From: Pseudomonadota bacterium
GTDB lineage: Bacteria; Pseudomonadota; Gammaproteobacteria; Acidiferrobacterales; UBA6901
Assembly: GCA_021785515.1 (NCBI GenBank)
Contig: JAJYEX010000003.1
Span: 248,001 to 312,000 of the forward strand
DNA: 64,000 nucleotides
Direction: 5' to 3'
Notes under the pieces: model-generated
Databases searched by the model: none
Seen by the model: the letters and a program-made list of their open reading frames with translations, nothing else
Told to the model about the DNA's origin: nothing
In this document: piece by piece, positions 1-64,000 of the stretch
Numbering within the stretch: position 1 is the stretch's first letter
Layout: each line of letters starts with the position of its first letter
Made by a program: the position numbers and the translations under genes

Positions 1-867
1 TCCGCCTTCCTGCAGCCAGTCGAAGACGGCCGGCCGCGCCCAGGCGCGGCTGTCAACCACCGCGCGCGTGCCGCTGGGCAGAACCCGCGGCACGTTTCCA
101 GGCAGCCCGCCGCCGGTGATGTGCGCCAGCGCGTGTACCGGCAGGCTGCCGAGCAGGCGCAGCAGTGGCCGGACATAAATGCGCGTCGGTGCCAGCAGTG
201 CGTCTCCCAGACTGCCCTGCCCGAAGCGCTCGTCAAGACGGGCATTGCGCTCGCGCAGTATCCTGCGGATCAGGGAATAGCCGTTGGAATGCGGCCCGCT
301 GGAGGCAATGCCCAGTAGGACGTCGCCCGGCCGCACGGCTGTGCCGTCTATGATGCGTGATTTTTCCACCACGCCGACGCAGAAGCCCGCGAGATCGTAG
401 TCCCCGTTGGCATACATGCCCGGCATCTCGGCGGTTTCGCCACCAACGAGCGCGGCGCCGGCCTGCCGGCAGCCTTCGCCGATACCGGCAATGACCGCTT
501 GCGCCACCGCCAGGTCGAGTTTGCCGGTGGCGAAATAGTCCAGAAAGAACAGCGGCTCGGCTCCCTGCACGACGATGTCGTTCGCGCACATGGCCACAAG
601 ATCGATTCCAATGGTATCGTGCCGTGCGCTCTCGATGGCGAGTTTCAGCTTGGTGCCGACCCCGTCGGTCCCGGAAACGAGCACCGGTTCCCGGTATTGT
701 CCCGGCGGGATCTGGAACAGCGCGCCGAATCCACCCAGCCCCGCCAGCACGCCGGCGCGCCGGGTGCTGGCCGCAATCGGCTTGATGGCCTCCACCAGGG
801 CGTCACCGGCTTCGATGTCGACGCCAGCATCACGGTAGGTGAGGGGGGTATTTTGAGATTTGTCCAC
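1..867 (-). CDS. purM: Phosphoribosylformylglycinamidine cyclo-ligase (AIR synthase), partial
   Basis: Converts FGAM to AIR with ATP in de novo purine synthesis, in the cytosol. The frame runs off the left edge after 289 codons; the family is about 345 residues, so roughly the last 55 are missing. Visible signatures are TYRDAGVDI (residues 10-18), DGVGTKLK (68-75), GGETAEMPG (142-150) and GGGLPGN (about 251). The start is a GTG at 867, preceded by GGAGG six bases upstream. It is divergent from the phosphatidyltransferase/PerM/hda run, a common gammaproteobacterial neighbourhood. Family identity is certain; only the C-terminus is unseen. Confidence 0.95.
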
Positions 868-1069
868 GAGAGCCTCCAGGGCACGGACGCAATGGTAGGC
901 TGCCATAGCCGGGGCTGCAAACCTTGACTTCCCGCCTTGGCTTCGCATAGCGTGGATGGCGCGCGCGGGAACGCAGGCCGTTTGCGCGCGGGCCGCCCCT
1001 GGGGCGACACCCCCCCCGGTGCGCGTGATCACCGGTGGTCCCCTCACCAATGCACCGGTTGCCGAACTT

Positions 1070-1675
1070 ATGCTGTATCTGTCACAGCTGCCCAACGCGA
1101 TCACGCTTTCCAGGATAGCGTTGGTGCCAGCCCTGATTCTCGCGCTGAAGAGCCGCCATTTCGGGACCGCCCTGGCGATATTCCTTACGGCCGGCGTTTC
1201 CGATGCGCTCGATGGTTTTTTGGCCAAGCGCTTTAACATGACGAGCCGCCTCGGGGCGATCCTCGATCCGGCGGCTGACAAGATCCTGCTGGTGAGCGCG
1301 TATGTCATGCTCACCATCCTGCAGTATATTCCCTTCTGGCTCATGCTCGGTGTGGCGTTCCGTGACCTGCTGATTGTCGGCGGCTACCTTGTGTATGCCT
1401 CGCTGTACGGCCCGGTTACCATGCGTCCGAGCTATCTCAGCAAGGTCAACACGCTGATGCAGATATCGCTGGTCTGCATCATCCTGGCGCAGCACGCCAT
1501 GGGCCTTGCGCTCTTCGGTCTCGACCGCGTTCTCGATTACGTGGTGCTGGCCACCACGGTCGCTAGCGGCCTGCATTATCTGTGGATCTGGGGGGTTATG
1601 AAGGATGTGGTGCCGGTCAAGCCGTCCGGGACGATGTCCCGGGCAGCCGGTGACCGGCCGGGGCGGGGTCGGTAG
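1070..1675 (+). CDS. CDP-alcohol phosphatidyltransferase family membrane protein
   Basis: Integral membrane enzyme that transfers a phosphatidyl group from a CDP-lipid to an alcohol. The 201-residue product carries the family signature DG(x2)A(x)R...G(x3)D(x3)D in DGFLAKR followed by GAILDPAAD (about residues 46-68), so all catalytic aspartates are present. Several hydrophobic helices follow. I chose the ATG at 1070, which begins directly before the LPNAITLSR helix; an upstream in-frame ATG at 956 adds 38 low-complexity residues. The stop overlaps the GTG of the next gene by one base. PgsA is the closest known type, but the alcohol acceptor cannot be told from sequence. Confidence 0.85.
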
Positions 1676-2742
1676 TGAACGCGACGCAGCGGCCCTGGGT
1701 CTGGTGGGCGGTCGCAGCAGTGGGTGCAGGGGTGCTCCTGCGTCTGCTCGGGCCGGTGCTCACGCCCTTCCTGCTCTCCGCGCTGCTTGCCTATATCGCC
1801 AGCCCCCTGGTGGCGTGGCTCGAGCGCCGGCATGTACCGCGGGTTTTCGGGGTCGTTATCGCATTCGCACTGCTGGCCGCGATTTTGGTCGGTCTGGTCG
1901 GAGGGCTTATCCCGGAGCTGCAGAAGCAGATGGGCGCATTTGCCGCCCGGATGCCGGGGTACATGGTCGTGGTCCAGAAGCGCTGGCTGCCCTGGATCAG
2001 CCGGATCATCGGTGGGCCGCCGCATCTGGACATGAACGCCCTCAAGAAGGCGCTCGCACAGCACTGGCGTGATGTGGGCAGCATTGCCGGACTGTTCCTC
2101 GGGTACGTGGGTCGCTCCGGTGCGAGCCTTGCGGGCGTAGTGCTGGATGTTGTCCTGGTGCCGGTTGTGACGTTCTATCTGCTGCGTGACTGGGACCGCA
2201 TCCTGGCCCGGGTGCCGGCTATCCTGCCAGAGACCAGCCGGGCGGCGGCGGTTGCGTTTGCCCGTGAGACGGACCGGGTTCTCTCGGCGTTGCTGCGCGG
2301 TCAGCTCTCGGTGATGCTGGCCCTGTCAGCCGTTTATTCGGTCGGTCTGTGGTTCGTCGGCGTCGAGCTTGCGCTGCCGATCGGCCTGCTGGCCGGAGTC
2401 GCGAGCTTTGTTCCGTATCTGGGCTTCCTCACGGGACTGGTGACCGCCGGACTGGCCGCCTGGCTGCAGTTCCAGCATGTGTCGGTGCTGGTCTGGGTGG
2501 CCGTAGTCTTTGGCATCGGGCAGGCGCTCGAGAGCATGGTGCTGACGCCGCACCTGATCGGCGGACGCATCGGCCTGCACCCGGTGGCGGTGATTTTCGC
2601 GATCATGGCCGGCGGACAGCTTTTCGGGTTCATGGGGGTATTGCTGGCGCTGCCGGGAGCCGCGGTTCTGCTGGTGGCCAGCCGCTATGTGCTGGCGCGC
2701 CGCGACCAGCGGGGCGGTGCCGGGCCGGCGGCGCAGCAGTGA
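1675..2742 (+). CDS. AI-2E/PerM family transporter
   Basis: A 355-residue polytopic membrane protein of the AI-2E transporter (PerM) family. It has an N-terminal pair of hydrophobic helices, a soluble segment around residues 60-150 and about five C-terminal helices, including the GxGxxxE region IGQALES and the terminal PGAAVLLV helix. Members are proposed exporters of small molecules or, in some species, sodium/proton antiporters; the substrate here is unknown. The GTG start overlaps the previous stop by one base and the stop overlaps the hda start by two bases. Placement directly before hda is common in gammaproteobacteria. Confidence 0.88.
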   Translation: MNATQRPWVWWAVAAVGAGVLLRLLGPVLTPFLLSALLAYIASPLVAWLERRHVPRVFGVVIAFALLAAILVGLVGGLIPELQKQMGAFAARMPGYMVVVQKRWLPWISRIIGGPPHLDMNALKKALAQHWRDVGSIAGLFLGYVGRSGASLAGVVLDVVLVPVVTFYLLRDWDRILARVPAILPETSRAAAVAFARETDRVLSALLRGQLSVMLALSAVYSVGLWFVGVELALPIGLLAGVASFVPYLGFLTGLVTAGLAAWLQFQHVSVLVWVAVVFGIGQALESMVLTPHLIGGRIGLHPVAVIFAIMAGGQLFGFMGVLLALPGAAVLLVASRYVLARRDQRGGAGPAAQQ

Positions 2743-3482
2743 TCAGGCAATGGGGCAGTGGCCAGCAGCTGCCGCTGGATGTGCGGTTGCGCGATGGTTC
2801 ATCGTTCGACAATTTCTACGACGGGCATAACCTCGAGGTCCTGACGCGCGTGCGGGCGGCGGCGCAGCGCGTGGCCGACGCGGGTCGCGGGCACAGGGCA
2901 TTCGAGCAGATCTTCCTGTGGGGCGGGCGCGGATGCGGCAAGACCCACCTGCTGCAGGCGGCGGCGCGCCTTGTCCAGGAACGCGGTCTGACGCCTGCCT
3001 ACGTGCCGCTCGGAATGAATGTCCCGTCGCCGTCCGATGTGCTTGAGGGTTTTGATGATTCGGGACTGGTCTGCCTGGACGATATCCAGGCTGTGGGCGG
3101 CCGGTTGCCGTGGGAGGCCGGGTTGCTGCAGCTCTACGAACGCCTGCGCGCGGCCGGCGGCCTGCTGCTGGTGACCGCGGATTCGAGCCCCGCATACCTC
3201 GGGGCGGTGCTGCCGGATCTGGCGACCCGCATGGGGGCAGGCCTGGTCTACCGGCTCAGGCTGCTGGGGGATGAAGAGAAGCTGGCTGCGCTGCGGTTGC
3301 GCGCGCGCAACCGCGGGCTGGAAATGAGTGAGGAGGTGGCGCGCTATGTGCTCTCGCGCTATCCGCGCGATCCGCACGCGCTGTTCAGGCTGCTCGACCG
3401 CATCGACCACGCCTCCCTCGCGGCGCAGCGACGTCTGACGATTCCGCTGCTGCGGGCCATTCACGACGAAGACGGGGCGTAG
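2739..3482 (+). CDS. hda: DnaA regulatory inactivator Hda
   Basis: AAA+ protein that binds the DNA sliding clamp and stimulates ATP hydrolysis by DnaA after initiation, preventing re-replication. The 247-residue product begins with the clamp-binding peptide QLPLDV (about residues 8-13). It has a Walker A loop GRGCGKTH (about 62-69), a Walker B LDDI, and a DnaA domain III-like lid that ends before any DNA-binding domain IV, as expected for Hda. The GTG start overlaps the stop of the transporter (GTGA). A longer upstream frame exists only because the preceding gene stays open in this frame. Confidence 0.93.
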   Translation: MIRQWGSGQQLPLDVRLRDGSSFDNFYDGHNLEVLTRVRAAAQRVADAGRGHRAFEQIFLWGGRGCGKTHLLQAAARLVQERGLTPAYVPLGMNVPSPSDVLEGFDDSGLVCLDDIQAVGGRLPWEAGLLQLYERLRAAGGLLLVTADSSPAYLGAVLPDLATRMGAGLVYRLRLLGDEEKLAALRLRARNRGLEMSEEVARYVLSRYPRDPHALFRLLDRIDHASLAAQRRLTIPLLRAIHDEDGA

Positions 3483-3511
3483 GCTGCGAGGTGGGTCCGG
3501 CCCTGTATTGA

Positions 3512-4880
<1,369 letters not shown>

Positions 4881-5345
4881 ATGCGTAACAAGCTGGCGGG
4901 AGGCCTGAGAGCCTCTCTGTTCGTGGCGATTGCTGTGACCTTGGGTGCTTGCGCGACGACGCCGAAGCCGGAGGCAACTCCGCCCGCTCAGACCCCGGCA
5001 GCAACAACGGCTCCGGCGGCATCCTCGTCGGCGCCCCAGAGCCAGCCGGCCGCTTCCAGCAGCATGGCTTCCAGTTACCAGGTGAATCGCGGCGACTGCC
5101 TGTGGACTATTGCGGGCCAGAGCCAGATCTATGGCAACCCCTATGAATGGCCTCTGATCTACAAGGCGAACACCGCCGAAATCAAGCATGGTCCTGACCT
5201 GATCTTCCCGGGCCAGACATTCAGCATTGATCGCAATGCGTCCAGCGCCTCGGTCGATCGCGCCATGCACTACGCCAAGACGCGCGGCGCCTGGAAGCTG
5301 GGTGTGGAAAACTCTGCTGACCGGGCCTATCTGGCCGGCGAATAA
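4881..5345 (+). CDS. LysM-domain lipoprotein
   Basis: A 154-residue secreted lipoprotein. The signal peptide ends in a lipobox LGAC with the lipidated Cys near residue 24. A Thr/Ala/Pro/Ser-rich linker (about 26-62) leads to one LysM domain from YQVNRGDCLW (about 66) to PGQTFSI (about 117), then a short charged tail. LysM binds peptidoglycan, so the protein probably tethers to the cell wall from the outer or inner membrane. It is monocistronic, with its own promoter upstream and a strong terminator downstream. Its precise role is unknown. Confidence 0.85.
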   Translation: MRNKLAGGLRASLFVAIAVTLGACATTPKPEATPPAQTPAATTAPAASSSAPQSQPAASSSMASSYQVNRGDCLWTIAGQSQIYGNPYEWPLIYKANTAEIKHGPDLIFPGQTFSIDRNASSASVDRAMHYAKTRGAWKLGVENSADRAYLAGE

Positions 5346-5386
5346 GGACATCGTCACGGCAGGCTGATCCGGAATTTCGGAGCAGG

Positions 5387-5420
5387 AAGAAGGGACCCGT
5401 AAGGGTCCCTTCTTTTTTTA
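5387..5420 (+). terminator. Rho-independent terminator after the LysM lipoprotein gene
   Basis: A perfect 12-bp stem (5387-5398 with 5403-5414) closed by a GTAA tetraloop, with the right arm running into a T tract to 5419. It separates this gene from the convergent PilZ-like gene. The T tract favours plus-strand termination only. Confidence 0.95.
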
Positions 5421-5440
5421 CAGGGTTGCGAGGCTGCGGC

Positions 5441-7069
5441 TCAGTCGAGCCAGGAAAATTCGAATTGCTCGAACGAGCCGGTGAGATTCACCAGGCGGAC
5501 GATGCGAATCTGGTGCGTGCGGTAGCCGTCATCCAGGATCAGGACGCGTTCGGGTTTGAACAATCCGCGGGAGGTAATCAGCGTTTGCGGCTGCCGCAGC
5601 GGTGCAATTTCGGGCAGCTGCAGTGCCGGCTGGAAGCGGGTCTCGGGGGCATCGCGCACGGCGACGGCAATCGGTGCGGCGGTGGGGGCCAGCCGCTGGG
5701 CGCCGAACTCGATGCGGCCTGTTTCGGTACTGCGCACCCATCTTGTTACGGCGATCCCCCGTCCCGCTTTTTGTTCCCCGATGCGCACCGCAAGGAGCTC
5801 CCCCACCTGCATGCGCTGTTCGCCGGAACCCGTTGCCGTGAGGGAGAATCCCCCGGCGCTTTCATTCAGAAGGTCCCAGATCTCGTGCGCCTGTGTCCCG
5901 GCCGCGTCCCGGCTCGCCGGCGCCGGATTGTGTCCGCTGATCTGGCCGCGGATCGGTTGCGGTCCCACCTCGGTCGTGCTGTGCACGAACGCAACTCCCT
6001 GGTTGACGTACAAGCCGATGTTCCCGATGCCCCGGACGAGCTCCGCCTTGATTGCGGATTTCGGCGCACGCGGGAACAGCCGCTTGGGGTGGACGCCCCA
6101 CGATGTGATGAGATGCACGAGGATCTCCGAACCGCGGTTGGCATAGAAGCTGTCCCCGAGCGGATCCGGTGCCATCTGCCCGTTGTTGCGCAAAACGGTG
6201 AGCTGCTGGTGCATGGTGCGCACGAGGTCGCCTGTGGTAAGCAGCCGGTATTGCGATTCGGTGCCAGCCGGCACCGCTTCCGTGACCGGCGGTCCGGCCC
6301 GGTCGCTTATGGGATCCACCAGAAACTGGCATTCGGGCTGGAGCGTGGCCGCCCCCGGGGACAGTTGCGCAAGCGGTGCGTAGACATCGAGATACTGGTC
6401 TACCTTCTGTAGCAGTTGGGCCGGGAGATGATTGGGGTCGCAGAAACCGAACAATAGCGCCTGTTTATACGCGTGTCCGACGCTGCTGTTCATGGGTACG
6501 GTATTGAGCTCGTCGGCAACCGGCATATCGACGAATCCATCGGCCTCGGCATGCCTGTAGAGCAGGTGTATCTCGCGCCAGGTCCCTTCCGGACTCGACA
6601 TATACAGTTCGTGGGACCGGATGAGGATGTGCGTGAGAGCGCGGATCGCGCGCTGGGTGGCCAGGGCGCGCAGGTTGGCCGGCGGCGGCTCGCGTCGGTC
6701 TTGTGCGCTGAGACCGACCACCACGCGCTTATAGCCATAGGCCAGTTCGATCTGAAACTGCCGTACTCGCTCGGCCACCAGGCGGTTGTCGTGCGACAGC
6801 GGTACGGGCAGCCCGATATAGCGTTTCTGCTGTTCCGCGCACACGATCCGAATCGGGCGGCGGTACAGTTCGAGCAGCTGGAGCCGGAGCCGGTCGTCCA
6901 GCGTCCGGCGGTTCAGGCCGGTAAGCGCCGTGAACAGATGGTGGCTCGATTCGGCTGCATTCAGTACCGGAAGGTTGGCAATCCAGCGTTCCGCCTCACC
7001 CAGATCGATGTCGAGCGGTGTCTGTTCGGACAGCGGCGGGAGTGCCAATTGTAAGACCATTGCATGCAT
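5441..7069 (-). CDS. Large cytosolic protein with a PilZ-like C-terminal region
   Basis: A 542-residue protein with no signal peptide or membrane helix. I recognise no enzyme domain. The N-terminal 300 residues look alpha-helical. Near residue 408 the segment LNESAGGFSL fits the PilZ second motif (D/N)xSxxG and is followed by a beta-rich region with GIAVTRWV and a C-terminal beta strand series. The first PilZ motif RxxxR is not evident, so c-di-GMP binding is uncertain. Two GGDEF proteins elsewhere in the window make a c-di-GMP link plausible. The start is ATG 7069 or ATG 7060; neither has a clear ribosome site. Confidence 0.6.
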   Translation of the reverse strand: MHAMVLQLALPPLSEQTPLDIDLGEAERWIANLPVLNAAESSHHLFTALTGLNRRTLDDRLRLQLLELYRRPIRIVCAEQQKRYIGLPVPLSHDNRLVAERVRQFQIELAYGYKRVVVGLSAQDRREPPPANLRALATQRAIRALTHILIRSHELYMSSPEGTWREIHLLYRHAEADGFVDMPVADELNTVPMNSSVGHAYKQALLFGFCDPNHLPAQLLQKVDQYLDVYAPLAQLSPGAATLQPECQFLVDPISDRAGPPVTEAVPAGTESQYRLLTTGDLVRTMHQQLTVLRNNGQMAPDPLGDSFYANRGSEILVHLITSWGVHPKRLFPRAPKSAIKAELVRGIGNIGLYVNQGVAFVHSTTEVGPQPIRGQISGHNPAPASRDAAGTQAHEIWDLLNESAGGFSLTATGSGEQRMQVGELLAVRIGEQKAGRGIAVTRWVRSTETGRIEFGAQRLAPTAAPIAVAVRDAPETRFQPALQLPEIAPLRQPQTLITSRGLFKPERVLILDDGYRTHQIRIVRLVNLTGSFEQFEFSWLD

Positions 7070-7281
7070 CGGGGTTCAGCCGGGAAAATCCCGACCCCTC
7101 CGGGGTGCTGATCGATTGTGTTTTTGGTTTTGTTCACCGGGCATCTCCCGGGATTATTCCCAGAATCTAGCATTTCTGATACGGAATATCACATGCGCAG
7201 TCCGCACCGGTCGCGGCAAAACGGTAAGTGCATTGTGCGCGGGGCCGACGAATCCTGGTTCTTTTCCACCCGGCCGCAGTG

Positions 7282-9219
7282 TTAACGCGCGGCGCGGTGG
7301 TGGATGAGGTCATCGACCACGGCAGGGTCCGCGAGCGTCGTGGTGTCGCCGAGACTGTCCACTTCGTTTGCTGCGATCTTTCTCAGGATGCGGCGCATGA
7401 TCTTCCCCGAGCGGGTCTTGGGCAGGCTTGGTGCCCACTGGATGACGTCCGGCGTGGCGATGGCGCCGATCTCGCTGCGCACCAGCGCGACCAGTTCCTG
7501 GCGCAGCTGGTCAGTCGGCTCGATTCCCGCCATCGGCGTCACAAAGGCGTAGATCCCCTGTCCCTTTATGTCGTGAGGAAACCCGACGACAGCGGCTTCC
7601 GCCACGGCCTCGTGCAGCACCAGCGCGCTCTCCACTTCGGCTGTTCCCAGGCGATGCCCGGCCACGTTGATCACGTCGTCGACCCGTCCGGTTACCCAGT
7701 AATACCCATCGGCGTCGCGCCGCGCGCCATCGCCCGAGAAATACATTCCCGGATAGGCCTTGAAATAGGTATCGACAAATCGCTGGTGATCGCCGTAGAC
7801 GGTACGCATCTGTCCAGGCCAGGAACGGGTGATCACCAAATTGCCGCTCCCGGCGCCTTCCACGATCTTGCCCTCGGCATCAACCAAAGCCGGCACAATT
7901 CCGAAGAACGGATGGGTGGCAGAGCCGGGTTTGAGGCGTGTGGCACCGGGCAGGGGCGTGATCAAAATGCCTCCGGTCTCGGTTTGCCACCACGTATCCA
8001 CCACCGGACAACGTTTGTCGCCGACTACCTGGTAGTACCACTCCCAGGCTTCGGGATTGATGGGCTCGCCCACCGACCCGAGCAGGCGCAGGCTCGTGCG
8101 CTGCGTGCTTTTTACCGGTCCGTCACCTTCGCGCATGAGTGCGCGGATGGCGGTGGGTGCCGTATAGAAGATCGTGACTTTGTGCTTGTCGATCACTTCC
8201 CAGAAGCGTGCCGCCGAAGGGTATGTCGGAATGCCTTCGAACATGAGCGTGGTCGCGCCATTGGCGAGCGGGCCGTAGACTATGTAGGAGTGCCCGGTCA
8301 CCCAGCCCACGTCCGCCGTGCACCAGTATATGTCCTCGTCGTGATAGTCGAAGACGTACTTGTGGGTGATCGTCGCATATAGCAGGTATCCGCCAGTCGT
8401 GTGCAGCACGCCCTTGGGCTTGCCGGTGGAGCCGGATGTGTAGAGGATGAATAGCGGATCCTCGGAGCCCATCTCCTCGACCGGACAGTCGTCTGCGGCC
8501 ACAGCCATGGCGTCGTGATACCAGACGTCGCGGTTTTCGTGCCACACTATCGCCCCGCCGCTGCGCTTGACCACAAGCACGGTGTGTACGTTGTGACAGG
8601 ACATCACCGCCTTGTCGGTATTGTTCTTGAGCGGGATCTTCTTTCCGCCACGTATGCCCTCATCGGCTGTGATCACGACCCGGCAGTCCGAGTCGAGAAT
8701 GCGGTCTTTCAGGGATTCCGGCGAGAATCCGCCGAACACGACCGAATGCACAGCCCCGATGCGGGCGCAGGCGAGCATGGCGTAGGCGGCTTCCGGGATC
8801 ATCGGCATATAAATGCAGACGCGGTCGCCCTTGCGCACGCCGCGGCTTTTCAGCACGTTCGCCAGCCGGCATACATGCCGGTGGAGTTCGCGGTAGGTAA
8901 TGCGGCGGTCGGCCCAGAAATCATCCCCCTCCCAGATAATCGCCACGCGGTCACCGTGCTTGTCCAGGTGGCGGTCCACGCAGTTGTAGCAGGCGTTGAG
9001 GGTTCCCCCGACGAACCAGCGGATGTTGGCCTTCTTGAAGTCCCAGTCTGAAACCTGGTTCCAGGGCTTGGACCATGACAGCAGCAGCCTGGCCTGTTCA
9101 TCCCAGAAGCCGTCCGGATCGGACACGGAGCGGGCATACATCTGCTGGTAGCGCTGAGCGGAGATATGGGCTGTCCTGGAGATCGACTCCGGGACGTCGT
9201 AAATCTTCTCGTTCGACAT
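7282..9219 (-). CDS. acs: Acetyl-CoA synthetase
   Basis: AMP-forming acetate-CoA ligase, 645 residues, activating acetate through acetyl-AMP in the cytosol. It shows the adenylate-forming P-loop [12 protein letters not shown] (about residue 260), the WWQTETGG motif near 410, and SGKIMRR near the C-terminus with the lysine that is commonly regulated by acetylation. The ATG at 9219 is preceded by GAGGA eight bases away; an upstream in-frame start adds only five residues. It lies downstream of the acetate transporter on the same strand, so uptake and activation may be co-expressed. Confidence 0.96.
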
Positions 9220-9393
9220 GATGAATTTCCTCAAATGTGCGGTCCGCGCAAGCCGCGCTGACGTTTCCTGCCGAAGCCGACACGCGTCCTGGCAGGCGCG
9301 CGGTCGCCATGCTTACCTTGCTGGAAGGCGGCGCGTCCGCCCGGGTGCCGGGCAGCGACCCGCATGCGGTTGCTGTCCCGGCCCCGGGATGTT

Positions 9394-9978
9394 TCAGTTC
9401 TGCGGGGCGCCGAGTGGGATCACAGTCCTGCCGAAGGTGGCGTTGGTTACCAGTCCGAAGCTGGTATACATGGCCAGCAGGCCGCACACCAGGCCGAGCC
9501 AGCCGCCGGCAACCTGCAGGCCATGACGCCCGAGAAGCGTGCCGAATCCCAGCAGCATGAAGGTGACCCACAGGGTCAGGAACACCCACCATAGCGCCTT
9601 GCTCAACCGGAAGGTGGCGATCCACATGTACAGCGTGAATACGCCCCAGACAATGAGCGTGACACCGATGGTGCTGGCGGCCTGCGACAGGTCCAGCACC
9701 CCGTGACCGCCGAGCAGCACCAGCAGGGCGAACCACCACCAGAAGGCACCATAACTGAGAAATGCCACGGTTCCGAAGGTGTTGCCGGTCCGGAATTCGA
9801 GCATGCCCGCAATCAGCTGGATAAGGCCGCCGTATGCAAAAGCCAGGGGAATGACCACCTGTTCCCCGCCTGCCGGTAACACCCCTGCATTGATCAGACT
9901 GAGGATTACCGTAGTGAGGCCGAACCCAACGAGACCGAGCGGAGCAGGATTTGCCAGTTTTGATGCTTCTGCTGTCAT
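9394..9978 (-). CDS. satP: Acetate/succinate uptake transporter, SatP (GPR1/FUN34/YaaH) family
   Basis: A 194-residue protein with six predicted membrane helices and the family signature NPAPLGLVGFG (about residues 10-20). Family members take up acetate and succinate by proton symport. The second conserved area FRTGNTFG (about 63-70) is also present. It is followed after 174 bases by acs on the same strand, supporting acetate as the substrate. The symbol is by family; the preference between acetate and succinate is not proven. Confidence 0.9.
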   Translation of the reverse strand: MTAEASKLANPAPLGLVGFGLTTVILSLINAGVLPAGGEQVVIPLAFAYGGLIQLIAGMLEFRTGNTFGTVAFLSYGAFWWWFALLVLLGGHGVLDLSQAASTIGVTLIVWGVFTLYMWIATFRLSKALWWVFLTLWVTFMLLGFGTLLGRHGLQVAGGWLGLVCGLLAMYTSFGLVTNATFGRTVIPLGAPQN

Positions 9979-10232
9979 GGGAGGACGCTCTCTTGCCGTG
10001 GTTGATGGAGGGATACACGATAGGCAACGCGGCTGGTCCTTGCAAGGACTGGATTTCGGCGACGCTGCCCCGCGCGCAATTTAGCAAATCATTATGTACT
10101 GGCGTGCGGCTGCGGTGAACCAGGGTGTGTCGGCCGATCGGGGAGGACGCCGGCTTGGTTGCGTTGCGACTCTGAACTAAGATCGTCAGACGGCCGGCGG
10201 TTTCCGGATCGATGCGCAAGCGAGGAGGCGTC

Positions 10233-10928
10233 ATGTTTGAAGTCCGCAAATCGGGATCGCGCGGGCATGCCCGTTACGACTGGCTCGACAGCCGCCACAC
10301 GTTTTCATTCGGCGATTACCATGATCCCCGGTACATGGGTTTCGGGCAGCTGCGCGTCATCAACGAGGACCGGGTGAATCCGGGCACAGGCTTCCCCACG
10401 CACGGTCATCGCGACATGGAAATCGTCACCTACGTGCTCGACGGAGCGCTGGAACACAAGGACAGCATGGGTAACGGCACGGTGATCCGGGCCGGAGACG
10501 TGCAGCGCATGAGCGCCGGCACCGGGGTGCGTCACAGCGAATACAATCCGTCAGCGAATACGCCAGTACACTTTCTGCAAATCTGGATTGTCCCGCATAG
10601 CAATGGGCTGGTGCCGGGCTATGAGCAGCGCCATTTCGAGCGTCAGGAACTCGACGGGCGATTGAGGCTGGTGGCCTCGGCCGATGGGCGGGACGGATCC
10701 GTCCTGGTTCATCAGGACGTGTCGTTGTACGCGGGCCGGTTTGATGGTGACGGTGCCGTCCATGCGCTGAAGCCCGGACGGCGCGCCTATGTCCAGGTGG
10801 CGCGCGGCGCGATTGAGGTCGGCGGCCACCCGCTGAATGCGGGCGATGGTGTCGGGATCTCCGGTGAACCGCAGATCCGGATGGAGGCCGGTCACGGTGC
10901 GGAGGTGCTGGTGTTTGATCTGGCCTGA
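10233..10928 (+). CDS. Pirin family protein
   Basis: A 231-residue bicupin of the pirin/YhhW type. The N-terminal cupin has the metal ligands His57 and His59 (PTHGHRDME) and His101 and Glu103 (GVRHSEYN). Some bacterial pirins oxidise quercetin; others bind partner enzymes, so the role is open. The start is ATG 10233, seven bases after GAGGAGG; an upstream in-frame ATG at 10212 would add seven residues and leave that ribosome site inside the gene. Convergent with gluQ. Confidence 0.9.
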   Translation: MFEVRKSGSRGHARYDWLDSRHTFSFGDYHDPRYMGFGQLRVINEDRVNPGTGFPTHGHRDMEIVTYVLDGALEHKDSMGNGTVIRAGDVQRMSAGTGVRHSEYNPSANTPVHFLQIWIVPHSNGLVPGYEQRHFERQELDGRLRLVASADGRDGSVLVHQDVSLYAGRFDGDGAVHALKPGRRAYVQVARGAIEVGGHPLNAGDGVGISGEPQIRMEAGHGAEVLVFDLA

Positions 10929-10996
10929 AGGAATGTTCCGCCCGCCCCAGTGAGGCCGCGGTGCCTGTCCGCCATTCCCTGGCTCTGGCCTGGGCG

Positions 10997-11938
10997 CTAC
11001 CTGCCCGTAACCGCAGGCGTGTGATGCGCCACGCGCTCTATTTGCCAGTGGCTGATGGCCCAGTGCCAGAATCCGGCGACATCGGTGTCCCGCAGCGCTG
11101 GTGGAACCGGCTGGCCGAGGAAGCGCAGGGCTTCGATCAGCGTGGGTACGGGATCGTGGCCGCTCACAGACGGAGCCTGCGTCTGCTTGCCGAGCTTGCG
11201 TCCGCCGGTGTCCACAGCCAGAGGCAGGTGCGCGTACCCGGGGGTCGGCAGCCCCAGCAGCTGCTGCAGATGGATCTGGCGCGGTGTGGAGTACAGCAGA
11301 TCGGCGCCGCGCACCACCTCGGTGATGCCTTGATCCGCGTCATCGACCGCCGCAGCGAGCTGGTAAGCGTGGAGGCCGTCGGCACGCCGCACGACAAAGT
11401 CGCCGACCTCGTGCGCCAGAGCACAGCGGATCTCCCCCTGGACCAGGTCCTGAAATACGAGCTCGCGGTCCTCGACCAGTACCCGCAGCGTCCGGCCGGC
11501 GCGTTGCCGGCCGCGGCAGGTACCCGGATACACCGGACCGTCTATGCCGTGGGCGCTTGAGTCCGCAATCTCGCTGCGCGTGCAGCTGCAGCCGTACAGG
11601 ACTCCGAGCGCGTCAAGCTGTGAAAGGGCGTCGCGGTAAATTTCCTGCCGGCGGCTCTGGTGGCTTACCGCGCCATCCCAGGTCAGGCCGAATGCCTCAA
11701 GCGTACGCAGGATTCCGTCGGCGGCGCCGGCCACGGTTCGGGGCGGGTCGAGGTCCTCGATGCGAACCAGCCATTCGCCGCCGCGACTGCGGGCCTGCAG
11801 GAAGCTGCCGGCGGCGGCGATCAGGGACCCGAAGTGGAGCGGCCCGGTGGGAGAGGGTGCGAACCGCCCGCGGTATGGCGCAGCGGCCGGCATCGTGACC
11901 CGGGGTGCGGGCGGGTGCGGCGCGCTTTCCGCGCTCAC
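10997..11938 (-). CDS. gluQ: Glutamyl-Q tRNA(Asp) synthetase
   Basis: Attaches glutamate to the queuosine base in the anticodon of tRNA-Asp. The product of 313 residues resembles the catalytic half of glutamyl-tRNA synthetase without an anticodon-binding domain. It has GRFAPSPTGPLHFGS (HIGH-like, about 24-38), a CSC...YPGTC zinc site and a KLGKQ segment in place of KMSKS. The GTG start at 11938 overlaps the aspA stop as GTGA, giving tight coupling; an ATG 15 codons later is an alternative start. In many gammaproteobacteria this gene sits by dksA instead. Confidence 0.92.
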   Translation of the reverse strand: MSAESAPHPPAPRVTMPAAAPYRGRFAPSPTGPLHFGSLIAAAGSFLQARSRGGEWLVRIEDLDPPRTVAGAADGILRTLEAFGLTWDGAVSHQSRRQEIYRDALSQLDALGVLYGCSCTRSEIADSSAHGIDGPVYPGTCRGRQRAGRTLRVLVEDRELVFQDLVQGEIRCALAHEVGDFVVRRADGLHAYQLAAAVDDADQGITEVVRGADLLYSTPRQIHLQQLLGLPTPGYAHLPLAVDTGGRKLGKQTQAPSVSGHDPVPTLIEALRFLGQPVPPALRDTDVAGFWHWAISHWQIERVAHHTPAVTGR

Positions 11939-13335
11939 GGCTTCTCGATGTTGCCGCGAATGGCGGCCTCTTCGACCAGCCGTTCGAACCGCTCGGCGCT
12001 CATGAGTCCGCGTTCGGCCACGATGTCGCGTACCGGCCGTCCGCTATGCTGCGATTCCTTCGCGACCTCGGCCGCCGCCGCATAGCCGATCGCGGTATTG
12101 AGCAGGGTCGCCAGTCCGACGCTGCCGTGCGCGTACGCGCGGCAACGCGTGCGATCCACGGTGAGCCCACGGAGGTTCTTCTCGGTGGCGGCTCGCACTG
12201 CGCTGGTGAGCCAGTCCATGGCATCGAACAGCGCGGAGCCAATGGCCGGCATCATCACGTTGAGTTCAAGCTGGCCGGCCTGAACCATGAGTGCGATGGC
12301 GGTGTCCTGACCGACTACCTGGTAGCAGACCTGATTCAGCATCTCAAACATCACAGGATTGACTTTTCCGGGCATGATGCTCGATCCGGGCTGCACCGCA
12401 GGCAGCAGAATCTCCGCCAGACCGGTACGCGGTCCCGATGCGAGCAGGCGCATGTCGTTGCTGATGCGGGTGAGCTCGAGCGCGAGCGCGCGGACCGCAT
12501 TCGACAGCTGCATCAGATCGGACATGGACTGCATCTGCGCGCTCAGATCGGCGCCCGCGCGAACCGGTTCGCCGGTGAGCTCGGCAAGCTCCACGGCTAC
12601 CCGTTCCACGTAGCCGGGACAGGTGTTGAGGCCGGTGCCGGCCGCTGAACCGCCGAGACCAATGTCGCACAGCAGCTGCCGTGTGGCCCGCACCGCATCC
12701 GCACAGCGGCGCAGCGTCCAGGCGTACGCGCAAAATTCGCGCCCAAGCGTCGTCGGCACCGCGTCCTGCAGATGAGTGCGCCCGCTCTTGATGGTGCGGG
12801 CTTCCCGCTGTCCGATCTGTTCGTACTCTCCGGCCATCGCTTCGACGGCAGCGATGAGTCGCGGCAGCTTGGCGAGGGCGGCGAGCCGGATTGCGGTCGG
12901 GATGGTGTCGTTGGTGCTCTGTCCCATGTTGACGTGATCGTTGGGATTGACCGGCCGGTATTCGCCCTTATGTCCGCCCAAAGCCACGTTGGCAAGGTTG
13001 GCGATAACCTCGTTGGTATTCATGTTGTGGCTCGTTCCGGCGCCGGCCTGGAACCGGTCCACCACGAATTCTTCGTGATAGTTCCCGTCCACGATTGCCG
13101 TGGCGGCCTTCTCGATGGCCTCAGCAATCCGTCCGTCAAGCCATCCCGAGGCGTGATTGGCACGCGCGGCGGCTTGCTTGATGCGGGCGTGGGCGATGAT
13201 GAAGTCGCGGTCGGGTCGGCGTCCGGAGATCGGAAAGTTGTCCACGGCGCGTGCGGTCTGGATTCCGTACCAGGCTTCTCCAGGCACCTGGAAGGCCCCG
13301 AGGCTGTCTTTTTCCGTGCGGAAAGAAGCGGTCAT
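11935..13335 (-). CDS. aspA: Aspartate ammonia-lyase
   Basis: Reversible conversion of aspartate to fumarate and ammonia. The 466-residue product belongs to the fumarase/aspartase superfamily, with the signature loop GSSIMPGKVNP (about residue 317). The following residues VMFEMLNQVCYQV and the N-terminal GIQTARAVDNFPISG favour aspartase over fumarase C. The substrate motif SGRTHLQDA is intact. It shares an overlapping start and stop with gluQ. Fumarase activity cannot be excluded without assay. Confidence 0.9.
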   Translation of the reverse strand: MTASFRTEKDSLGAFQVPGEAWYGIQTARAVDNFPISGRRPDRDFIIAHARIKQAAARANHASGWLDGRIAEAIEKAATAIVDGNYHEEFVVDRFQAGAGTSHNMNTNEVIANLANVALGGHKGEYRPVNPNDHVNMGQSTNDTIPTAIRLAALAKLPRLIAAVEAMAGEYEQIGQREARTIKSGRTHLQDAVPTTLGREFCAYAWTLRRCADAVRATRQLLCDIGLGGSAAGTGLNTCPGYVERVAVELAELTGEPVRAGADLSAQMQSMSDLMQLSNAVRALALELTRISNDMRLLASGPRTGLAEILLPAVQPGSSIMPGKVNPVMFEMLNQVCYQVVGQDTAIALMVQAGQLELNVMMPAIGSALFDAMDWLTSAVRAATEKNLRGLTVDRTRCRAYAHGSVGLATLLNTAIGYAAAAEVAKESQHSGRPVRDIVAERGLMSAERFERLVEEAAIRGNIEKP

Positions 13336-13496
13336 ATCGACTCCTGTGGTGCAAAGGGCGCAGCGCGGACGGTCCGGATTGTCGCGGGGACCATCGGCAC
13401 GGCATTATATCCCAGGCGTCTAGATGTGGATGTCCGCGGTTGCGGATTTTCGGACGAATCAGGTTTGGCGCAAGGCGGAGGCGGGTCAGGATCGAA

Positions 13497-13775
13497 ATGG
13501 CTGAGTCATCCAGCGCACGTTTTATCGTATCCGGCCGGGTTCAGGGGGTATCGTTCCGGGCTGCGACCCGGCAGGAGGGCCAACGACTCGGACTGCGCGG
13601 ATGGGTCAGAAACCAGGATGACGGCACGGTAGAGGTGTTTGCCTGCGGCGGCGAGGAGCTGCTTCGCCGGCTTGAGGAATGGCTGTGGCGGGGTCCTGCC
13701 GGTGCCCGTGTGGCGATGGTGGTGCGTTTCCCGGCATCGGCGGAACCGTTGGCCGGATTTGACGTGCGTTTTTAG
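13497..13775 (+). CDS. acyP: Acylphosphatase
   Basis: A 92-residue enzyme that hydrolyses carboxyl-phosphate bonds. It has the catalytic Arg in GRVQGVSFR (about residue 21) and the catalytic Asn in GWVRNQDDGTVEV (about 39). Length is typical. The start is ATG 13497; the frame is open further upstream but without family sequence. It is divergent from aspA. HypF, elsewhere in this window, carries a separate N-terminal acylphosphatase domain. Confidence 0.93.
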   Translation: MAESSSARFIVSGRVQGVSFRAATRQEGQRLGLRGWVRNQDDGTVEVFACGGEELLRRLEEWLWRGPAGARVAMVVRFPASAEPLAGFDVRF

Positions 13776-13868
13776 GGGGACGCGGGCCCGTTCGGCTGTG
13801 GCGACTCCTTGAAAAGACACCGCTGCCGGTCTGGTGTGGCCCAGGCAGCCTTGCTGCAATCGCCGGTA

Positions 13869-14474
13869 TTACTGGTGGTACCAGCGCGTCTGGAAGGCCT
13901 GATACACGTGAGCCACATATCGGTACTGTCCGAGGCTGCCGTTGTACAGGGCGAGCGCCCGATTCAGGTTGCCATGTGCCTTGTCGAGGTAATACTTGAG
14001 GATAGTACAGCCATAGCGAAGATTGGTCCGGACCTGGAACAGATCATCTCCCGGTTTGCCGATCGCCTTCAGCCAGAATGGCATCACCTGCATGAGACCG
14101 CGAGCGCCGGAAGACGAGATCGCAAAACGGTGGAACCCGCTTTCGACCTGAATCACGGACAGCACCAGTTCTGGCTTCAGGCCGGCCCGCACCGCCTCAT
14201 AATGCACGTCCTCAAGGAGCTTCATGCGGAACGTGTCATTGGGGATGCGGGACTTGAGCCGCTGGGACATGTCCATGAGCCAGACCTCGGCATCGTATCG
14301 GTCGTGAAAGCTGTGCGGATCGCGCGGATCGTTTACGGCTTTCCGGAGCAGTGCTCTCAGTACCGGATCGACGGCAGTGTGCCGTCCGGCGGCTTGGGCC
14401 GCGACGGGCAGGGTCGGCATTACCACGATCACCCAGAGGGCGCACAGGCGGATTGTTTTTCTGAACCTCGACAA
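13869..14474 (-). CDS. Periplasmic lytic transglycosylase, SLT domain
   Basis: A 201-residue exported muramidase-like enzyme. A signal peptide covers about residues 1-30 (RLCALWVIVVM core, then AQA). The SLT domain has the catalytic Glu111 in VESGFH, then GLMQVMP and ALALYNGS. I set the start at TTG 14474, which follows GAGGCGAGGA at good spacing and gives a clean signal peptide; the ATG at 14603 would add 43 residues that destroy it. Cleaves peptidoglycan glycan strands. Confidence 0.87.
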   Translation of the reverse strand: MSRFRKTIRLCALWVIVVMPTLPVAAQAAGRHTAVDPVLRALLRKAVNDPRDPHSFHDRYDAEVWLMDMSQRLKSRIPNDTFRMKLLEDVHYEAVRAGLKPELVLSVIQVESGFHRFAISSSGARGLMQVMPFWLKAIGKPGDDLFQVRTNLRYGCTILKYYLDKAHGNLNRALALYNGSLGQYRYVAHVYQAFQTRWYHQ

Positions 14475-14704
14475 AGTCCTCGCCTCCGTATTTCTGCGCG
14501 GTACTGTCGGCGCCCGTGCCGGGGCGCAATACCCCCCCCTCATGCAGGCCGGGGAATGAAACCAGCCTGGCCTGCACGGAGTCGAAGATGTCTTCGTTTC
14601 CACTCAAAGTGTGGACAATGGGAGCTCCCGGCGCAAGCACCCGGGATCCGGCCGCCGTATACCCCCCCAAGGCGAACGAGCGCTGCTCCGCGCCCCGCCG
14701 GGCG

Positions 14705-15034
14705 CTAGCGCCCGGTACCCAGCAGCATCTCCAGGGTGCGGATGCGCATGCGCAGCCGTTCTGCCTCCTCCAGCAGTTCCACGGCGAGAATCGCCCCGCC
14801 GAGGTCGATCTCGAGATCTTGTTTGAGACGCAATGCCTGGTGCAGGCGTTTCAGTGCCTGGCCGGGAAAACTCCAGGTCTGCGGCTGGATGCCGCGCGGT
14901 TCCACCAGCCCTTCCTGTACGCAGGCCACGAGGTCGTCCCGGTCCAGTCCGAGCAGCTCGCACAGTTGGGCGAGGCTGAACGTCACGTTGTCATCGAGTA
15001 CCGTGGCGGTGACGGCCGTAGCCTGGTCTGGCAC
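14705..15034 (-). CDS. cbpM: Chaperone modulator CbpM
   Basis: A 109-residue MerR-like helical protein that binds the J domain of CbpA and inhibits it. The N-terminal half has the FSLAQLCELLGL helix-turn-helix-like segment and the C-terminal half is a long helix ending in LEMLLG. The GTG start at 15034 lies one base after the cbpA stop and has GGAGG six bases upstream, inside the cbpA end. The gene pair order is the classical one. Confidence 0.9.
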   Translation of the reverse strand: MPDQATAVTATVLDDNVTFSLAQLCELLGLDRDDLVACVQEGLVEPRGIQPQTWSFPGQALKRLHQALRLKQDLEIDLGGAILAVELLEEAERLRMRIRTLEMLLGTGR

Positions 15035-15035
15035 C

Positions 15036-15974
15036 CTACACCTCCATGTGGCTGCGTGGATTGAACGGCAGTTCGCGTGCCATCCGTTCGTACGTCTCCC
15101 TGGCGGCCGCAGTCGTTGCGGGGGGCGTGAGGATCTGCAGCACGATGTACTGGTCTCCGGGATTTGCGCTGCCGAGACCCCGACCCTTTAGCCGCAGCTT
15201 CTGTCCTGACTGCGAGCCTGCCGGTATCCGGACATCCACCTGGCCGCCGAGGGTGGGAACGGTGATCTGGCCGCCGAGGGCCGCCTCCCAGGGGGTGATC
15301 GGCAGGGTGAGATAGACGTCGCGTCCTTCGACCTGAAGCAAGGGGTGCGGCTGCAGCGCCACGTCGAGATACAGGTCTCCGGCAGGGCCGCCAGCCACCC
15401 CGGGGGACCCCTGGCCCGCCAGGCGGATCTGCTGTCCCGGAACGACGCCCGCGGGGATGCGTACCTGAAGCTTGCGTTCGCGCTGGGCTCCGGCGCCGCC
15501 GACTCTCCAGTCCGGTGTGGTCAAATGCAGTGTGCGGGTCGCGCCGCTATAGGCCTCGGCCAGGGTGATCGCGATCCGGGAATGCTGATCCTGTCCGCGC
15601 TGCATCGTCGTGGATGGTCTGGCTCCGGAATGAAATGCGTGCCCAAACAGGGTTTCGAAGAAGTCACTGAACCGGTGATCCGCCCCCTCGCTGTCCGGCC
15701 CGAAACCGAAGCCGCCGCCGTGCCATTCCGGGGGTGGCGTAAATTCCTGGCCGGACTGCCAGGAGGAGCCGAGCCGGTCGTAGGCCGCGCGTTTCTGGGG
15801 ATCGCGCAGCACTTCGTAGGCCTCGCCGAGCTCCTTGAAACGTTCCTCGGCCTGCGCCTCCCGGCTTACGTCAGGATGGTATTTGCGCGCGAGCTTGCGG
15901 TAGGCGCGTTTTATTTCATCGGCGCTGGCGTCGCGGGCCAGTCCCATGACCTTGTAATAATCCTTGTATTGCAT
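15036..15974 (-). CDS. cbpA: Curved DNA-binding protein, DnaJ-like co-chaperone
   Basis: A 312-residue class II J-domain protein that stimulates DnaK and binds DNA. The J domain spans residues 1-70 with the HPD motif in KYHPDVS. A Gly/Phe-rich linker follows (GGGFGFG, about 85-92), then two C-terminal beta-sandwich substrate-binding domains, with no zinc-finger domain. Directly upstream of cbpM on the same strand. Confidence 0.95.
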   Translation of the reverse strand: MQYKDYYKVMGLARDASADEIKRAYRKLARKYHPDVSREAQAEERFKELGEAYEVLRDPQKRAAYDRLGSSWQSGQEFTPPPEWHGGGFGFGPDSEGADHRFSDFFETLFGHAFHSGARPSTTMQRGQDQHSRIAITLAEAYSGATRTLHLTTPDWRVGGAGAQRERKLQVRIPAGVVPGQQIRLAGQGSPGVAGGPAGDLYLDVALQPHPLLQVEGRDVYLTLPITPWEAALGGQITVPTLGGQVDVRIPAGSQSGQKLRLKGRGLGSANPGDQYIVLQILTPPATTAAARETYERMARELPFNPRSHMEV

Positions 15975-16111
15975 GAATGGATCCGGACTCCGTGTGAGAC
16001 CGCGATCAAAATGATGAGCTCAACTATGCGGGCGACGGGCTGCAGGTTCAAGACGTCAGGTGCCCGAACGGACCATGCGTTGGTGCGACGGTCCGTGAGC
16101 GGGTCCCCCGC

Positions 16112-16135
16112 GCGGGATGCCGGGTGGCATCCCGC
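16112..16135 (-). terminator. Perfect 10-bp hairpin after the cytochrome c pair
   Basis: GCGGGATGCC and its exact complement enclose a four-base loop, 30 bases beyond the stop of the downstream cytochrome gene. There is no T tract on either strand, so it is a non-canonical terminator or RNA 3' stabiliser rather than a clear intrinsic terminator. Confidence 0.5.
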
Positions 16136-16164
16136 TGAAGAAGCCCCGTCCGGATGCAACGGAT

Positions 16165-16509
16165 TTACCTGGGCATGTGGTAGTGCAGGGTATGCAGACC
16201 CTTCTGGCTGGAAAAATAGGCGGCGATATCTTCCATATCCCGGGTAGACAGCTGCGAGGCCATCGCGTTCATAATGGCATTCTTGCGCGCGCCGGATTTG
16301 TAATTCTTGAGCGCGTGCACCATGTAGTCGGCGTACTGGCCGGCGAGCCGCGGATACTCGGGGTTGGTGCTGTTGCCATCCACGCCGTGGCAGCTCTGGC
16401 ATACCTTCGATTTTATCTTACCGGCGGCCGCATTGCCGTCGGCCAGGACGCTGGCGGAAGCCATGGCGAATATTCCTGTCATTGTCAGGACAACTGCTGT
16501 TTTGATCAC
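16165..16509 (-). CDS. Periplasmic class I cytochrome c
   Basis: A 114-residue monohaem cytochrome c. A signal peptide ends near VLA (residue 23). The haem site is CQSCH (Cys37, Cys40, His41), and a Met in the NAIMNAMAS segment is the likely sixth ligand. It ends with the typical DIAAYFSSQ helix. It resembles one half of cytochrome c4 or a c553 type and probably shuttles electrons in the periplasm. It follows a closely related cytochrome gene after 19 bases. Confidence 0.87.
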   Translation of the reverse strand: MIKTAVVLTMTGIFAMASASVLADGNAAAGKIKSKVCQSCHGVDGNSTNPEYPRLAGQYADYMVHALKNYKSGARKNAIMNAMASQLSTRDMEDIAAYFSSQKGLHTLHYHMPR

Positions 16510-16528
16510 TGTGATGCTCCTCGGGTGG

Positions 16529-16867
16529 TTACCTGCCGGACTGGCCCTTTTGGCTGGCGAAATAGGCCGCGATGTCCTCCATTTGCTGGGTGGTCAGGGT
16601 CGAGGCATTCGCGTGCATGGTGGGGTTGGGGCGCTCTCCGGCCTTGTATTCCTTCAGCGCATTGACGATGTAGGCGGCGTGCTGTCCGCCGAGCCTGGGG
16701 ACATGGTTGGTAGGATAGTCATAGCGGTAGCCACGCACGGCATGGCAGCCCGAGCACTCGAAGGCCAGAGCCTTACCGGCGACCGGATTGCCGACGGCGC
16801 TGGCCGTTCCCGAGACGGCGAGCAGGACGCCGCATGTGAGCAGACTGCAAAGGCTGTGCTTGTACAT
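16529..16867 (-). CDS. Periplasmic class I cytochrome c
   Basis: A 112-residue monohaem cytochrome c, paralogous to its downstream neighbour. It has a signal peptide ending near ASA (residue 24), the haem site CSGCH (Cys38, Cys41, His42), a Met in NPTMHANAS and the C-terminal DIAAYFASQ helix. The two genes look like a tandem duplication and form an operon. Acceptor and donor are not encoded next to them. Confidence 0.87.
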   Translation of the reverse strand: MYKHSLCSLLTCGVLLAVSGTASAVGNPVAGKALAFECSGCHAVRGYRYDYPTNHVPRLGGQHAAYIVNALKEYKAGERPNPTMHANASTLTTQQMEDIAAYFASQKGQSGR

Positions 16868-17310
16868 TCTTCATCGCTCCTAACACTGGAAAAGTCGTAG
16901 CTGGTGTATCCAGCACCCAGGCTTTATGTTGTGCCTGTAATTTTTGTGTCATGGCCCGCCCCGGCAACCACCCGCCGGAGCGGTCTGCAGTCCGCCATTG
17001 ATGGCCCGGTGGTTACGCCCTCCGGGGTACACCTTGGGTGTCCGGGAATCCGCAGAAAATCGCGAATGAAATTATAATAATTCTAAATGTGGAGCGCTAT
17101 CCCTATATAACTTCTAAAGGTTTCCGTTCTGACTGGGGCAGGACCACCGACCGTCTGGAAAGGGGCGAGTGCTGCCGGTTTCCGGCTGGCCGGAGACCGG
17201 ATGCGGAATGCATGAAACGGCCGGCAATTGTGGGAGTATTGATGTCCGGAACGGTGACCCCATCATGACCGGTGGACTGAACCGGAACGGCTCCGGCGGC
17301 GGGTAGGTGC
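16868..17310. other. Intergenic region between the cytochrome c pair and relA
   Basis: A 443-base divergent region. It contains an AT-rich patch at about 17066-17095, including TTATAAT-like sequence, unusual for this GC-rich window and a candidate core promoter. A short inverted repeat GCTGG/CCAGC lies just upstream of the cytochrome genes. I see no gene. Confidence 0.5.
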
Positions 17311-19506
17311 ATGGTAAACGTAACGAGCAGACATTCGGGAATCGGCAGCAAGGATACCGTCGAGCTTGAGGCATGGCTCGACAGCCTGCGCCAGGAGTAT
17401 GCAGCCCCAGAGCTCGAAGTGATCCGCCGGGCGGCGCTGATGGCCCAGACGGCCGAGGGCGGTACGGAGGGTCTCGATGCGGCGCTCGGGATAGCCCGCA
17501 CTCTGGCAGACCTGCATCTGGATCATGAGACCATCGCGGCAGGCATCCTGTGCGGCCCGGTTGCCACGGATCCCGCGGGCCTGGAGACGATCCGGCAGAA
17601 CTTCGGCGAACGTGTCGCTGCGCTCGTGGACGGCGTGGCCAGAATGGGCATGATCCACGAGAGCCAGGAGCCGTCCGACGGGCGGCGGCGGGAGCATGCC
17701 CAGGCCGAGAGTCTGCGCAAGATGCTGCTGGCAATGGCCGAGGACGTGAGCGTGGTGCTCATCAAGCTCGCGGGGCGGCTGCACCAGATGCGCACGCTTG
17801 GGACGCATCTCGACGAGAGTCACCGGCGTCTGGCGCGCGAGACCATGGATATTTTCGCGCCGCTGGCCAACCGCCTCGGCATCTGGCAGCTCAAGTGGGA
17901 GCTCGAAGACCTCGCGTTCCGTTACCTTGAACCACAGGCCTACCGGCAGATTGCGGGCTGGCTCGCAGAGCGGCGGGTTGACCGTCAGCAGTACATTGAG
18001 CGTTTTGTCGAGACCCTGAGCACGGAACTGAGAAACGCCGGCATCGTCGCGGAAGTCACGGGGCGACCCAAGCATATTTACGGGATCTGGCGCAAGATGC
18101 AGCGCAAGGGCAAGGACTTCAACCAGATTTTCGATGTGCGCGCAGTACGGGTGCTGGCGAACGAAGTCCGCGACTGCTACGCGGCGCTCGGCGTCGTACA
18201 CACCCTGTGGCCCTACATACCCGGAGAATTCGACGACTACATCGCGACGCCGAAGGAGAACAACTACCGTTCGATCCACACGGCTGTCATAGGTCCCGAG
18301 GGCAAGACCGTCGAGGTGCAGGTGCGTACCCGGGAGATGCACCAGCAGTCAGAGCTTGGTGTGGCGGCGCACTGGCGCTACAAGGAAGATGCCAGACCTG
18401 ACATGGCCTTCGACCGCAAGATCAGCTGGCTGCGCCAGCTGCTTGACTGGAAGGATGAGGTTGCCGAGGCCAGCGAGTTCGTCGACCAGTTCAAGTCAGA
18501 GGTGTTTGTCGAGCGTGTCTATGTCTTCACCCCCAAGGGGAAGATCATCGATCTGCCGCAGGGGTCAACGCCGCTCGATTTCGCCTACCATATTCACACC
18601 GACGTTGGACATCGCTGCCGCGGCGCGAAGGTCAATGGCCGGATCGTGCCGCTCACCTATACCCTCGGAACCGGAGAGCGCGTGGAAGTGCTGACGGTGA
18701 AGGAGGGCGGTCCGAGTCGCGACTGGCTCAGCCCTCATCTCGGTTACCTGCACACCTCGAAGGCGCGCGCCAAGGTCCAGGCCTGGTTCCGGCAGCAGAA
18801 CTACGAGAGCAGTGTCGCGGCCGGGCGTGCCGGGCTGGAGCGCGAGTTCCAGCGCCTGGGAATGACCGACGTGAACTATGAGCGGCTGGCGCACCACTTC
18901 GAGTACTCCGAGGTTGATGATTTTCTGGCGGCGATCGGCCGGGGGGAGGTGCGTCCGGCGCAGCTGGTGACCGCGGTCCAGGAACAGGCCCCTGCCCGGG
19001 CGGCGGAGGCGCTGGCAGAGCCGATTGCCCGGGCACAGCCCGGGTCCGTATCGCGGACAGGAGTAACGGTGCAGGGTGTTGGCAATCTGCTGACCCGCAT
19101 GGGGCGCTGTTGCAACCCGGTTCCGGGAGATGCCATCGTCGGCTTTATCACCCGTGGCCAGGGAGTCACCGTCCACCGCAGCGACTGTCCGAATTCCCTG
19201 CGTCACCACGGCGAGCACGATGAGCGCCTGATCGAGGTTGCCTGGGGGGAATCTGGCGGAGCGACCTATCCGGTGGATGTGGAGGTCGTCGGTCATGAGC
19301 GTCTCGGGCTGCTGCACGACATCACCGCGCTGCTTGCCAATCATCATATCAGTATCACGGCGGCCAACACCCTGTCTGACAAGCAGCAGCATGTGGTCCG
19401 GATCCATCTCACCCTCGAGATTCCGAACCTCGGCACGCTTAGTCAGATTCTTGCCCAGATCGACCGGTTGCCGAATGTCATGGAAGTGCATCGCCGTAAG
19501 CGCTGA
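17311..19506 (+). CDS. relA: GTP pyrophosphokinase RelA (monofunctional ppGpp synthetase)
   Basis: Ribosome-associated stringent response enzyme that makes (p)ppGpp from GTP and ATP. Domain order over 731 residues: inactive HD-like domain (the HD dyad region reads GILCGPV), synthetase domain (about 240-360), TGS (about 405-465), helical region, a conserved-cysteine domain (RCCNPV near 599) and C-terminal ACT (about 655-731). The synthetase carries EFDD at 306-309, the acidic motif of monofunctional RelA, not the RFKD of bifunctional SpoT/Rel. No hydrolase should be expected from this gene. Confidence 0.95.
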   Translation: MVNVTSRHSGIGSKDTVELEAWLDSLRQEYAAPELEVIRRAALMAQTAEGGTEGLDAALGIARTLADLHLDHETIAAGILCGPVATDPAGLETIRQNFGERVAALVDGVARMGMIHESQEPSDGRRREHAQAESLRKMLLAMAEDVSVVLIKLAGRLHQMRTLGTHLDESHRRLARETMDIFAPLANRLGIWQLKWELEDLAFRYLEPQAYRQIAGWLAERRVDRQQYIERFVETLSTELRNAGIVAEVTGRPKHIYGIWRKMQRKGKDFNQIFDVRAVRVLANEVRDCYAALGVVHTLWPYIPGEFDDYIATPKENNYRSIHTAVIGPEGKTVEVQVRTREMHQQSELGVAAHWRYKEDARPDMAFDRKISWLRQLLDWKDEVAEASEFVDQFKSEVFVERVYVFTPKGKIIDLPQGSTPLDFAYHIHTDVGHRCRGAKVNGRIVPLTYTLGTGERVEVLTVKEGGPSRDWLSPHLGYLHTSKARAKVQAWFRQQNYESSVAAGRAGLEREFQRLGMTDVNYERLAHHFEYSEVDDFLAAIGRGEVRPAQLVTAVQEQAPARAAEALAEPIARAQPGSVSRTGVTVQGVGNLLTRMGRCCNPVPGDAIVGFITRGQGVTVHRSDCPNSLRHHGEHDERLIEVAWGESGGATYPVDVEVVGHERLGLLHDITALLANHHISITAANTLSDKQQHVVRIHLTLEIPNLGTLSQILAQIDRLPNVMEVHRRKR

Positions 19507-19520
19507 GGTTGCGGGCCGCG

Positions 19521-19547
19521 TCCGGATCCGGATCCCGGAATTCCGGG
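19521..19547. repeat. Nested GC palindromes after relA
   Basis: TCCGGATCCGGA-type repeats run into a perfect 14-base palindrome, CCCGGAATTCCGGG (19534-19547), 15 bases after the relA stop. It could be a protein-binding site or contribute to transcript ending; there is no T tract. Confidence 0.4.
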
Positions 19548-19731
19548 CCGCAGGCCCCGGACCCGGTTCCGATATCGGCATGGATATTGCTTACGAATTT
19601 CCTGTAGCAATTGTCTTGAAGTCGCTGTACCGGAAGCCGCCCGCACGGGAGGGGCGCAGTGGGCATGGTGCGGTCCTCGCATTGGTGACGCACCGACCCC
19701 AATTTGCCGGTGGCCACGTAAGGATCAGATC

Positions 19732-21351
19732 ATGTCGGAATCGGGCAAGTACACGCTGTTGGGCGCACTGTTCGGGCTGTGTTTTCCGCTCGGCTCACTC
19801 GCCTTTCTGTGGCTTAGCGGCCAGGTACCGGCGGCGCACGGGCTGTCGGGTGTCCTGGTGCAAGCCCATGCCGGCTGCCCGTTGCTCTACGTGATCGACA
19901 CCGCACCTTTTTTCCTCGGCCTGTTCGCCTGGTTTGCCGGCGTGCGCCAGGACCGTATCCGGAAGTTTTCAGAAGGGCTGGAATCGCAGGTGGCGGAGAA
20001 GACCGAGTCGCTGTTGCACGCCCTGAACGAGGCACAAAGGGCTAATGAAACCATCATCCACATGGCTGAACACGATGCTCTGACCGACTTGTTGAACCGC
20101 AGACGCTTTCAGGCGGAACTCGAGCGCTGGATCCAGCACGCGGTCCGGCATCAGCGTGCGGTGGCTGTGCTCTTTATCGATCTTGACTGGCTGAAGCAGA
20201 TCAACGATACCTATGGTCATCCCGCGGGTGACAGCTATCTGCTTAAGGCGACGGAAACGCTGCACCGTGGTCTGCGTACCACGGACTACATTGCGCGTTG
20301 GGGCGGGGATGAGTTTGCGGTACTGCTGCCTGAGACCACGGCCGAAACCGCCGCCGGGGTCGCGAACAAGCTGCTGGCGCTGTTCAATTCCACCTCAGTG
20401 CCGGTCGACGGAAAACAGTTGCCCATCTCCGCAAGCATCGGGATCGCGTTGATGCCCGACCATACCGCATCGGCGACCGAGCTTTTGATACGTGCCGATG
20501 CGGCGATGTACGAAGCCAAGCAGGCCGGTCGCGGTTGCTGGCGGATGTACTCGGCGTCCAGCGGGGAAGTCAAGCACGTCCAGGAGAAGGCCAGCTGGGA
20601 GGGGCGCATCCGCCGCGCGCTGGAGGCCGACCAGTTCCTGCTTCTCTACCAGCCGCTCGTCGATCTGCGTGACCAGAAGACGCATCACTACGAGGCGTTG
20701 CTGCGCATGGAGGATCGGGATGGACTGCTGATCACGCCCGGCATGTTCCTGGAGAGCGCCGAGCAGTTCGATCTGAGCGTGTCGATAGACCGGATGGTCA
20801 TACGCAAGGTGGCGCACAAGCTCTCGGTGCTGGGTGACCAGGAACCGGAGAGCATCCTGTCGGTCAACCTTTCCCGCAAGACCCTCGCTGACGCCGGTTT
20901 CATCGGACACGTCGCCACCGTGGTGGAGCGCGCGGGAGTTGATCCACGGCGGATCGGGTTTGAGATTGCGGAACGCATCGTGCTGGAAGACCCGGGGCGT
21001 GCCCGCAGGCTGGCTGGCGAAATCCGCGGTGCCGGCCATGCACTGATTCTGGATGATTTCAGTGGAGGGCTGGGATCGTTCGGCCAACTGCGTCAGCTTG
21101 CGCCCGCCTTGCTGAAGCTCGATGCCGGGTTGCTGTGCGATGTTGCAGGCAATGATGAGATGAGGCGCCTGGTGATCTCGCTGGTATCGATGGCCCATGA
21201 ACTCGGCATCGAGGTGGCCGCGAAATCCATCGAGGATCCGGCGGTTCTCGAAATCCTCGGCAAACTCGGCATTGATTACGCGCAGGGTTTCGCGGTAGGC
21301 AGGCCACTTGAAGTGATAGAACAGGTGGTACGCCAGAAGCGTCGCGCCTGA
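19732..21351 (+). CDS. Membrane-anchored GGDEF-EAL protein
   Basis: A 539-residue c-di-GMP turnover protein. Two membrane helices (about 7-29 and 53-70) and a coiled coil (75-105) precede a GGDEF domain with intact RWGGDEF (about 191-195) and an RTTD inhibitory site five residues before it. The EAL domain (about 285-530) keeps EAL in YEALLRM, the Asn in SVNLS, Glu in FEIAE, DDF and LKLD, but the usual AEGVE reads AAKSIE. Cyclase activity looks intact; phosphodiesterase activity is doubtful. It has its own upstream gap of 225 bases. Confidence 0.9.
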   Translation: MSESGKYTLLGALFGLCFPLGSLAFLWLSGQVPAAHGLSGVLVQAHAGCPLLYVIDTAPFFLGLFAWFAGVRQDRIRKFSEGLESQVAEKTESLLHALNEAQRANETIIHMAEHDALTDLLNRRRFQAELERWIQHAVRHQRAVAVLFIDLDWLKQINDTYGHPAGDSYLLKATETLHRGLRTTDYIARWGGDEFAVLLPETTAETAAGVANKLLALFNSTSVPVDGKQLPISASIGIALMPDHTASATELLIRADAAMYEAKQAGRGCWRMYSASSGEVKHVQEKASWEGRIRRALEADQFLLLYQPLVDLRDQKTHHYEALLRMEDRDGLLITPGMFLESAEQFDLSVSIDRMVIRKVAHKLSVLGDQEPESILSVNLSRKTLADAGFIGHVATVVERAGVDPRRIGFEIAERIVLEDPGRARRLAGEIRGAGHALILDDFSGGLGSFGQLRQLAPALLKLDAGLLCDVAGNDEMRRLVISLVSMAHELGIEVAAKSIEDPAVLEILGKLGIDYAQGFAVGRPLEVIEQVVRQKRRA

Positions 21352-21420
21352 TGCGGGTAGCGGGTCGCAGGCAACGTTGTTCGCTGGCGGGCATCCGGCG
21401 ATCGCCGGAGTTTGCCGCGC

Positions 21421-22401
21421 TCAGCGCTCCAACCCGGCAGGCCACAGCCGCGCCGCACCGCGCACGCCCGAACTGTCACCGTGGATGTTGGGAAGGATCA
21501 GGGTCTGCAGCTCGTCGTTGAAAACGTGACGGGCGACCTGGGCCCGCCCCTCGTCATAGAGACGGGCGATGTTGGACAGGCCCCCGCCCAGTATGACGGC
21601 GTCCGGGTCGACGATGTTGATCACCGTGGCCAGCGCCCGGCCGAAGCGCGCGAGGTACCTCTGCATGGCCGCCTCCGCCCGGTCATCGCCGGCCTGCGCC
21701 AGCGTGACGATGGTGCGCGCATCGGGCGTACTGCTGTCGCCGGCGTGACCTGCTCCCCGGGCATCGCGCGGGTTCCGGGACCTGTCATGTGTCCCCGGTG
21801 ACAGCTGGGCGTAATCCCGCTCCAGGCCCGGACCGGAAAGCAGCGTCTCCACGCAGCCACGGCGGCCGCAGTAGCAGGCCGGGCCATCCGGGTCGAGCGG
21901 GTTGTGGCCCCACTCGCCGGCTATGTGCTGCAGGCCCTCCACGAGCTGGCCCCGCACGACGAGGCCGCCGCCCACCCCGGTGCCGATGATGACGCCGAAT
22001 ATGACCTGTTGACCGCGTCCGGCTCCGTCGATCGCTTCGCTCAGGGCGAAGCAGTTGGCGTCATTGGCAATCCGGATCGGACGCCCGAGCATGGCTTCCA
22101 GATCGCGCCGGACCGGTCTGCCGTTGAGGCAGGTGGTGTTGGAGTTCTTGAGCAGGTCGGTGCGTGCAGAGACCGATCCGGGCGTGCCGATGCCCACCGG
22201 ACAGGGACCGCCGGCCCGCTGTTCCAGCTCAAGGGCCAAGTCGCGGACGCATTCCAGGATGGCGTCGTAACCCTGCTGACGCGGAGTGGCGCGGCGCTCA
22301 CGGGCCACGATGGTCCCTTGCGGGTCCATGAGAATACCCTCAGTCTTGGTGCCGCCGAGGTCGATGCCGATGCGCAGCGCTGGCGGGTTTGGGGTATTCA
22401 T
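21421..22401 (-). CDS. ROK family sugar kinase
   Basis: A 326-residue cytosolic kinase. The N-terminal ATP-binding loop is DLGGTKTEG (residues 14-22), the ROK signature GTGVGGGLV is near 130, the catalytic Asp region reads ANDANCFAL, and the zinc motif CYCGRRGC (about 176-183) is intact. Likely substrates are fructose, mannose, glucose or N-acetylglucosamine; the sequence does not decide. The start is ATG 22401. An unusually long Arg/Gly/Asp-rich insertion follows LSPGTHDRS. Confidence 0.88.
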   Translation of the reverse strand: MNTPNPPALRIGIDLGGTKTEGILMDPQGTIVARERRATPRQQGYDAILECVRDLALELEQRAGGPCPVGIGTPGSVSARTDLLKNSNTTCLNGRPVRRDLEAMLGRPIRIANDANCFALSEAIDGAGRGQQVIFGVIIGTGVGGGLVVRGQLVEGLQHIAGEWGHNPLDPDGPACYCGRRGCVETLLSGPGLERDYAQLSPGTHDRSRNPRDARGAGHAGDSSTPDARTIVTLAQAGDDRAEAAMQRYLARFGRALATVINIVDPDAVILGGGLSNIARLYDEGRAQVARHVFNDELQTLILPNIHGDSSGVRGAARLWPAGLER

Positions 22402-22472
22402 AAGCCGTGGCCTGTTCCGAAAATGCGGGTTCCGCTGCAGTAAGCCCCTTGCCGGCAATCCGCGTGTTGCCT

Positions 22473-23174
22473 TCAGTCCAGACCCTGCAGCCAGCGGGTG
22501 TAGATCGTATCGGCAACCTGGTGCAGGCGGTCGATACGTTCCTCTAGGGCTTCCGCCATCTGTCCGGCGTTCTGCACGGTGGGTGATGGCCGGGAGATCT
22601 CGGCGTGCCCGATGCGCGCCCAGTTGTGAACCATGGTCGGCAGCATTTCGACGTGGCACTGCAGTCCGAGGGCTTTGCCAGTCACAAACCCCTGGTTGGC
22701 GCAGGTGTCGTTGGTGAGGATGCGGTCGGCGCCCCGGGGAATCGTGAAGGTTTCCCCATGCCAGTGAAAGACCTCGAATTCCCGGGGCAGCGGGCCCAGC
22801 CAGTCATCGGCAGCGGCGCCTGCCGCCCGTCTGACCGGAAACCAGCCGATTTCGCGTGTTCCGTTAGGTGCCACGGAGCCTCCAAGCGCCTTGCTGAGGA
22901 GTTGTCCCCCGAGGCAGTGGCCGAGCACCGGCCGGTCCGCTTCCATGGTTTGCACAATCAGTCGCAGCAGCGGAGGAATCCACGGCAGGGGGTCATTGAC
23001 GCTCATCGGCCCGCCCATGAGCACCAGTGCGCTGCTGTCCGCGATGTGTTCGGGAACGGGTTCGTTCTGATCGATGCGAATGAGACGATGGGGCAGCTTG
23101 TGCCGGTCCAGAAAACGGGCGAAATAGCCGGGCCCTTCGCCGGCGGCATGACGGAAGATCAATATTTCCTTCAT
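22473..23174 (-). CDS. Class I glutamine amidotransferase-like protein
   Basis: A 233-residue single-domain protein. It has the nucleophile elbow GHCLGGQLLSKALGG with the catalytic Cys near residue 87 and the His/Glu pair in LQCHVEM (about 172-175), plus a FHWHGETF loop. It resembles stand-alone GMP synthase-like amidotransferases of unknown ammonia acceptor. It lies between the ROK kinase and hypE on the same strand, with no known functional link to either. Confidence 0.85.
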   Translation of the reverse strand: MKEILIFRHAAGEGPGYFARFLDRHKLPHRLIRIDQNEPVPEHIADSSALVLMGGPMSVNDPLPWIPPLLRLIVQTMEADRPVLGHCLGGQLLSKALGGSVAPNGTREIGWFPVRRAAGAAADDWLGPLPREFEVFHWHGETFTIPRGADRILTNDTCANQGFVTGKALGLQCHVEMLPTMVHNWARIGHAEISRPSPTVQNAGQMAEALEERIDRLHQVADTIYTRWLQGLD

Positions 23175-23286
23175 GTCGGCATTCTAGCGTGAGTAACGTG
23201 CCCGGAGAAACGGTATCGTCATCCCAGATGACAAACCCGCCCCGCGGCAACGTCCGTCGGGTATCGCCCGGGGAGATCGTCTCCGT

Positions 23287-24306
23287 TCAGCAAATGCGCG
23301 GCAGCGGGTCGTCCTCGAGTTCTTCAAGGTAGCGCTCACCACCTAGCGCCGTCTGCATACTGACCGCGGAACCAGGACCGGTGATCCGGCCGATGGCCAT
23401 CGCCTCCTTGCCCTGCGGCAGCTTTCGCCAGGCGGCGAGTGCCGCCTCCGCGTCGGCCTCGGCGAGCACGGCTACCACGCGGCCTTCACAGGCAAGATAC
23501 AAGGGGTCATAGCCCAGCATTTCACACACTGAGCGTACCGCGTCGCGCACCGGTATCTGCTGTTCGTGCAGGCGCACCCCGAGACCGGTGGCGCGGCTGA
23601 TTTCGTGCGCAACCGTAGCGAGTCCGCCGCGCGTCGGGTCGCGCATGAAACGCAGGCCCGGCAGCGGCAGCAACGCCTGCGTGAGCGGCAGCACGCTGGC
23701 CGCGTCGGAATGAAGGTCGCTGCGCAGGCCAAACTCCTCACGCGCAAGCATCACAGCGATGCCATGGTCTCCGACCGGTCCGCTCACTAATACGGTGTCA
23801 CCGTCGCGAATGTGCGGCATGCCGAGGGACAGGCCGGGCGGGCGCAGCCCTATGCCGGTCATGGCGATGTACAGTCCGCCACCTTCGCCGCGACGCACGA
23901 CCTTGGTGTCGCCGGTAACTACCTGCACGCCGGACGCGGCCGCGGCACGGGCGAGACTCGCCACGATTCGCTCGAGTTGGGCGATTTCCAGGCCCTCTTC
24001 TATGATGGTGCCGAGACTCAGGTACAGGGGCAGGGCACCGGAGACCGCGAGGTCGTTGACCGTGCCATGTACCGCCAGCGAACCGATGTCGCCACCGGGA
24101 AACTCGAGCGGCTGGACCGTAAACCCGTCCGTGGTGACCATCAGTTCGCCGGCATCTAGCGGTACGGCTGCGGCGTCGGTGCGGACGTCGAGTAGCGGAC
24201 CGGACAGCTGCCGGACAAAAAGCTGCTCGATCAGCTCGCGCATGAAGCGGCCGCCGTTTCCGTGTGCCAGGGATATACGGGTATCGGCAGGTTTGTCGGG
24301 TTTCAT
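23287..24306 (-). CDS. hypE: Hydrogenase maturation protein HypE
   Basis: Makes the cyanide ligands of the [NiFe] active site by dehydrating its C-terminal thiocarboxamide. The 339-residue product has the PurM-like fold (HGNGGRFMRELI at the start, TGDTKVV near 147) and ends exactly in PRIC, the invariant carbamoyl-accepting Cys. It lies 36 bases after the hypF stop. It is the last gene of the maturation run on this strand. Confidence 0.96.
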   Translation of the reverse strand: MKPDKPADTRISLAHGNGGRFMRELIEQLFVRQLSGPLLDVRTDAAAVPLDAGELMVTTDGFTVQPLEFPGGDIGSLAVHGTVNDLAVSGALPLYLSLGTIIEEGLEIAQLERIVASLARAAAASGVQVVTGDTKVVRRGEGGGLYIAMTGIGLRPPGLSLGMPHIRDGDTVLVSGPVGDHGIAVMLAREEFGLRSDLHSDAASVLPLTQALLPLPGLRFMRDPTRGGLATVAHEISRATGLGVRLHEQQIPVRDAVRSVCEMLGYDPLYLACEGRVVAVLAEADAEAALAAWRKLPQGKEAMAIGRITGPGSAVSMQTALGGERYLEELEDDPLPRIC

Positions 24307-24342
24307 ATGGGGGTTGTCACGTGCCGGGCGGGCATGGGGATT

Positions 24343-26640
24343 CTAGCGGTTTTCCAGTTGGGCCTGCCGCTCCACGATCTGGCCGAAACTGATGCCGGCA
24401 TCGTTGCAGGGCAGCTCACACGGAAGGTATACCGTAAAGCCGTCATCCCGCAACAAGGTTGCCGCCTGCTCGCTCAGCACCCGGTTCTGGAACACGCCGC
24501 CGGTAAGCCCGACGGCATCGAACCGGTGCGTGCGCTGCACGGCGCGGGCCTGTTGCAGTATGGCCTGCGCCAAGCTTGCATGAAAGCCGGCGGCGCGCTC
24601 TCCGACGGGTAGGGCTGCATCAGCCAGGAAGGGCACGAGCGGCGCCCAGTCGCATTCCCACATCCCGTCAGACGAGCGCTGCAGGGACAGCGCCGGCCCG
24701 GTGGCCGGCATGGTGCATGCCGCCTCCAGATACATGGGGCCCTGGCCCTCGAAACTCGCGCGATGCAGCAGTCCTGTGAGTGAGGCGGCGGCATCGAACA
24801 GCCTTCCGGCAGCCGTCGAGCGCGGGCTGTTGAGACGCCGCTGCCACGCAGCGTGCAGGAGCTCCGTGTCTTCGGGACAGGAATCCCAGCCGTATCCGCT
24901 CTCCCAGCACAGCGCCGCCGCACTGCGCCACGGTTGCCGAACGGCGTGCTCCCCGCCCGGAAGATGGAATGGCCGCAGGTGCCCCACCCGCCGCCAGCCT
25001 CCAGGACGGCCGAGCAGCGCCTCGCCGCCCCACAGTGTTCCGTCCTCGCCGTAGCCCGCACCGTCCCAGGTGAACACCAGCCAGCTGTCCACCTGCGGGC
25101 ATTCACCGGCGAGGGCCGAAGCATGGGCATGGTGATGAAAGACTTCTGCCAGCGGCAGGCCGCAACGCCTGGCCCAGCGCGTGCTGCCATAGCGTGGATG
25201 GGCGTCACAGATCACCGCGGCCGCCTGTACACCATACAGTTTCTGCAGATCACCAGCCACCTGTGCAAAGACCTCGAGGCTACGCACCGAATCCAGGTCG
25301 CCGATATGCGGTGAGACCACCACGCGATCGTCCCAGGCGATGGCCACCGTGTTCTTCGAGTGGCCGCCCACAGCCAGCAGCGGCTGTGCGAGGCGCAGCG
25401 GCAGATGGCGTTCGACCGGCGCAACTCCGCGCCCGAGGCGCAGCGGCCGCGGGCGACGCGCGATGACGCGGTACACAGCGTCATCGGCCGGCCGTTCGAT
25501 GGGGCGGTTGTGATGCAGGCTTGCGTCAGCCACTGTTCCCAGACGCTCTTCGACGCTGTTGCGTTCCGTCAGGACCGGCTCGCCGCTCACGTTGGCCGAG
25601 GTCGCCACCACGGGGGTGCCAAGATCGGCAAGCAGAAGGTGGTGTAGCGGACTGTAGGGCAGCATCACGCCGATTTCCGCAAGCCCCGGGGCAATCTCCG
25701 CACACAGGGGGTTGTCGCCCGGTTTTCTGGGACACAGCACAATCGGGCGGGCCGGTGACCGCAGCCAGGCTGCCGATTCCTCATCGAGTACCACGGCTTC
25801 GCGCACCGCATCGAGCCCGTCCCGGCCGCGCAGCGGAAACATCACGGCGAGCGGCTTGTGCGGACGCGGTTTGCATCGGCGCAGGCGTCCGACCGCCGCG
25901 GCGTCCAGCCCATTGCACATCAGGTGATAACCCCCCACACCCTTGACCGCGATGATCTGCCCGGCGCGCAGCGCAGCGACGGCGGCGGTGAGCGCTGCCT
26001 CGGCGCGCGCGGCCGCGACACCGGGGCGGCAAAATTCCGCGATGGGGCCGCAGACCGGACAGGCCACAGGCTCGGCGTGGAACCGGCGGTTGCCGGGATT
26101 CAGATACTCGCGCCGGCAGTCATCACAGAGCGTGAAATCCGCCATGGTTGTATTGGTCCGGTCGTACGGAAGCCGGCGGATGAGGGTATAGCGCGGACCG
26201 CACTGGGTGCAGTTGATGAACGGGTACCGGTAGCGCCGGTCCGCCGGATCCTGAAGTTCCCGCAGACAGTCGTCGCAGGCGAAGTAATCGGGCGGAAGGT
26301 GGACAGATGCGCCGGCGGCTTCGCTGCTTTCCAGGATGACGAAGGTGTCCAGAGGACGGTGGGTTGTATTTTTTTCCGAAATCAGCCGGGGTTGCGCCAG
26401 AGGGGGCGCCTCAGCCAGCAGTGCTGTGGCGAATGCATCCAGGCTGGCCGGCGTGCCCTGCGCCAGGATCTCGAGCTGACCGCCACGGTTCCGCACCCAG
26501 CCGCGCAGCGCATGCCGGTGCGCGATACGGTACACGAACGGGCGAAACCCCACGGCTTGGACCCGGCCGCCGAGGATCCAGAGCCGGGTTGCGGTCTGCA
26601 CCTGCTGCGTGTTGGACCCTTCCTGCGGCTCGTTCTGCAT
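24343..26640 (-). CDS. hypF: Carbamoyltransferase HypF
   Basis: Activates carbamoyl phosphate and transfers the carbamoyl group to HypE for cyanide synthesis. The 765-residue product has the complete domain order: acylphosphatase (GGRVQAVGFRPFVYR, about 24-38), two C4 zinc fingers (about 115-200), YrdC-like domain (about 210-390) and Kae1-like domain with HHHAHAS and DGAGYGEDG. I chose ATG 26640, ten bases after GGAG; a GTG at 26667 would add nine residues. A putative transporter gene separates it from hypB. Confidence 0.95.
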   Translation of the reverse strand: MQNEPQEGSNTQQVQTATRLWILGGRVQAVGFRPFVYRIAHRHALRGWVRNRGGQLEILAQGTPASLDAFATALLAEAPPLAQPRLISEKNTTHRPLDTFVILESSEAAGASVHLPPDYFACDDCLRELQDPADRRYRYPFINCTQCGPRYTLIRRLPYDRTNTTMADFTLCDDCRREYLNPGNRRFHAEPVACPVCGPIAEFCRPGVAAARAEAALTAAVAALRAGQIIAVKGVGGYHLMCNGLDAAAVGRLRRCKPRPHKPLAVMFPLRGRDGLDAVREAVVLDEESAAWLRSPARPIVLCPRKPGDNPLCAEIAPGLAEIGVMLPYSPLHHLLLADLGTPVVATSANVSGEPVLTERNSVEERLGTVADASLHHNRPIERPADDAVYRVIARRPRPLRLGRGVAPVERHLPLRLAQPLLAVGGHSKNTVAIAWDDRVVVSPHIGDLDSVRSLEVFAQVAGDLQKLYGVQAAAVICDAHPRYGSTRWARRCGLPLAEVFHHHAHASALAGECPQVDSWLVFTWDGAGYGEDGTLWGGEALLGRPGGWRRVGHLRPFHLPGGEHAVRQPWRSAAALCWESGYGWDSCPEDTELLHAAWQRRLNSPRSTAAGRLFDAAASLTGLLHRASFEGQGPMYLEAACTMPATGPALSLQRSSDGMWECDWAPLVPFLADAALPVGERAAGFHASLAQAILQQARAVQRTHRFDAVGLTGGVFQNRVLSEQAATLLRDDGFTVYLPCELPCNDAGISFGQIVERQAQLENR

Positions 26641-26780
26641 GTCATCGATGCTCCGCGGTCCCGGCACAATCAGGTCGGCACTCTTGTGCTGCCGGAAACC
26701 CGGACAGTTTGTGCCGACGGTATGCCCGGCGGACGGTGCATGCCAGCCGGCCGGCGATTACGGGCACCTCGGGCAGTTCT

Positions 26781-27707
26781 TTACTCCTGACCCATGGCCG
26801 GGCTTGTGCGCCGGTGCCGGCGGATCGCTTCGAGTGAAATGAACGTCAGCGCCGACCCGATCAGCAGCATGCCGAGCATTTCCGGTGTATCGGGAGCCTC
26901 GCCCAGCTGCAGGGCTGCGGCCAGCACACCTACTGCCGGGCTTGCCAGGGTACCGAGGCTTGCGACTCCAGCGGGAAGGGTATCGAGCGCATAGAGCCAC
27001 AGGAACCAGGCGAGCGCATTTGCCGGGAGCGCATTGTAGGCCAGCGCCCCGACAAACACCCAGTTCCAGTGCAACGGCGCGTGCGGCAGGACCAGTGCGA
27101 TGATTGTCAGGCCGACGGCTCCAAACAGCATCTGCCATGCCGTGAGCGCCAGCAGGTCGAGATGTACGTGCCGGCGCAGAATCTTGGCATACAAGGTGCC
27201 TGCCGCCCAGAAGATGCCGGCGGCCACGGCGATAAGGTCGCTGCCGAGTCCGCCCGTGGCGTGCCACGGTGCGATCACCAGCACCAGACCTGACAGACCG
27301 AGGACCACTGCAATCCGCTGCATGCCCGTCATGACTTCCCCGAGCGTGGTCCGGGCGAGGACGATGACCCAGAATGGCATCGTATAGACCAGCACCGCCA
27401 TCTTGCCGGCGGCCCCGCGTTCCAGGGCCCACATGGTTAGCCCGACAAAGCCCGTGGTCTGCAACAGTCCGAGCAAGGCGAGTCGGCCGGGAGCTTGCGG
27501 ACGCAGTCGCCGGCGCAGCGCCAGCAGTATGATGAAAAGACAGAGGGTACCCAGGACCGTGCGCAGGGCGGCGAAGTCGAACGGGCTTGCCGAGCGCAAT
27601 GCAAGCTTCATCACCACCCAGTTGTATCCCCAGATCAGGGACAGCAGGCAAAGAGCAGCCGCAGCGGCAAGTCGCGGATGCCTGGCAGCAAGACTTGAAA
27701 TGCTCAC
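26781..27707 (-). CDS. DMT superfamily transporter (EamA family)
   Basis: A 308-residue membrane protein with ten predicted helices in two EamA repeats, starting with SLIWGYNWVVMK (about 22-33). Members export amino acids or other metabolites; the substrate is unknown. The GTG start at 27707 has GGAG five bases upstream. It sits inside the hyp run between hypB (185 bases upstream) and hypF (140 bases downstream) and is not a known hydrogenase gene; nickel transport is not a property of this family. Confidence 0.87.
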   Translation of the reverse strand: MSISSLAARHPRLAAAAALCLLSLIWGYNWVVMKLALRSASPFDFAALRTVLGTLCLFIILLALRRRLRPQAPGRLALLGLLQTTGFVGLTMWALERGAAGKMAVLVYTMPFWVIVLARTTLGEVMTGMQRIAVVLGLSGLVLVIAPWHATGGLGSDLIAVAAGIFWAAGTLYAKILRRHVHLDLLALTAWQMLFGAVGLTIIALVLPHAPLHWNWVFVGALAYNALPANALAWFLWLYALDTLPAGVASLGTLASPAVGVLAAALQLGEAPDTPEMLGMLLIGSALTFISLEAIRRHRRTSPAMGQE

Positions 27708-27893
27708 AGATGCTCCAGCCAGGGTCGCCGCGGAACCGGTCGGCGAAGCCGTCGAAGACCAGGGTAAAACACAGGCTGCAGATACCGCCTGGCCCGTGCC
27801 GGTCAGGTGGCGACAGTGTTGTTGCTGCCGAATGACATGTCAAGGCAAACCCGCCCGCTCACGCATGGAGTTCGTGCCACAAAGCGCAGGGCC

Positions 27894-28754
27894 TCAGGAC
27901 TTTGCCGGAAGAAAGACGTATCCCGGGTGCGGGGATCGGGTTTCGGGGTGCTGCCGATGGCCGTCGGGTTGTATTGCCGGTCGGGCGGTCGTGCCCTGAA
28001 TCACGCGCCTGCGCTGTGCCGCAAGTTCTTGCCGCAACCACGCAATCCAGTTTTCCAGGCCATCGGACGATCGGGCCGAAAGCCGGATTGTGGGCGCCAC
28101 GCTCGCTAAGTGGCGCAATGCGGCTTCCGCCCGTTGCGGATCAAAATCTCCGAGAACCGCGAGCAGATCGGTCTTGGTAAGCACCATCAGGTCAGCAGCG
28201 CGGAACATCACCGGATACTTGGCCGGCTTGTCATCGCCCTCGGTGACGGAGAGAAGCGTCACGTTACGGTGGTGGCCCAGATCGAAGCTTGCCGGACACA
28301 CCAGGTTTCCGACATTTTCGATGAAGACAATGTCGAGGCCCGAAAGGGGCAGCTGGTGCAGGGCCTCGTGAACCATATGCGCATCGAGATGACAAGCGCT
28401 GCCCGTGGTGATCTGTATCGCCGGCACGCCTCTGGCGCGCACGCGCTGGGCGTCGTTTTCCGTTTCCAGGTCGCCTTCAATCACCGCGATCTGCAGTTCC
28501 CCGCGCAGCGCGTCGATGGTGGCCTCGAGCAGGGCGGTTTTGCCGGCACCCGGCGAGGACATGAGATTGACAGCAAGGACACTGTGGCGGTCGAAGTGCG
28601 CGCGGTTATGGCCGGCCTGGACATCATTCTCGTCGAGCAGGCTCTTGAGCACCGTCACTGCGGCTTTGCCGTCGGCAGTCCGGGACAGCCGCCCGCCGTC
28701 GCTGACCAGATGTTTGTTGCCAGAGGTGATGTTGCATCCGCAGCTGTCACACAT
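27894..28754 (-). CDS. hypB: Hydrogenase nickel incorporation GTPase HypB
   Basis: GTPase that delivers nickel to the hydrogenase large subunit with HypA. The 286-residue product starts MCDSCGCN, the N-terminal high-affinity nickel motif CxxCGC, has the P-loop SSPGAGKTAL (about 65-74), the metal site ACHLDAHMVH and LTKTDLL guanine specificity. A tail of about 40 residues rich in Pro, His and Arg extends past the usual end. It follows hypA by 43 bases. Confidence 0.95.
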   Translation of the reverse strand: MCDSCGCNITSGNKHLVSDGGRLSRTADGKAAVTVLKSLLDENDVQAGHNRAHFDRHSVLAVNLMSSPGAGKTALLEATIDALRGELQIAVIEGDLETENDAQRVRARGVPAIQITTGSACHLDAHMVHEALHQLPLSGLDIVFIENVGNLVCPASFDLGHHRNVTLLSVTEGDDKPAKYPVMFRAADLMVLTKTDLLAVLGDFDPQRAEAALRHLASVAPTIRLSARSSDGLENWIAWLRQELAAQRRRVIQGTTARPAIQPDGHRQHPETRSPHPGYVFLPAKS

Positions 28755-28797
28755 AACTTGCCTCCGGAACGTCAGTATTTGCAGAAAAAAGCCGCGA

Positions 28798-29184
28798 TCA
28801 GGGGGTGGCCGCCTGCTTAAGCGACGCAGACGGTGGATCGTCTGCATCCAGCTCCACGCTTGCCAGCAGCATTTCATCTCCGCTGACCAGACGAGTATGC
28901 CAATCCCCGCAGCGGGCGCAGACCAGATGGTTCACATCGGCCTCAGACTCGCAGCCGCAGCTTTGGCAGCGCACCCGCACGGGGGGCCGGTCGATGAGCA
29001 GCAGCGCGCTGCCCGCCACCGTGCCTGCCCGGGCGAGCAAATAGGCCCGCCGCAGGAGATCCGGATCGACGCCCGACAGCGGTCCGACGCTAACGCGGAT
29101 CGAGCGTACCGCGCGCGCCCGGTGCTGCAGCGCTACCGCTTCAACCTGGGCGATCAAGGATTGGCACACAGACAGTTCATGCAT
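28798..29184 (-). CDS. hypA: Hydrogenase nickel chaperone HypA
   Basis: Nickel and zinc protein that passes nickel to the large subunit. The 128-residue product starts MHELSV, with the nickel-binding His2, and has a zinc site of two CxxC pairs (CQSCGC and CARCG, about residues 73-97). The ATG at 29184 overlaps the hypC stop by eight bases. The tail DDPPSASLKQAATP is somewhat longer than in many homologues. Confidence 0.95.
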   Translation of the reverse strand: MHELSVCQSLIAQVEAVALQHRARAVRSIRVSVGPLSGVDPDLLRRAYLLARAGTVAGSALLLIDRPPVRVRCQSCGCESEADVNHLVCARCGDWHTRLVSGDEMLLASVELDADDPPSASLKQAATP

Positions 29185-29404
29185 CGGTGGCAAACATTTC
29201 GTCGTAGAGCGCCCAGGCGGCGCGTGCCTCCTCGGCGCCCAGCTTTTGCACGACGCGCCCAAGCTGAATCATCACGAAGTCACCCGGCACGACCTCGCCT
29301 TCCGGCAGCAACATCAGACTGGCTTTGCGTTCGACGCCCCGCGCGGCGCAGCGCGCCACGTAGCCGTCGATTTCAAGAACCTGCATCGGTATGCCTAGAC
29401 ACAT
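29177..29404 (-). CDS. hypC: Hydrogenase assembly chaperone HypC
   Basis: A 75-residue chaperone that, with HypD, assembles the Fe(CN)2CO unit and carries it to the large-subunit precursor. It starts MCLGIPMQV, with the essential Cys2, and has the typical GDFVMIQLG core (about 43-51). It is the first gene of the minus-strand maturation run and divergent from the hydrogenase protease gene, with an FNR-type box between them. Its expected partner hypD is not in this window. Confidence 0.96.
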   Translation of the reverse strand: MCLGIPMQVLEIDGYVARCAARGVERKASLMLLPEGEVVPGDFVMIQLGRVVQKLGAEEARAAWALYDEMFATDA

Positions 29405-29474
29405 ATTTTTCTGCAGCGCACCTGTGATCGTATGTATGCCGCATGTCAGATGGTACCGGTCTGTCTTCCGGAAA

Positions 29475-29518
29475 TTTTGATTTGCATCAAAAGATTGCTG
29501 AGGATGCGGGAATAGTAT
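29475..29518. promoter_or_regulatory. FNR/Anr-type operator and promoter between hypC and the hydrogenase operon
   Basis: TTGAT-TTGC-ATCAA at 29477-29490 matches the FNR consensus TTGAT-N4-ATCAA at every defined base, and the symmetry extends to 18 bases (29475-29492). Toward the plus strand a -10 element TAGTAT (29513-29518) puts the predicted start near 29525, so the box centre lies at -41.5, the class II activator position. On the minus strand TACGAT (29432-29427) would place the box near -63, close to a class I position. The box is seen directly; anaerobic activation of both operons is inferred. Confidence 0.8.
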
Positions 29519-29561
29519 CAACGCACAGGTGCAAGGTACTCGAAATGCAGGCGGGCCGGAA

Positions 29562-30077
29562 ATGATGAGCCAACTGTTCGAAGCCAGACAAATCTCGCCG
29601 CGTGCGGCCGGAACGAAGACGCTGGTGCTCGGCATCGGAAACACCCTGCTTGGTGACGAGGGCGCCGGTGTGCATGCCGTGCGTCAGTTGCGCCAGCTTT
29701 ATGGCAGCCGTAGCGACATCGAATTCCTGGACGGCGGCACGCTCAGTTTTACGCTCGCCGGCCCGATAGAGCAGGCCGACAATCTCATCGTCGTGGATGC
29801 CGCCGAGCTGTATGCGCCGGCGGGAACGCTGCGGGTGTTTCTCAACGAAGAAATGGACCGCTTTCTTGGCGCCAGTCGCCGGTCCAGCGTGCACGAAGTG
29901 AGCCTGCTTGACCTGCTGTCCGTAGCGCTGCTCTCGGGGCGGTTGCCGCGGCAGCGGGCGCTCGTTGGAATCCAGCCCATGATTGTGGACTGGGCGGATG
30001 GTCCGAGCGAGGTGGTCGCACGTGCCATTCCCCAGGTCTGCAGAGAGGTGATCAGTCTTGCAGGGGCATGGCTATGA
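29562..30077 (+). CDS. Hydrogenase maturation protease, HyaD/HupD type
   Basis: Endopeptidase that removes the C-terminal tail of the large subunit once nickel is in place. The 171-residue product keeps the nickel-sensing ligands: Glu in GDEGAGVH, Asp in FLDGGT and His in SVHEVS. I chose ATG 29562 (or the adjacent ATG 29565); a GTG at 29529 is possible but lies only four bases from the predicted transcript start. It probably serves the adjacent Isp-type hydrogenase, whose precursor has a 15-residue tail. The stop overlaps the next start. Confidence 0.9.
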   Translation: MMSQLFEARQISPRAAGTKTLVLGIGNTLLGDEGAGVHAVRQLRQLYGSRSDIEFLDGGTLSFTLAGPIEQADNLIVVDAAELYAPAGTLRVFLNEEMDRFLGASRRSSVHEVSLLDLLSVALLSGRLPRQRALVGIQPMIVDWADGPSEVVARAIPQVCREVISLAGAWL

Positions 30078-30508
30078 GCGAAGTCGGAATTTTTCCAATC
30101 AAGCGGCTGGATGTCCCGCAGGCCGGCAATCGCGGTCAGTTGCTGGCGGTGGTCAACGAGATCGAATCCATGCTGGCCAGGCTTGCGCACGACGGCAGTA
30201 GCGGATCGATCGATCTGCGAGGCCTGCCGATCTCGCCGGATGACCGCGATCATCTGCGGCGAATCTTCGCGGAAGGAGAGGTGCGTGCTGTCATTCATGC
30301 ACTGGGCAGGACCGAGGTGTACGAGTCGATAGTGCGGGGTGTGTGGTGGGTCACCCATCATGATGATGACGGCAGAATCGCGGCCGAATTCGTGGAGGTC
30401 ACGTACATGCCGGAGATACTCAAGACGCCGCCGGATGACATAGCAGACGGACTGGAGACGCTGCGCACGCAGCTGCCGACGCTTGCCGAAGACTGCCACA
30501 GGGCTTAG
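30068..30508 (+). CDS. HupH/HyaF-domain hydrogenase expression protein (single domain)
   Basis: A 146-residue protein matching the C-terminal HupH/HyaF domain: GEVRAVIHALG, then GVWWVTH (about residues 93-99), then AAEFVEVTYMPEIL. Such proteins assist maturation of the iron-sulfur small subunit in uptake hydrogenases; the mechanism is unclear. Full-length HupH/HyaF is about 280 residues, so this is roughly half size and contains only one copy of the domain. It overlaps the protease gene by ten bases and precedes the small subunit by 20. Confidence 0.8.
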   Translation: MAMSEVGIFPIKRLDVPQAGNRGQLLAVVNEIESMLARLAHDGSSGSIDLRGLPISPDDRDHLRRIFAEGEVRAVIHALGRTEVYESIVRGVWWVTHHDDDGRIAAEFVEVTYMPEILKTPPDDIADGLETLRTQLPTLAEDCHRA

Positions 30509-30528
30509 GGACCACAAGGGGGTGTCCG

Positions 30529-31593
30529 ATGTCGCACGATGAGTCGATCGGGGAGTCACTCAGGAAGCAGGGAATATCCCGCAGAGCCTTCATGAAATTC
30601 TGCGCGGCGACGGCGTCGCTGCTGGCGCTGCCTCCCGGCATGGCCAAAGTCATGGCAGAGACGCTTGAGCGCGCCCGGCGCCCCTCGGTCATCTACCTGT
30701 CCTACCAGGAGTGCACCGGGTGCGGCGAGTCGCTGACCCGTTCGTTTTCGCCCACCCTGGAAAATCTTATTTTCAACATGATGTCGCTCGATTATTACGA
30801 GACCCTGCAGGCGGCCGCCGGAACTGCGGCGGAGGCGGCACGCAAGACGGCAATGAAGGAAAACTGGGGCAAGTACCTGCTTGTAGTCGACGGCGCGATT
30901 CCGCTTGGTATCGATGGCGCCTACTGCACCATTGCAGGAGAAAGTGCAGCGGACATACTGACCGAAGCCGCCAAGGGTGCAGCCGCAGTCGTTTCAGTGG
31001 GCACCTGCGCGGCCTTTGGGGGCATTCCGCACGCCAATCCCAATCCGACCGGCGCGGTCGCGGTCAGCGCGGTGGTGAAGGACAAACCGGTGGTCAATGT
31101 CTCGGGCTGCCCTCCGGTACCGGAGGTCATTACCGGCGTACTGGCACATTATTTGACCTTTGGCAGCCTTCCGGAGCTTGACCACCTCGGCCGACCGACC
31201 GTGTTCTTCGGCAATACCATCCATGACCGCTGCTATCGCCGGCCTTATTACGATGAGGGCAAGTTTGCCAAGACCTTTGACGATGAGGGCGCACGCAACG
31301 GCTGGTGCCTGTATGAGCTCGGGTGCAAGGGGCCTGTTACCTACAATGCCTGTCCAACGGTGAAATGGAATCAGGGCACAAGTTACCCAATCGAGTCGGG
31401 CCACGGCTGTCTCGGATGTTCGGAACCCGATTTCTGGGACAAGGGCAGCTTTTACTCGGCCTTGTCGACGCGCAACTGGAGCGGCGGGACGGTCCTCGGG
31501 GCGGCGGCCGCAGCCGGCGTGGCCATAGGCGTGGGCGCAGCCGTTGTCTCGCGCCGTCGCCGGGCGCAGCGCGAAAAGGAAAAGCAGTCATGA
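30529..31593 (+). CDS. hynS: [NiFe]-hydrogenase small subunit, group 1 Isp-type
   Basis: Electron-transfer subunit with three Fe-S clusters, exported by Tat. The 354-residue product has the twin-arginine motif SRRAFMKF (17-24), the proximal-cluster CTGC (Cys62, Cys65), GTCAAFGG, SGCPPVPE and distal and medial ligands such as CLGC. A C-terminal hydrophobic helix followed by RRRRAQ anchors it in the membrane. The proximal motif is CTGC, not the CTCC of oxygen-tolerant group 1d enzymes. Gene order small-isp1-isp2-large identifies the group 1e type of purple sulfur bacteria. The stop overlaps isp1 as ATGA. Confidence 0.93.
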   Translation: MSHDESIGESLRKQGISRRAFMKFCAATASLLALPPGMAKVMAETLERARRPSVIYLSYQECTGCGESLTRSFSPTLENLIFNMMSLDYYETLQAAAGTAAEAARKTAMKENWGKYLLVVDGAIPLGIDGAYCTIAGESAADILTEAAKGAAAVVSVGTCAAFGGIPHANPNPTGAVAVSAVVKDKPVVNVSGCPPVPEVITGVLAHYLTFGSLPELDHLGRPTVFFGNTIHDRCYRRPYYDEGKFAKTFDDEGARNGWCLYELGCKGPVTYNACPTVKWNQGTSYPIESGHGCLGCSEPDFWDKGSFYSALSTRNWSGGTVLGAAAAAGVAIGVGAAVVSRRRRAQREKEKQS

Positions 31594-32243
31594 CCCTGCT
31601 CGATTTCGCCCGCGGGGCGGCCATGAAGTGGTCGATCGCCGTGTTTCTGTTCGGCGTGCTGTGGCGCCTCGTCGGCGTGCTGTTGCTGCGGCGCGCGCAC
31701 GACTATTCGCAGTCACGGGGCCCCAGTCTTGTGGCCGGAGCGCTGCAGACCATCATCACCCGGTCCTGGCCGCGCAAGGAATTCCGGGCAAGCACCGCCT
31801 ACGGCGTGGCAATCAGTTACGTTTTTCACATCGGACTGGCAATTGTTGTATTCGGTTTTGTGCCGCACATACTGCTTATCCGCAGTCTCATCGGGATCGG
31901 CTGGGACGGCCTGCCCAGCGGAGTGATTTACTTCTGCTCGGTAGTGACGCTGATCGCGCTGGTGATGGCCATCATCCGGCGCCTGACCCATCCGGTGCTG
32001 CGGCTGCTGTCCAATTTCGACGACTACTTCAGCTGGCTGGTGACGGCCGCCCCGGTGCTCTCCGGGCTGCTGGTCGTGGCACATTTCGGGGCACGCTACG
32101 AGACGCTGCTCGCGGTACACATTCTGAGCGTAGAAGTGCTGCTGATTTGGTTCCCGTTCGGCAAGCTCATGCATTCACTGCTGCTGCCGCTGGCGCGCGG
32201 CCAGACCGGCGCGTTCTATGCCCGCCGGGGGGCCAGTACATGA
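31590..32243 (+). CDS. isp1: Isp1, cytochrome b-like hydrogenase membrane subunit
   Basis: A 217-residue integral membrane protein with about five helices, similar to the NarI/DsrM-type cytochrome b family. Histidines in YVFHIGLAIV, HPVLRLL, VAHFGARY and AVHILSV are candidate haem ligands. It should pass electrons between the quinone pool and Isp2 or the small subunit. ATGA overlaps on both sides couple it to the small subunit and isp2. Confidence 0.88.
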   Translation: MTLLDFARGAAMKWSIAVFLFGVLWRLVGVLLLRRAHDYSQSRGPSLVAGALQTIITRSWPRKEFRASTAYGVAISYVFHIGLAIVVFGFVPHILLIRSLIGIGWDGLPSGVIYFCSVVTLIALVMAIIRRLTHPVLRLLSNFDDYFSWLVTAAPVLSGLLVVAHFGARYETLLAVHILSVEVLLIWFPFGKLMHSLLLPLARGQTGAFYARRGAST

Positions 32244-33595
32244 TCGCCGACATCGATACCCTGCACCCTTTGGAAACCGAAGGGGCCCGTCTGGGCATCA
32301 AAAATCCCGCGCAGCGCTATGACCGGCAGGGCGAGCGCAACGACCAGGACCGGATGGAGGCCGCTATGCGTGCATTTGCGCACGATTTCGGTGCCACCAC
32401 GGCGGTCTACCTGGAATCCTGCATCCACTGCGGCATGTGCGCCGAGGCCTGCCAGTATTATGTCCAGACGGACGATCCGCGCTATACGCCGGTGCGCAAG
32501 CTCGAACCGTTCAAGCAGGCATACAAGCGCGAGGCCGGTCCGTTCGCGTTTTTCTACCGGCTGTTCAATCTCAAGCACCGGGTGACGGTCGACGAACTGC
32601 AGGAGTGGCAGGAACTCATCTATGACTCGTGCACGATGTGCGGCCGCTGCTCACTCATCTGCCCTATGGGCATCGATATTGCGCGGCTTGTGGGGCAAGC
32701 CAGGCACGGGATGTTCCAGGCGGGTCTGGTGCCGCACGAACTGTGGGCGGTAGCCGAGCGCGCCGAACGCGAGGGCAGCCCTCTGGGCGCGACCCCCAAG
32801 GTGTTTAAGGAGCGGATTGACTGGTTGTCCGACGAGTATGACGTGCAGATCCAGGTGGATCTGGACAGCGCTGATATTTTGGTGAGCATGTCGTCGATCG
32901 AGATCATGAAGTATCCCCAGGCGATTGTCGCCACCGCCAAGGTGCTGAACGCCCTCGGCGAGAAGTGGACGATCCGCCTCGACGGCTATGAGGCGACGAA
33001 TTTCGGCATGCTCTCCGGCAACGCCCAGTGGCAGAAGGATCTCAGCATGAAAATCATCAACGCCGCCGTCAAGTGTGGCGCGAAGATGTTGATTCTTCCT
33101 GAGTGCGGACACGCTTACGGCGCCATGCGCTGGGACGGTGCCAATATTTACGGCAAACCGCTGCCGTTCGAGGTGCTGCACGTCTCGGAGTTTCTGGCGA
33201 GGAACCTGCGCAATGGCCGGCTCAAGGTCAAGCAGGTGCCGAAGTCGGTGACGTTTCACGATCCCTGCCAGATTGCACGGCGCGGCGGAGCGACCCAGGC
33301 GCCGCGGGAGGTGCTCGCGAAGCTTGGTGTGGATCTGCACGAGATGTCTCCAGGCGGGGATCTGAACTGGTGCTGCGGCGGCGGCGGCGGGGTAGTGACC
33401 ATACACCGGGCGGACGAGCTGCGCTACAAGGTCTTTCAGATAAAGATGAAACAGGTGGACGAGTCCGGTGCTGAGATGCTGCTGATGAGCTGCTCGAATT
33501 GCCGCCAGACCTTCGACGACGGTCAGGCCCATTTCAAGTGGGACAAGACGGCGCACAGCCTGCTGGAGCTGGTCGCGGATAATCTGGCGCGGTAG
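32240..33595 (+). CDS. isp2: Isp2, HdrD-like iron-sulfur subunit
   Basis: A 451-residue cytosolic iron-sulfur protein resembling heterodisulfide reductase subunit D and DsrK. Two [4Fe-4S] sites are visible: Cys61/64/67/71 and Cys131/134/137/141. The C-terminal half has CCG-type motifs, including NWCCGGGGG (about residue 376) and SCSNC (about 417-421). It forms the cytosolic partner of Isp1 in the Isp-type hydrogenase and may link quinone redox to a cytosolic thiol or electron carrier. It starts as ATGA overlapping isp1. Confidence 0.9.
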   Translation: MIADIDTLHPLETEGARLGIKNPAQRYDRQGERNDQDRMEAAMRAFAHDFGATTAVYLESCIHCGMCAEACQYYVQTDDPRYTPVRKLEPFKQAYKREAGPFAFFYRLFNLKHRVTVDELQEWQELIYDSCTMCGRCSLICPMGIDIARLVGQARHGMFQAGLVPHELWAVAERAEREGSPLGATPKVFKERIDWLSDEYDVQIQVDLDSADILVSMSSIEIMKYPQAIVATAKVLNALGEKWTIRLDGYEATNFGMLSGNAQWQKDLSMKIINAAVKCGAKMLILPECGHAYGAMRWDGANIYGKPLPFEVLHVSEFLARNLRNGRLKVKQVPKSVTFHDPCQIARRGGATQAPREVLAKLGVDLHEMSPGGDLNWCCGGGGGVVTIHRADELRYKVFQIKMKQVDESGAEMLLMSCSNCRQTFDDGQAHFKWDKTAHSLLELVADNLAR

Positions 33596-33668
33596 CCGGT
33601 GGCGCGCCTGGGGAAAGGGTGTGGCCGCGGGCGGTCCGCGATGTGTGTCCGTCATTGGGAGAAAGACG

Positions 33669-35450
33669 ATGCCAAGCCAATTAGTCGTGGTTGATCCGGT
33701 TACCCGGATAGAAGGGCATTTGCGAATCGAGGCCAAGACCGATGCCGCCGGCACGATCACCGGTGCTTCGAGCGCCGGAACCATGGTTCGCGGCATCGAG
33801 ATCATCCTGCGCGGGCGTGATCCGCGCGATGCCTGGGCATTTGCCCAGCGCATCTGCGGAGTATGCACCCTGGTGCACGGCATCGCGTCGGTGCGCACCG
33901 TGGAGAACGCGCTCAATTACGATATCCCCCCGAACGCGCAGCTTATTCGCAACCTGATGATCGCCGCGCAGTTCGTGCACGACCACGTGATGCACTTCTA
34001 TCATCTGCACGCGCTTGACTGGGTCGACGTGGTATCGGCGCTCAAGGCTGATCCGGGAAAAACCTCGGCCCTGGCGCAGTCGATCAGCAGCTACTCGAAA
34101 TCCTCTCCCGGCTACTTTGCCGATCAAAGGAAGAAGCTCAAGAACTTTGTCGAGTCCGGTCAGCTTGGCCTGTTCGCCAACGGCTACTGGGGTCATCCGG
34201 CCTACAAGTTGCCGCCGGAGGCGAATCTTCTGGCGGTGAGTCACTACCTGGAAGCACTTGCGTGGCAGCGGGAGGTGGCCAAGCTGCACGCCGTCTTCGG
34301 CGGCAAGAATCCACACCCGAATTTTGTGGTGGGCGGCGCGCCCTGTGCCATCAGCGTGCACCCGGGGCGCAAGGAGGCCGGGGTCGATGAATTCAACACC
34401 GGTGCGGGCGTCGGTGCCGGAGCGACCGCCGTCAACATACTGGGGCTTGAGCTGGTGCAGCACGTCATACGCCAGATGCGTTCGTTCGTAGATGAAGTAT
34501 ATCTTCCGGACACGCTTGCCATCGCCGGGTTTTACAAGGACTGGTTCACGCGGGGCGAGGGAGTGGGGAACTTCATGACTTTCGGTGAGTTTCCGCAGAA
34601 GGGCATGAACGATCCGGGCAGTCTGCTGATTCCACCGGCAGCCATTCTCGGCCGTGATCTGAACAAGCTGCATCCCGTCGACTTGACCGATCCGGCGCAG
34701 GTCCAGGAATTCGTGGCCCACTCCTGGTATGACTACAGCGTGGGCAAGAACAAGGGTCTGCACCCGTACAAAGGCCAGACGGTGCTGCACTACAGCGGAC
34801 CCAAGCCACCCTACGAGCACTTGGACACCGAACAGAGCTACTCGTGGCTAAAATCGCCGCGCTGGCGCGGAAATCCCATGGAGGTCGGTCCGCTGGCCCG
34901 GGTGCTGGTGCTGTATGCCAGCGGCCATGAGCCCACCCGGGAGCTGGCCGGATATGCGCTCAAGAAGCTGGACCTGCCATTGCCGGCGCTGTTTTCCACT
35001 CTCGGCCGGACGGCTGCGCGGACGCTGGAGGCGAAGATCATCGCCGACGCAATGCAGGGCTGGTACGACAGTCTCATGGCCAACATCAAGAATGGAGATG
35101 TGCGCACCTTCAATGACCGGCTTTGGGATCCTTCGGCCTGGCCGGAAACGGCGCGGGGTGTGGGGTTCACCGAGGCTCCACGCGGGGCGCTCGCCCACTG
35201 GATCGTGATCAAGGATACGAAGATCGACAACTACCAGGCGGTCGTGCCCACCACCTGGAATGCCGGGCCGCGTGATGCGGCCGGCAAGGAAGGTCCATAC
35301 GAGGCATCGCTCCCGGGGACGAACCTTTACGACCCCAAACAGCCTCTCGAAATACTGCGCACAATACACAGTTTTGACCCGTGCATCGCCTGTGCGGTGC
35401 ATGTGGCTGATCCGGCCGGCAATGAGCTTGTCGAGGTGAAAGTGAGCTAG
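33669..35450 (+). CDS. hynL: [NiFe]-hydrogenase large subunit, group 1 Isp-type
   Basis: Catalytic subunit that holds the NiFe(CN)2CO centre. The 593-residue precursor has the N-terminal ligand pair RICGVC (Cys63, Cys66) and the C-terminal pair DPCIACAVH (Cys572, Cys575). Cleavage after His578 would remove 15 residues. The ATG at 33669 has GGAGAAAG just upstream; the frame is open further back without family sequence. It ends 71 bases before the first ATPase gene with no terminator between. Confidence 0.96.
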   Translation: MPSQLVVVDPVTRIEGHLRIEAKTDAAGTITGASSAGTMVRGIEIILRGRDPRDAWAFAQRICGVCTLVHGIASVRTVENALNYDIPPNAQLIRNLMIAAQFVHDHVMHFYHLHALDWVDVVSALKADPGKTSALAQSISSYSKSSPGYFADQRKKLKNFVESGQLGLFANGYWGHPAYKLPPEANLLAVSHYLEALAWQREVAKLHAVFGGKNPHPNFVVGGAPCAISVHPGRKEAGVDEFNTGAGVGAGATAVNILGLELVQHVIRQMRSFVDEVYLPDTLAIAGFYKDWFTRGEGVGNFMTFGEFPQKGMNDPGSLLIPPAAILGRDLNKLHPVDLTDPAQVQEFVAHSWYDYSVGKNKGLHPYKGQTVLHYSGPKPPYEHLDTEQSYSWLKSPRWRGNPMEVGPLARVLVLYASGHEPTRELAGYALKKLDLPLPALFSTLGRTAARTLEAKIIADAMQGWYDSLMANIKNGDVRTFNDRLWDPSAWPETARGVGFTEAPRGALAHWIVIKDTKIDNYQAVVPTTWNAGPRDAAGKEGPYEASLPGTNLYDPKQPLEILRTIHSFDPCIACAVHVADPAGNELVEVKVS

Positions 35451-35521
35451 TTGCGGTGCGCGAGGGTGCGTGGGCGTGCCCGGTCAGGGTGCTCGCGCCG
35501 GGACAGGCTTGGAGCGCAACG

Positions 35522-35842
35522 ATGGACGATGAACTGAAACGGCTGCTCGATGCGGAAGCGCGTGCCGAGGCCATGGTTGACGCGACCCAGCGCGAGTGTG
35601 AGCGGCTGATCGAGCAGACGCGGGAAGAGGTGCAGGCCGCCGAGCGGCGTGCCGAAGAGCATATGCCGGAGTTGCGCAAGGCGTTTGTCGACAGGGCCGA
35701 TGAACGCGCCGGTCTGACGCTGGCAGAGATGGAGCGTCACTACCGGGAGCGTGGAGAACGGCTGCAGGCCATGGCCAGCGCGCGGGCGCAGGAAGCCGTG
35801 GATGCGACGCTGGCGCTGATCGTTGACCCTGACTGGGAGTGA
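35522..35842 (+). CDS. V/A-type ATPase peripheral stalk subunit G/H
   Basis: A 106-residue, highly charged helical protein, almost wholly coiled coil with many Ala, Glu and Arg. It matches the small stalk subunit (NtpF/AtpH) that pairs with subunit E, and it is the first gene of the ATPase cluster. Sequence similarity in such coiled coils is weak, so the assignment rests on size, composition and position. Confidence 0.75.
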   Translation: MDDELKRLLDAEARAEAMVDATQRECERLIEQTREEVQAAERRAEEHMPELRKAFVDRADERAGLTLAEMERHYRERGERLQAMASARAQEAVDATLALIVDPDWE

Positions 35843-35845
35843 TCC

Positions 35846-36892
35846 ATGCGGGCCATTGCGCGCTACGCATATCTCAATACCCGGGTGTCGGAAATGGCGT
35901 CGCGCCTGCTGGCGGACCAGGAGATTGACAGCCTCATCGAAGGTCACAGCGATTCGCAGCGCGCGATCCTGCAGGCCGGGGCGCTTGTCGGCCGCAAGCC
36001 GGACGCCGCGGCCGATGCCGGTCTTTCCTTGGAACAGCGGCTGATCGCGAATCTTCTGGCGGATTTCGCAATTCTGGTGCGCGCACTGGACGGGGCTGCG
36101 CGGAGTTTTTTCGTGTACTGGGGCTGCCGCTTCGAGCTGAGCAACCTCAAGACCATACTGCGCGGCAAGATGGTGAACGAGCCTGCTGCGCAGATTCGGG
36201 CGCAGCTGGTGGACATGGGCCCCTATGGCCGCCTGCCGGTTGACGACCTGCTCGGTACGCAGGATGTCGCCGAACTGCTGCGCCGCCTGGAACGCACTCC
36301 CTTCGCCGCGGTGGCCCGCGAGGCGCGCCGCATCTACGAGGAGCGGCAGGCGCTGTTTGCGGTGGATGCGGCGGTGGACCGGCGCTATTACGCAGAACTG
36401 CAAGAGCATGTGCAGTCTCTTGATGGCTCAGACCAGCGTGAGCTTGGACCGCTGGTTGCGGACATGGTCGACCGGACCAATCTGCTGTGGCTGCTGCGCT
36501 ACCGCTTTTCCTATGGACTGCCTCCGGCCCAGACCTATTACCTCCTGGTTCCCGCCGGGTCGCAGCTGCGGCCGCTGCTACTGCAACAGCTGTCGAGGCT
36601 GGAGTCTGTGGCTGAGGTCATTGCGCGCCTGCCGCGTGTGTTTGCCGCGCCGCTTGCCGGAGTGGTTACCGTGACCGATGCAACCCTGGTGCTTGAGCGC
36701 GGCGGGTGGCGCAGGGCGGAGAAAATCCTGAAAAGCCGCGCCGTCGGTCTGGCGCGGATCCTGGCTTATCTGGTTCTGAGGGAAAAGCTGCTGCGGCAGC
36801 TGCGTGCGGTGAGCAAAGGCCGGCGTCTGGGATTTGCCTCAGACCTCATACGTCAGGCAACCGGCATCGCGGCTGCGTTTGTTGCGCGGTGA
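35846..36892 (+). CDS. V/A-type ATPase subunit C (V0D/AC39 family)
   Basis: A 348-residue soluble helical protein of the V-ATPase subunit C/AC39 family, which caps the membrane ring and couples it to the central stalk. It starts MRAIARYAYLNTRV, typical of the family, and has the repeat-like segments LKTILRGK (about 101) and NLLWLLRYRF (about 213). The position after subunit G/H fits bacterial and archaeal ATPase operons. Confidence 0.88.
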   Translation: MRAIARYAYLNTRVSEMASRLLADQEIDSLIEGHSDSQRAILQAGALVGRKPDAAADAGLSLEQRLIANLLADFAILVRALDGAARSFFVYWGCRFELSNLKTILRGKMVNEPAAQIRAQLVDMGPYGRLPVDDLLGTQDVAELLRRLERTPFAAVAREARRIYEERQALFAVDAAVDRRYYAELQEHVQSLDGSDQRELGPLVADMVDRTNLLWLLRYRFSYGLPPAQTYYLLVPAGSQLRPLLLQQLSRLESVAEVIARLPRVFAAPLAGVVTVTDATLVLERGGWRRAEKILKSRAVGLARILAYLVLREKLLRQLRAVSKGRRLGFASDLIRQATGIAAAFVAR

Positions 36893-36931
36893 CGTCGAAT
36901 CCGTCATCTGCGTCCGAGGAACGCTGCCGCC

Positions 36932-38830
36932 TTGTTCAGACCCGTGCCCATGCAATGGATCACGCTGCTGGTGCTGAAAGACGATACACCCGACGCCGCC
37001 GTCGTTGTGGCGCGGTGCGGTATTCTCGATCCTGATGCGGCCGAGTGGCCGAATCTGCTTCCGGACCTGCCGGGGAAACGGTTCGCAGAGCTCTACGGGG
37101 TGGCGCGGGGATATCTGGATAAGATTCTCGCCCACTGTCCGCGGTCGGACGACCGCCCGCGGCTTGCCGGAGAAATGCCGGATGAGGCCCAACTCGAGGC
37201 GCTGGGAGCGTGGCTGCGGACGTTGTGGCTGCAGTGCTCGAACTGCCAGGAAAGCTCGCGCCGGGCGGAGGAGGAGCGCAGCTATGTGGCGCAGCTTGTG
37301 AAGATGCTCGACCGGTTTGCGGTGCTCGGAATCGACCTCGGTTTGCTGACGCGCAGCCGCCAGTTTCTCGATGTGCACATTGGCATGATGCCGTCGGCCC
37401 ATGTCGCCCGTGTCCGCGAGGCGGTCGCACTCGCCGGCTACGTGCTGACGCCGCTCACCGAGGAGCGGGGGGTGGTGCAGGCGGTGGTAGCCGGACCGAA
37501 GGGGCGCGAGGCGGAGGTCGGGGCGGCGCTGCGGGCGGCGGACTGGGAGGCGGCGCGTCTGCCGGCCTCGCTGGAAGACGGCCCGCAGGCGGTCAGGAGG
37601 CGGTTGCTCGAACACCAGGACCGGGTGGTTGCCGAGGCCAATACACGCTGCCGGCAGGTAGAGATGATGCGGCAGGAATTCGGCGACCGGCTGGTGCAGG
37701 CGGCAGACCTGCTGGCCATGGCCGCCCCGTACGCGGAGCTCGGGGAGGTAGCGCGCGGCCGTGGTGGGCTGACGCAAATCGGCGGCTGGGCGCCGGCGTC
37801 GGAACTTGCGGGTTTGCGCTCGGCGCTGCGTGATCGCTTTGGATCCCGTTTCGTGCTGAACGCAAGGGTGCCGCGACCGGATGAAACCGGACGCGTTCCT
37901 TCTCTGCTGCGCCATTCCGCACTGCTTCGTCCGTTTGCCGCGCTGGTAAGCAACTACGGCGTCCCGCGCTATGGGGAAATCGATCCGACGCTGCTGTTTG
38001 CGGCGAGCTTCGTGATCATGTTCGGAATGATGTTCGGCGACATCGGCAATGGCGTGCTCATCGCCGTGGTCGGGGCGCTGGCGGCGCGCCGGCTGCACGG
38101 TCTTGCCCCGTTCGTAATCGCTTGCGGCCTGGCGTCCGCCGGATTCGGCTGGGCATATGGCAGCGTCTTCGGATTCGAGGAGCTGGTTCATCCCCTGTGG
38201 ATTGCGCCGCTCGCGGACCCCGAGCGCATGCTGGTCGTTGCGCTCTATTGGGGCATCGGCTTCATATTGGTCGCCGGCGTGCTCAGCATGGGCAACTGCA
38301 TCATAGGTCGCCGGTACCGTGACGCCTTGCTGGACGGAAAGGGTCTCGCCGGGCTGGTGCTCTACGCTGCCGTGCTGCTCGGTCTGCGCCACCAGATTCT
38401 GGGCACGGGTCCGGGCGGTGTGGCGTGGGTCACGGCTGCGGCCGCCCTGACGCTGGTGTTCGGATATCACTGGTACCAGTACTCCGGGAAGTCGGCAGAG
38501 GGCGTCCTGGTAGCATTTGCCCAGTCAATTGAGGACGTCATTGGATATTTTTCGAACACCCTTTCCTTCCTGCGCGTGGCGGCGTTCGAGCTGAATCATG
38601 TGGTGCTCGCGGCAGCGGTCCTCGCGCTTGCATCCATGGCACAAGGGCGTGCCGGAAACTGGATTGCAGTGGTGTTGGGCAATATTTTCATTATGGTGCT
38701 GGAAGGAGCAATCGTCGCAATCCAGGTTCTGCGTCTTGAGTATTACGAGGGCCTCTCACGCTATTTCGGAGGCAGCGGGCGTGAGTTCCGGCCGCTGACG
38801 CTGGATAGAGGCGGCGTACCGGCATCATGA
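36932..38830 (+). CDS. V/A-type ATPase membrane subunit I
   Basis: A 632-residue subunit with a soluble N-terminal half (coiled-coil stalk arms) and a C-terminal half of about eight membrane helices from about residue 345. The conserved Arg that works with the rotor carboxylate lies in SFLRVAAFELNH near residue 550. This is the stator for ion translocation. The TTG at 36932 follows GAGGA by 11 bases; GTG 36944 and ATG 36950 are alternative starts a few residues later. Confidence 0.9.
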   Translation: MFRPVPMQWITLLVLKDDTPDAAVVVARCGILDPDAAEWPNLLPDLPGKRFAELYGVARGYLDKILAHCPRSDDRPRLAGEMPDEAQLEALGAWLRTLWLQCSNCQESSRRAEEERSYVAQLVKMLDRFAVLGIDLGLLTRSRQFLDVHIGMMPSAHVARVREAVALAGYVLTPLTEERGVVQAVVAGPKGREAEVGAALRAADWEAARLPASLEDGPQAVRRRLLEHQDRVVAEANTRCRQVEMMRQEFGDRLVQAADLLAMAAPYAELGEVARGRGGLTQIGGWAPASELAGLRSALRDRFGSRFVLNARVPRPDETGRVPSLLRHSALLRPFAALVSNYGVPRYGEIDPTLLFAASFVIMFGMMFGDIGNGVLIAVVGALAARRLHGLAPFVIACGLASAGFGWAYGSVFGFEELVHPLWIAPLADPERMLVVALYWGIGFILVAGVLSMGNCIIGRRYRDALLDGKGLAGLVLYAAVLLGLRHQILGTGPGGVAWVTAAAALTLVFGYHWYQYSGKSAEGVLVAFAQSIEDVIGYFSNTLSFLRVAAFELNHVVLAAAVLALASMAQGRAGNWIAVVLGNIFIMVLEGAIVAIQVLRLEYYEGLSRYFGGSGREFRPLTLDRGGVPAS

Positions 38831-38859
38831 ATTTCTGTTCATAGCTAGAGGAGCGTGTC

Positions 38860-39318
38860 ATGTACTGGCTGGTCGGTCTGATCACCTTGAGTCTTTTGGG
38901 CACGGTGGGTTTTGGTCTGTTTCTCGATATGCGGCCCGCACGGGCAAATCCGGATCTGCCGCGGTGGCTGCGGCGGACGATCGGAACCAACCTGGTGGTA
39001 TTCGTCGCGGCGGAGGCGGGGCTGCTGCTGGCCAGCGTCCACCAGGCCATGGCCGCGTCGCCGCCGGCCGTGACGGCCGGCGCATCGACGACGATCGGGG
39101 TCGGTTACGGTCTGGCGTTGATCGGCGCCGGTCTGCCGACGGTGGCGGCCACGATTGCCGCAGCCCTTGCAGTTGCGCCCGTGGGGTCGGCTGCACTGGC
39201 AGTCATCGCCGAGAAGCCGGAGGCGTTCGGCCGCAGTCTGGTGTATCTCGGACTGGCCGAGGGTATCGCGATTTACGGCCTGGTGGTCACCATCCTCATG
39301 CTTGGCAAGTTCGGCTGA
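38860..39318 (+). CDS. V/A-type ATPase proteolipid subunit K (c ring)
   Basis: A 152-residue rotor subunit with four hydrophobic helices in two hairpins. The fourth helix carries the ion-binding Glu134 in LGLAEGIAIYG. The second helix carries another buried acid, Glu52, in VAAEAGLLLA. Many duplicated V-type proteolipids keep only one carboxylate. There is no Gln or Thr pattern typical of sodium rings beside Glu134, so proton coupling is favoured. It starts 29 bases after subunit I. Confidence 0.88.
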   Translation: MYWLVGLITLSLLGTVGFGLFLDMRPARANPDLPRWLRRTIGTNLVVFVAAEAGLLLASVHQAMAASPPAVTAGASTTIGVGYGLALIGAGLPTVAATIAAALAVAPVGSAALAVIAEKPEAFGRSLVYLGLAEGIAIYGLVVTILMLGKFG

Positions 39319-39329
39319 GGAGGACGGTA

Positions 39330-39680
39330 ATGAACACGAAAGATGTCAAAACCATGCGTACGCGGGTTATTGCTCTTGGCAGTGCCGCCCTGATGGACGG
39401 ATTTGCCACGATCGGCATCGAAACCATTCGTGATGCCAGCCCCGGGTCCCTGGACAATCTGTTAGCGCGGCTGAGCGCGGACGATCAGCGGGCCGTGGTG
39501 TTTATCGAAAGCGATCTTGCCCGCAGCGCCAGTCCCTGGCTGCAGCGCCTGCGGGCAAGAGGTGGACGCGTGATCATTGTGGAGATTCCGGCGCTGAATG
39601 CGCCGGATGACTACCAGCCGGTGATCGAGACCATGGTGCGCGGCATGCCTGAGGTGCACAAAGGCCCGTATCCGCGATGA
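39330..39680 (+). CDS. V/A-type ATPase subunit F
   Basis: A 116-residue Rossmann-like subunit of the central stalk. It has the typical alternating strands and helices (RVIALGSAALMDGFATIGIE, then AVVFIESD, then IIVEIPAL). It lies 11 bases after subunit K and overlaps the start of subunit E by four bases. Confidence 0.8.
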   Translation: MNTKDVKTMRTRVIALGSAALMDGFATIGIETIRDASPGSLDNLLARLSADDQRAVVFIESDLARSASPWLQRLRARGGRVIIVEIPALNAPDDYQPVIETMVRGMPEVHKGPYPR

Positions 39681-40324
39681 ACGTGTCCTCCCAGGCTGTG
39701 GATCTGGAATCCGCCCTGATTGAGCGTGCCAAGGCGCAGTCGGAGAAGTGCCTGTCCGATGCCCGCCGCACACGCGACGAACTTCTTGCCGCCGCCAATG
39801 AACGGCTGCGGTTGCGCGAGGAGCGCGAGACGCACGTCATCAGGGCGTTTTCCGAACGCCGCTACAGGCAGCGTGTTCAGGCCGGCGAGATCAAATTGCG
39901 CCGGGAACTGGAATGGCAGCGCTGGCGCCTGATCGACGATACGATCGCCCGCCTGTCTGCGCGGCTGGCGGCGCTGGTCCAGAACGAAGGCGCGTATCTT
40001 CCGCTGCTGACGGGGTTTCTGGCGAAGGCGGCGGCCGAAATCGGCGACGGCGAGCTCGTCGCCGATTTGAATGAGCAGGATCACCGACGTCTGGTCCCGA
40101 AATGGGAGGCATTTTGCCGCGACGCCGGGGTCGGCGGCCGGGTCCGGCTTGCTCCGCAGCCGCTGTCCAGCAGCGGTGGAGTCCGGGTGCGAGATCTCGC
40201 CAATACCGTAAGCGTCGATTTCACGATCGAGGCGCGGTTGGCGCGCATGCAGGAGCCGCTGCGGCTGGTGATTGCGGCCCGGTTGTTTCCGGAATCGGAA
40301 CTTGCCAGAGAGGGTGCAGGGTGA
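39677..40324 (+). CDS. V/A-type ATPase peripheral stalk subunit E
   Basis: A 215-residue protein with a charged N-terminal coiled coil (about 10-90) and a globular C-terminal domain that includes LSSSGGVRVRD (about 166-176), the usual subunit E turn. It binds subunit G/H to form the outer stalk. Its stop overlaps the GTG of subunit A. Confidence 0.87.
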   Translation: MNVSSQAVDLESALIERAKAQSEKCLSDARRTRDELLAAANERLRLREERETHVIRAFSERRYRQRVQAGEIKLRRELEWQRWRLIDDTIARLSARLAALVQNEGAYLPLLTGFLAKAAAEIGDGELVADLNEQDHRRLVPKWEAFCRDAGVGGRVRLAPQPLSSSGGVRVRDLANTVSVDFTIEARLARMQEPLRLVIAARLFPESELAREGAG

Positions 40325-42114
40325 GCGCCGCGCCCGGACGGATTGTGGAGGTCAATGGACCGATCGTCACGGTGCATCTGCCGCAGGCCGCGCTGGGCGA
40401 GCAGGTGTGGGTCGGCAATCTGGCTCTGGTCGGAGAGGTCATCGGACGCGATGGTGAGCGGGCCATCGTGCAGATCTATGAATCGACCGAATCGCTCGCA
40501 CCGGGACAGTCTGCTGCGCCGCTCGGTCATCCGCTCGCCGCGGAGCTCGGCCCGGGACTGCTCGGCAACATCTTCGACGGCCTTCAGCGTCCGCTGACCG
40601 AGATTATGGCGCAGAGCGGCGATCGTGTCGCGCGCGGCCTCGCCATCGCGCCGCTGGATCGCGGGCGCCGCTGGAATTTTACCCCGACCCCCGGCCTGCA
40701 GCTTGGTGGTGCCATTGCTGGCGGGGCGGTTATCGGCACCGTTGCCGAGACCGAGACCGTCATGCACCGCATTTTGGTCCCGCCGGACACTGGCGGCGAA
40801 CTCGTGGAGCTGGCACCGGCCGGCGATTACGATGTCGAACAGGTCATCGCGCAGGTGCGCGGCCACGACGGCATCACGCGACCGCTTCGCCTTTATCATC
40901 GCTGGCCCGTACGCCGGGCGCGTCCCTGTGCCGGCCGCGACCGGGCGGCGGTGCCGCTGGTCACCGGGCAGCGCGTGCTCGACACGTTTTTTCCGTTGCT
41001 GAAAGGGGGTCGGGCGGCGGTGCCGGGCCCGTTCGGCGCCGGCAAGACCATGGTGCAACAGCAGATCGCCCGCTGGGCGGATGCGGGAATCATGATCTAT
41101 CTCGGCTGCGGAGAGCGGGGCAACGAGCTTGTGGAAATTCTCGAGACCTTTCCGCGACTGACCGATCCCCATACCGGCCGGTCGCTGATGGATCGAACAC
41201 TGCTGGTGGCCAACACATCCAATATGCCGGTGGTGGCGCGCGAAGCGTCGATTTACATGGGTGTGACGCTTGCCGAGTACTATCGCGACCAGGGTTACGA
41301 CGTTGTGGTGGTGGCCGATTCGATTAGCCGTTGGGCCGAGGCGCTGCGCGAGGTTGCCGGGCGCCTGGAACAGATTCCGGCAGAGGAGGGCCATCCGGCC
41401 TATCTGGCGTCGCGCCTGTCGGCATTCTACGAGCGTGCCGGCCAGGTACGGACCCTGTGCGGACTGCCAGGATCGGTTTCACTCATCGGGGCTGTTTCGC
41501 CACCCGGCGGGGACTTCTCAGAGCCTGTCACCAGCCATACCAAGGACATGGTCCAGGTGTTCTGGGCGCTGTCGAAGGAGCTGGCCGATGCGCGCCACTA
41601 CCCGGCGGTGGACTGGACCGAGAGCTACTCCGGATATGTTGAGGCCGCCGCCGGGTGGTGGGCGGACCGCGTCGATTCGCGCTGGAACACACAGCGTGCG
41701 GAGGCTCTGAGTTTGTTGCAGAAGTCCGATGAACTTGCCCGTATCGTCAATCTGGTCGGCCCGGAGGCGCTTTCGGCCGCCCAGCGCTGGGTGCTGGAGG
41801 GTGCGGCCCTTATTAAGGAGGGCCTGCTGCAGCAGAGTGCCTTGGACGAGGTGGACAGTTTCTGCTCTCCGCAGAGGCAGTTTGCGCTGCTTGATCTCAT
41901 GCTTGGCATCTACCGCCACGGCCAGGAACTGGTCGACGCCGGGGTACCGGTTCAGCGGTTGCTGCAGTTACCCGTGCTGACCCGGGCCAAGCGGGCTAAA
42001 ACGGCTTATTCCAACTCCCAGCTGGAAGCGCTGGGCGCGTTTGCGACGGAAGCGGGTGAAGCGTTCCGGCTGCTGGGACAGGAGTACAGCGGATCCGAGC
42101 GGGTGGCACCATGA
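40321..42114 (+). CDS. V/A-type ATPase catalytic subunit A
   Basis: The nucleotide-hydrolysing subunit, 597 residues. It has the Walker A loop GPFGAGKT (236-243), the catalytic Glu265 in CGERGNE and the V-type non-homologous insert (about 110-195), which distinguishes it from F-type beta subunits. The GTG start overlaps the subunit E stop by three bases. All catalytic residues are intact, so the complex should be active. Confidence 0.97.
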   Translation: MSAAPGRIVEVNGPIVTVHLPQAALGEQVWVGNLALVGEVIGRDGERAIVQIYESTESLAPGQSAAPLGHPLAAELGPGLLGNIFDGLQRPLTEIMAQSGDRVARGLAIAPLDRGRRWNFTPTPGLQLGGAIAGGAVIGTVAETETVMHRILVPPDTGGELVELAPAGDYDVEQVIAQVRGHDGITRPLRLYHRWPVRRARPCAGRDRAAVPLVTGQRVLDTFFPLLKGGRAAVPGPFGAGKTMVQQQIARWADAGIMIYLGCGERGNELVEILETFPRLTDPHTGRSLMDRTLLVANTSNMPVVAREASIYMGVTLAEYYRDQGYDVVVVADSISRWAEALREVAGRLEQIPAEEGHPAYLASRLSAFYERAGQVRTLCGLPGSVSLIGAVSPPGGDFSEPVTSHTKDMVQVFWALSKELADARHYPAVDWTESYSGYVEAAAGWWADRVDSRWNTQRAEALSLLQKSDELARIVNLVGPEALSAAQRWVLEGAALIKEGLLQQSALDEVDSFCSPQRQFALLDLMLGIYRHGQELVDAGVPVQRLLQLPVLTRAKRAKTAYSNSQLEALGAFATEAGEAFRLLGQEYSGSERVAP

Positions 42115-43505
42115 GCGCGAAGGAATACCGGCTGACCTCGGCGCTGCGGGGCGGCCTGATGTTTGTGCGGGGGGTGCCCGGGATCGGTCTGGGGGACCGG
42201 GTGTCGGTGCGGGATCCCGCCGGACACCGGCGCGACGGCCAGGTTATCAGAACCTCCGAAGAGATGGTTCTGGTGCAGGTGTTTGAGGGCACTGACGGGC
42301 TGGATCTTGAACAGACCTGGATCCGGTTTCTCGACCAGCCGTTCGAGGTGGCACTGTCGCGTGAGATGTTGGGGCGCGTGTTCAACGCAGTCGGCGAGCC
42401 GCTCGACGACCGCCCACCCGTGGTGTCGACTCTCCGGCGCAACGTCAATGGTAATCCCATGAATCCGGCTGCCCGCACCCGCCCGCGTGAATTCATACAG
42501 ACCGGCATTTCCGCAATCGACGGACTGTATTCCCTGGTGCGCGGGCAGAAGCTGCCGATATTTTCCGGGCCCGGGTTGCCGCACAACCGTCTGGCTGCGC
42601 AGATTGTCCGGCAGGCCCGGATCATTGGCGCCCCCGGGACCTTTGTCGTGGTGTTTGCCGCCATGGGCCTGTCTTATGCTGATGCCAGCTTTTTCCAGGA
42701 CGATTTCGAGCGCGACGGCGTGCTCGGCAATGTGGTGATGTATCTTAATCTGGCAAGCGATCCGGCGATCGAGCGGCTGATTCTGCCGCGCACTGCGCTC
42801 ACGGCGGCCGAGTATCTCGCCTACGATCTCGGCATGCACGTCATGGTGATACTTACGGACGTAACCAGTTATGCCGAGGCGTTGCGGGAGGTGGCGATGG
42901 CCCGCGGCGATGTGCCGGCGCGCAAGGGTTACCCCGGCTACCTCTATTCTGACCTGGCCGAGATTTTCGAGCGTGCAGGGCGCATCCGCGGCCGTGCCGG
43001 CTCTATCACATTGATGCCGGTACTCAGCATGCCGAGTGATGACATTACCCATCCGATACCGGATCTCACCGGGTACATAACCGAGGGGCAGATCGTGCTG
43101 TCACGCGAACTGTACAACCAGGGAATCTATCCCCCGGTGGACATTTTGCCATCGCTGTCGCGGCTGATGAAGGATGGCATCGGTGCCGGTTTGACCCGCG
43201 AAGACCATTCGCGGGTAGCCAGCCAGCTGTATGCGTCGTATGCCCGCGCAGTGGAAGTGCGCAATCTGGCATCGATCATCGGGACGGACGACCTGCCCGA
43301 TACTGATCGCCGCTATCTCGACTTTGCGGGATCAATGGAAACGCGTTTTGTAACCCAGGGAGAGAACGAGGAACGCTCCATTGAGGATACGCTCGAGGTA
43401 GCGTGGCAGCTTCTGTCCTTGTTGCCGCCAGAGGAACTCACGCGGGTGCGCGAATCCGATCTCGCGGCCCATCATGTCCGCACGCAGACGGTGTTGTCAC
43501 CATGA
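42111..43505 (+). CDS. V/A-type ATPase regulatory subunit B
   Basis: The non-catalytic nucleotide-binding partner of subunit A, 464 residues. The Walker A position reads GPGLPHNR, as expected for subunit B. Other family marks are AMGLSYADASFF (about 185) and SMPSDDITHPIPD (about 305). It overlaps subunit A and subunit D by four bases each (ATGA). Confidence 0.96.
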   Translation: MSAKEYRLTSALRGGLMFVRGVPGIGLGDRVSVRDPAGHRRDGQVIRTSEEMVLVQVFEGTDGLDLEQTWIRFLDQPFEVALSREMLGRVFNAVGEPLDDRPPVVSTLRRNVNGNPMNPAARTRPREFIQTGISAIDGLYSLVRGQKLPIFSGPGLPHNRLAAQIVRQARIIGAPGTFVVVFAAMGLSYADASFFQDDFERDGVLGNVVMYLNLASDPAIERLILPRTALTAAEYLAYDLGMHVMVILTDVTSYAEALREVAMARGDVPARKGYPGYLYSDLAEIFERAGRIRGRAGSITLMPVLSMPSDDITHPIPDLTGYITEGQIVLSRELYNQGIYPPVDILPSLSRLMKDGIGAGLTREDHSRVASQLYASYARAVEVRNLASIIGTDDLPDTDRRYLDFAGSMETRFVTQGENEERSIEDTLEVAWQLLSLLPPEELTRVRESDLAAHHVRTQTVLSP

Positions 43506-44125
43506 TCACGCGTTTGAAAACGCCGCCGACGAAAAGCGCGCTGCTCGGCCTGAGGCGCCAGATTCGCTTTTTGCAGCAGGGCCATTCCATGCTCGAGCGC
43601 AAGCGGGACCTGCTGAACAGGCTGGTGCGCGAGCAGCTCGAGCACTATCGCCAGCTGCGTTCACAGGCGCGCGCGGTGCTGGTGGAAGCCTACCGCTGGC
43701 TTGCGGTCGCGCAGATGCGCATGGGCAGCGACGTGATCCGGCAGGCGGCGCTCGGCGCCGGTCCGGCCCTGCGCGTCGAGATCTTTCCCAGATCGAGTGT
43801 CGGCATCGAGTATCCGGCGGCGCGGGCCGAGGAGATCGCGCTGCAGCCTGTGGGGCTTATGGGAACCGATGCGAGCTTTGACCGGGCCCGCAGCGGGCTG
43901 GCAAGGACTGCGGTCTTGCTCGTGCGACTGGGAGAGGCGGAGACGGCGCTGTGGCGGATGCTGGTCGAGCAGCGCCGCACGCAGCGGCGGGTGAATGCGC
44001 TGCGGTACAACATCATACCGCGCTATCGCGCCTCAATCCGGTTTATCGAGTCGATCCTGGAAGAGGATGAGCGCATGACGCTTTTCCAGATAAGGCGTCT
44101 GCGTGAGTCCGGGCGCCGGGCCTGA
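43502..44125 (+). CDS. V/A-type ATPase central stalk subunit D
   Basis: A 207-residue helical protein forming the rotor axle. The N-terminal PPTKSALLGLRRQI (about 8-21) and the C-terminal NALRYNIIPRYRASIRFIE helix are characteristic. This is the last ATPase gene; the next hydrogenase gene starts 106 bases later. The intergenic 44126-44231 has only a weak five-bp hairpin and no T tract. Confidence 0.92.
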   Translation: MITRLKTPPTKSALLGLRRQIRFLQQGHSMLERKRDLLNRLVREQLEHYRQLRSQARAVLVEAYRWLAVAQMRMGSDVIRQAALGAGPALRVEIFPRSSVGIEYPAARAEEIALQPVGLMGTDASFDRARSGLARTAVLLVRLGEAETALWRMLVEQRRTQRRVNALRYNIIPRYRASIRFIESILEEDERMTLFQIRRLRESGRRA

Positions 44126-44231
44126 ATGGGCCGATTTGCCCATGCTCGGGCGGGCACTGCGGCGGCGGACGGCTTAGTGGACGCGATGGCGCGAGCTTGT
44201 GCGGCGACTGCGCGATCCGGAGGAGGCTTTC

Positions 44232-45338
44232 ATGGAAAACGGATTTCTGTGCCGTGACCGGTTCCAGGATCTTTTGGAGGCACTGCGCTCGCTCGGCTAT
44301 CAGTGTATCGGCCCGCAGGTGCGCGATGGCGCCATCCTGTTCGTTGCGCTGGTCGCGGCCGAAGAGCTTCCGCGGGGTGTACGCGATATTCAGGCGCCCG
44401 GGTCTTACCGGCTGGAGCGCACGGCGGGTCCGCGGTTTTTCGGGTGGGCCAATGGCCCCCAGGCACTCAAGCCTCTGGTGTTCGCCCCCCGCGAAGTGCT
44501 GTGGCGCGCCGAGCGTGCGGAGGATGCGACGATCCGATTCATCCCCGAATTGCCGCCGCCGCTGCGCCTTGCCGTCATCGGTGTGCGTGCCTGCGATCTG
44601 GCGGCCCTGGATCTTCAGGACCGGCATTTCCTTGGACCTCCTGCGGAGGATGCCAGCTATGCTGCGCGCCGCGCGTCACTCTTTCTGGTGGCGGTACACT
44701 GCAGTGATCCTTCGGACAGCTGTTTTTGCGCGTCCACCGGGGATGGGCCGCGGGCGTCGACCGGATTTGATCTCGCCCTGACTGAGCTTGATGACGGATT
44801 CATCGTCGAATCCGGCAGCGGGCGCGGGGCGCAGCTTGCAGCGAGCCTCGCTCTCGATGCCGTGACCGGTGACATGCGGTCCGAGGCCGCGGCCCAGGCC
44901 GAGGCGGCGCGCGCCCGCCAGAGGCGCCGGCTGCCGTCGCGCGACCTGCGCGCGGCGCTGTTTGCCCGGCTCGAGCATCCGCGCTGGGCCCTGGTGGCGG
45001 AACGCTGTCTCGCATGCGGAAACTGTAGCTCGGTGTGTCCGACCTGTTTTTGCCATGCCGGCGTCGAAACCCCCGAACTCGACGGAGCCGCGAGTGTGCA
45101 TGCCCGGGTATGGGATTCCTGTTTCACCCAGAGCCACAGCTACATCCACGGCATAACCGTACGCAGCGATACCCGCGCGCGCTACCGGCAGTGGTTCACC
45201 CACAAGCTCGGGAGCTGGCATGAGCAATACGGCCGCAGCGGCTGCGTGGGCTGCGGCCGCTGCATCAGCTGGTGTCCGGTCGGAATCGATATCACCGAGG
45301 AGGCCGCCGCGATATGCACCGGAACCGGACATGACTGA
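44232..45338 (+). CDS. hydB: Group 3b [NiFe]-hydrogenase beta subunit (Fe-S)
   Basis: A 368-residue iron-sulfur subunit of the soluble NADP-linked hydrogenase (sulfhydrogenase beta type). It has a conserved N-terminal domain with [11 protein letters not shown] (about 120) and FCASTGDGP, and two C-terminal [4Fe-4S] sites: [11 protein letters not shown] (about 259-269) and [11 protein letters not shown] (about 338-348). It transfers electrons between the catalytic core and the flavin subunit. The ATG at 44232 follows GGAGGAGG; an upstream frame start at 44199 is less likely. Confidence 0.9.
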
Positions 45339-46164
45339 CCTGATGGTGCCGCACGAAGCGGAGGTCGTCGAACGCATCAGCGAGTCTGCGACCATATTTA
45401 CCCTGCGGTTGCGTTTCCGTGACGGGTCGCGGCATGCACGCTACCGCTTTGTGCCCGGACAGTTCAACATGCTCTATCTCTACGGGGTCGGAGAGGTTCC
45501 GATCTCGGTCGTGTCCGACCCCCAGGACGATGCGCTATTCGACCACACCATACGGGCGATCGGGCGCGTGACTCGTGGTCTGTCACGGTTGCAGCCGGGT
45601 GACCGGCTCGGCATCCGCGGGCCGTTCGGATGCGGCTGGCCTCTGGAGCAGGCGCAAGGGCACGATGTGATGATCGTTACCGGAGGGCTCGGCTGTGCTC
45701 CGGCGGTATCGGTGATCAACTATGTCATGCGGCGCCGGCAGCTCTTCGGCGAGCTCGTCATCGTGCAGGGGGTCAAGCATGCGGAGGACTTGATATGGGC
45801 GCAGCGCTACCACCGCTGGAGCAGGATGGAACACACTCAGGTCATGGTGGCAGCCGACGTCGGGACCGCGCTGTGGCCATGGCATGTGGGGCCGGTGACC
45901 GAACTGTTTGCGCAGGCCCGGATCAACGCGTCCGACACGGTCGCGATGATGTGCGGACCGGAAGGGATGATGCGGGTGGCGGCAGACCACATGCGCGCGC
46001 TTGGTATCGTCGAGGGTTCCATGTGGCTCAGCATGGAACGCAGCATGCACTGTGGTGTCGGCCGCTGCGGACATTGCCAGATAGGAGGAAAGTTTGTATG
46101 CAAGGATGGACCGGTATTCAATTATACGCAGGTCAAAGATCTGCTGCCGGTGAGGGGGTTGTAG
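45331..46164 (+). CDS. hydG: Group 3b [NiFe]-hydrogenase gamma subunit, FAD/NAD(P)-binding
   Basis: A 277-residue ferredoxin-NADP reductase-like subunit. FAD-binding residues are in [11 protein letters not shown] (about 43), the NAD(P) site is [10 protein letters not shown] (about 119), CGPEGMM follows (about 209), and a C-terminal [2Fe-2S] site has Cys in [10 protein letters not shown] and FVCKDG. It exchanges hydride with NAD(P)H in the cytosol. It overlaps hydB by eight bases. Confidence 0.92.
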
Positions 46165-46964
46165 TGGGTGAGCCGGCCGTGATGGCAAAGAAGCCGCGGG
46201 TCGCGGTGCACAAGTTCTCGTCTTGCGATGGCTGTCAACTCGCGTTCCTGAATCTTGGGGAGGATCTGCTGCGACTGTCCTCGATGGTGGAGCTGGTGCA
46301 TTTCGCTGAAGCCGGCCCGGTCGATCCGGACGCTGAAGTAGACATCGCCTTTGTCGAGGGCAGCATCAGCACCGCCGCCGCGATCGAGCGTATTCGGAGC
46401 GTGCGCAGCCGTAGCCGTTTTCTTGTGGCGATGGGCGCCTGCGCTACGGCCGGCGGGCTGCAGGCATTGCGCAACCTGGCGGATGGCGCCGCCTGGGTCG
46501 CAGACATCTATGCGGTCCCGGCAGAGCTCGACTTGCTGGCTTCGTCGACAGCCTTGGCGCAGCACGTTCGCGTCGATCTGGAGCTGTGGGGCTGCCCGGT
46601 TAGCGGACGCCGGGTGGTCGCGGCGGTGCGCGCGCTGCTCTTTGGTGTGTCCCCGGTCGAGGAGCAGGACAAGGTATGCCTGGACTGCAAGCGCTCTCAG
46701 ACGGTGTGTGTCATGGTTACCCGCGGACTTCCCTGCATGGGGCCGGTCACCCGCACCGGCTGTGGAGCGCTCTGTCCAAGGTTCGGGCGTGACTGCTATT
46801 CCTGCTACGGTCCGGCGGAGAATTCCAACGTCGAGGCATTGGGCAGGCGTCTGGAGGGTGTGGGGCTGTCACGGACCGCAGCGGGCCGACGGTTTCTGTC
46901 CATCAACAGCGCTGCACCGCCGTTTACCGAAGCCGGCCGGCGCCGGGCGCAGGATCATGAGTAA
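46164..46964 (+). CDS. hydD: Group 3b [NiFe]-hydrogenase small (delta) subunit
   Basis: A 266-residue small subunit without Tat signal or anchor, as expected for the cytosolic type. The proximal-cluster start is SSCDGCQLAFL (about 20-30), with further cluster ligands in MGACATAGG, LWGCPVSG and a Cys-rich C-terminal region (GCGALCP, CYSCYGP). The GTG at 46164 overlaps the stop of hydG and has GAGGGGG upstream; the ATG at 46182 would give 260 residues. Confidence 0.91.
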   Translation: MGEPAVMAKKPRVAVHKFSSCDGCQLAFLNLGEDLLRLSSMVELVHFAEAGPVDPDAEVDIAFVEGSISTAAAIERIRSVRSRSRFLVAMGACATAGGLQALRNLADGAAWVADIYAVPAELDLLASSTALAQHVRVDLELWGCPVSGRRVVAAVRALLFGVSPVEEQDKVCLDCKRSQTVCVMVTRGLPCMGPVTRTGCGALCPRFGRDCYSCYGPAENSNVEALGRRLEGVGLSRTAAGRRFLSINSAAPPFTEAGRRRAQDHE

Positions 46965-48255
46965 GCCGCGTAACATCACCATCAATGTTCCGGTGCTCGC
47001 GCGGGTAGAGGGTGAGGGCGCCTTGGAGATCCATAGCCGCGGGCGGGAGATAACGGCGCTCAGTCTGCGCATATTCGAGGCGCCGCGGCTGTTTGAAAAG
47101 TTTCTTGAAGGGCGCGATTTCGGCGAGATTCCAGATCTCGTCGCACGCATCTGCGGCATCTGTCCGGTGGCCTACCAGATGACCGCGGTGCACGCATTCG
47201 AACGGCTGTTCGGGTTGGACCCGGGAGGCTGGGTGCGGGACATGCGCCGCGCGTTGTATTGCGGCGAGTGGATGCAGAGCCACGCGCTGCATATCCACCT
47301 GCTGGCAGCCCCTGACCTGCTCGGTTACGACAACGCTATTGCCATGGCGCAGGATCATCCGGAAATCGTGCGTCGCGGACTTGTGCTGCAGGCGCTTGGC
47401 AACGATCTCATCCGCCTGTTCGGTGGACGTTCGGTGCATCCGGTAGGGGTTCGTGTGGGCGGGTTTCATCATGCGCCGGATCGTTCCGATGTGGCTGAAC
47501 TGCACGTGCGTCTGACGGCCGCGGTGCCCGAGGCCGAGGCGCTGTTGCGCTGGACGTTGGCGCTGAAGCTGCCAGAGACCGAGCAGCGATTCGTGAGCGT
47601 CGGCTTGCGGCATCCTGCCGAGTACCCGATGAACGAGGGCCGGCTGGCGTCGAGTACCGGTCTAGACGCGGGGGTTGCGGAGTTCGAGCGGCATTTTTCG
47701 GAGCACCAGGTGGATCATTCAACTGCGCTGTACTGCCTGTTCAGGGGCAAGCCGTACCTGGTCGGTCCGCTGGCCCGCGTCAACCTTAACCTGGAGAGGC
47801 TGCCGGCAGCCGTACGCGCGGTGCTCGATGAAAGCGGAATCGCCTGGCCGAGCCGCAATCCGTTCCATTCGATCATCGCGCGCGCCGCGGAGACCTATTA
47901 CTCGGTCCTGGAGGCGGCGCGCATACTGAAGGACTACCGTGTTCCGGGGGCGCCATACGTCCCGGCGGTGGCGGTGGCGGGTGCGGCGATCGCCGCCACC
48001 GAGGCGCCGCGTGGCACATTGTGGCACCGGTACGATGTAGGGGAGGACGGGTGTATGCGACGTGCCCGCATTGTGCCCCCGACCAGCCAGAATCAAGCCC
48101 GCATCGAGGCCGATCTGCGTCAGAGTATCGAAGCGCTGGGCGTCGACAGCAGCGATGAGCTGTTGCGCCGGCACTGCGAGATGGTGATCCGTAGCTATGA
48201 TCCCTGCATTTCCTGTGCGACCCATTTTCTGGATCTGCGCCGGCATCGCGCCTGA
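46957..48255 (+). CDS. hydA: Group 3b [NiFe]-hydrogenase large (alpha) subunit
   Basis: Catalytic subunit of the soluble hydrogenase, 432 residues. The nickel ligands are RICGIC (Cys66, Cys69) and DPCISCATH (Cys417, Cys420). Nine residues follow His423 and would be removed by the adjacent protease. Group 3b enzymes couple hydrogen to NADP(H) and some also reduce sulfur to sulfide. It overlaps hydD by eight bases. Confidence 0.95.
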   Translation: MSKPRNITINVPVLARVEGEGALEIHSRGREITALSLRIFEAPRLFEKFLEGRDFGEIPDLVARICGICPVAYQMTAVHAFERLFGLDPGGWVRDMRRALYCGEWMQSHALHIHLLAAPDLLGYDNAIAMAQDHPEIVRRGLVLQALGNDLIRLFGGRSVHPVGVRVGGFHHAPDRSDVAELHVRLTAAVPEAEALLRWTLALKLPETEQRFVSVGLRHPAEYPMNEGRLASSTGLDAGVAEFERHFSEHQVDHSTALYCLFRGKPYLVGPLARVNLNLERLPAAVRAVLDESGIAWPSRNPFHSIIARAAETYYSVLEAARILKDYRVPGAPYVPAVAVAGAAIAATEAPRGTLWHRYDVGEDGCMRRARIVPPTSQNQARIEADLRQSIEALGVDSSDELLRRHCEMVIRSYDPCISCATHFLDLRRHRA

Positions 48256-48297
48256 CCGGATCCCGGGCGGCGACGCTGTTGCGCTGCGGATCCGGCC

Positions 48298-48819
48298 GTG
48301 ACCGTCCGCATCCGTATTGTGGGTGTGGGGTCGCCTGCGGGCGATGACCGGCTCGGCTGGCTTGCGGCCAGGGCGTTGCGCCGCCGCGCGGCGCTGGCTG
48401 TGCTCATTCCGCAGGTGGTAACGATCGCGGGGTTCGACCGGCCCGGAATGGGCCTGCTGCAGGGCCTGGAGGGCCTGACGGCGCTCATCGTGGTCGATGC
48501 GGTCAGAAGCGGAGCGGCTGCCGGCACCCTGCACCGGCTGGGTGTCAGCGAAGTGACGCATGTCTGCGGCGTACTGTCGAGTCATGGCTTTGGGCTGGCG
48601 CAGACTCTTGAGCTCGGCCTGGCCATGGGATGGTTGCCGCCCCAGGTGACGGTGTTTGGCCTGGAAATGGCTGCAGCCGATGCTGGCAGCGAGTCCCTCA
48701 GCGCGAAGGTGGCGGCGGCGATGCCGGTGCTGATTCAATCCGTGGAACGTGAAGTGCTCGAGGAGCTTGCGCGTGACTCGCGGGCGCCGCTGGGCGGAGT
48801 CAGGCGTTCCCGTGGATGA
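48298..48819 (+). CDS. Hydrogenase maturation protease, HycI/HoxW-like
   Basis: A 173-residue endopeptidase for the C-terminus of the 3b large subunit. It has the family start GVGSPAGDDRLGW (about 8-20), in which the usual Glu is Asp, then VVDAVRSG (about 64) with the second ligand and His in SSHGFGL (about 98). It differs from the HyaD-type protease at 29562, as each hydrogenase normally needs its own. The start is GTG 48298. Confidence 0.85.
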   Translation: MTVRIRIVGVGSPAGDDRLGWLAARALRRRAALAVLIPQVVTIAGFDRPGMGLLQGLEGLTALIVVDAVRSGAAAGTLHRLGVSEVTHVCGVLSSHGFGLAQTLELGLAMGWLPPQVTVFGLEMAAADAGSESLSAKVAAAMPVLIQSVEREVLEELARDSRAPLGGVRRSRG

Positions 48820-48839
48820 CCGGCCGCATACCCGGCCGG
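48820..48839 (+). terminator. GC-only hairpin directly after the 3b hydrogenase operon
   Basis: CCGGCCG and CGGCCGG pair perfectly over seven bases around CATACC, starting one base after the stop codon at 48817-48819. No T tract follows, so this is a possible transcript end or 3' stabiliser. Confidence 0.45.
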
Positions 48840-48975
48840 GCAGCCCAGGGTCCACATCCGCCGATGGAGTTGGCGTACCAGTCCGTCTGTGGTGTTGCGG
48901 ATGGACGACCGGTCGCAGTGGCCAGGTTTATTACGCCGGCCGCTGACTCGGGGCGGTCGATACGGCCGCTCCCCG

Positions 48976-50838
48976 TTACCCGCGTTGCAGCAACAGGCCC
49001 TCACGCGCGATGCCGACAGCCATCATGGCCAGCCGGTGCAAATCGGGGTATTGCTGGGGTTCGACCACAAACCGGGTGAGCTGCAACCTGCGTTCCTCGT
49101 CAAGTCTGCCGTTGGCGTAGTGGTAGCTTACCTCGTACCTGCCAAAGGGCGTCTCCAGATGCTGGTTCCTGGGCAGATACGCCGGTGTCAGGCCGGAGGG
49201 CAGACGCAGATGCACCACCTCGTCAATGGTTTCCGGCGCAAGCACGCTTGGATAGCGGTTTTTAGCCTGGCTGAGGAACCCGGCCAGCGCGCCACTGATC
49301 TCGCCTGGCGTAGGCAGCACCAGCGCCACGCGCGGACCGGGAACGAAGGCATCGCTGTCGCGCCATTGCAGTTTCATGCTCACCGACCGGCCCAGATCAT
49401 CCCGGCGTGAAATTCCGATCACCCGCATCGATCCGGTTTGTCCTCCGCGGTAATAATCATTCTGGAGAAGCCGCCACAACCGCTCGCCGCTGCGATCACC
49501 CAGCACAAACTCGCGCACGCCGATGGCGCGCCAGCCGGAAGCCGTTATTTGACTGGCGCCATCGATAATGCCATCCGGATCCAGCGTCATGGACTGCACG
49601 TCACGGTACTGAACGCGGTTGCGCTCCGGTGCCGGTGTCCGGACCAGTGCGCTGGCGTGACCGGTAATCAGAACCGGCTTGCCCGCATCCATCAGAGGCA
49701 ACGCGTTGATACCGGCATAGCGCTGACCGGTATCGAGATAGAGATGATACGCCGGGACGTAGGCCAGCACGTGCTCGAAGGCGAATGGATCGGCGCCTGG
49801 ATACGGCACGTAGCGTGACGAAGTGGAGATCAGCGCTGGTACCGCCTCGATGCCCTCGGCATGCAACATGCTGCAGAGCAGAGCCACGCTGGCATTGCTG
49901 TCGCCGATGCCGCGCGCCAGTGTGCTGGCCGCTGTCGGTGGTCTGTAACCGGCCTCGCGATAATCGACGGTCACCACCTGAATGTGTTGCTGAATCCAGC
50001 GGTAAATGCGCGCCACGGCCACCCGGCCGTGGGCGCCGCCGGCCGCCCTGGCAGCCGCCTTGTCGATGGCGGGTGTCGGCTGTATCGATGCAGACGCCAG
50101 CTCATCATACGCATGCGCCACAGTTTTCCAGTCTGCAGCCGTGCCGATGACGGCCATCGGCGCATACTGGGTAACGGCCGCTGTATTGGGCGGCGGGAAG
50201 TCGACGCGCGACCAGTGGCTTGTGGCGCTGAGGGTCTCGGTGCCATCGCCGGCACGGCGATGCTCGACCCAGGGCCCGCGCGCGTGGAAGTGCAGCGGCA
50301 TCGATTTTGGTGCGGTGACACTGATGGTGACCGAGCGTGCCGGTACATAGGGCGCCAGCGTCACCGATGCGGTATAGATGCCTGGCAAGTATGCCTTGTC
50401 GAAGTGCTCGACATATTTGAGGTGCACGGTTGAGCCCGGCGTTACGGCCGGAAAGATCAGGTTCTTGATCGTTCCTTTGCTCAGAAACGGAGCTTGCAAT
50501 GCGCTCGCCGTCGATTGGGTGAAAATGGCCGACGGCGCCACATTGATGCGCTTGTGCGCAGCCGTCTCGGTGTAGGCCTCCAGAATCTTTATGGTGGCGA
50601 AGTTGGCCGGATAGGAGATCTGCGCCTGGGCCACCTGCTCGACGCCGGATAGCGTCATGGGCTGCACCACACTGGAAACGGTCCTGGTGTAGCTGCCGTC
50701 CGTCGAAATGTCGAGCGATACCTGGCGGCTGATCACCCGGTAGTTGACCTGCGGTGGCGAAGCCGCGCCGGCCTGAAGAAGCGGTGCGCCCGCGATTAAG
50801 GCGGTCACAACGGCCAGGGCAGATTTGCGCATATTCAT
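48976..50838 (-). CDS. Exported DUF3857/transglutaminase-like protein, Cys replaced by Ser
   Basis: A 620-residue protein with a signal peptide (cleavage near AGA, about residue 25), an N-terminal DUF3857 beta domain and a transglutaminase-like core. The core motif, usually GDC(K/N), reads GDSNAS (about 315), so Ser sits at the nucleophile position, while the His (FEHVLAYV) and Asp (LYLDTGQRY) positions are kept. Function is unknown. It is a paralogue of the upstream gene on the same strand, separated by 14 bases. Confidence 0.82.
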   Translation of the reverse strand: MNMRKSALAVVTALIAGAPLLQAGAASPPQVNYRVISRQVSLDISTDGSYTRTVSSVVQPMTLSGVEQVAQAQISYPANFATIKILEAYTETAAHKRINVAPSAIFTQSTASALQAPFLSKGTIKNLIFPAVTPGSTVHLKYVEHFDKAYLPGIYTASVTLAPYVPARSVTISVTAPKSMPLHFHARGPWVEHRRAGDGTETLSATSHWSRVDFPPPNTAAVTQYAPMAVIGTAADWKTVAHAYDELASASIQPTPAIDKAAARAAGGAHGRVAVARIYRWIQQHIQVVTVDYREAGYRPPTAASTLARGIGDSNASVALLCSMLHAEGIEAVPALISTSSRYVPYPGADPFAFEHVLAYVPAYHLYLDTGQRYAGINALPLMDAGKPVLITGHASALVRTPAPERNRVQYRDVQSMTLDPDGIIDGASQITASGWRAIGVREFVLGDRSGERLWRLLQNDYYRGGQTGSMRVIGISRRDDLGRSVSMKLQWRDSDAFVPGPRVALVLPTPGEISGALAGFLSQAKNRYPSVLAPETIDEVVHLRLPSGLTPAYLPRNQHLETPFGRYEVSYHYANGRLDEERRLQLTRFVVEPQQYPDLHRLAMMAVGIAREGLLLQRG

Positions 50839-50852
50839 GACAGATCCCTAGA

Positions 50853-52745
50853 TTAGCTGTGGGTGAATATCAAAGGGGTATGCTGCACGCGCAGATCGGC
50901 AAGCAGTAACGCACGCAGATCCGTGTACTGCGAGCGGGCATACAGCACATCGGTCAGGTGCAGCTGATAATGCGCTTCGATCCTGCCCCCGTGGTCCTGT
51001 ACCGCGAAACTGAAGCTCCCAGCGGTATTGTGCACGTCGATGGGCGGCGGCAAATATGTTGGCGTGTAGCCCGGCGGCAAAACCAGCAGGGTATGCCAGT
51101 CAATCCCGCCGAAGTAGGTGTTGATGCTGTGCGTACGCGTGTCAGGACCGGATACTGCCGCCAGGGCGCTGACCGGATCGTTGGTACCGCCCAAGCCAGG
51201 AACGAGATACGGGCCGGCAGGTAGGCGCAGAACCAGAGTTTTGCCCGGCACCGCGTAGGCCGCTGTGGTCCAGTGTGCCCTGACCTTGAAGGGGTGGTCC
51301 AGCACCAAAGGATTGCCGTGCTCGAAGCTGCCCTGGCCACCGCCACTGGTGCTCAGCAGCTCGCTCATCAGGCGCTTGTAGGCCCCGGGCGGAACTTCGG
51401 CGAAAATCATGCGATTGAACCAGGCCCACCAGCCGTATGTGGTCATCTGTGCCTCGCCGGTGAGTGTGCCGTCAGGCGCCAGATGCAATGTGGCGCGGTA
51501 ATTGAGGCTGTTTTGATCAGGCTGCGCGCCGGGAGTGCGCAGCAATTCGGAGTGCGGGCCCGCAATCACCACGGGTTTGTCGCGTTCGCCCACGGCCAAC
51601 TGACCGGGCGTCTCGTATTCGCCGGTAGCATCCAGGAACATATGATACTTGGGCAGGTAGTCGATGGCGTGATTGAAATTCGGGCCGGGAAGTGGCGTCA
51701 GCTTGAAGGCGCTGCTCCAGTTGATCAGTACCGGATACACGGTAATGCCGCGCGCGGCCAGCAGCGCCTCAAGCAGGGTGGAGTGGGCTTTGCAGTCTCC
51801 ATAGCGGGTCTTCAGCGTTTCATTGGCCGAAATCGGCACGTAACCGCCGACGCCCAATTCCAGACCGACATAGCGGATATGTGCCGATTCCCAGGCGTAC
51901 AGCGCCTCCACAGCCTTCCGGCCGTGCAACTTCCCGGCTACGCGGTCGGCGACACTTCGCACCCGCGGGGTTACTGCGGCTTCGGCTTTGGCGCGCGCCC
52001 AATAGGCCTTGCCGACCGACGCCCAGGTCGGGAAGCTGCTCACCTCGAACAGCGGACTGTAGTCGGCCGAATCCACCGTCGCCGGACCCGGAAAATGCGC
52101 ATGGTGCTCGGCCAGCGTGGCGGTGAAGGTTTCAGTGGCACCATTGATGTGGTGCGACATCGTCCAACCGCCACGTTGTGCTGCCTTCAGATGCATTGAC
52201 ACCGGGCCCTGAACGGTTACGTTCTGGTCACGGGCGGACTCGCGCTCGCCTACGCCCCAGACGCCAAAGTACTCATTGGGGAAGTAGGGTTTGGCCTGCG
52301 TGAGCAAGGTGGTGATGTGCAGTGTGTCGCCTTTGGAAAAATGCGGCAGGATTACATTGAGCACCTTGGTGTGGCTGTACATCGGTGCACCCTGTGTCGC
52401 CGGCGCCGGCTGCTCGAAAATGTCCGATGCCGGCACGGGGATGCGCCCTTTCTCCGGGGTCTCGATCCAGGCCGAAAGCACCGTCAGTTTCGATAGGGCG
52501 CTCGAGAAGGTCTGCTGGTAAGGGTTCATGGAATGCGCGCCGCTGCGTGTCAGCGCCTCAATCACCTCATCGTCGCGTTCCGTGAACCGGCCGTTCGCCT
52601 GCACGTGAATGTCGGCGTTGAAACTGAGTTGACGGATGTCCGTCCCGCTGTGGCTATGGCGCTCTGTTGCGTACCCGCAGCGTGGCCCCGCCATCAGCGC
52701 AAAGGCCAATGCACAGGCCAACGTAGGTTGCGACAATTTATTCAT
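50853..52745 (-). CDS. Exported DUF3857/transglutaminase-like protein
   Basis: A 630-residue secreted protein: signal peptide to about residue 26, DUF3857 domain and a transglutaminase-like core with intact Cys in RYGDCKAH (about 316), His in FNHAIDYLP and Asp in MFLDATGEY. These proteins are periplasmic or surface proteins of unknown substrate. It is first in a two-gene operon with a paralogue that has Ser in place of this Cys. Confidence 0.85.
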   Translation of the reverse strand: MNKLSQPTLACALAFALMAGPRCGYATERHSHSGTDIRQLSFNADIHVQANGRFTERDDEVIEALTRSGAHSMNPYQQTFSSALSKLTVLSAWIETPEKGRIPVPASDIFEQPAPATQGAPMYSHTKVLNVILPHFSKGDTLHITTLLTQAKPYFPNEYFGVWGVGERESARDQNVTVQGPVSMHLKAAQRGGWTMSHHINGATETFTATLAEHHAHFPGPATVDSADYSPLFEVSSFPTWASVGKAYWARAKAEAAVTPRVRSVADRVAGKLHGRKAVEALYAWESAHIRYVGLELGVGGYVPISANETLKTRYGDCKAHSTLLEALLAARGITVYPVLINWSSAFKLTPLPGPNFNHAIDYLPKYHMFLDATGEYETPGQLAVGERDKPVVIAGPHSELLRTPGAQPDQNSLNYRATLHLAPDGTLTGEAQMTTYGWWAWFNRMIFAEVPPGAYKRLMSELLSTSGGGQGSFEHGNPLVLDHPFKVRAHWTTAAYAVPGKTLVLRLPAGPYLVPGLGGTNDPVSALAAVSGPDTRTHSINTYFGGIDWHTLLVLPPGYTPTYLPPPIDVHNTAGSFSFAVQDHGGRIEAHYQLHLTDVLYARSQYTDLRALLLADLRVQHTPLIFTHS

Positions 52746-53343
52746 GGGAAACGGCCTTACCAGAAGAGGCTAGAAAGGAAAGTTCTAAGGACCACCTGAA
52801 CAGTCTACGAAAATGACCACGGAATCGCGCAATCCTCATGATAGCCGTCCACGGCAACCCTGGAGGACAGGTTTCTGCGACCGCTCCTCGTCCTGGGCCG
52901 AACCCTACGCCGGAGTTTTGGCGGCTGTCAAGCGCGACGATCGGAACGAGAACCCGGATGGCCGACGAGATCTTTTTTGGAGACACGAGAGTGGGCGCGG
53001 TCACACGTTCCGTCAGCCTAGCCAGAATCTGCCTGGTACGCATAACATGGGTATCGGTATGGGTGGTAAAGGCTGTGGACATCAGCCGGCCAGAAGACTG
53101 TCACGTGTTCCCGTCCCTGTCGAATCGTTGGAATCGGCACCCGGCTCTGGACCCTCCAATAGCGGTTGCAGTGGCCGGAGGGCCATGTCTGTAAACCGGA
53201 ATGCGCCTCCATGCACTGCGTCGAACTGTCCATACCGGTGCCGGCGGCAGGGAGTGCCGCAACCGTCGTTCTTCGGCATGACAAGGGTGTCCGCCAGGCA
53301 CGCGTTTACATGACCTCGCCCTTGCGCTTCGCGCCGGGCCGTC
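52746..53343. other. Gene-poor 598-base gap
   Basis: No convincing gene. Several overlapping frames of 60-170 codons are open on both strands, but none shows a domain or a ribosome site, and their composition suggests chance openings. The left part should hold the promoter of the DUF3857 pair (minus). A decayed gene cannot be excluded. Confidence 0.5.
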
Positions 53344-54171
53344 CTATCGCGCGCGAGTGCTGTTCCGCTCGATCATTGCGTAGGCCGAATGATTGTGGAT
53401 CGATTCGAAGTTTTCCGACTCGACCCGGTAAGAGTCAACGCGTGGATCCTTGTTGAGGCGGGCAGCGATGTCCCGCACCATATCCTCGACGAACTTGGGG
53501 TTGTCGTAGGCGCGCTCGGTGACGTATTTCTCGTCCGGGCGTTTCAGCAGTCCATACAGCTCGCAGCTGGCCTGCTTTTCGACCAGATCGATGATGTCCT
53601 CGACCCAGATGAAGTCATTGGTGCGTACCGTTACCGTTACATGCGAGCGCTGGTTGTGCGCGCCGTATTTGGAGATTTCCTTCGAGCACGGGCACAGGCT
53701 GGTCACCGGAACTACCACCTTGATGGTCATGACGTGCTGACCATGACGGATTTCCCCGCTGAATGTCACCTGATAATCGAGAAGGCTGCGGACACCGGAT
53801 ACCGGTGCGGTCTTGTTGATGAAATACGGAAAGCTCATCTCGATATGCCCGGTGTCTGCCTCGAGCCTGGTGCTCATTTCCGTAAGCATGTCCTTGAATG
53901 ATTCGACCGATATTTCCGGATCATGGCCATTCAGGATTTCCACGAAGCGGGACATGTGCGTCCCTTTGAAATTGTGCGGAAGCTCCACGTACATGTTGAA
54001 GTGAGCAATCGTGTGCTGCTCGCCCTGACTGCGATCCTTGACGCGTACCGGATGACGGATGTCCTTGATGCCAACCTTGTCGATGGCGATGTGGCGGGTA
54101 TCCGGCTCGTTCTGAACGTCGGCAATCGGGCTGACATCGGCCTTTCCGGTTTTGTTGACAGTGGCCTTCAT
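53344..54171 (-). CDS. folE2: GTP cyclohydrolase FolE2
   Basis: Zinc-independent type IB GTP cyclohydrolase that starts tetrahydrofolate (and queuosine) synthesis. The 275-residue product has the family motif [11 protein letters not shown] (about 156-166) with the active-site Cys, and SHVTVTVRT. It follows dxs on the same strand after 278 bases. No Zur-like box was seen upstream. Confidence 0.95.
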
Positions 54172-54406
54172 AAGAAATCTCCGCGTGAAATAGCTTGATC
54201 CCGGTCAGGGGAGAGTCGCTTTGGACCGCCGGATACCCGGTGCAACCGTGTACCGGAACACCGGGGCCCTGCCGCGCCTGAAAAAATCCGACAGTCGCGT
54301 CCGCTTGTCCCCACTGCGGCAGTTAGGCATTGGTAGTGAGGCGGAATCGCCCCCCATCCATGCTGGCCCGCCGATCCGTTACCGGCCGATGCGGCTGCCC
54401 GGTGGG

Positions 54407-54427
54407 TGACGACGAATCACGTCGTCA
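54407..54427 (-). repeat. 8-bp hairpin between dxs and folE2
   Basis: TGACGACG and CGTCGTCA pair exactly around AATCA, 23 bases past the dxs stop. Beside it, ATTGT-TG-ACAAT forms a second palindrome. No T tract; it may attenuate or mark processing between dxs and folE2. Confidence 0.4.
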
Positions 54428-54449
54428 TTGTTGACAATTCCGGTCAAGT

Positions 54450-56336
54450 TTAAGCCGTGTCAGACATGCTGGCAAGACCGGCAGACATCGCCGTTTGGAT
54501 GCTCCGGCATATGCCCGCAGCATCCAAGCCGCACTGGGCCAGAAGTTCCTCACGCTCACCGTGATCGATGAAACTGTCGGGCAGGCCGAGATGGAGGATT
54601 GGCGTGCTGACGCCGGCGCTGTTGAGCGCCTCGGTGACTGCGCTGCCCGCGCCGCCTAGGACCGTGTTTTCTTCCACGGTGACGAGCAGGCCGTGACTCT
54701 GCGCCATGTTGAGTACCATCTGCGCGTCGAGCGGTTTTACAAACCGCATGTTGACGACCGTGGCGTTGAGCTCTTCCGCTGCCGTAAGCGCGGGTTCGAG
54801 CATGGAACCGAAAGCCAGGATGGCCACGCCCTTGCCGCGGCGGCGCAGTTCCGCCTTTCCAACCGGCAGAGGGCGCATCGCCTGGTCGATCGCCGCGCCA
54901 GGTCCGCTGCCGCGCGGATAGCGGACCGCTGCCGGTCCCTGCTGGCAGAAGGCAGTCCACAGCATCTGGCGGCATTCATTCTCGTCGGACGGGGTCATGA
55001 CGGTCATGTTCGGCAGGCAGCGCAGGTAGCTCAGATCGAAGCTGCCGGCATGGGTGGGGCCGTCCGGACCGACCAGACCGGCACGGTCAACGGCAAACGT
55101 CACCGGAAGGCCCTGAAGGCAGATGTCGTGTATCAGCTGATCGTAGGCACGTTGCAGGAAGGTCGAATAGATCGCCACCACCGGCTTCAGGCCCTCGCAG
55201 GCGAGGCCGGCGGCGAAGGTGAGGGCGTGCTGCTCGGCGATGCCTACATCGAAGTAGCGGTCGGGGTAACGCTGCGAGAAGGCGACCAGTCCCGAACCCT
55301 CCCGCATGGCCGGAGTGATGCCGACCAGCCGCTCGTCCATGGCAGCCGCGTCACACAGCCATTCGCCGAAGACCTGGGTATAGGTCTTGCCGGAAGGCTT
55401 CTTTTCCATTTTTCCCGTTGCCGGATCGAATGGTGTGACCCCGTGATAGACGCACGGATCGCCCTCCGCCGGTTCGTAGCCCTTGCCTTTGCGCGTGACG
55501 ATATGCAGGAAACGTGGGCCTTTCAGGCTGCGCAGGTTGCGCAACGTCTTGACCAGCGTGTGCAGATCGTGACCATCGATGGGGCCGAAGTAGTTGAAAC
55601 CAAGCTCCTCGAAAAAGGTCCCCGGCATGATCATGCCTTTCATGTGTTCTTCCGCCCGTTTTGCCAGCTCCCAGACGGGCGGAAGCGTGGACAGCACCGT
55701 CTTGCTGCCCTCGCGCACGGTGGCGTAGACCTTTCCGGAGAGGATGCGGGCGAGATAGTTGGACATGGCCCCGACATTGGGCGAAATCGACATGTCATTG
55801 TCATTGAGCACGACCAGGAGGTTGGCGTCCATGTTGCCGGCGTTGTTCAGGGCCTCGAACGCCATGCCGCCGCTGAGCGCGCCGTCACCAATGACCGCCA
55901 CGACGTTGCGGTCCGACCCTGCACGCGCGGCGGCGACGGCCATACCCAGGGCAGCACCCACCGACGTGCTGGCGTGACCCACCCCGAAGGTGTCGTATGG
56001 ACTCTCGGAGCGCCGCGGGAATCCTGACAGGCCACCCATCTGGCGCAGTCCGAGCATGCGCTCGCGCCGTCCGGTCAGGATCTTGTGGGGGTAGGTCTGA
56101 TGCCCCACGTCCCAGACCAGGCGATCCTCAGGAGTATTGAATACGTAGTGCAGCGCGATCGTCAGCTCCACCGTGCCGAGCCCGGCGGCAAGATGGCCAC
56201 CGGTCTTGCTCACTGTTCCGATCACAAACCGGCGCAACTCCGCGGCAAGCAGCGGAAGCTCGGACTCACTGAGGCGCCTCAGGTCTTCGGGGAAGTCGAC
56301 CTGCGGCAGGAGGCGAAAATCTTTCTGAAACGGCAT
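54450..56336 (-). CDS. dxs: 1-deoxy-D-xylulose-5-phosphate synthase
   Basis: Thiamine diphosphate enzyme that condenses pyruvate and glyceraldehyde 3-phosphate, the first step of the MEP isoprenoid pathway. The 628-residue product shows GHQTYPHKI (about 78), the thiamine site [13 protein letters not shown] (about 154), and the C-terminal transketolase domain with RYPRGSGPG. The ATG overlaps the ispA stop by one base (TGATG). Confidence 0.96.
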
Positions 56337-57229
56337 CAGCGGGTTCGGTCTTGGATATAGGCGGCAATTTCGGTAAGTAACGCCTTATTATCCCCCAAAG
56401 CGGCTAGGCTGGCGAGAGCGGCCTCGTGCTGGGCGCGGGCCAGGTCCCGGGCGCGGTCCACGCCAAGAACCGCGGAATACGTGGGTTTTCGCCGGCGCTG
56501 GTCGCTGCCCTGGGGTTTGCCCAAGGCAGCGGTGCTCGCTTCCACGTCCAGGATGTCGTCGGTAATCTGAAATGCGAGGCCGATGCAGGAGGCGTAGCGG
56601 TCGAGCGCCGCGAGCACGCTGCCAGAAAGATGGGGAACGCACAGGGCGCCGAGCGCGACTGCGGCCCGAAACAGCGCGCCGGTCTTGCGGGCATGCATGT
56701 CTTCAAGCTCCCCGAGACCCAGGGTGCTGCCGACTGACCGCAGGTCTATGGCCTGTCCACCGGCCATCCCGAGCGAACCCGAGGCCTCGGCTAGGCGGGC
56801 GATCATCTGAAGTTGGCGCGCCGCGCCGATTGCCGGATCCATGTCAGTTGCCAGGACCTCGAACGCGCGGGTCTGCAGCGCATCCCCGGCAAGCAGTGCC
56901 GTCGCCTCGTCGAAAGCCCGGTGACAGGATGGTTTGCCGCGCCGCAGGTCATCGTTATCCATGGCCGGCAGGTCGTCGTGGATGAGCGAATAGGCGTGAA
57001 TCAGCTCCAGCGCGCATGCCGGCACGTCGAGCTGCTCGGTCCTGGCGCCGAATGTCTCGCCGGTCGCATAGACTAGCGCTGCACGCAGCCGTTTGCCGCC
57101 GCCCAGAGTGGCGTAGCGCATGGCCTCGTGCAGCAGACGGGGTTCGCATTCGACCGGTGGCAGACACCGGTCCAAGGCCTGCTCCACTCGCGCCTGGTAA
57201 CGCGGCAGGAAGTCTTTTGAAAAGCTCAA
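56336..57229 (-). CDS. ispA: Farnesyl diphosphate synthase (short-chain polyprenyl synthase)
   Basis: Condenses isopentenyl and allylic diphosphates into farnesyl diphosphate. The 297-residue product has the first Asp-rich motif [10 protein letters not shown] (about 89-98) and the second DDILD (about 225-229), both intact. The start is a TTG at 57229 overlapping the xseB stop as TTGA; length and family alignment support it. Gene order xseB-ispA-dxs is the classic gammaproteobacterial one. Confidence 0.95.
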
Positions 57230-57468
57230 GCCGGTTCGTCGTCCTGGTACGGTTCCACCGTCACAGTGCCGTTCTGCTGCACCAGTTTCTCCACGCGCTG
57301 TTCCGCTTCTTTGAGCCCTTCCTGGCAGGCGCGCGTCAGTTCGATGCCGCGCTGGAATGATTTCAGCGCGTCCTCGAGGGTCTGGTTGCCGCTCTCCATT
57401 TTCTCCACCAGCTGTTCCAGCTCGGCAAGCGCAGTTTCAAAGTTCGGCGTAGATGGTTTTTTAGGCAC
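57226..57468 (-). CDS. xseB: Exodeoxyribonuclease VII small subunit
   Basis: An 80-residue helical protein that forms exonuclease VII with XseA. It has the family core FETALAELEQLVEKME (about 11-26) and ERVEKL-like end. I set the start at GTG 57468, which gives MPKKPS-like sequence as in known XseB; a GTG at 57489 would add seven residues. First gene of the xseB-ispA-dxs operon. Confidence 0.92.
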   Translation of the reverse strand: MPKKPSTPNFETALAELEQLVEKMESGNQTLEDALKSFQRGIELTRACQEGLKEAEQRVEKLVQQNGTVTVEPYQDDEPA

Positions 57469-57627
57469 GGTCAGATCCCGAATGCGCACATCGGGCGGCC
57501 ATGTTACTCCATGGACGGGGTGTCGTCATGCTGCAGACCCCGGAAGTCCTGCCGTCAGGCAGGCAGCTTGCCTGTTCTGCCGCGGTTGAGGATAAAATGG
57601 GAATACTCCATGCCCGGGGCTGATATC

Positions 57628-57855
57628 ATGCCGTATTTCGTATTCCGCATTTCCGCAGACCGGACCGTAACGCCGGTAAACAGCTTTGCCCGGTTCGCCG
57701 AGGCCCGGGATCTCTGCCGCAGTCTCCGGCAAGAGCAGCCAGCCGGCGGTACCGACCAGTTCCGCATGGCGTTTGCCGCCACCGAGCATGACGCCAGACG
57801 CCTGCTCGCGGAGAAACGCCAGATTTCTTCGCCGCTCGAAGAGTGGGAGAGCTGA
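57628..57855 (+). CDS. Small conserved protein of unknown function
   Basis: A 75-residue soluble protein starting MPYFVFRIS, with an Arg/Glu-rich middle (FAEARDLCRSLR) and ending PLEEWES. It resembles a small proteobacterial family of unknown role. It has no signal peptide or metal motif. The start is ATG 57628; an in-frame ATG at 57610 with a better ribosome site would add six residues. Convergent with the next gene. Confidence 0.65.
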   Translation: MPYFVFRISADRTVTPVNSFARFAEARDLCRSLRQEQPAGGTDQFRMAFAATEHDARRLLAEKRQISSPLEEWES

Positions 57856-57876
57856 GGCCCCCGGTTTGTGGCCGGC

Positions 57877-58332
57877 TTAGCGTCCCTCCTGCCGGAAGTA
57901 GCCACGCCACCGGTAGGCGTACCAGGCAAAGGCCCACCAGCAGGCGAGCACCACCCACGTTACGTCTACCATAATCGGCATGATCGTGCGGGGGGTCGCA
58001 GGCAGTAATGCGGCGTAGTCGCCGAGGCCCTGGTAGAAGGCGGCGGCCATGGTTGCCGGGTTCAGCAGGCTCTGGAACTGATCCAGCGTATAGAATGCGG
58101 TTACCGCCAGTACCGCTTTATCGCCCCAGGGTTTCCCCGCCCACAGACCGACACCGACTACGGCGAACATCGCTGTGTAGACTAGGTGGTAGATCACCGC
58201 CACGGCGCCGCTGTGTACGGCCCCGAACAGTGGGACGCCGGAAGTCGGGGACGTTATCTCGGAAAGTGCGGACAGCCAGAAGAACGCACCAGCGCTCCTG
58301 AAGGTGAACCGCACGTTCTTGCTCACGGCCAT
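57877..58332 (-). CDS. Small membrane protein of unknown function
   Basis: A 151-residue protein with four likely membrane helices (about residues 12-30, 42-62, 72-88 and 118-138). I recognise no family motif. The N-terminus is RFTFRS and the end is RWRGYFRQEGR. It stands alone with no operon partner. Function unknown. Confidence 0.65.
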   Translation of the reverse strand: MAVSKNVRFTFRSAGAFFWLSALSEITSPTSGVPLFGAVHSGAVAVIYHLVYTAMFAVVGVGLWAGKPWGDKAVLAVTAFYTLDQFQSLLNPATMAAAFYQGLGDYAALLPATPRTIMPIMVDVTWVVLACWWAFAWYAYRWRGYFRQEGR

Positions 58333-58757
58333 GGTGCTGCGTACGGGGCTGGTGGTGGAAACGCTACCTTAGCCTATCGCCCGGACCGCAGCCAACGGCG
58401 GGCGGTGCGGGCGCCGCGGTGGATTGTTCCGGAAAAAGCCTTGGTTCCGGCCGAATTCCGCCATTCCCTGTAGGGCGGCATGTCGAGTGATTTCTTCAGA
58501 ACCAGCGCTAACCGACTGAAGCAGCGATATTGATTGATGGGTGCCCCGCTTGCGATTGTTATTTCCCGGGCTTTAGGATTAAATTTCTGCTTAAAATCGT
58601 GGCAGTTTAGCCGTTTAGATAAAGACCAACGACAGACCGGCGGGCATGAAGGCTTGCCAGCAGCCGGCAAAATAAGCTGTCCTCATGTGCGACGGGGGCA
58701 CATGAGCCGTCCATGTTATGGATTTGCTGCATGGATGCGAACTAGGGGTGGGCACCT
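58333..58757. other. Intergenic region upstream of the diguanylate cyclase
   Basis: A 425-base divergent region, partly AT-rich (58545-58625). It contains TAAAATCG, then ten bases, then GCCGTTTA (58592-58617), a loose match to a FliA (sigma-28) promoter, and a 9-bp hairpin at 58682-58706. No gene seen. Confidence 0.45.
58682..58706. repeat. 9-bp perfect inverted repeat upstream of the GGDEF gene
   Basis: CTCATGTGC and GCACATGAG enclose a seven-base loop, 51 bases before the TTG start. It could be an operator or a leader hairpin. I do not see a full c-di-GMP riboswitch consensus around it. Confidence 0.5.
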
Positions 58758-60272
58758 TTGCAGGTCAACTCGGCATCATCAGTCGAATCGAAGCTGTTTC
58801 GGCGCGTCGTAGGATTGCTTGAAGGTCTGAAGCAGTCGTCGACCGGCATCGTCATATACGACCAGATTGTCCGCCTGCTTCAGGATTGCGAGCTGGAGCA
58901 GGCCGAGGTCGAACAGACCTACGTCTCACTGCTGTATTTCCTGCTCGAAGCCTACGCCAAGAATCCGACGAGCGATCACGTGTTGCAGGTGACCGCGAAA
59001 CTCATCCAGTTGCGGCCGGCGTTGTCGATGGCCACATCGGCGGATCTGCGCGGCCAGTTCGTCGGCACGGACGAGACGCGCGCGCCGGTTCCTGGCGATG
59101 ATCTGGATGCCTTCGAGAGCGCGATCCGCGGGCTCATGGGCAGCCTCGAGCGTGCGCCTGCCGCCGAGCCGCCACCTGCCGCCGCGCCGCCATCTCCACC
59201 TGAAACGGTCGTAAACGAGCCGGCCGCCGCACGGCCGCCGGCTACCCCGCAGGAAGAAAAGGAACCGCCTGCAAGCGACCGGACGCCGCCCTCGGATCGC
59301 CGCACATCCGAGCGACGGACGCGTTCGAGCGAGAAGATCATGCAGCAGATTCTCGAGCAGGAAGAGACCAGCACGCCCCAGGTCGAGCGGCGCGTGAACT
59401 CGGCCTACCGGCTGCATCTTGATCGCAAGCGTGATGAAATCGATCGCCTGCAGGAAACCCTCGCAAAAAAGGTTGCTGAGGCTATCGCCCAGAACCGGGA
59501 GTTCGGGGCGCTGCTCGAAATCGAGCGCGGAGCCCTGCAGCAGGCTGACAGTCTCCAGGAGATCGAGGGCCTGCGTCAGATCCTGATCGGCGGTATAGAC
59601 GAACTCATCAAGGGCCAACGCTCGCTCGCCGCCAAGCTGCGTGGGTCAAACGATTACCTGCAGCTGGTGAAGTCCGACAGTGAGCGGCTGCATGACGAAT
59701 TGAACAAGGTCCGGCTGCTCAGCCTGACCGACGAGTTTACCAGCCTTCCGAACCGGCGTGCCTTCATGCGCCGTCTGGAAGACGAAATCGGGCGTGCAGA
59801 TCGTTACGGGACCCCGCTCGCGCTGGCAATCCTGGATCTGGACGAGTTCAAGACAATCAACGACACCTATGGTCATGCAACCGGCGATCAGGTGCTGCGT
59901 TGCTATGCTGCGGACGTGCTGTCGATATTCCGGCATCACGACATGGTGGCGCGCTATGGGGGCGAGGAATTCTCGGTGCTGCTTCCGAATACCGGCCAGG
60001 AAGGAGCCGTGTGCGCGCTGCGCAAGGTGCAGCACCGGGTGGCAAGAAGCTCCTGCGACAGCGCTGGACAGACCGTGCCCCTGCCGACTTTTTCTGCAGG
60101 CCTCACGCTGTATGTGCCCGGGGAGCTACCGCATGCATTGATCGAGCGGGCGGATCAGGCGCTCTACCAGGCCAAACGTCTCGGCCGCAACCGCACGGAG
60201 ATCGGCATGCCGGGAAGCGGCCCGAAACAGCAATCCGAAAAGCGCAACGGCAACGGCGAGACGTCGTCGTAA
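58758..60272 (+). CDS. Cytosolic GGDEF diguanylate cyclase
   Basis: A 504-residue protein with no membrane helix. An N-terminal helical domain (about 10-90), a Pro/Ala-rich linker (about 135-175), a charged coiled coil (about 200-315) and a C-terminal GGDEF domain. The active site is intact (RYGGEEF, about 394) and the inhibitory RHHD lies five residues before it. It should make c-di-GMP and be product-inhibited. The TTG at 58758 is the best start; the ribosome site is weak. Confidence 0.87.
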   Translation: MQVNSASSVESKLFRRVVGLLEGLKQSSTGIVIYDQIVRLLQDCELEQAEVEQTYVSLLYFLLEAYAKNPTSDHVLQVTAKLIQLRPALSMATSADLRGQFVGTDETRAPVPGDDLDAFESAIRGLMGSLERAPAAEPPPAAAPPSPPETVVNEPAAARPPATPQEEKEPPASDRTPPSDRRTSERRTRSSEKIMQQILEQEETSTPQVERRVNSAYRLHLDRKRDEIDRLQETLAKKVAEAIAQNREFGALLEIERGALQQADSLQEIEGLRQILIGGIDELIKGQRSLAAKLRGSNDYLQLVKSDSERLHDELNKVRLLSLTDEFTSLPNRRAFMRRLEDEIGRADRYGTPLALAILDLDEFKTINDTYGHATGDQVLRCYAADVLSIFRHHDMVARYGGEEFSVLLPNTGQEGAVCALRKVQHRVARSSCDSAGQTVPLPTFSAGLTLYVPGELPHALIERADQALYQAKRLGRNRTEIGMPGSGPKQQSEKRNGNGETSS

Positions 60273-60573
60273 GCAACGGCCCCGGGGCGGCAGATCCCTC
60301 AGCGGTATCGTTGCCACCGCGGTGTATGCACTGCCGCCGTGCAGGGCTTGGCGAAGGTTGCCGCACCGCAGCGATGAACGGTGCCGGTCCATCCCATATA
60401 TAATAGTATCAGTTAGCGCGTGCTTGGCGTCGGGCCAGGTCGTTCGCCATGGCGCTGTCCGGGTGGCGGCAAAACCTGGCCGGCGGTGGCCACGGCGGGC
60501 GTGCCCGGAGGGATGCCGTGGTGTCCGGTCACGGACCGCCTGCGGGCCGGAACCATCCGGAGAACCAGATTTG
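60273..60573. other. Intergenic region upstream of the beta-CASP gene
   Basis: A 301-base region with a strong -10-like TATAAT at 60399-60404 but no clear -35 partner. No gene seen; the long open frame from 60322 lacks family sequence before 60574. Confidence 0.5.
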
Positions 60574-61977
60574 ATGAAGATTACCTTTCTCGGTGCTGCC
60601 CGCGAAGTGACGGGGTCCTGTTATCTCGTCGAGACGTCGCAGGTCCGTTTCCTGGTGGATTGCGGCATGCATCAGGGCGGCGGGATGGCGGAAGCGCGCA
60701 ATCGCAGCCCGTTCGCGTTCGATCCGTCGGCGCTCGATTTTGTCCTGCTCACGCACGCTCACATCGATCACAGCGGACTGCTGCCCAGGCTGAGTCTGGA
60801 GGGTTACGCCGGACCGGTCTACACGACCGATGCCACGATAGAGCTGCTGCATATCATGCTGCCGGACAGTGGTCATCTGCAGGAGATGGAGGCCGAGCGT
60901 GCGGCCTACCACCGCCAGCATCATGGTCACAACCACGATCACGCCGAGACCACGCCGGTCTATACGGCGGCGCAGGCGCTTGCCTGTCTCGCTCAAATGC
61001 GGGCCACGGAGTACGACAAGACGGTCAATCCCCACCCGACCGTGCGCTGCGTGTTTCGCGATGCCGGCCACATACTGGGTTCGGCGATCATAGAGGTCTG
61101 GCTGAGCGATGGCGCGGAGCAGCGCAAGCTGGTCTTCTCCGGCGACCTGGGGCAGCCTGGCCGGCCGATACTGCGCGACCCGACGGTCATCGAGGAGGCC
61201 GACGTGCTGCTGGTGGAGTCAACTTACGGCAACCGGGCGCACCGCAACCTGGCTGCGACCCTGGACGAGTTGGTCGGCGCGGTGAATAACACGCTCGACG
61301 AGAAGCACGGCAACGTCATCGTGCCGGCATTCGCAGTCGGACGGACACAGGAGCTGATCTACCATTTCACCCGGCTGAGCCGCGAGAGGCGCCTGCACGA
61401 TCTCCATATCTATGTCGATTCGCCTATGGCTACGTCCGTGACGCAGATCACAATGCATCATATGGAGCTTTTCGATCGCGAGGCCAAGGAGGTTTTCGGA
61501 CAGCCCCGAGGCGGGACTGCGCCGACGCTTCATTTTACCGAAAGTGTGAAGGAATCGATTGCCCTCAACGACATCAAGTCCGGAGCGATAATCGTCTCGG
61601 CGAGCGGGATGTGCGATGGCGGCCGTATCCGTCATCACCTGCGTTACAACCTGGATTCACCGCGCAATACCATCCTGTTTACCGGGTTTCAGGCAAAAGG
61701 CACGCTCGGGCGGCATCTTGTGGATGGAGCGAAAAGCGTGCATCTTTTCGGGGAAGAGATTGCCGTGCGCGCGGAGATATTCACGCTGGGCGGATTCTCG
61801 GCGCACGCCGACCAGCCGGCGCTGCTACGGTGGTTGCACGGTTTCAGGCGCCCGCCGCTGCAGACCTTTGTGGTGCATGGCGAGGAAGACGTTGCTGTGG
61901 GCTTCGCGCAACGGGTTGGCGCCGAGCTCGGATGGCCGGTACATGCGCCTGCCGAGGGCGAGGGAATCGAGATTTGA
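60574..61977 (+). CDS. Metallo-beta-lactamase/beta-CASP ribonuclease-like protein
   Basis: A 467-residue cytosolic nuclease of the CPSF/RNase J-related beta-CASP family. The metal site HAHIDHSG (about 66-73) and the RNA-specific motifs, including SASGMCDGGR and GGFSAHAD, are intact. An unusual His-rich loop with seven His lies at about residues 113-124 (HRQHHGHNHDH). The ATG at 60574 follows GGAGAA by nine bases. It is followed by a LOG gene after 14 bases. Confidence 0.9.
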   Translation: MKITFLGAAREVTGSCYLVETSQVRFLVDCGMHQGGGMAEARNRSPFAFDPSALDFVLLTHAHIDHSGLLPRLSLEGYAGPVYTTDATIELLHIMLPDSGHLQEMEAERAAYHRQHHGHNHDHAETTPVYTAAQALACLAQMRATEYDKTVNPHPTVRCVFRDAGHILGSAIIEVWLSDGAEQRKLVFSGDLGQPGRPILRDPTVIEEADVLLVESTYGNRAHRNLAATLDELVGAVNNTLDEKHGNVIVPAFAVGRTQELIYHFTRLSRERRLHDLHIYVDSPMATSVTQITMHHMELFDREAKEVFGQPRGGTAPTLHFTESVKESIALNDIKSGAIIVSASGMCDGGRIRHHLRYNLDSPRNTILFTGFQAKGTLGRHLVDGAKSVHLFGEEIAVRAEIFTLGGFSAHADQPALLRWLHGFRRPPLQTFVVHGEEDVAVGFAQRVGAELGWPVHAPAEGEGIEI

Positions 61978-61991
61978 AAGGGAAGGGGCAT

Positions 61992-62861
61992 ATGGCAGAC
62001 GCGGAGCATGAGTACTCGAAGGAAGAGCTCGATGCGTTGGTCGGGGAGCTCACGCGCAGCCCGTCGTATCGGCTGGCATACGAGGATTCGGAATTTCTGG
62101 ACAGCGACGAGGCCAGGCCGGTACGTCTGCAGCTTGAGCTGATGAAACCGGACACGTTTCTGCGCCGACACAACGTGCGTTCCACGGTGGTTGTGTTTGG
62201 AAGTACGCGTATTCCTCCCCCGGCGCAGGCCAATGCCCGGCTCGAGGAGCTGCTCAGGCAGGAGCGCGAGCGGCCGCAGGACGAATCATTGCAGGCGGCG
62301 ATCATCCTCGCCCGCACGCGGGTGCGGCAGTCGCGCTACTACGAAGAGGCGAGAAGATTCGCGAGCGTCATGTCACGCCAGTTTCAGCATGAACACCGGC
62401 GCGACTTTGTCGTTCTGACCGGCGGTGGCCCCGGGATCATGGAGGCCGCCAACCGTGGCGCCCACGATGTCGGTGCCCGGACCGTGGGCCTGAACATCAC
62501 CCTGCCGCAGGAGCAGACTCCCAACCCGTACATTACGCCTGATCTGTGCTTCCGGTTCCACTATTTCGGGTTGCGCAAGATGCATTTCCTGCTGCGGGCG
62601 CGGGCGCTGGTCGCCTTTCCCGGCGGCTACGGTACGATGGATGAGCTGTTTGAGGCGCTTACGCTGATACAGACGCGCAAGATCCAGCGCATCCCCGTGG
62701 TGCTCGTCGGCCGGTCTTTCTGGGAGAGGGCGGTGGACTTTGAGTTTCTGGTCGAGGAGGGCGTGATCGCGGCTGCCGACGCCGGTCTTTTTACCCTGGT
62801 CGATTCCGCGGACGAAGCGGTTGTGCTGCTGCAAGATTACTACCAGGAGGCGTCTTTCTGA
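61992..62861 (+). CDS. LOG family protein (cytokinin riboside 5'-monophosphate phosphoribohydrolase-like)
   Basis: A 289-residue protein of the lysine-decarboxylase-like LOG family. It has the signature PGGYGTMDE (about 207-215), GGGPGIMEAANRGA (about 141) and a charged N-terminal extension of about 60 residues. Members cleave nucleoside monophosphates; bacterial physiological roles are mostly unknown. The start is ATG 61992, seven bases after GGAAGGGG. It overlaps no other gene. Confidence 0.87.
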   Translation: MADAEHEYSKEELDALVGELTRSPSYRLAYEDSEFLDSDEARPVRLQLELMKPDTFLRRHNVRSTVVVFGSTRIPPPAQANARLEELLRQERERPQDESLQAAIILARTRVRQSRYYEEARRFASVMSRQFQHEHRRDFVVLTGGGPGIMEAANRGAHDVGARTVGLNITLPQEQTPNPYITPDLCFRFHYFGLRKMHFLLRARALVAFPGGYGTMDELFEALTLIQTRKIQRIPVVLVGRSFWERAVDFEFLVEEGVIAAADAGLFTLVDSADEAVVLLQDYYQEASF

Positions 62862-63025
62862 GCCGCAGACGGGCATCGGCGCTGCCCGGTCGCTGCCGGT
62901 CTGTCAGTGCGCGGCCGGGTGTTGATTCCTGTCATGGTCCTCTCTATGCTGCCACGTAGCGTGGTACGTGCAGCACCAACAGCACCATAAAGATCAACGG
63001 AAATCCAATGAAAAGGAGAACCGCT

Positions 63026-64000
63026 ATGACCAAGTATCTTCGTCTACGCCGGTGGCTGCTTGCCTGCGCAGCTCTGCCCATGGTTCTGCTAGGAGCTGCG
63101 GCCTCGCAGGCGGCGGTACCGAAGGAAATCCGGATCGGTACCTTGTATGCGGACTCCGGTCCTTTTGCCACCTCATCGCTTTCCCAGCTCGCGGGACTGA
63201 AGTTCTGGGTGAACGAGGTCAACCGCCAAGGTGGCGTCTTCGTGAGGGCCTACGGCAGAAAAATTCCGGTCAGGCTTGTCACCTACAACGACCGCAGCTC
63301 CACGACCACCGCGGCCACGCTCTATAACCAGCTCATCACCGAGGACCGGGTCAACATCCTGGCGGCCGATTTCGGTTCGGTGCTGACCTCGGTGGCGGTA
63401 CCGATTGCCCGGGAACACCAGATGCTGCTGTTTGACCAGACCGGTACCGGCGCGGCATTTTTCACCCGGGACAATCCGTATATCGTTCTGACCTCTCTTC
63501 CGACATCGGCGCGCTGGCCGTACGCCCTGGCGGACTTTCTGAAAGCGCAGGGCAAGATCCGCCGGGTGGCGCTGCTCTATGCGACCAACGACTTCACCGG
63601 CTCCCAGGCGCAGACCCTGCGCGCACGCCTGCAGGGCAGCGGGGTGAAGCTCGTGTTTGATCACGGTGTTCCGACCAGCACCTCGAGTTATGCGCTGCTG
63701 CTGCACAACATTCAGGCCTCGCGTCCCGACGCGGTAATTGAGTTCGGTTTCCCGGACAACGACATTGCGTTTCTGCACGACCTGCAGGCCAGCGGCATCA
63801 AGTTCAAGATGGTCTTCACGATATTTCCTGGCCAGCTGCTGGCGCTGGTGCAGAAAAATGTCGGAGCTCAGACGCTTGCCTATACCTACACCTATCCGAC
63901 TCCTCCGCTGCTGGTATACAACAGGGTCAACTACGGCATGGGTCTCGACCGTTTCAGCCGCGCATTCCATGCGGCGACCGGAACACAGCCCAATTTCCTG
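63026..64000 (+). CDS. Periplasmic substrate-binding protein, branched-chain amino acid/urea type, partial
   Basis: Signal peptide (core LLACAALPMVLLGAAA, cleavage near SQA, about residue 29) followed by a type I periplasmic binding fold of the leucine/amide/urea class (KEIRIGTLYADSG, about 33-45). The 325 codons seen continue past the right edge. The ATG at 63026 has AAAGGAG upstream; an in-frame ATG at 63008 would add six residues. The transporter genes and the ligand lie outside the window. Confidence 0.87.
   Translation, partial: MTKYLRLRRWLLACAALPMVLLGAAASQAAVPKEIRIGTLYADSGPFATSSLSQLAGLKFWVNEVNRQGGVFVRAYGRKIPVRLVTYNDRSSTTTAATLYNQLITEDRVNILAADFGSVLTSVAVPIAREHQMLLFDQTGTGAAFFTRDNPYIVLTSLPTSARWPYALADFLKAQGKIRRVALLYATNDFTGSQAQTLRARLQGSGVKLVFDHGVPTSTSSYALLLHNIQASRPDAVIEFGFPDNDIAFLHDLQASGIKFKMVFTIFPGQLLALVQKNVGAQTLAYTYTYPTPPLLVYNRVNYGMGLDRFSRAFHAATGTQPNFL

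Follow-up and report, generated by a model that had tools for sequence, protein, structure and literature searches.

Gene organisation around the predicted divergent promoter

The window, by which we mean the whole 64,000-nucleotide stretch analysed here, carries two divergent gene runs that face away from each other between hypC and hupD. The minus-strand run holds hyp genes, and the plus-strand run opens with a maturation protease gene. The genes are as follows.

23287–24306, minus strand: hypE (AIRS domains PF00586/PF02769; named from position and domains)
24343–26667, minus strand: hypF (Pfam HypF domains)
26781–27707, minus strand: EamA-family transporter within the hyp gene run (PF00892; conserved in the genus)
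27894–28877, minus strand: hypB (TIGR00073)
29177–29404, minus strand: hypC (TIGR00074, above cut-off; 75 aa from the ATG at 29404, MCLGIPMQV)
29562–30077, plus strand: hupD/hynD-type hydrogenase maturation protease, first gene of the plus operon (TIGR00072, above cut-off)
30068–30508, plus strand: hupH, C-terminal domain (PF04809)
30529–31593, plus strand: hynS, [NiFe] hydrogenase small subunit (TIGR00391, above cut-off)
31544–33595, plus strand: Isp1–Isp2 fusion (DsrK/HmcF-like from residue ~257 onward; N-terminal part taken as Isp1 by position, with no domain match)
33621–35450, plus strand: hynL, [NiFe] hydrogenase large subunit
35456–44125, plus strand: orf129 and A/V-type ATPase subunits C, I, K, F, E, A, B and D, co-directional with small gaps
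44199–48819, plus strand: group 3b/sulfhydrogenase-like beta, gamma, delta and alpha subunits and a second maturation protease

The start codon of hypC was corrected to 29404 (MCLGIP...), further upstream than in the first ORF call. The plus-strand genes are co-directional from 29562 to 48819, and the largest estimated gap, of ~73 bp, precedes 44199. No extra promoter was found ahead of the ATPase genes, and a terminator scan returned terminator-like sites at no more than the shuffled expectation. Co-direction, small gaps and the lack of a detected extra promoter make it plausible that the ATPase is co-transcribed with the hydrogenase genes. The product of orf129 (35456–35842) has 128 residues and no family match.

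Isp1 and Isp2 seem to form a single fused ORF in the window genome, and in other genera of the class every full-length match is interrupted by at least one internal stop. Among the loci compared, the EamA transporter between hypB and hypF occurs in this genus only.

An FNR-type box between two −10 elements

Three elements lie in the hypC–hupD intergenic region.

29450–29455, minus strand: −10 element TACCAT of the hyp operon (gap of 21 from the box; predicted start ~29443)
29477–29490, no strand assigned: FNR box TTGAT-TTGC-ATCAA (kept in 13 species)
29513–29518, plus strand: −10 element TAGTAT of the hydrogenase operon (gap of 22 from the box; predicted start ~29525)

Direct reading of TTGATTTGCATCAA (29477–29490, centre 29483.5) gives an FNR-type box with 0 mismatches to TTGAT-N4-ATCAA, the consensus of class II FNR-activated promoters, and thus bears out the exact match claimed in a preliminary description of this DNA. 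That description also reported symmetry over 18 bases. The symmetry does run outward over 29475–29492 (TTTTGAT/ATCAAAA), but it breaks at the centre of the spacer, where two base pairs do not match.

On the hydrogenase side, the distance of −41.5 put forward earlier fits the position of TAGTAT if transcription starts at 29525, a +1 that was assumed to lie 7 nt after the hexamer, the observed quantity being the 22-bp gap. On the hyp side, the predicted start at ~29443 places the box centre at −40.5. Both gaps are conserved and compatible with these distances, and both starts are predictions, ~82 bp apart, with predicted leaders of ~39 nt (hyp) and ~37 nt (hup). A single site is therefore flanked on either side by a −10 element at activating distance, the layout that characterises single-site divergent activation.

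Neither −10 hexamer matches TATAAT at more than four of its six positions. The −35 slots read AAAGAT and AAAATT, and no good −35 hexamer is present on either side, in keeping with E. coli class II FNR-dependent promoters, which have a weak −35. A sigma-70 promoter scan found none here and gave no excess over shuffled sequence. Comparable spacing is common in E. coli: of 23 FNR-activated promoters whose start is known, 19 have their site within −41.5 ± 4, with −40.5 and −42.5 among the positions (PMC3688515).

A pattern search of the 3.05-Mb genome found 11 exact boxes against ~0.4 (0.37) expected from composition, and the reversed motif, used as a control on the same genome, gave 0 exact matches. 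In the 64-kb window alone, with up to one mismatch allowed, two boxes were found against 0.73 expected, which is not significant. The second of these, a one-mismatch box at 35199, was discounted as regulatory: its position within hynL, shared by the hynL of several relatives, suggests coding sequence.

Conservation of the arrangement within the order

Thirteen species of the order keep the box between hyp and hupD: five from the genus (all members compared) and eight from other families. Within the genus (L018–L021, of which L041–L044 are the same promoters), the intergenic DNA is largely unalignable save for the hypC start and the block that runs from the box to the −10 element. A HynS search of the order yielded 14 further loci, with HynS 65–71% identical. 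Eight of them (families f4 and f7) have, ahead of hupD, a box with no more than one mismatch, and hyp genes lie divergently upstream in every such locus where the sequence reaches that far. The six loci of family f2 have no box upstream of hupD; where their sequence is longer (L104, L105, L115), the hyp genes sit beyond hynL and are co-directional with it.

When the 13 promoters are aligned on the box, TANNAT occurs at a gap of 21–22 bp in 8/13 on the hup side and 10/13 on the hyp side, and the looser TANNNT in 10/13 and 11/13, respectively. Elsewhere these −10 patterns occur at about 0.4–0.8% (roughly 1%) per position. Outside the genus, TANNNT is found at this gap on the hup side in five of eight promoters (nominal P 7e-7) and on the hyp side in six of eight (nominal P 3e-9), binomial values that count related species as independent, the closest pair having 0.73 identity on the minus side. 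Mean identity of the flanks outside the box and −10 elements is 0.26–0.27, equal to random. The symmetry is not universal: hyp-side TANNNT is absent in the f4 species G026 and G027, and hup-side TANNNT is absent in G051, G053 and G049.

These comparisons bear on the hyp start near 29420 that had been suggested earlier. Such a start would use TACGAT, which is indeed present at 29432–29427, and would place FNR at about −63.5 in a class I-like position. TANNAT at the corresponding gap of 44 is found in one of the 13 species, namely this one, against the ten that have it at 21–22, and we rejected this start, a very unlikely one in our view. TACCAT at 29455–29450 is the conserved hyp-side −10 element; the hyp start is therefore predicted at ~29443.

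A chance match without a regulatory role would have in its favour the degenerate −10 hexamers and nothing else. Both the conservation across families and the genome-wide enrichment speak against it, and we give it almost no credence. The decisive support beyond chance is that box and −10 elements are kept in 12 other species, as judged from their aligned promoters. The box is accordingly real at the level of sequence comparison, since the arrangement is conserved across a bacterial order, and its general kind is already known. The earlier proposal that one box serves both the hyp and the hydrogenase genes gains comparative support from the retention of the box with −10 elements on its two sides.

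Candidate regulators and other boxes in the genome

The genome encodes six Crp/Fnr-family proteins. Two of them (L011 and L012) score as Fnr above the NCBIfam NF008365 cut-off, and most of each sequence can be aligned with a solved FNR regulator (5cvr/5e44). Both have all four cluster cysteines, three of them N-terminal and a later one in a C-E-(I/L)-P context, together with the recognition helix E-T-V-S-R, of the form E-x-x-S-R. A third protein, L013, is FixK-like; it is a possible alternative binder of the box, because it carries the ETVSR recognition helix even though it lacks the N-terminal cluster cysteines and falls below the Fnr cut-off.

Given this repertoire, the box could be used by a different Crp/Fnr regulator, L013 or another, that responds to a signal other than oxygen acting on an Fe–S cluster. 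The motif TTGAT-N4-ATCAA is common to FixK and FNR, and L013 combines the matching helix with the missing cysteines. Against this stand the two genuine Fnr proteins above a curated cut-off and the other boxes in the genome, whose positions at ackA, dsr, hyp and other genes fit anaerobic control. We consider a different regulator rather unlikely; it would be compatible with the two-sided layout and would overlap our preferred explanation in all but the identity of the regulator.

Elsewhere in the genome, exact boxes occur close to dsrA, dsrE/dsrB, ackA, a Fur/Irr-like regulator, a rhodanese-like gene and a second hydrogenase-maturation cluster. At several of these boxes a −10-like hexamer follows after a gap of 21–23, such as TAGAAT at 23 on the dsrE side and TATCGT at 21 for ackA. 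The second hyp cluster comprises a hydrogenase-large-subunit-like gene, hypC, hypD and a HypX-like formyltransferase/crotonase fusion, and upstream of it two exact boxes lie 76 bp apart (L039, G000:C18, ~4341–4430). Neither box has TANNNT at the gap towards hyp. The second falls inside a called ORF, so the true start of that ORF may be downstream.

A mirror-symmetric model for FNR-dependent divergent activation

We think it likely that the region is a mirror-symmetric bidirectional promoter at which a single FNR dimer serves both directions as a class II activator. Without oxygen, the dimer would bind 29477–29490. It would then recruit polymerase to TAGTAT (29513–29518) for transcription of hupD-hupH-hynS-isp-hynL and probably onward, or to TACCAT (29455–29450, minus strand) for hypC-hypB and the hyp genes that follow. 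Both directions should depend on the activator, because neither side has a good −35 hexamer. In this way the box probably switches on a hydrogen-using enzyme cluster and its metal-centre assembly genes in the absence of oxygen. FNR binding, use of the starts and the oxygen response are all predicted here from the DNA.

If two polymerases docked on the same dimer facing opposite ways, they would be expected to clash, and each round would then serve one direction; the geometry thus suggests mutual exclusion. More tentatively, we propose a natural promoter, conserved order-wide, in which an FNR dimer centres two class II promoters, gives the hydrogenase and metal-centre assembly genes a shared oxygen switch and, through competing and mutually exclusive polymerase docking, couples the supply of enzyme to that of the maturation machinery. 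We lean slightly against expecting all of these elements to hold together.

Service of both directions is not guaranteed, because an engineered E. coli promoter with a CRP site at −40.5 was activated in one direction and blocked in the other (PMC12825309). By that precedent the box could activate in class II fashion in one direction, with the opposite −10 element independent or repressed by FNR; in E. coli, FNR represses acsP1, a promoter that points away from nrf (PMC5434802). An independent or repressed promoter would need no class II gap, however, and the same gap of 21–22 bp is found on both sides and is kept in species with unrelated flanks. We regard activation of a single direction as quite unlikely.

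The predicted layout resembles that of the E. coli class II FNR promoters narG, dmsA, nirB and yfiD, where one consensus box lies ~41 bp upstream of the start (PMC3688515). Those promoters are activated on one side, whereas here a second −10 element mirrors the first and would serve divergent genes. Another parallel is divergent activation by CRP, in which a Crp/Fnr-family dimer at one site serves two divergent promoters. CRP bound once can activate promoters on both sides of it (El-Robh and Busby 2002, as cited in PMC3105977), and E. coli has eleven intergenic regions where a lone CRP site lies between two genes that are both under CRP (PMC3105977). El-Robh and Busby worked with a model system; here the predicted activator is of the FNR type.

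The bidirectional promoters of Warman and colleagues are also similar, with pseudo-symmetric DNA, divergent RNAs and steric competition (PMC12825309). In those promoters the symmetry is inherent in the −10 elements, whereas here its centre is the activator site and the predicted starts lie well apart. Bidirectional promoters are subject to polymerase competition, and the same recent work states that nothing is known about their control (PMC12825309).

Single-site divergent activation by a Crp/Fnr-family regulator is therefore known, and the arrangement here would be a near-symmetric, conserved FNR-type version of it. To our knowledge, no FNR case with near-equal 21/22-bp gaps kept throughout an order has been described. 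Kovacs et al. 2005 reportedly found FNR control of the Hyn (Isp-type) hydrogenase in Thiocapsa roseopersicina; the control predicted here is of the same kind. Evolution has kept a near-symmetric promoter with the activator at its centre, which lends itself to asking whether a single class II activator can drive transcription both ways and whether the balance between hydrogenase and maturation proteins is set by competition. The promoter would also bring an Isp-type hydrogenase, and possibly an A/V-type ATPase and a second hydrogenase, under the control of oxygen.

Occurrence of the symmetric form beyond the order

Whole genomes were searched for a strict symmetric pattern with a 21-bp gap on both sides, a definition that leaves the window, with its gap of 22 on one side, outside. 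The pattern was found in 7/57 genomes of the order and 6/369 class-level genomes. Six of the seven order matches are upstream of hyp genes: five are the known hyp|hup regions, and the sixth (G038, L116) lies directly upstream of hypC, with hypB further along. The seventh (G050) is at unrelated genes. At the class-level matches, the callable flanking ORFs were not hydrogenase-like, as judged by eye.

The divergent hypC|hupD layout itself is widespread outside the order (L029, L106–L108, L111–L114). In outgroups with this layout, the intergenic regions contained no box with up to one mismatch and the symmetric arrangement was absent, and so the symmetric form seems, at hyp/hydrogenase genes, to be confined to this order. 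In Wenzhouxiangella (L030) boxes are present, with no TANNNT at the gap.

Three outgroup loci (L112 at 7423, L023 at 7822 and L111 at 7147) have TTGAC-N4-GTCAA palindromes upstream of hupD, possibly reflecting related Crp/Fnr control. L112 and L023 have a one-sided, hup-side −10 element at a gap of 22 from the palindrome; a divergent hypC was not found in L023.

Recurrent association of hydrogenase and ATPase genes

In the window, a second hydrogenase and its protease (44199–48819) follow the ATPase, giving one co-directional run with two hydrogenases and an ATPase. An A/V-type ATPase set lies downstream of the Isp-type large subunit in several lineages (the window at 33621–44125, L018–L021, L022, L031, L096, L098 and L102), in most of which a small orf129-type protein precedes it. 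L103, L107 and L108 have a more distant ATPase. This recurrent adjacency suggests a functional link between hydrogenase and ATPase. In L096 (G051) a perfect FNR-type box, TTGATAAATATCAA at 11704–11717, lies between hynL and orf129/ATPase, and the ATPase of this genome may have FNR-type control of its own.
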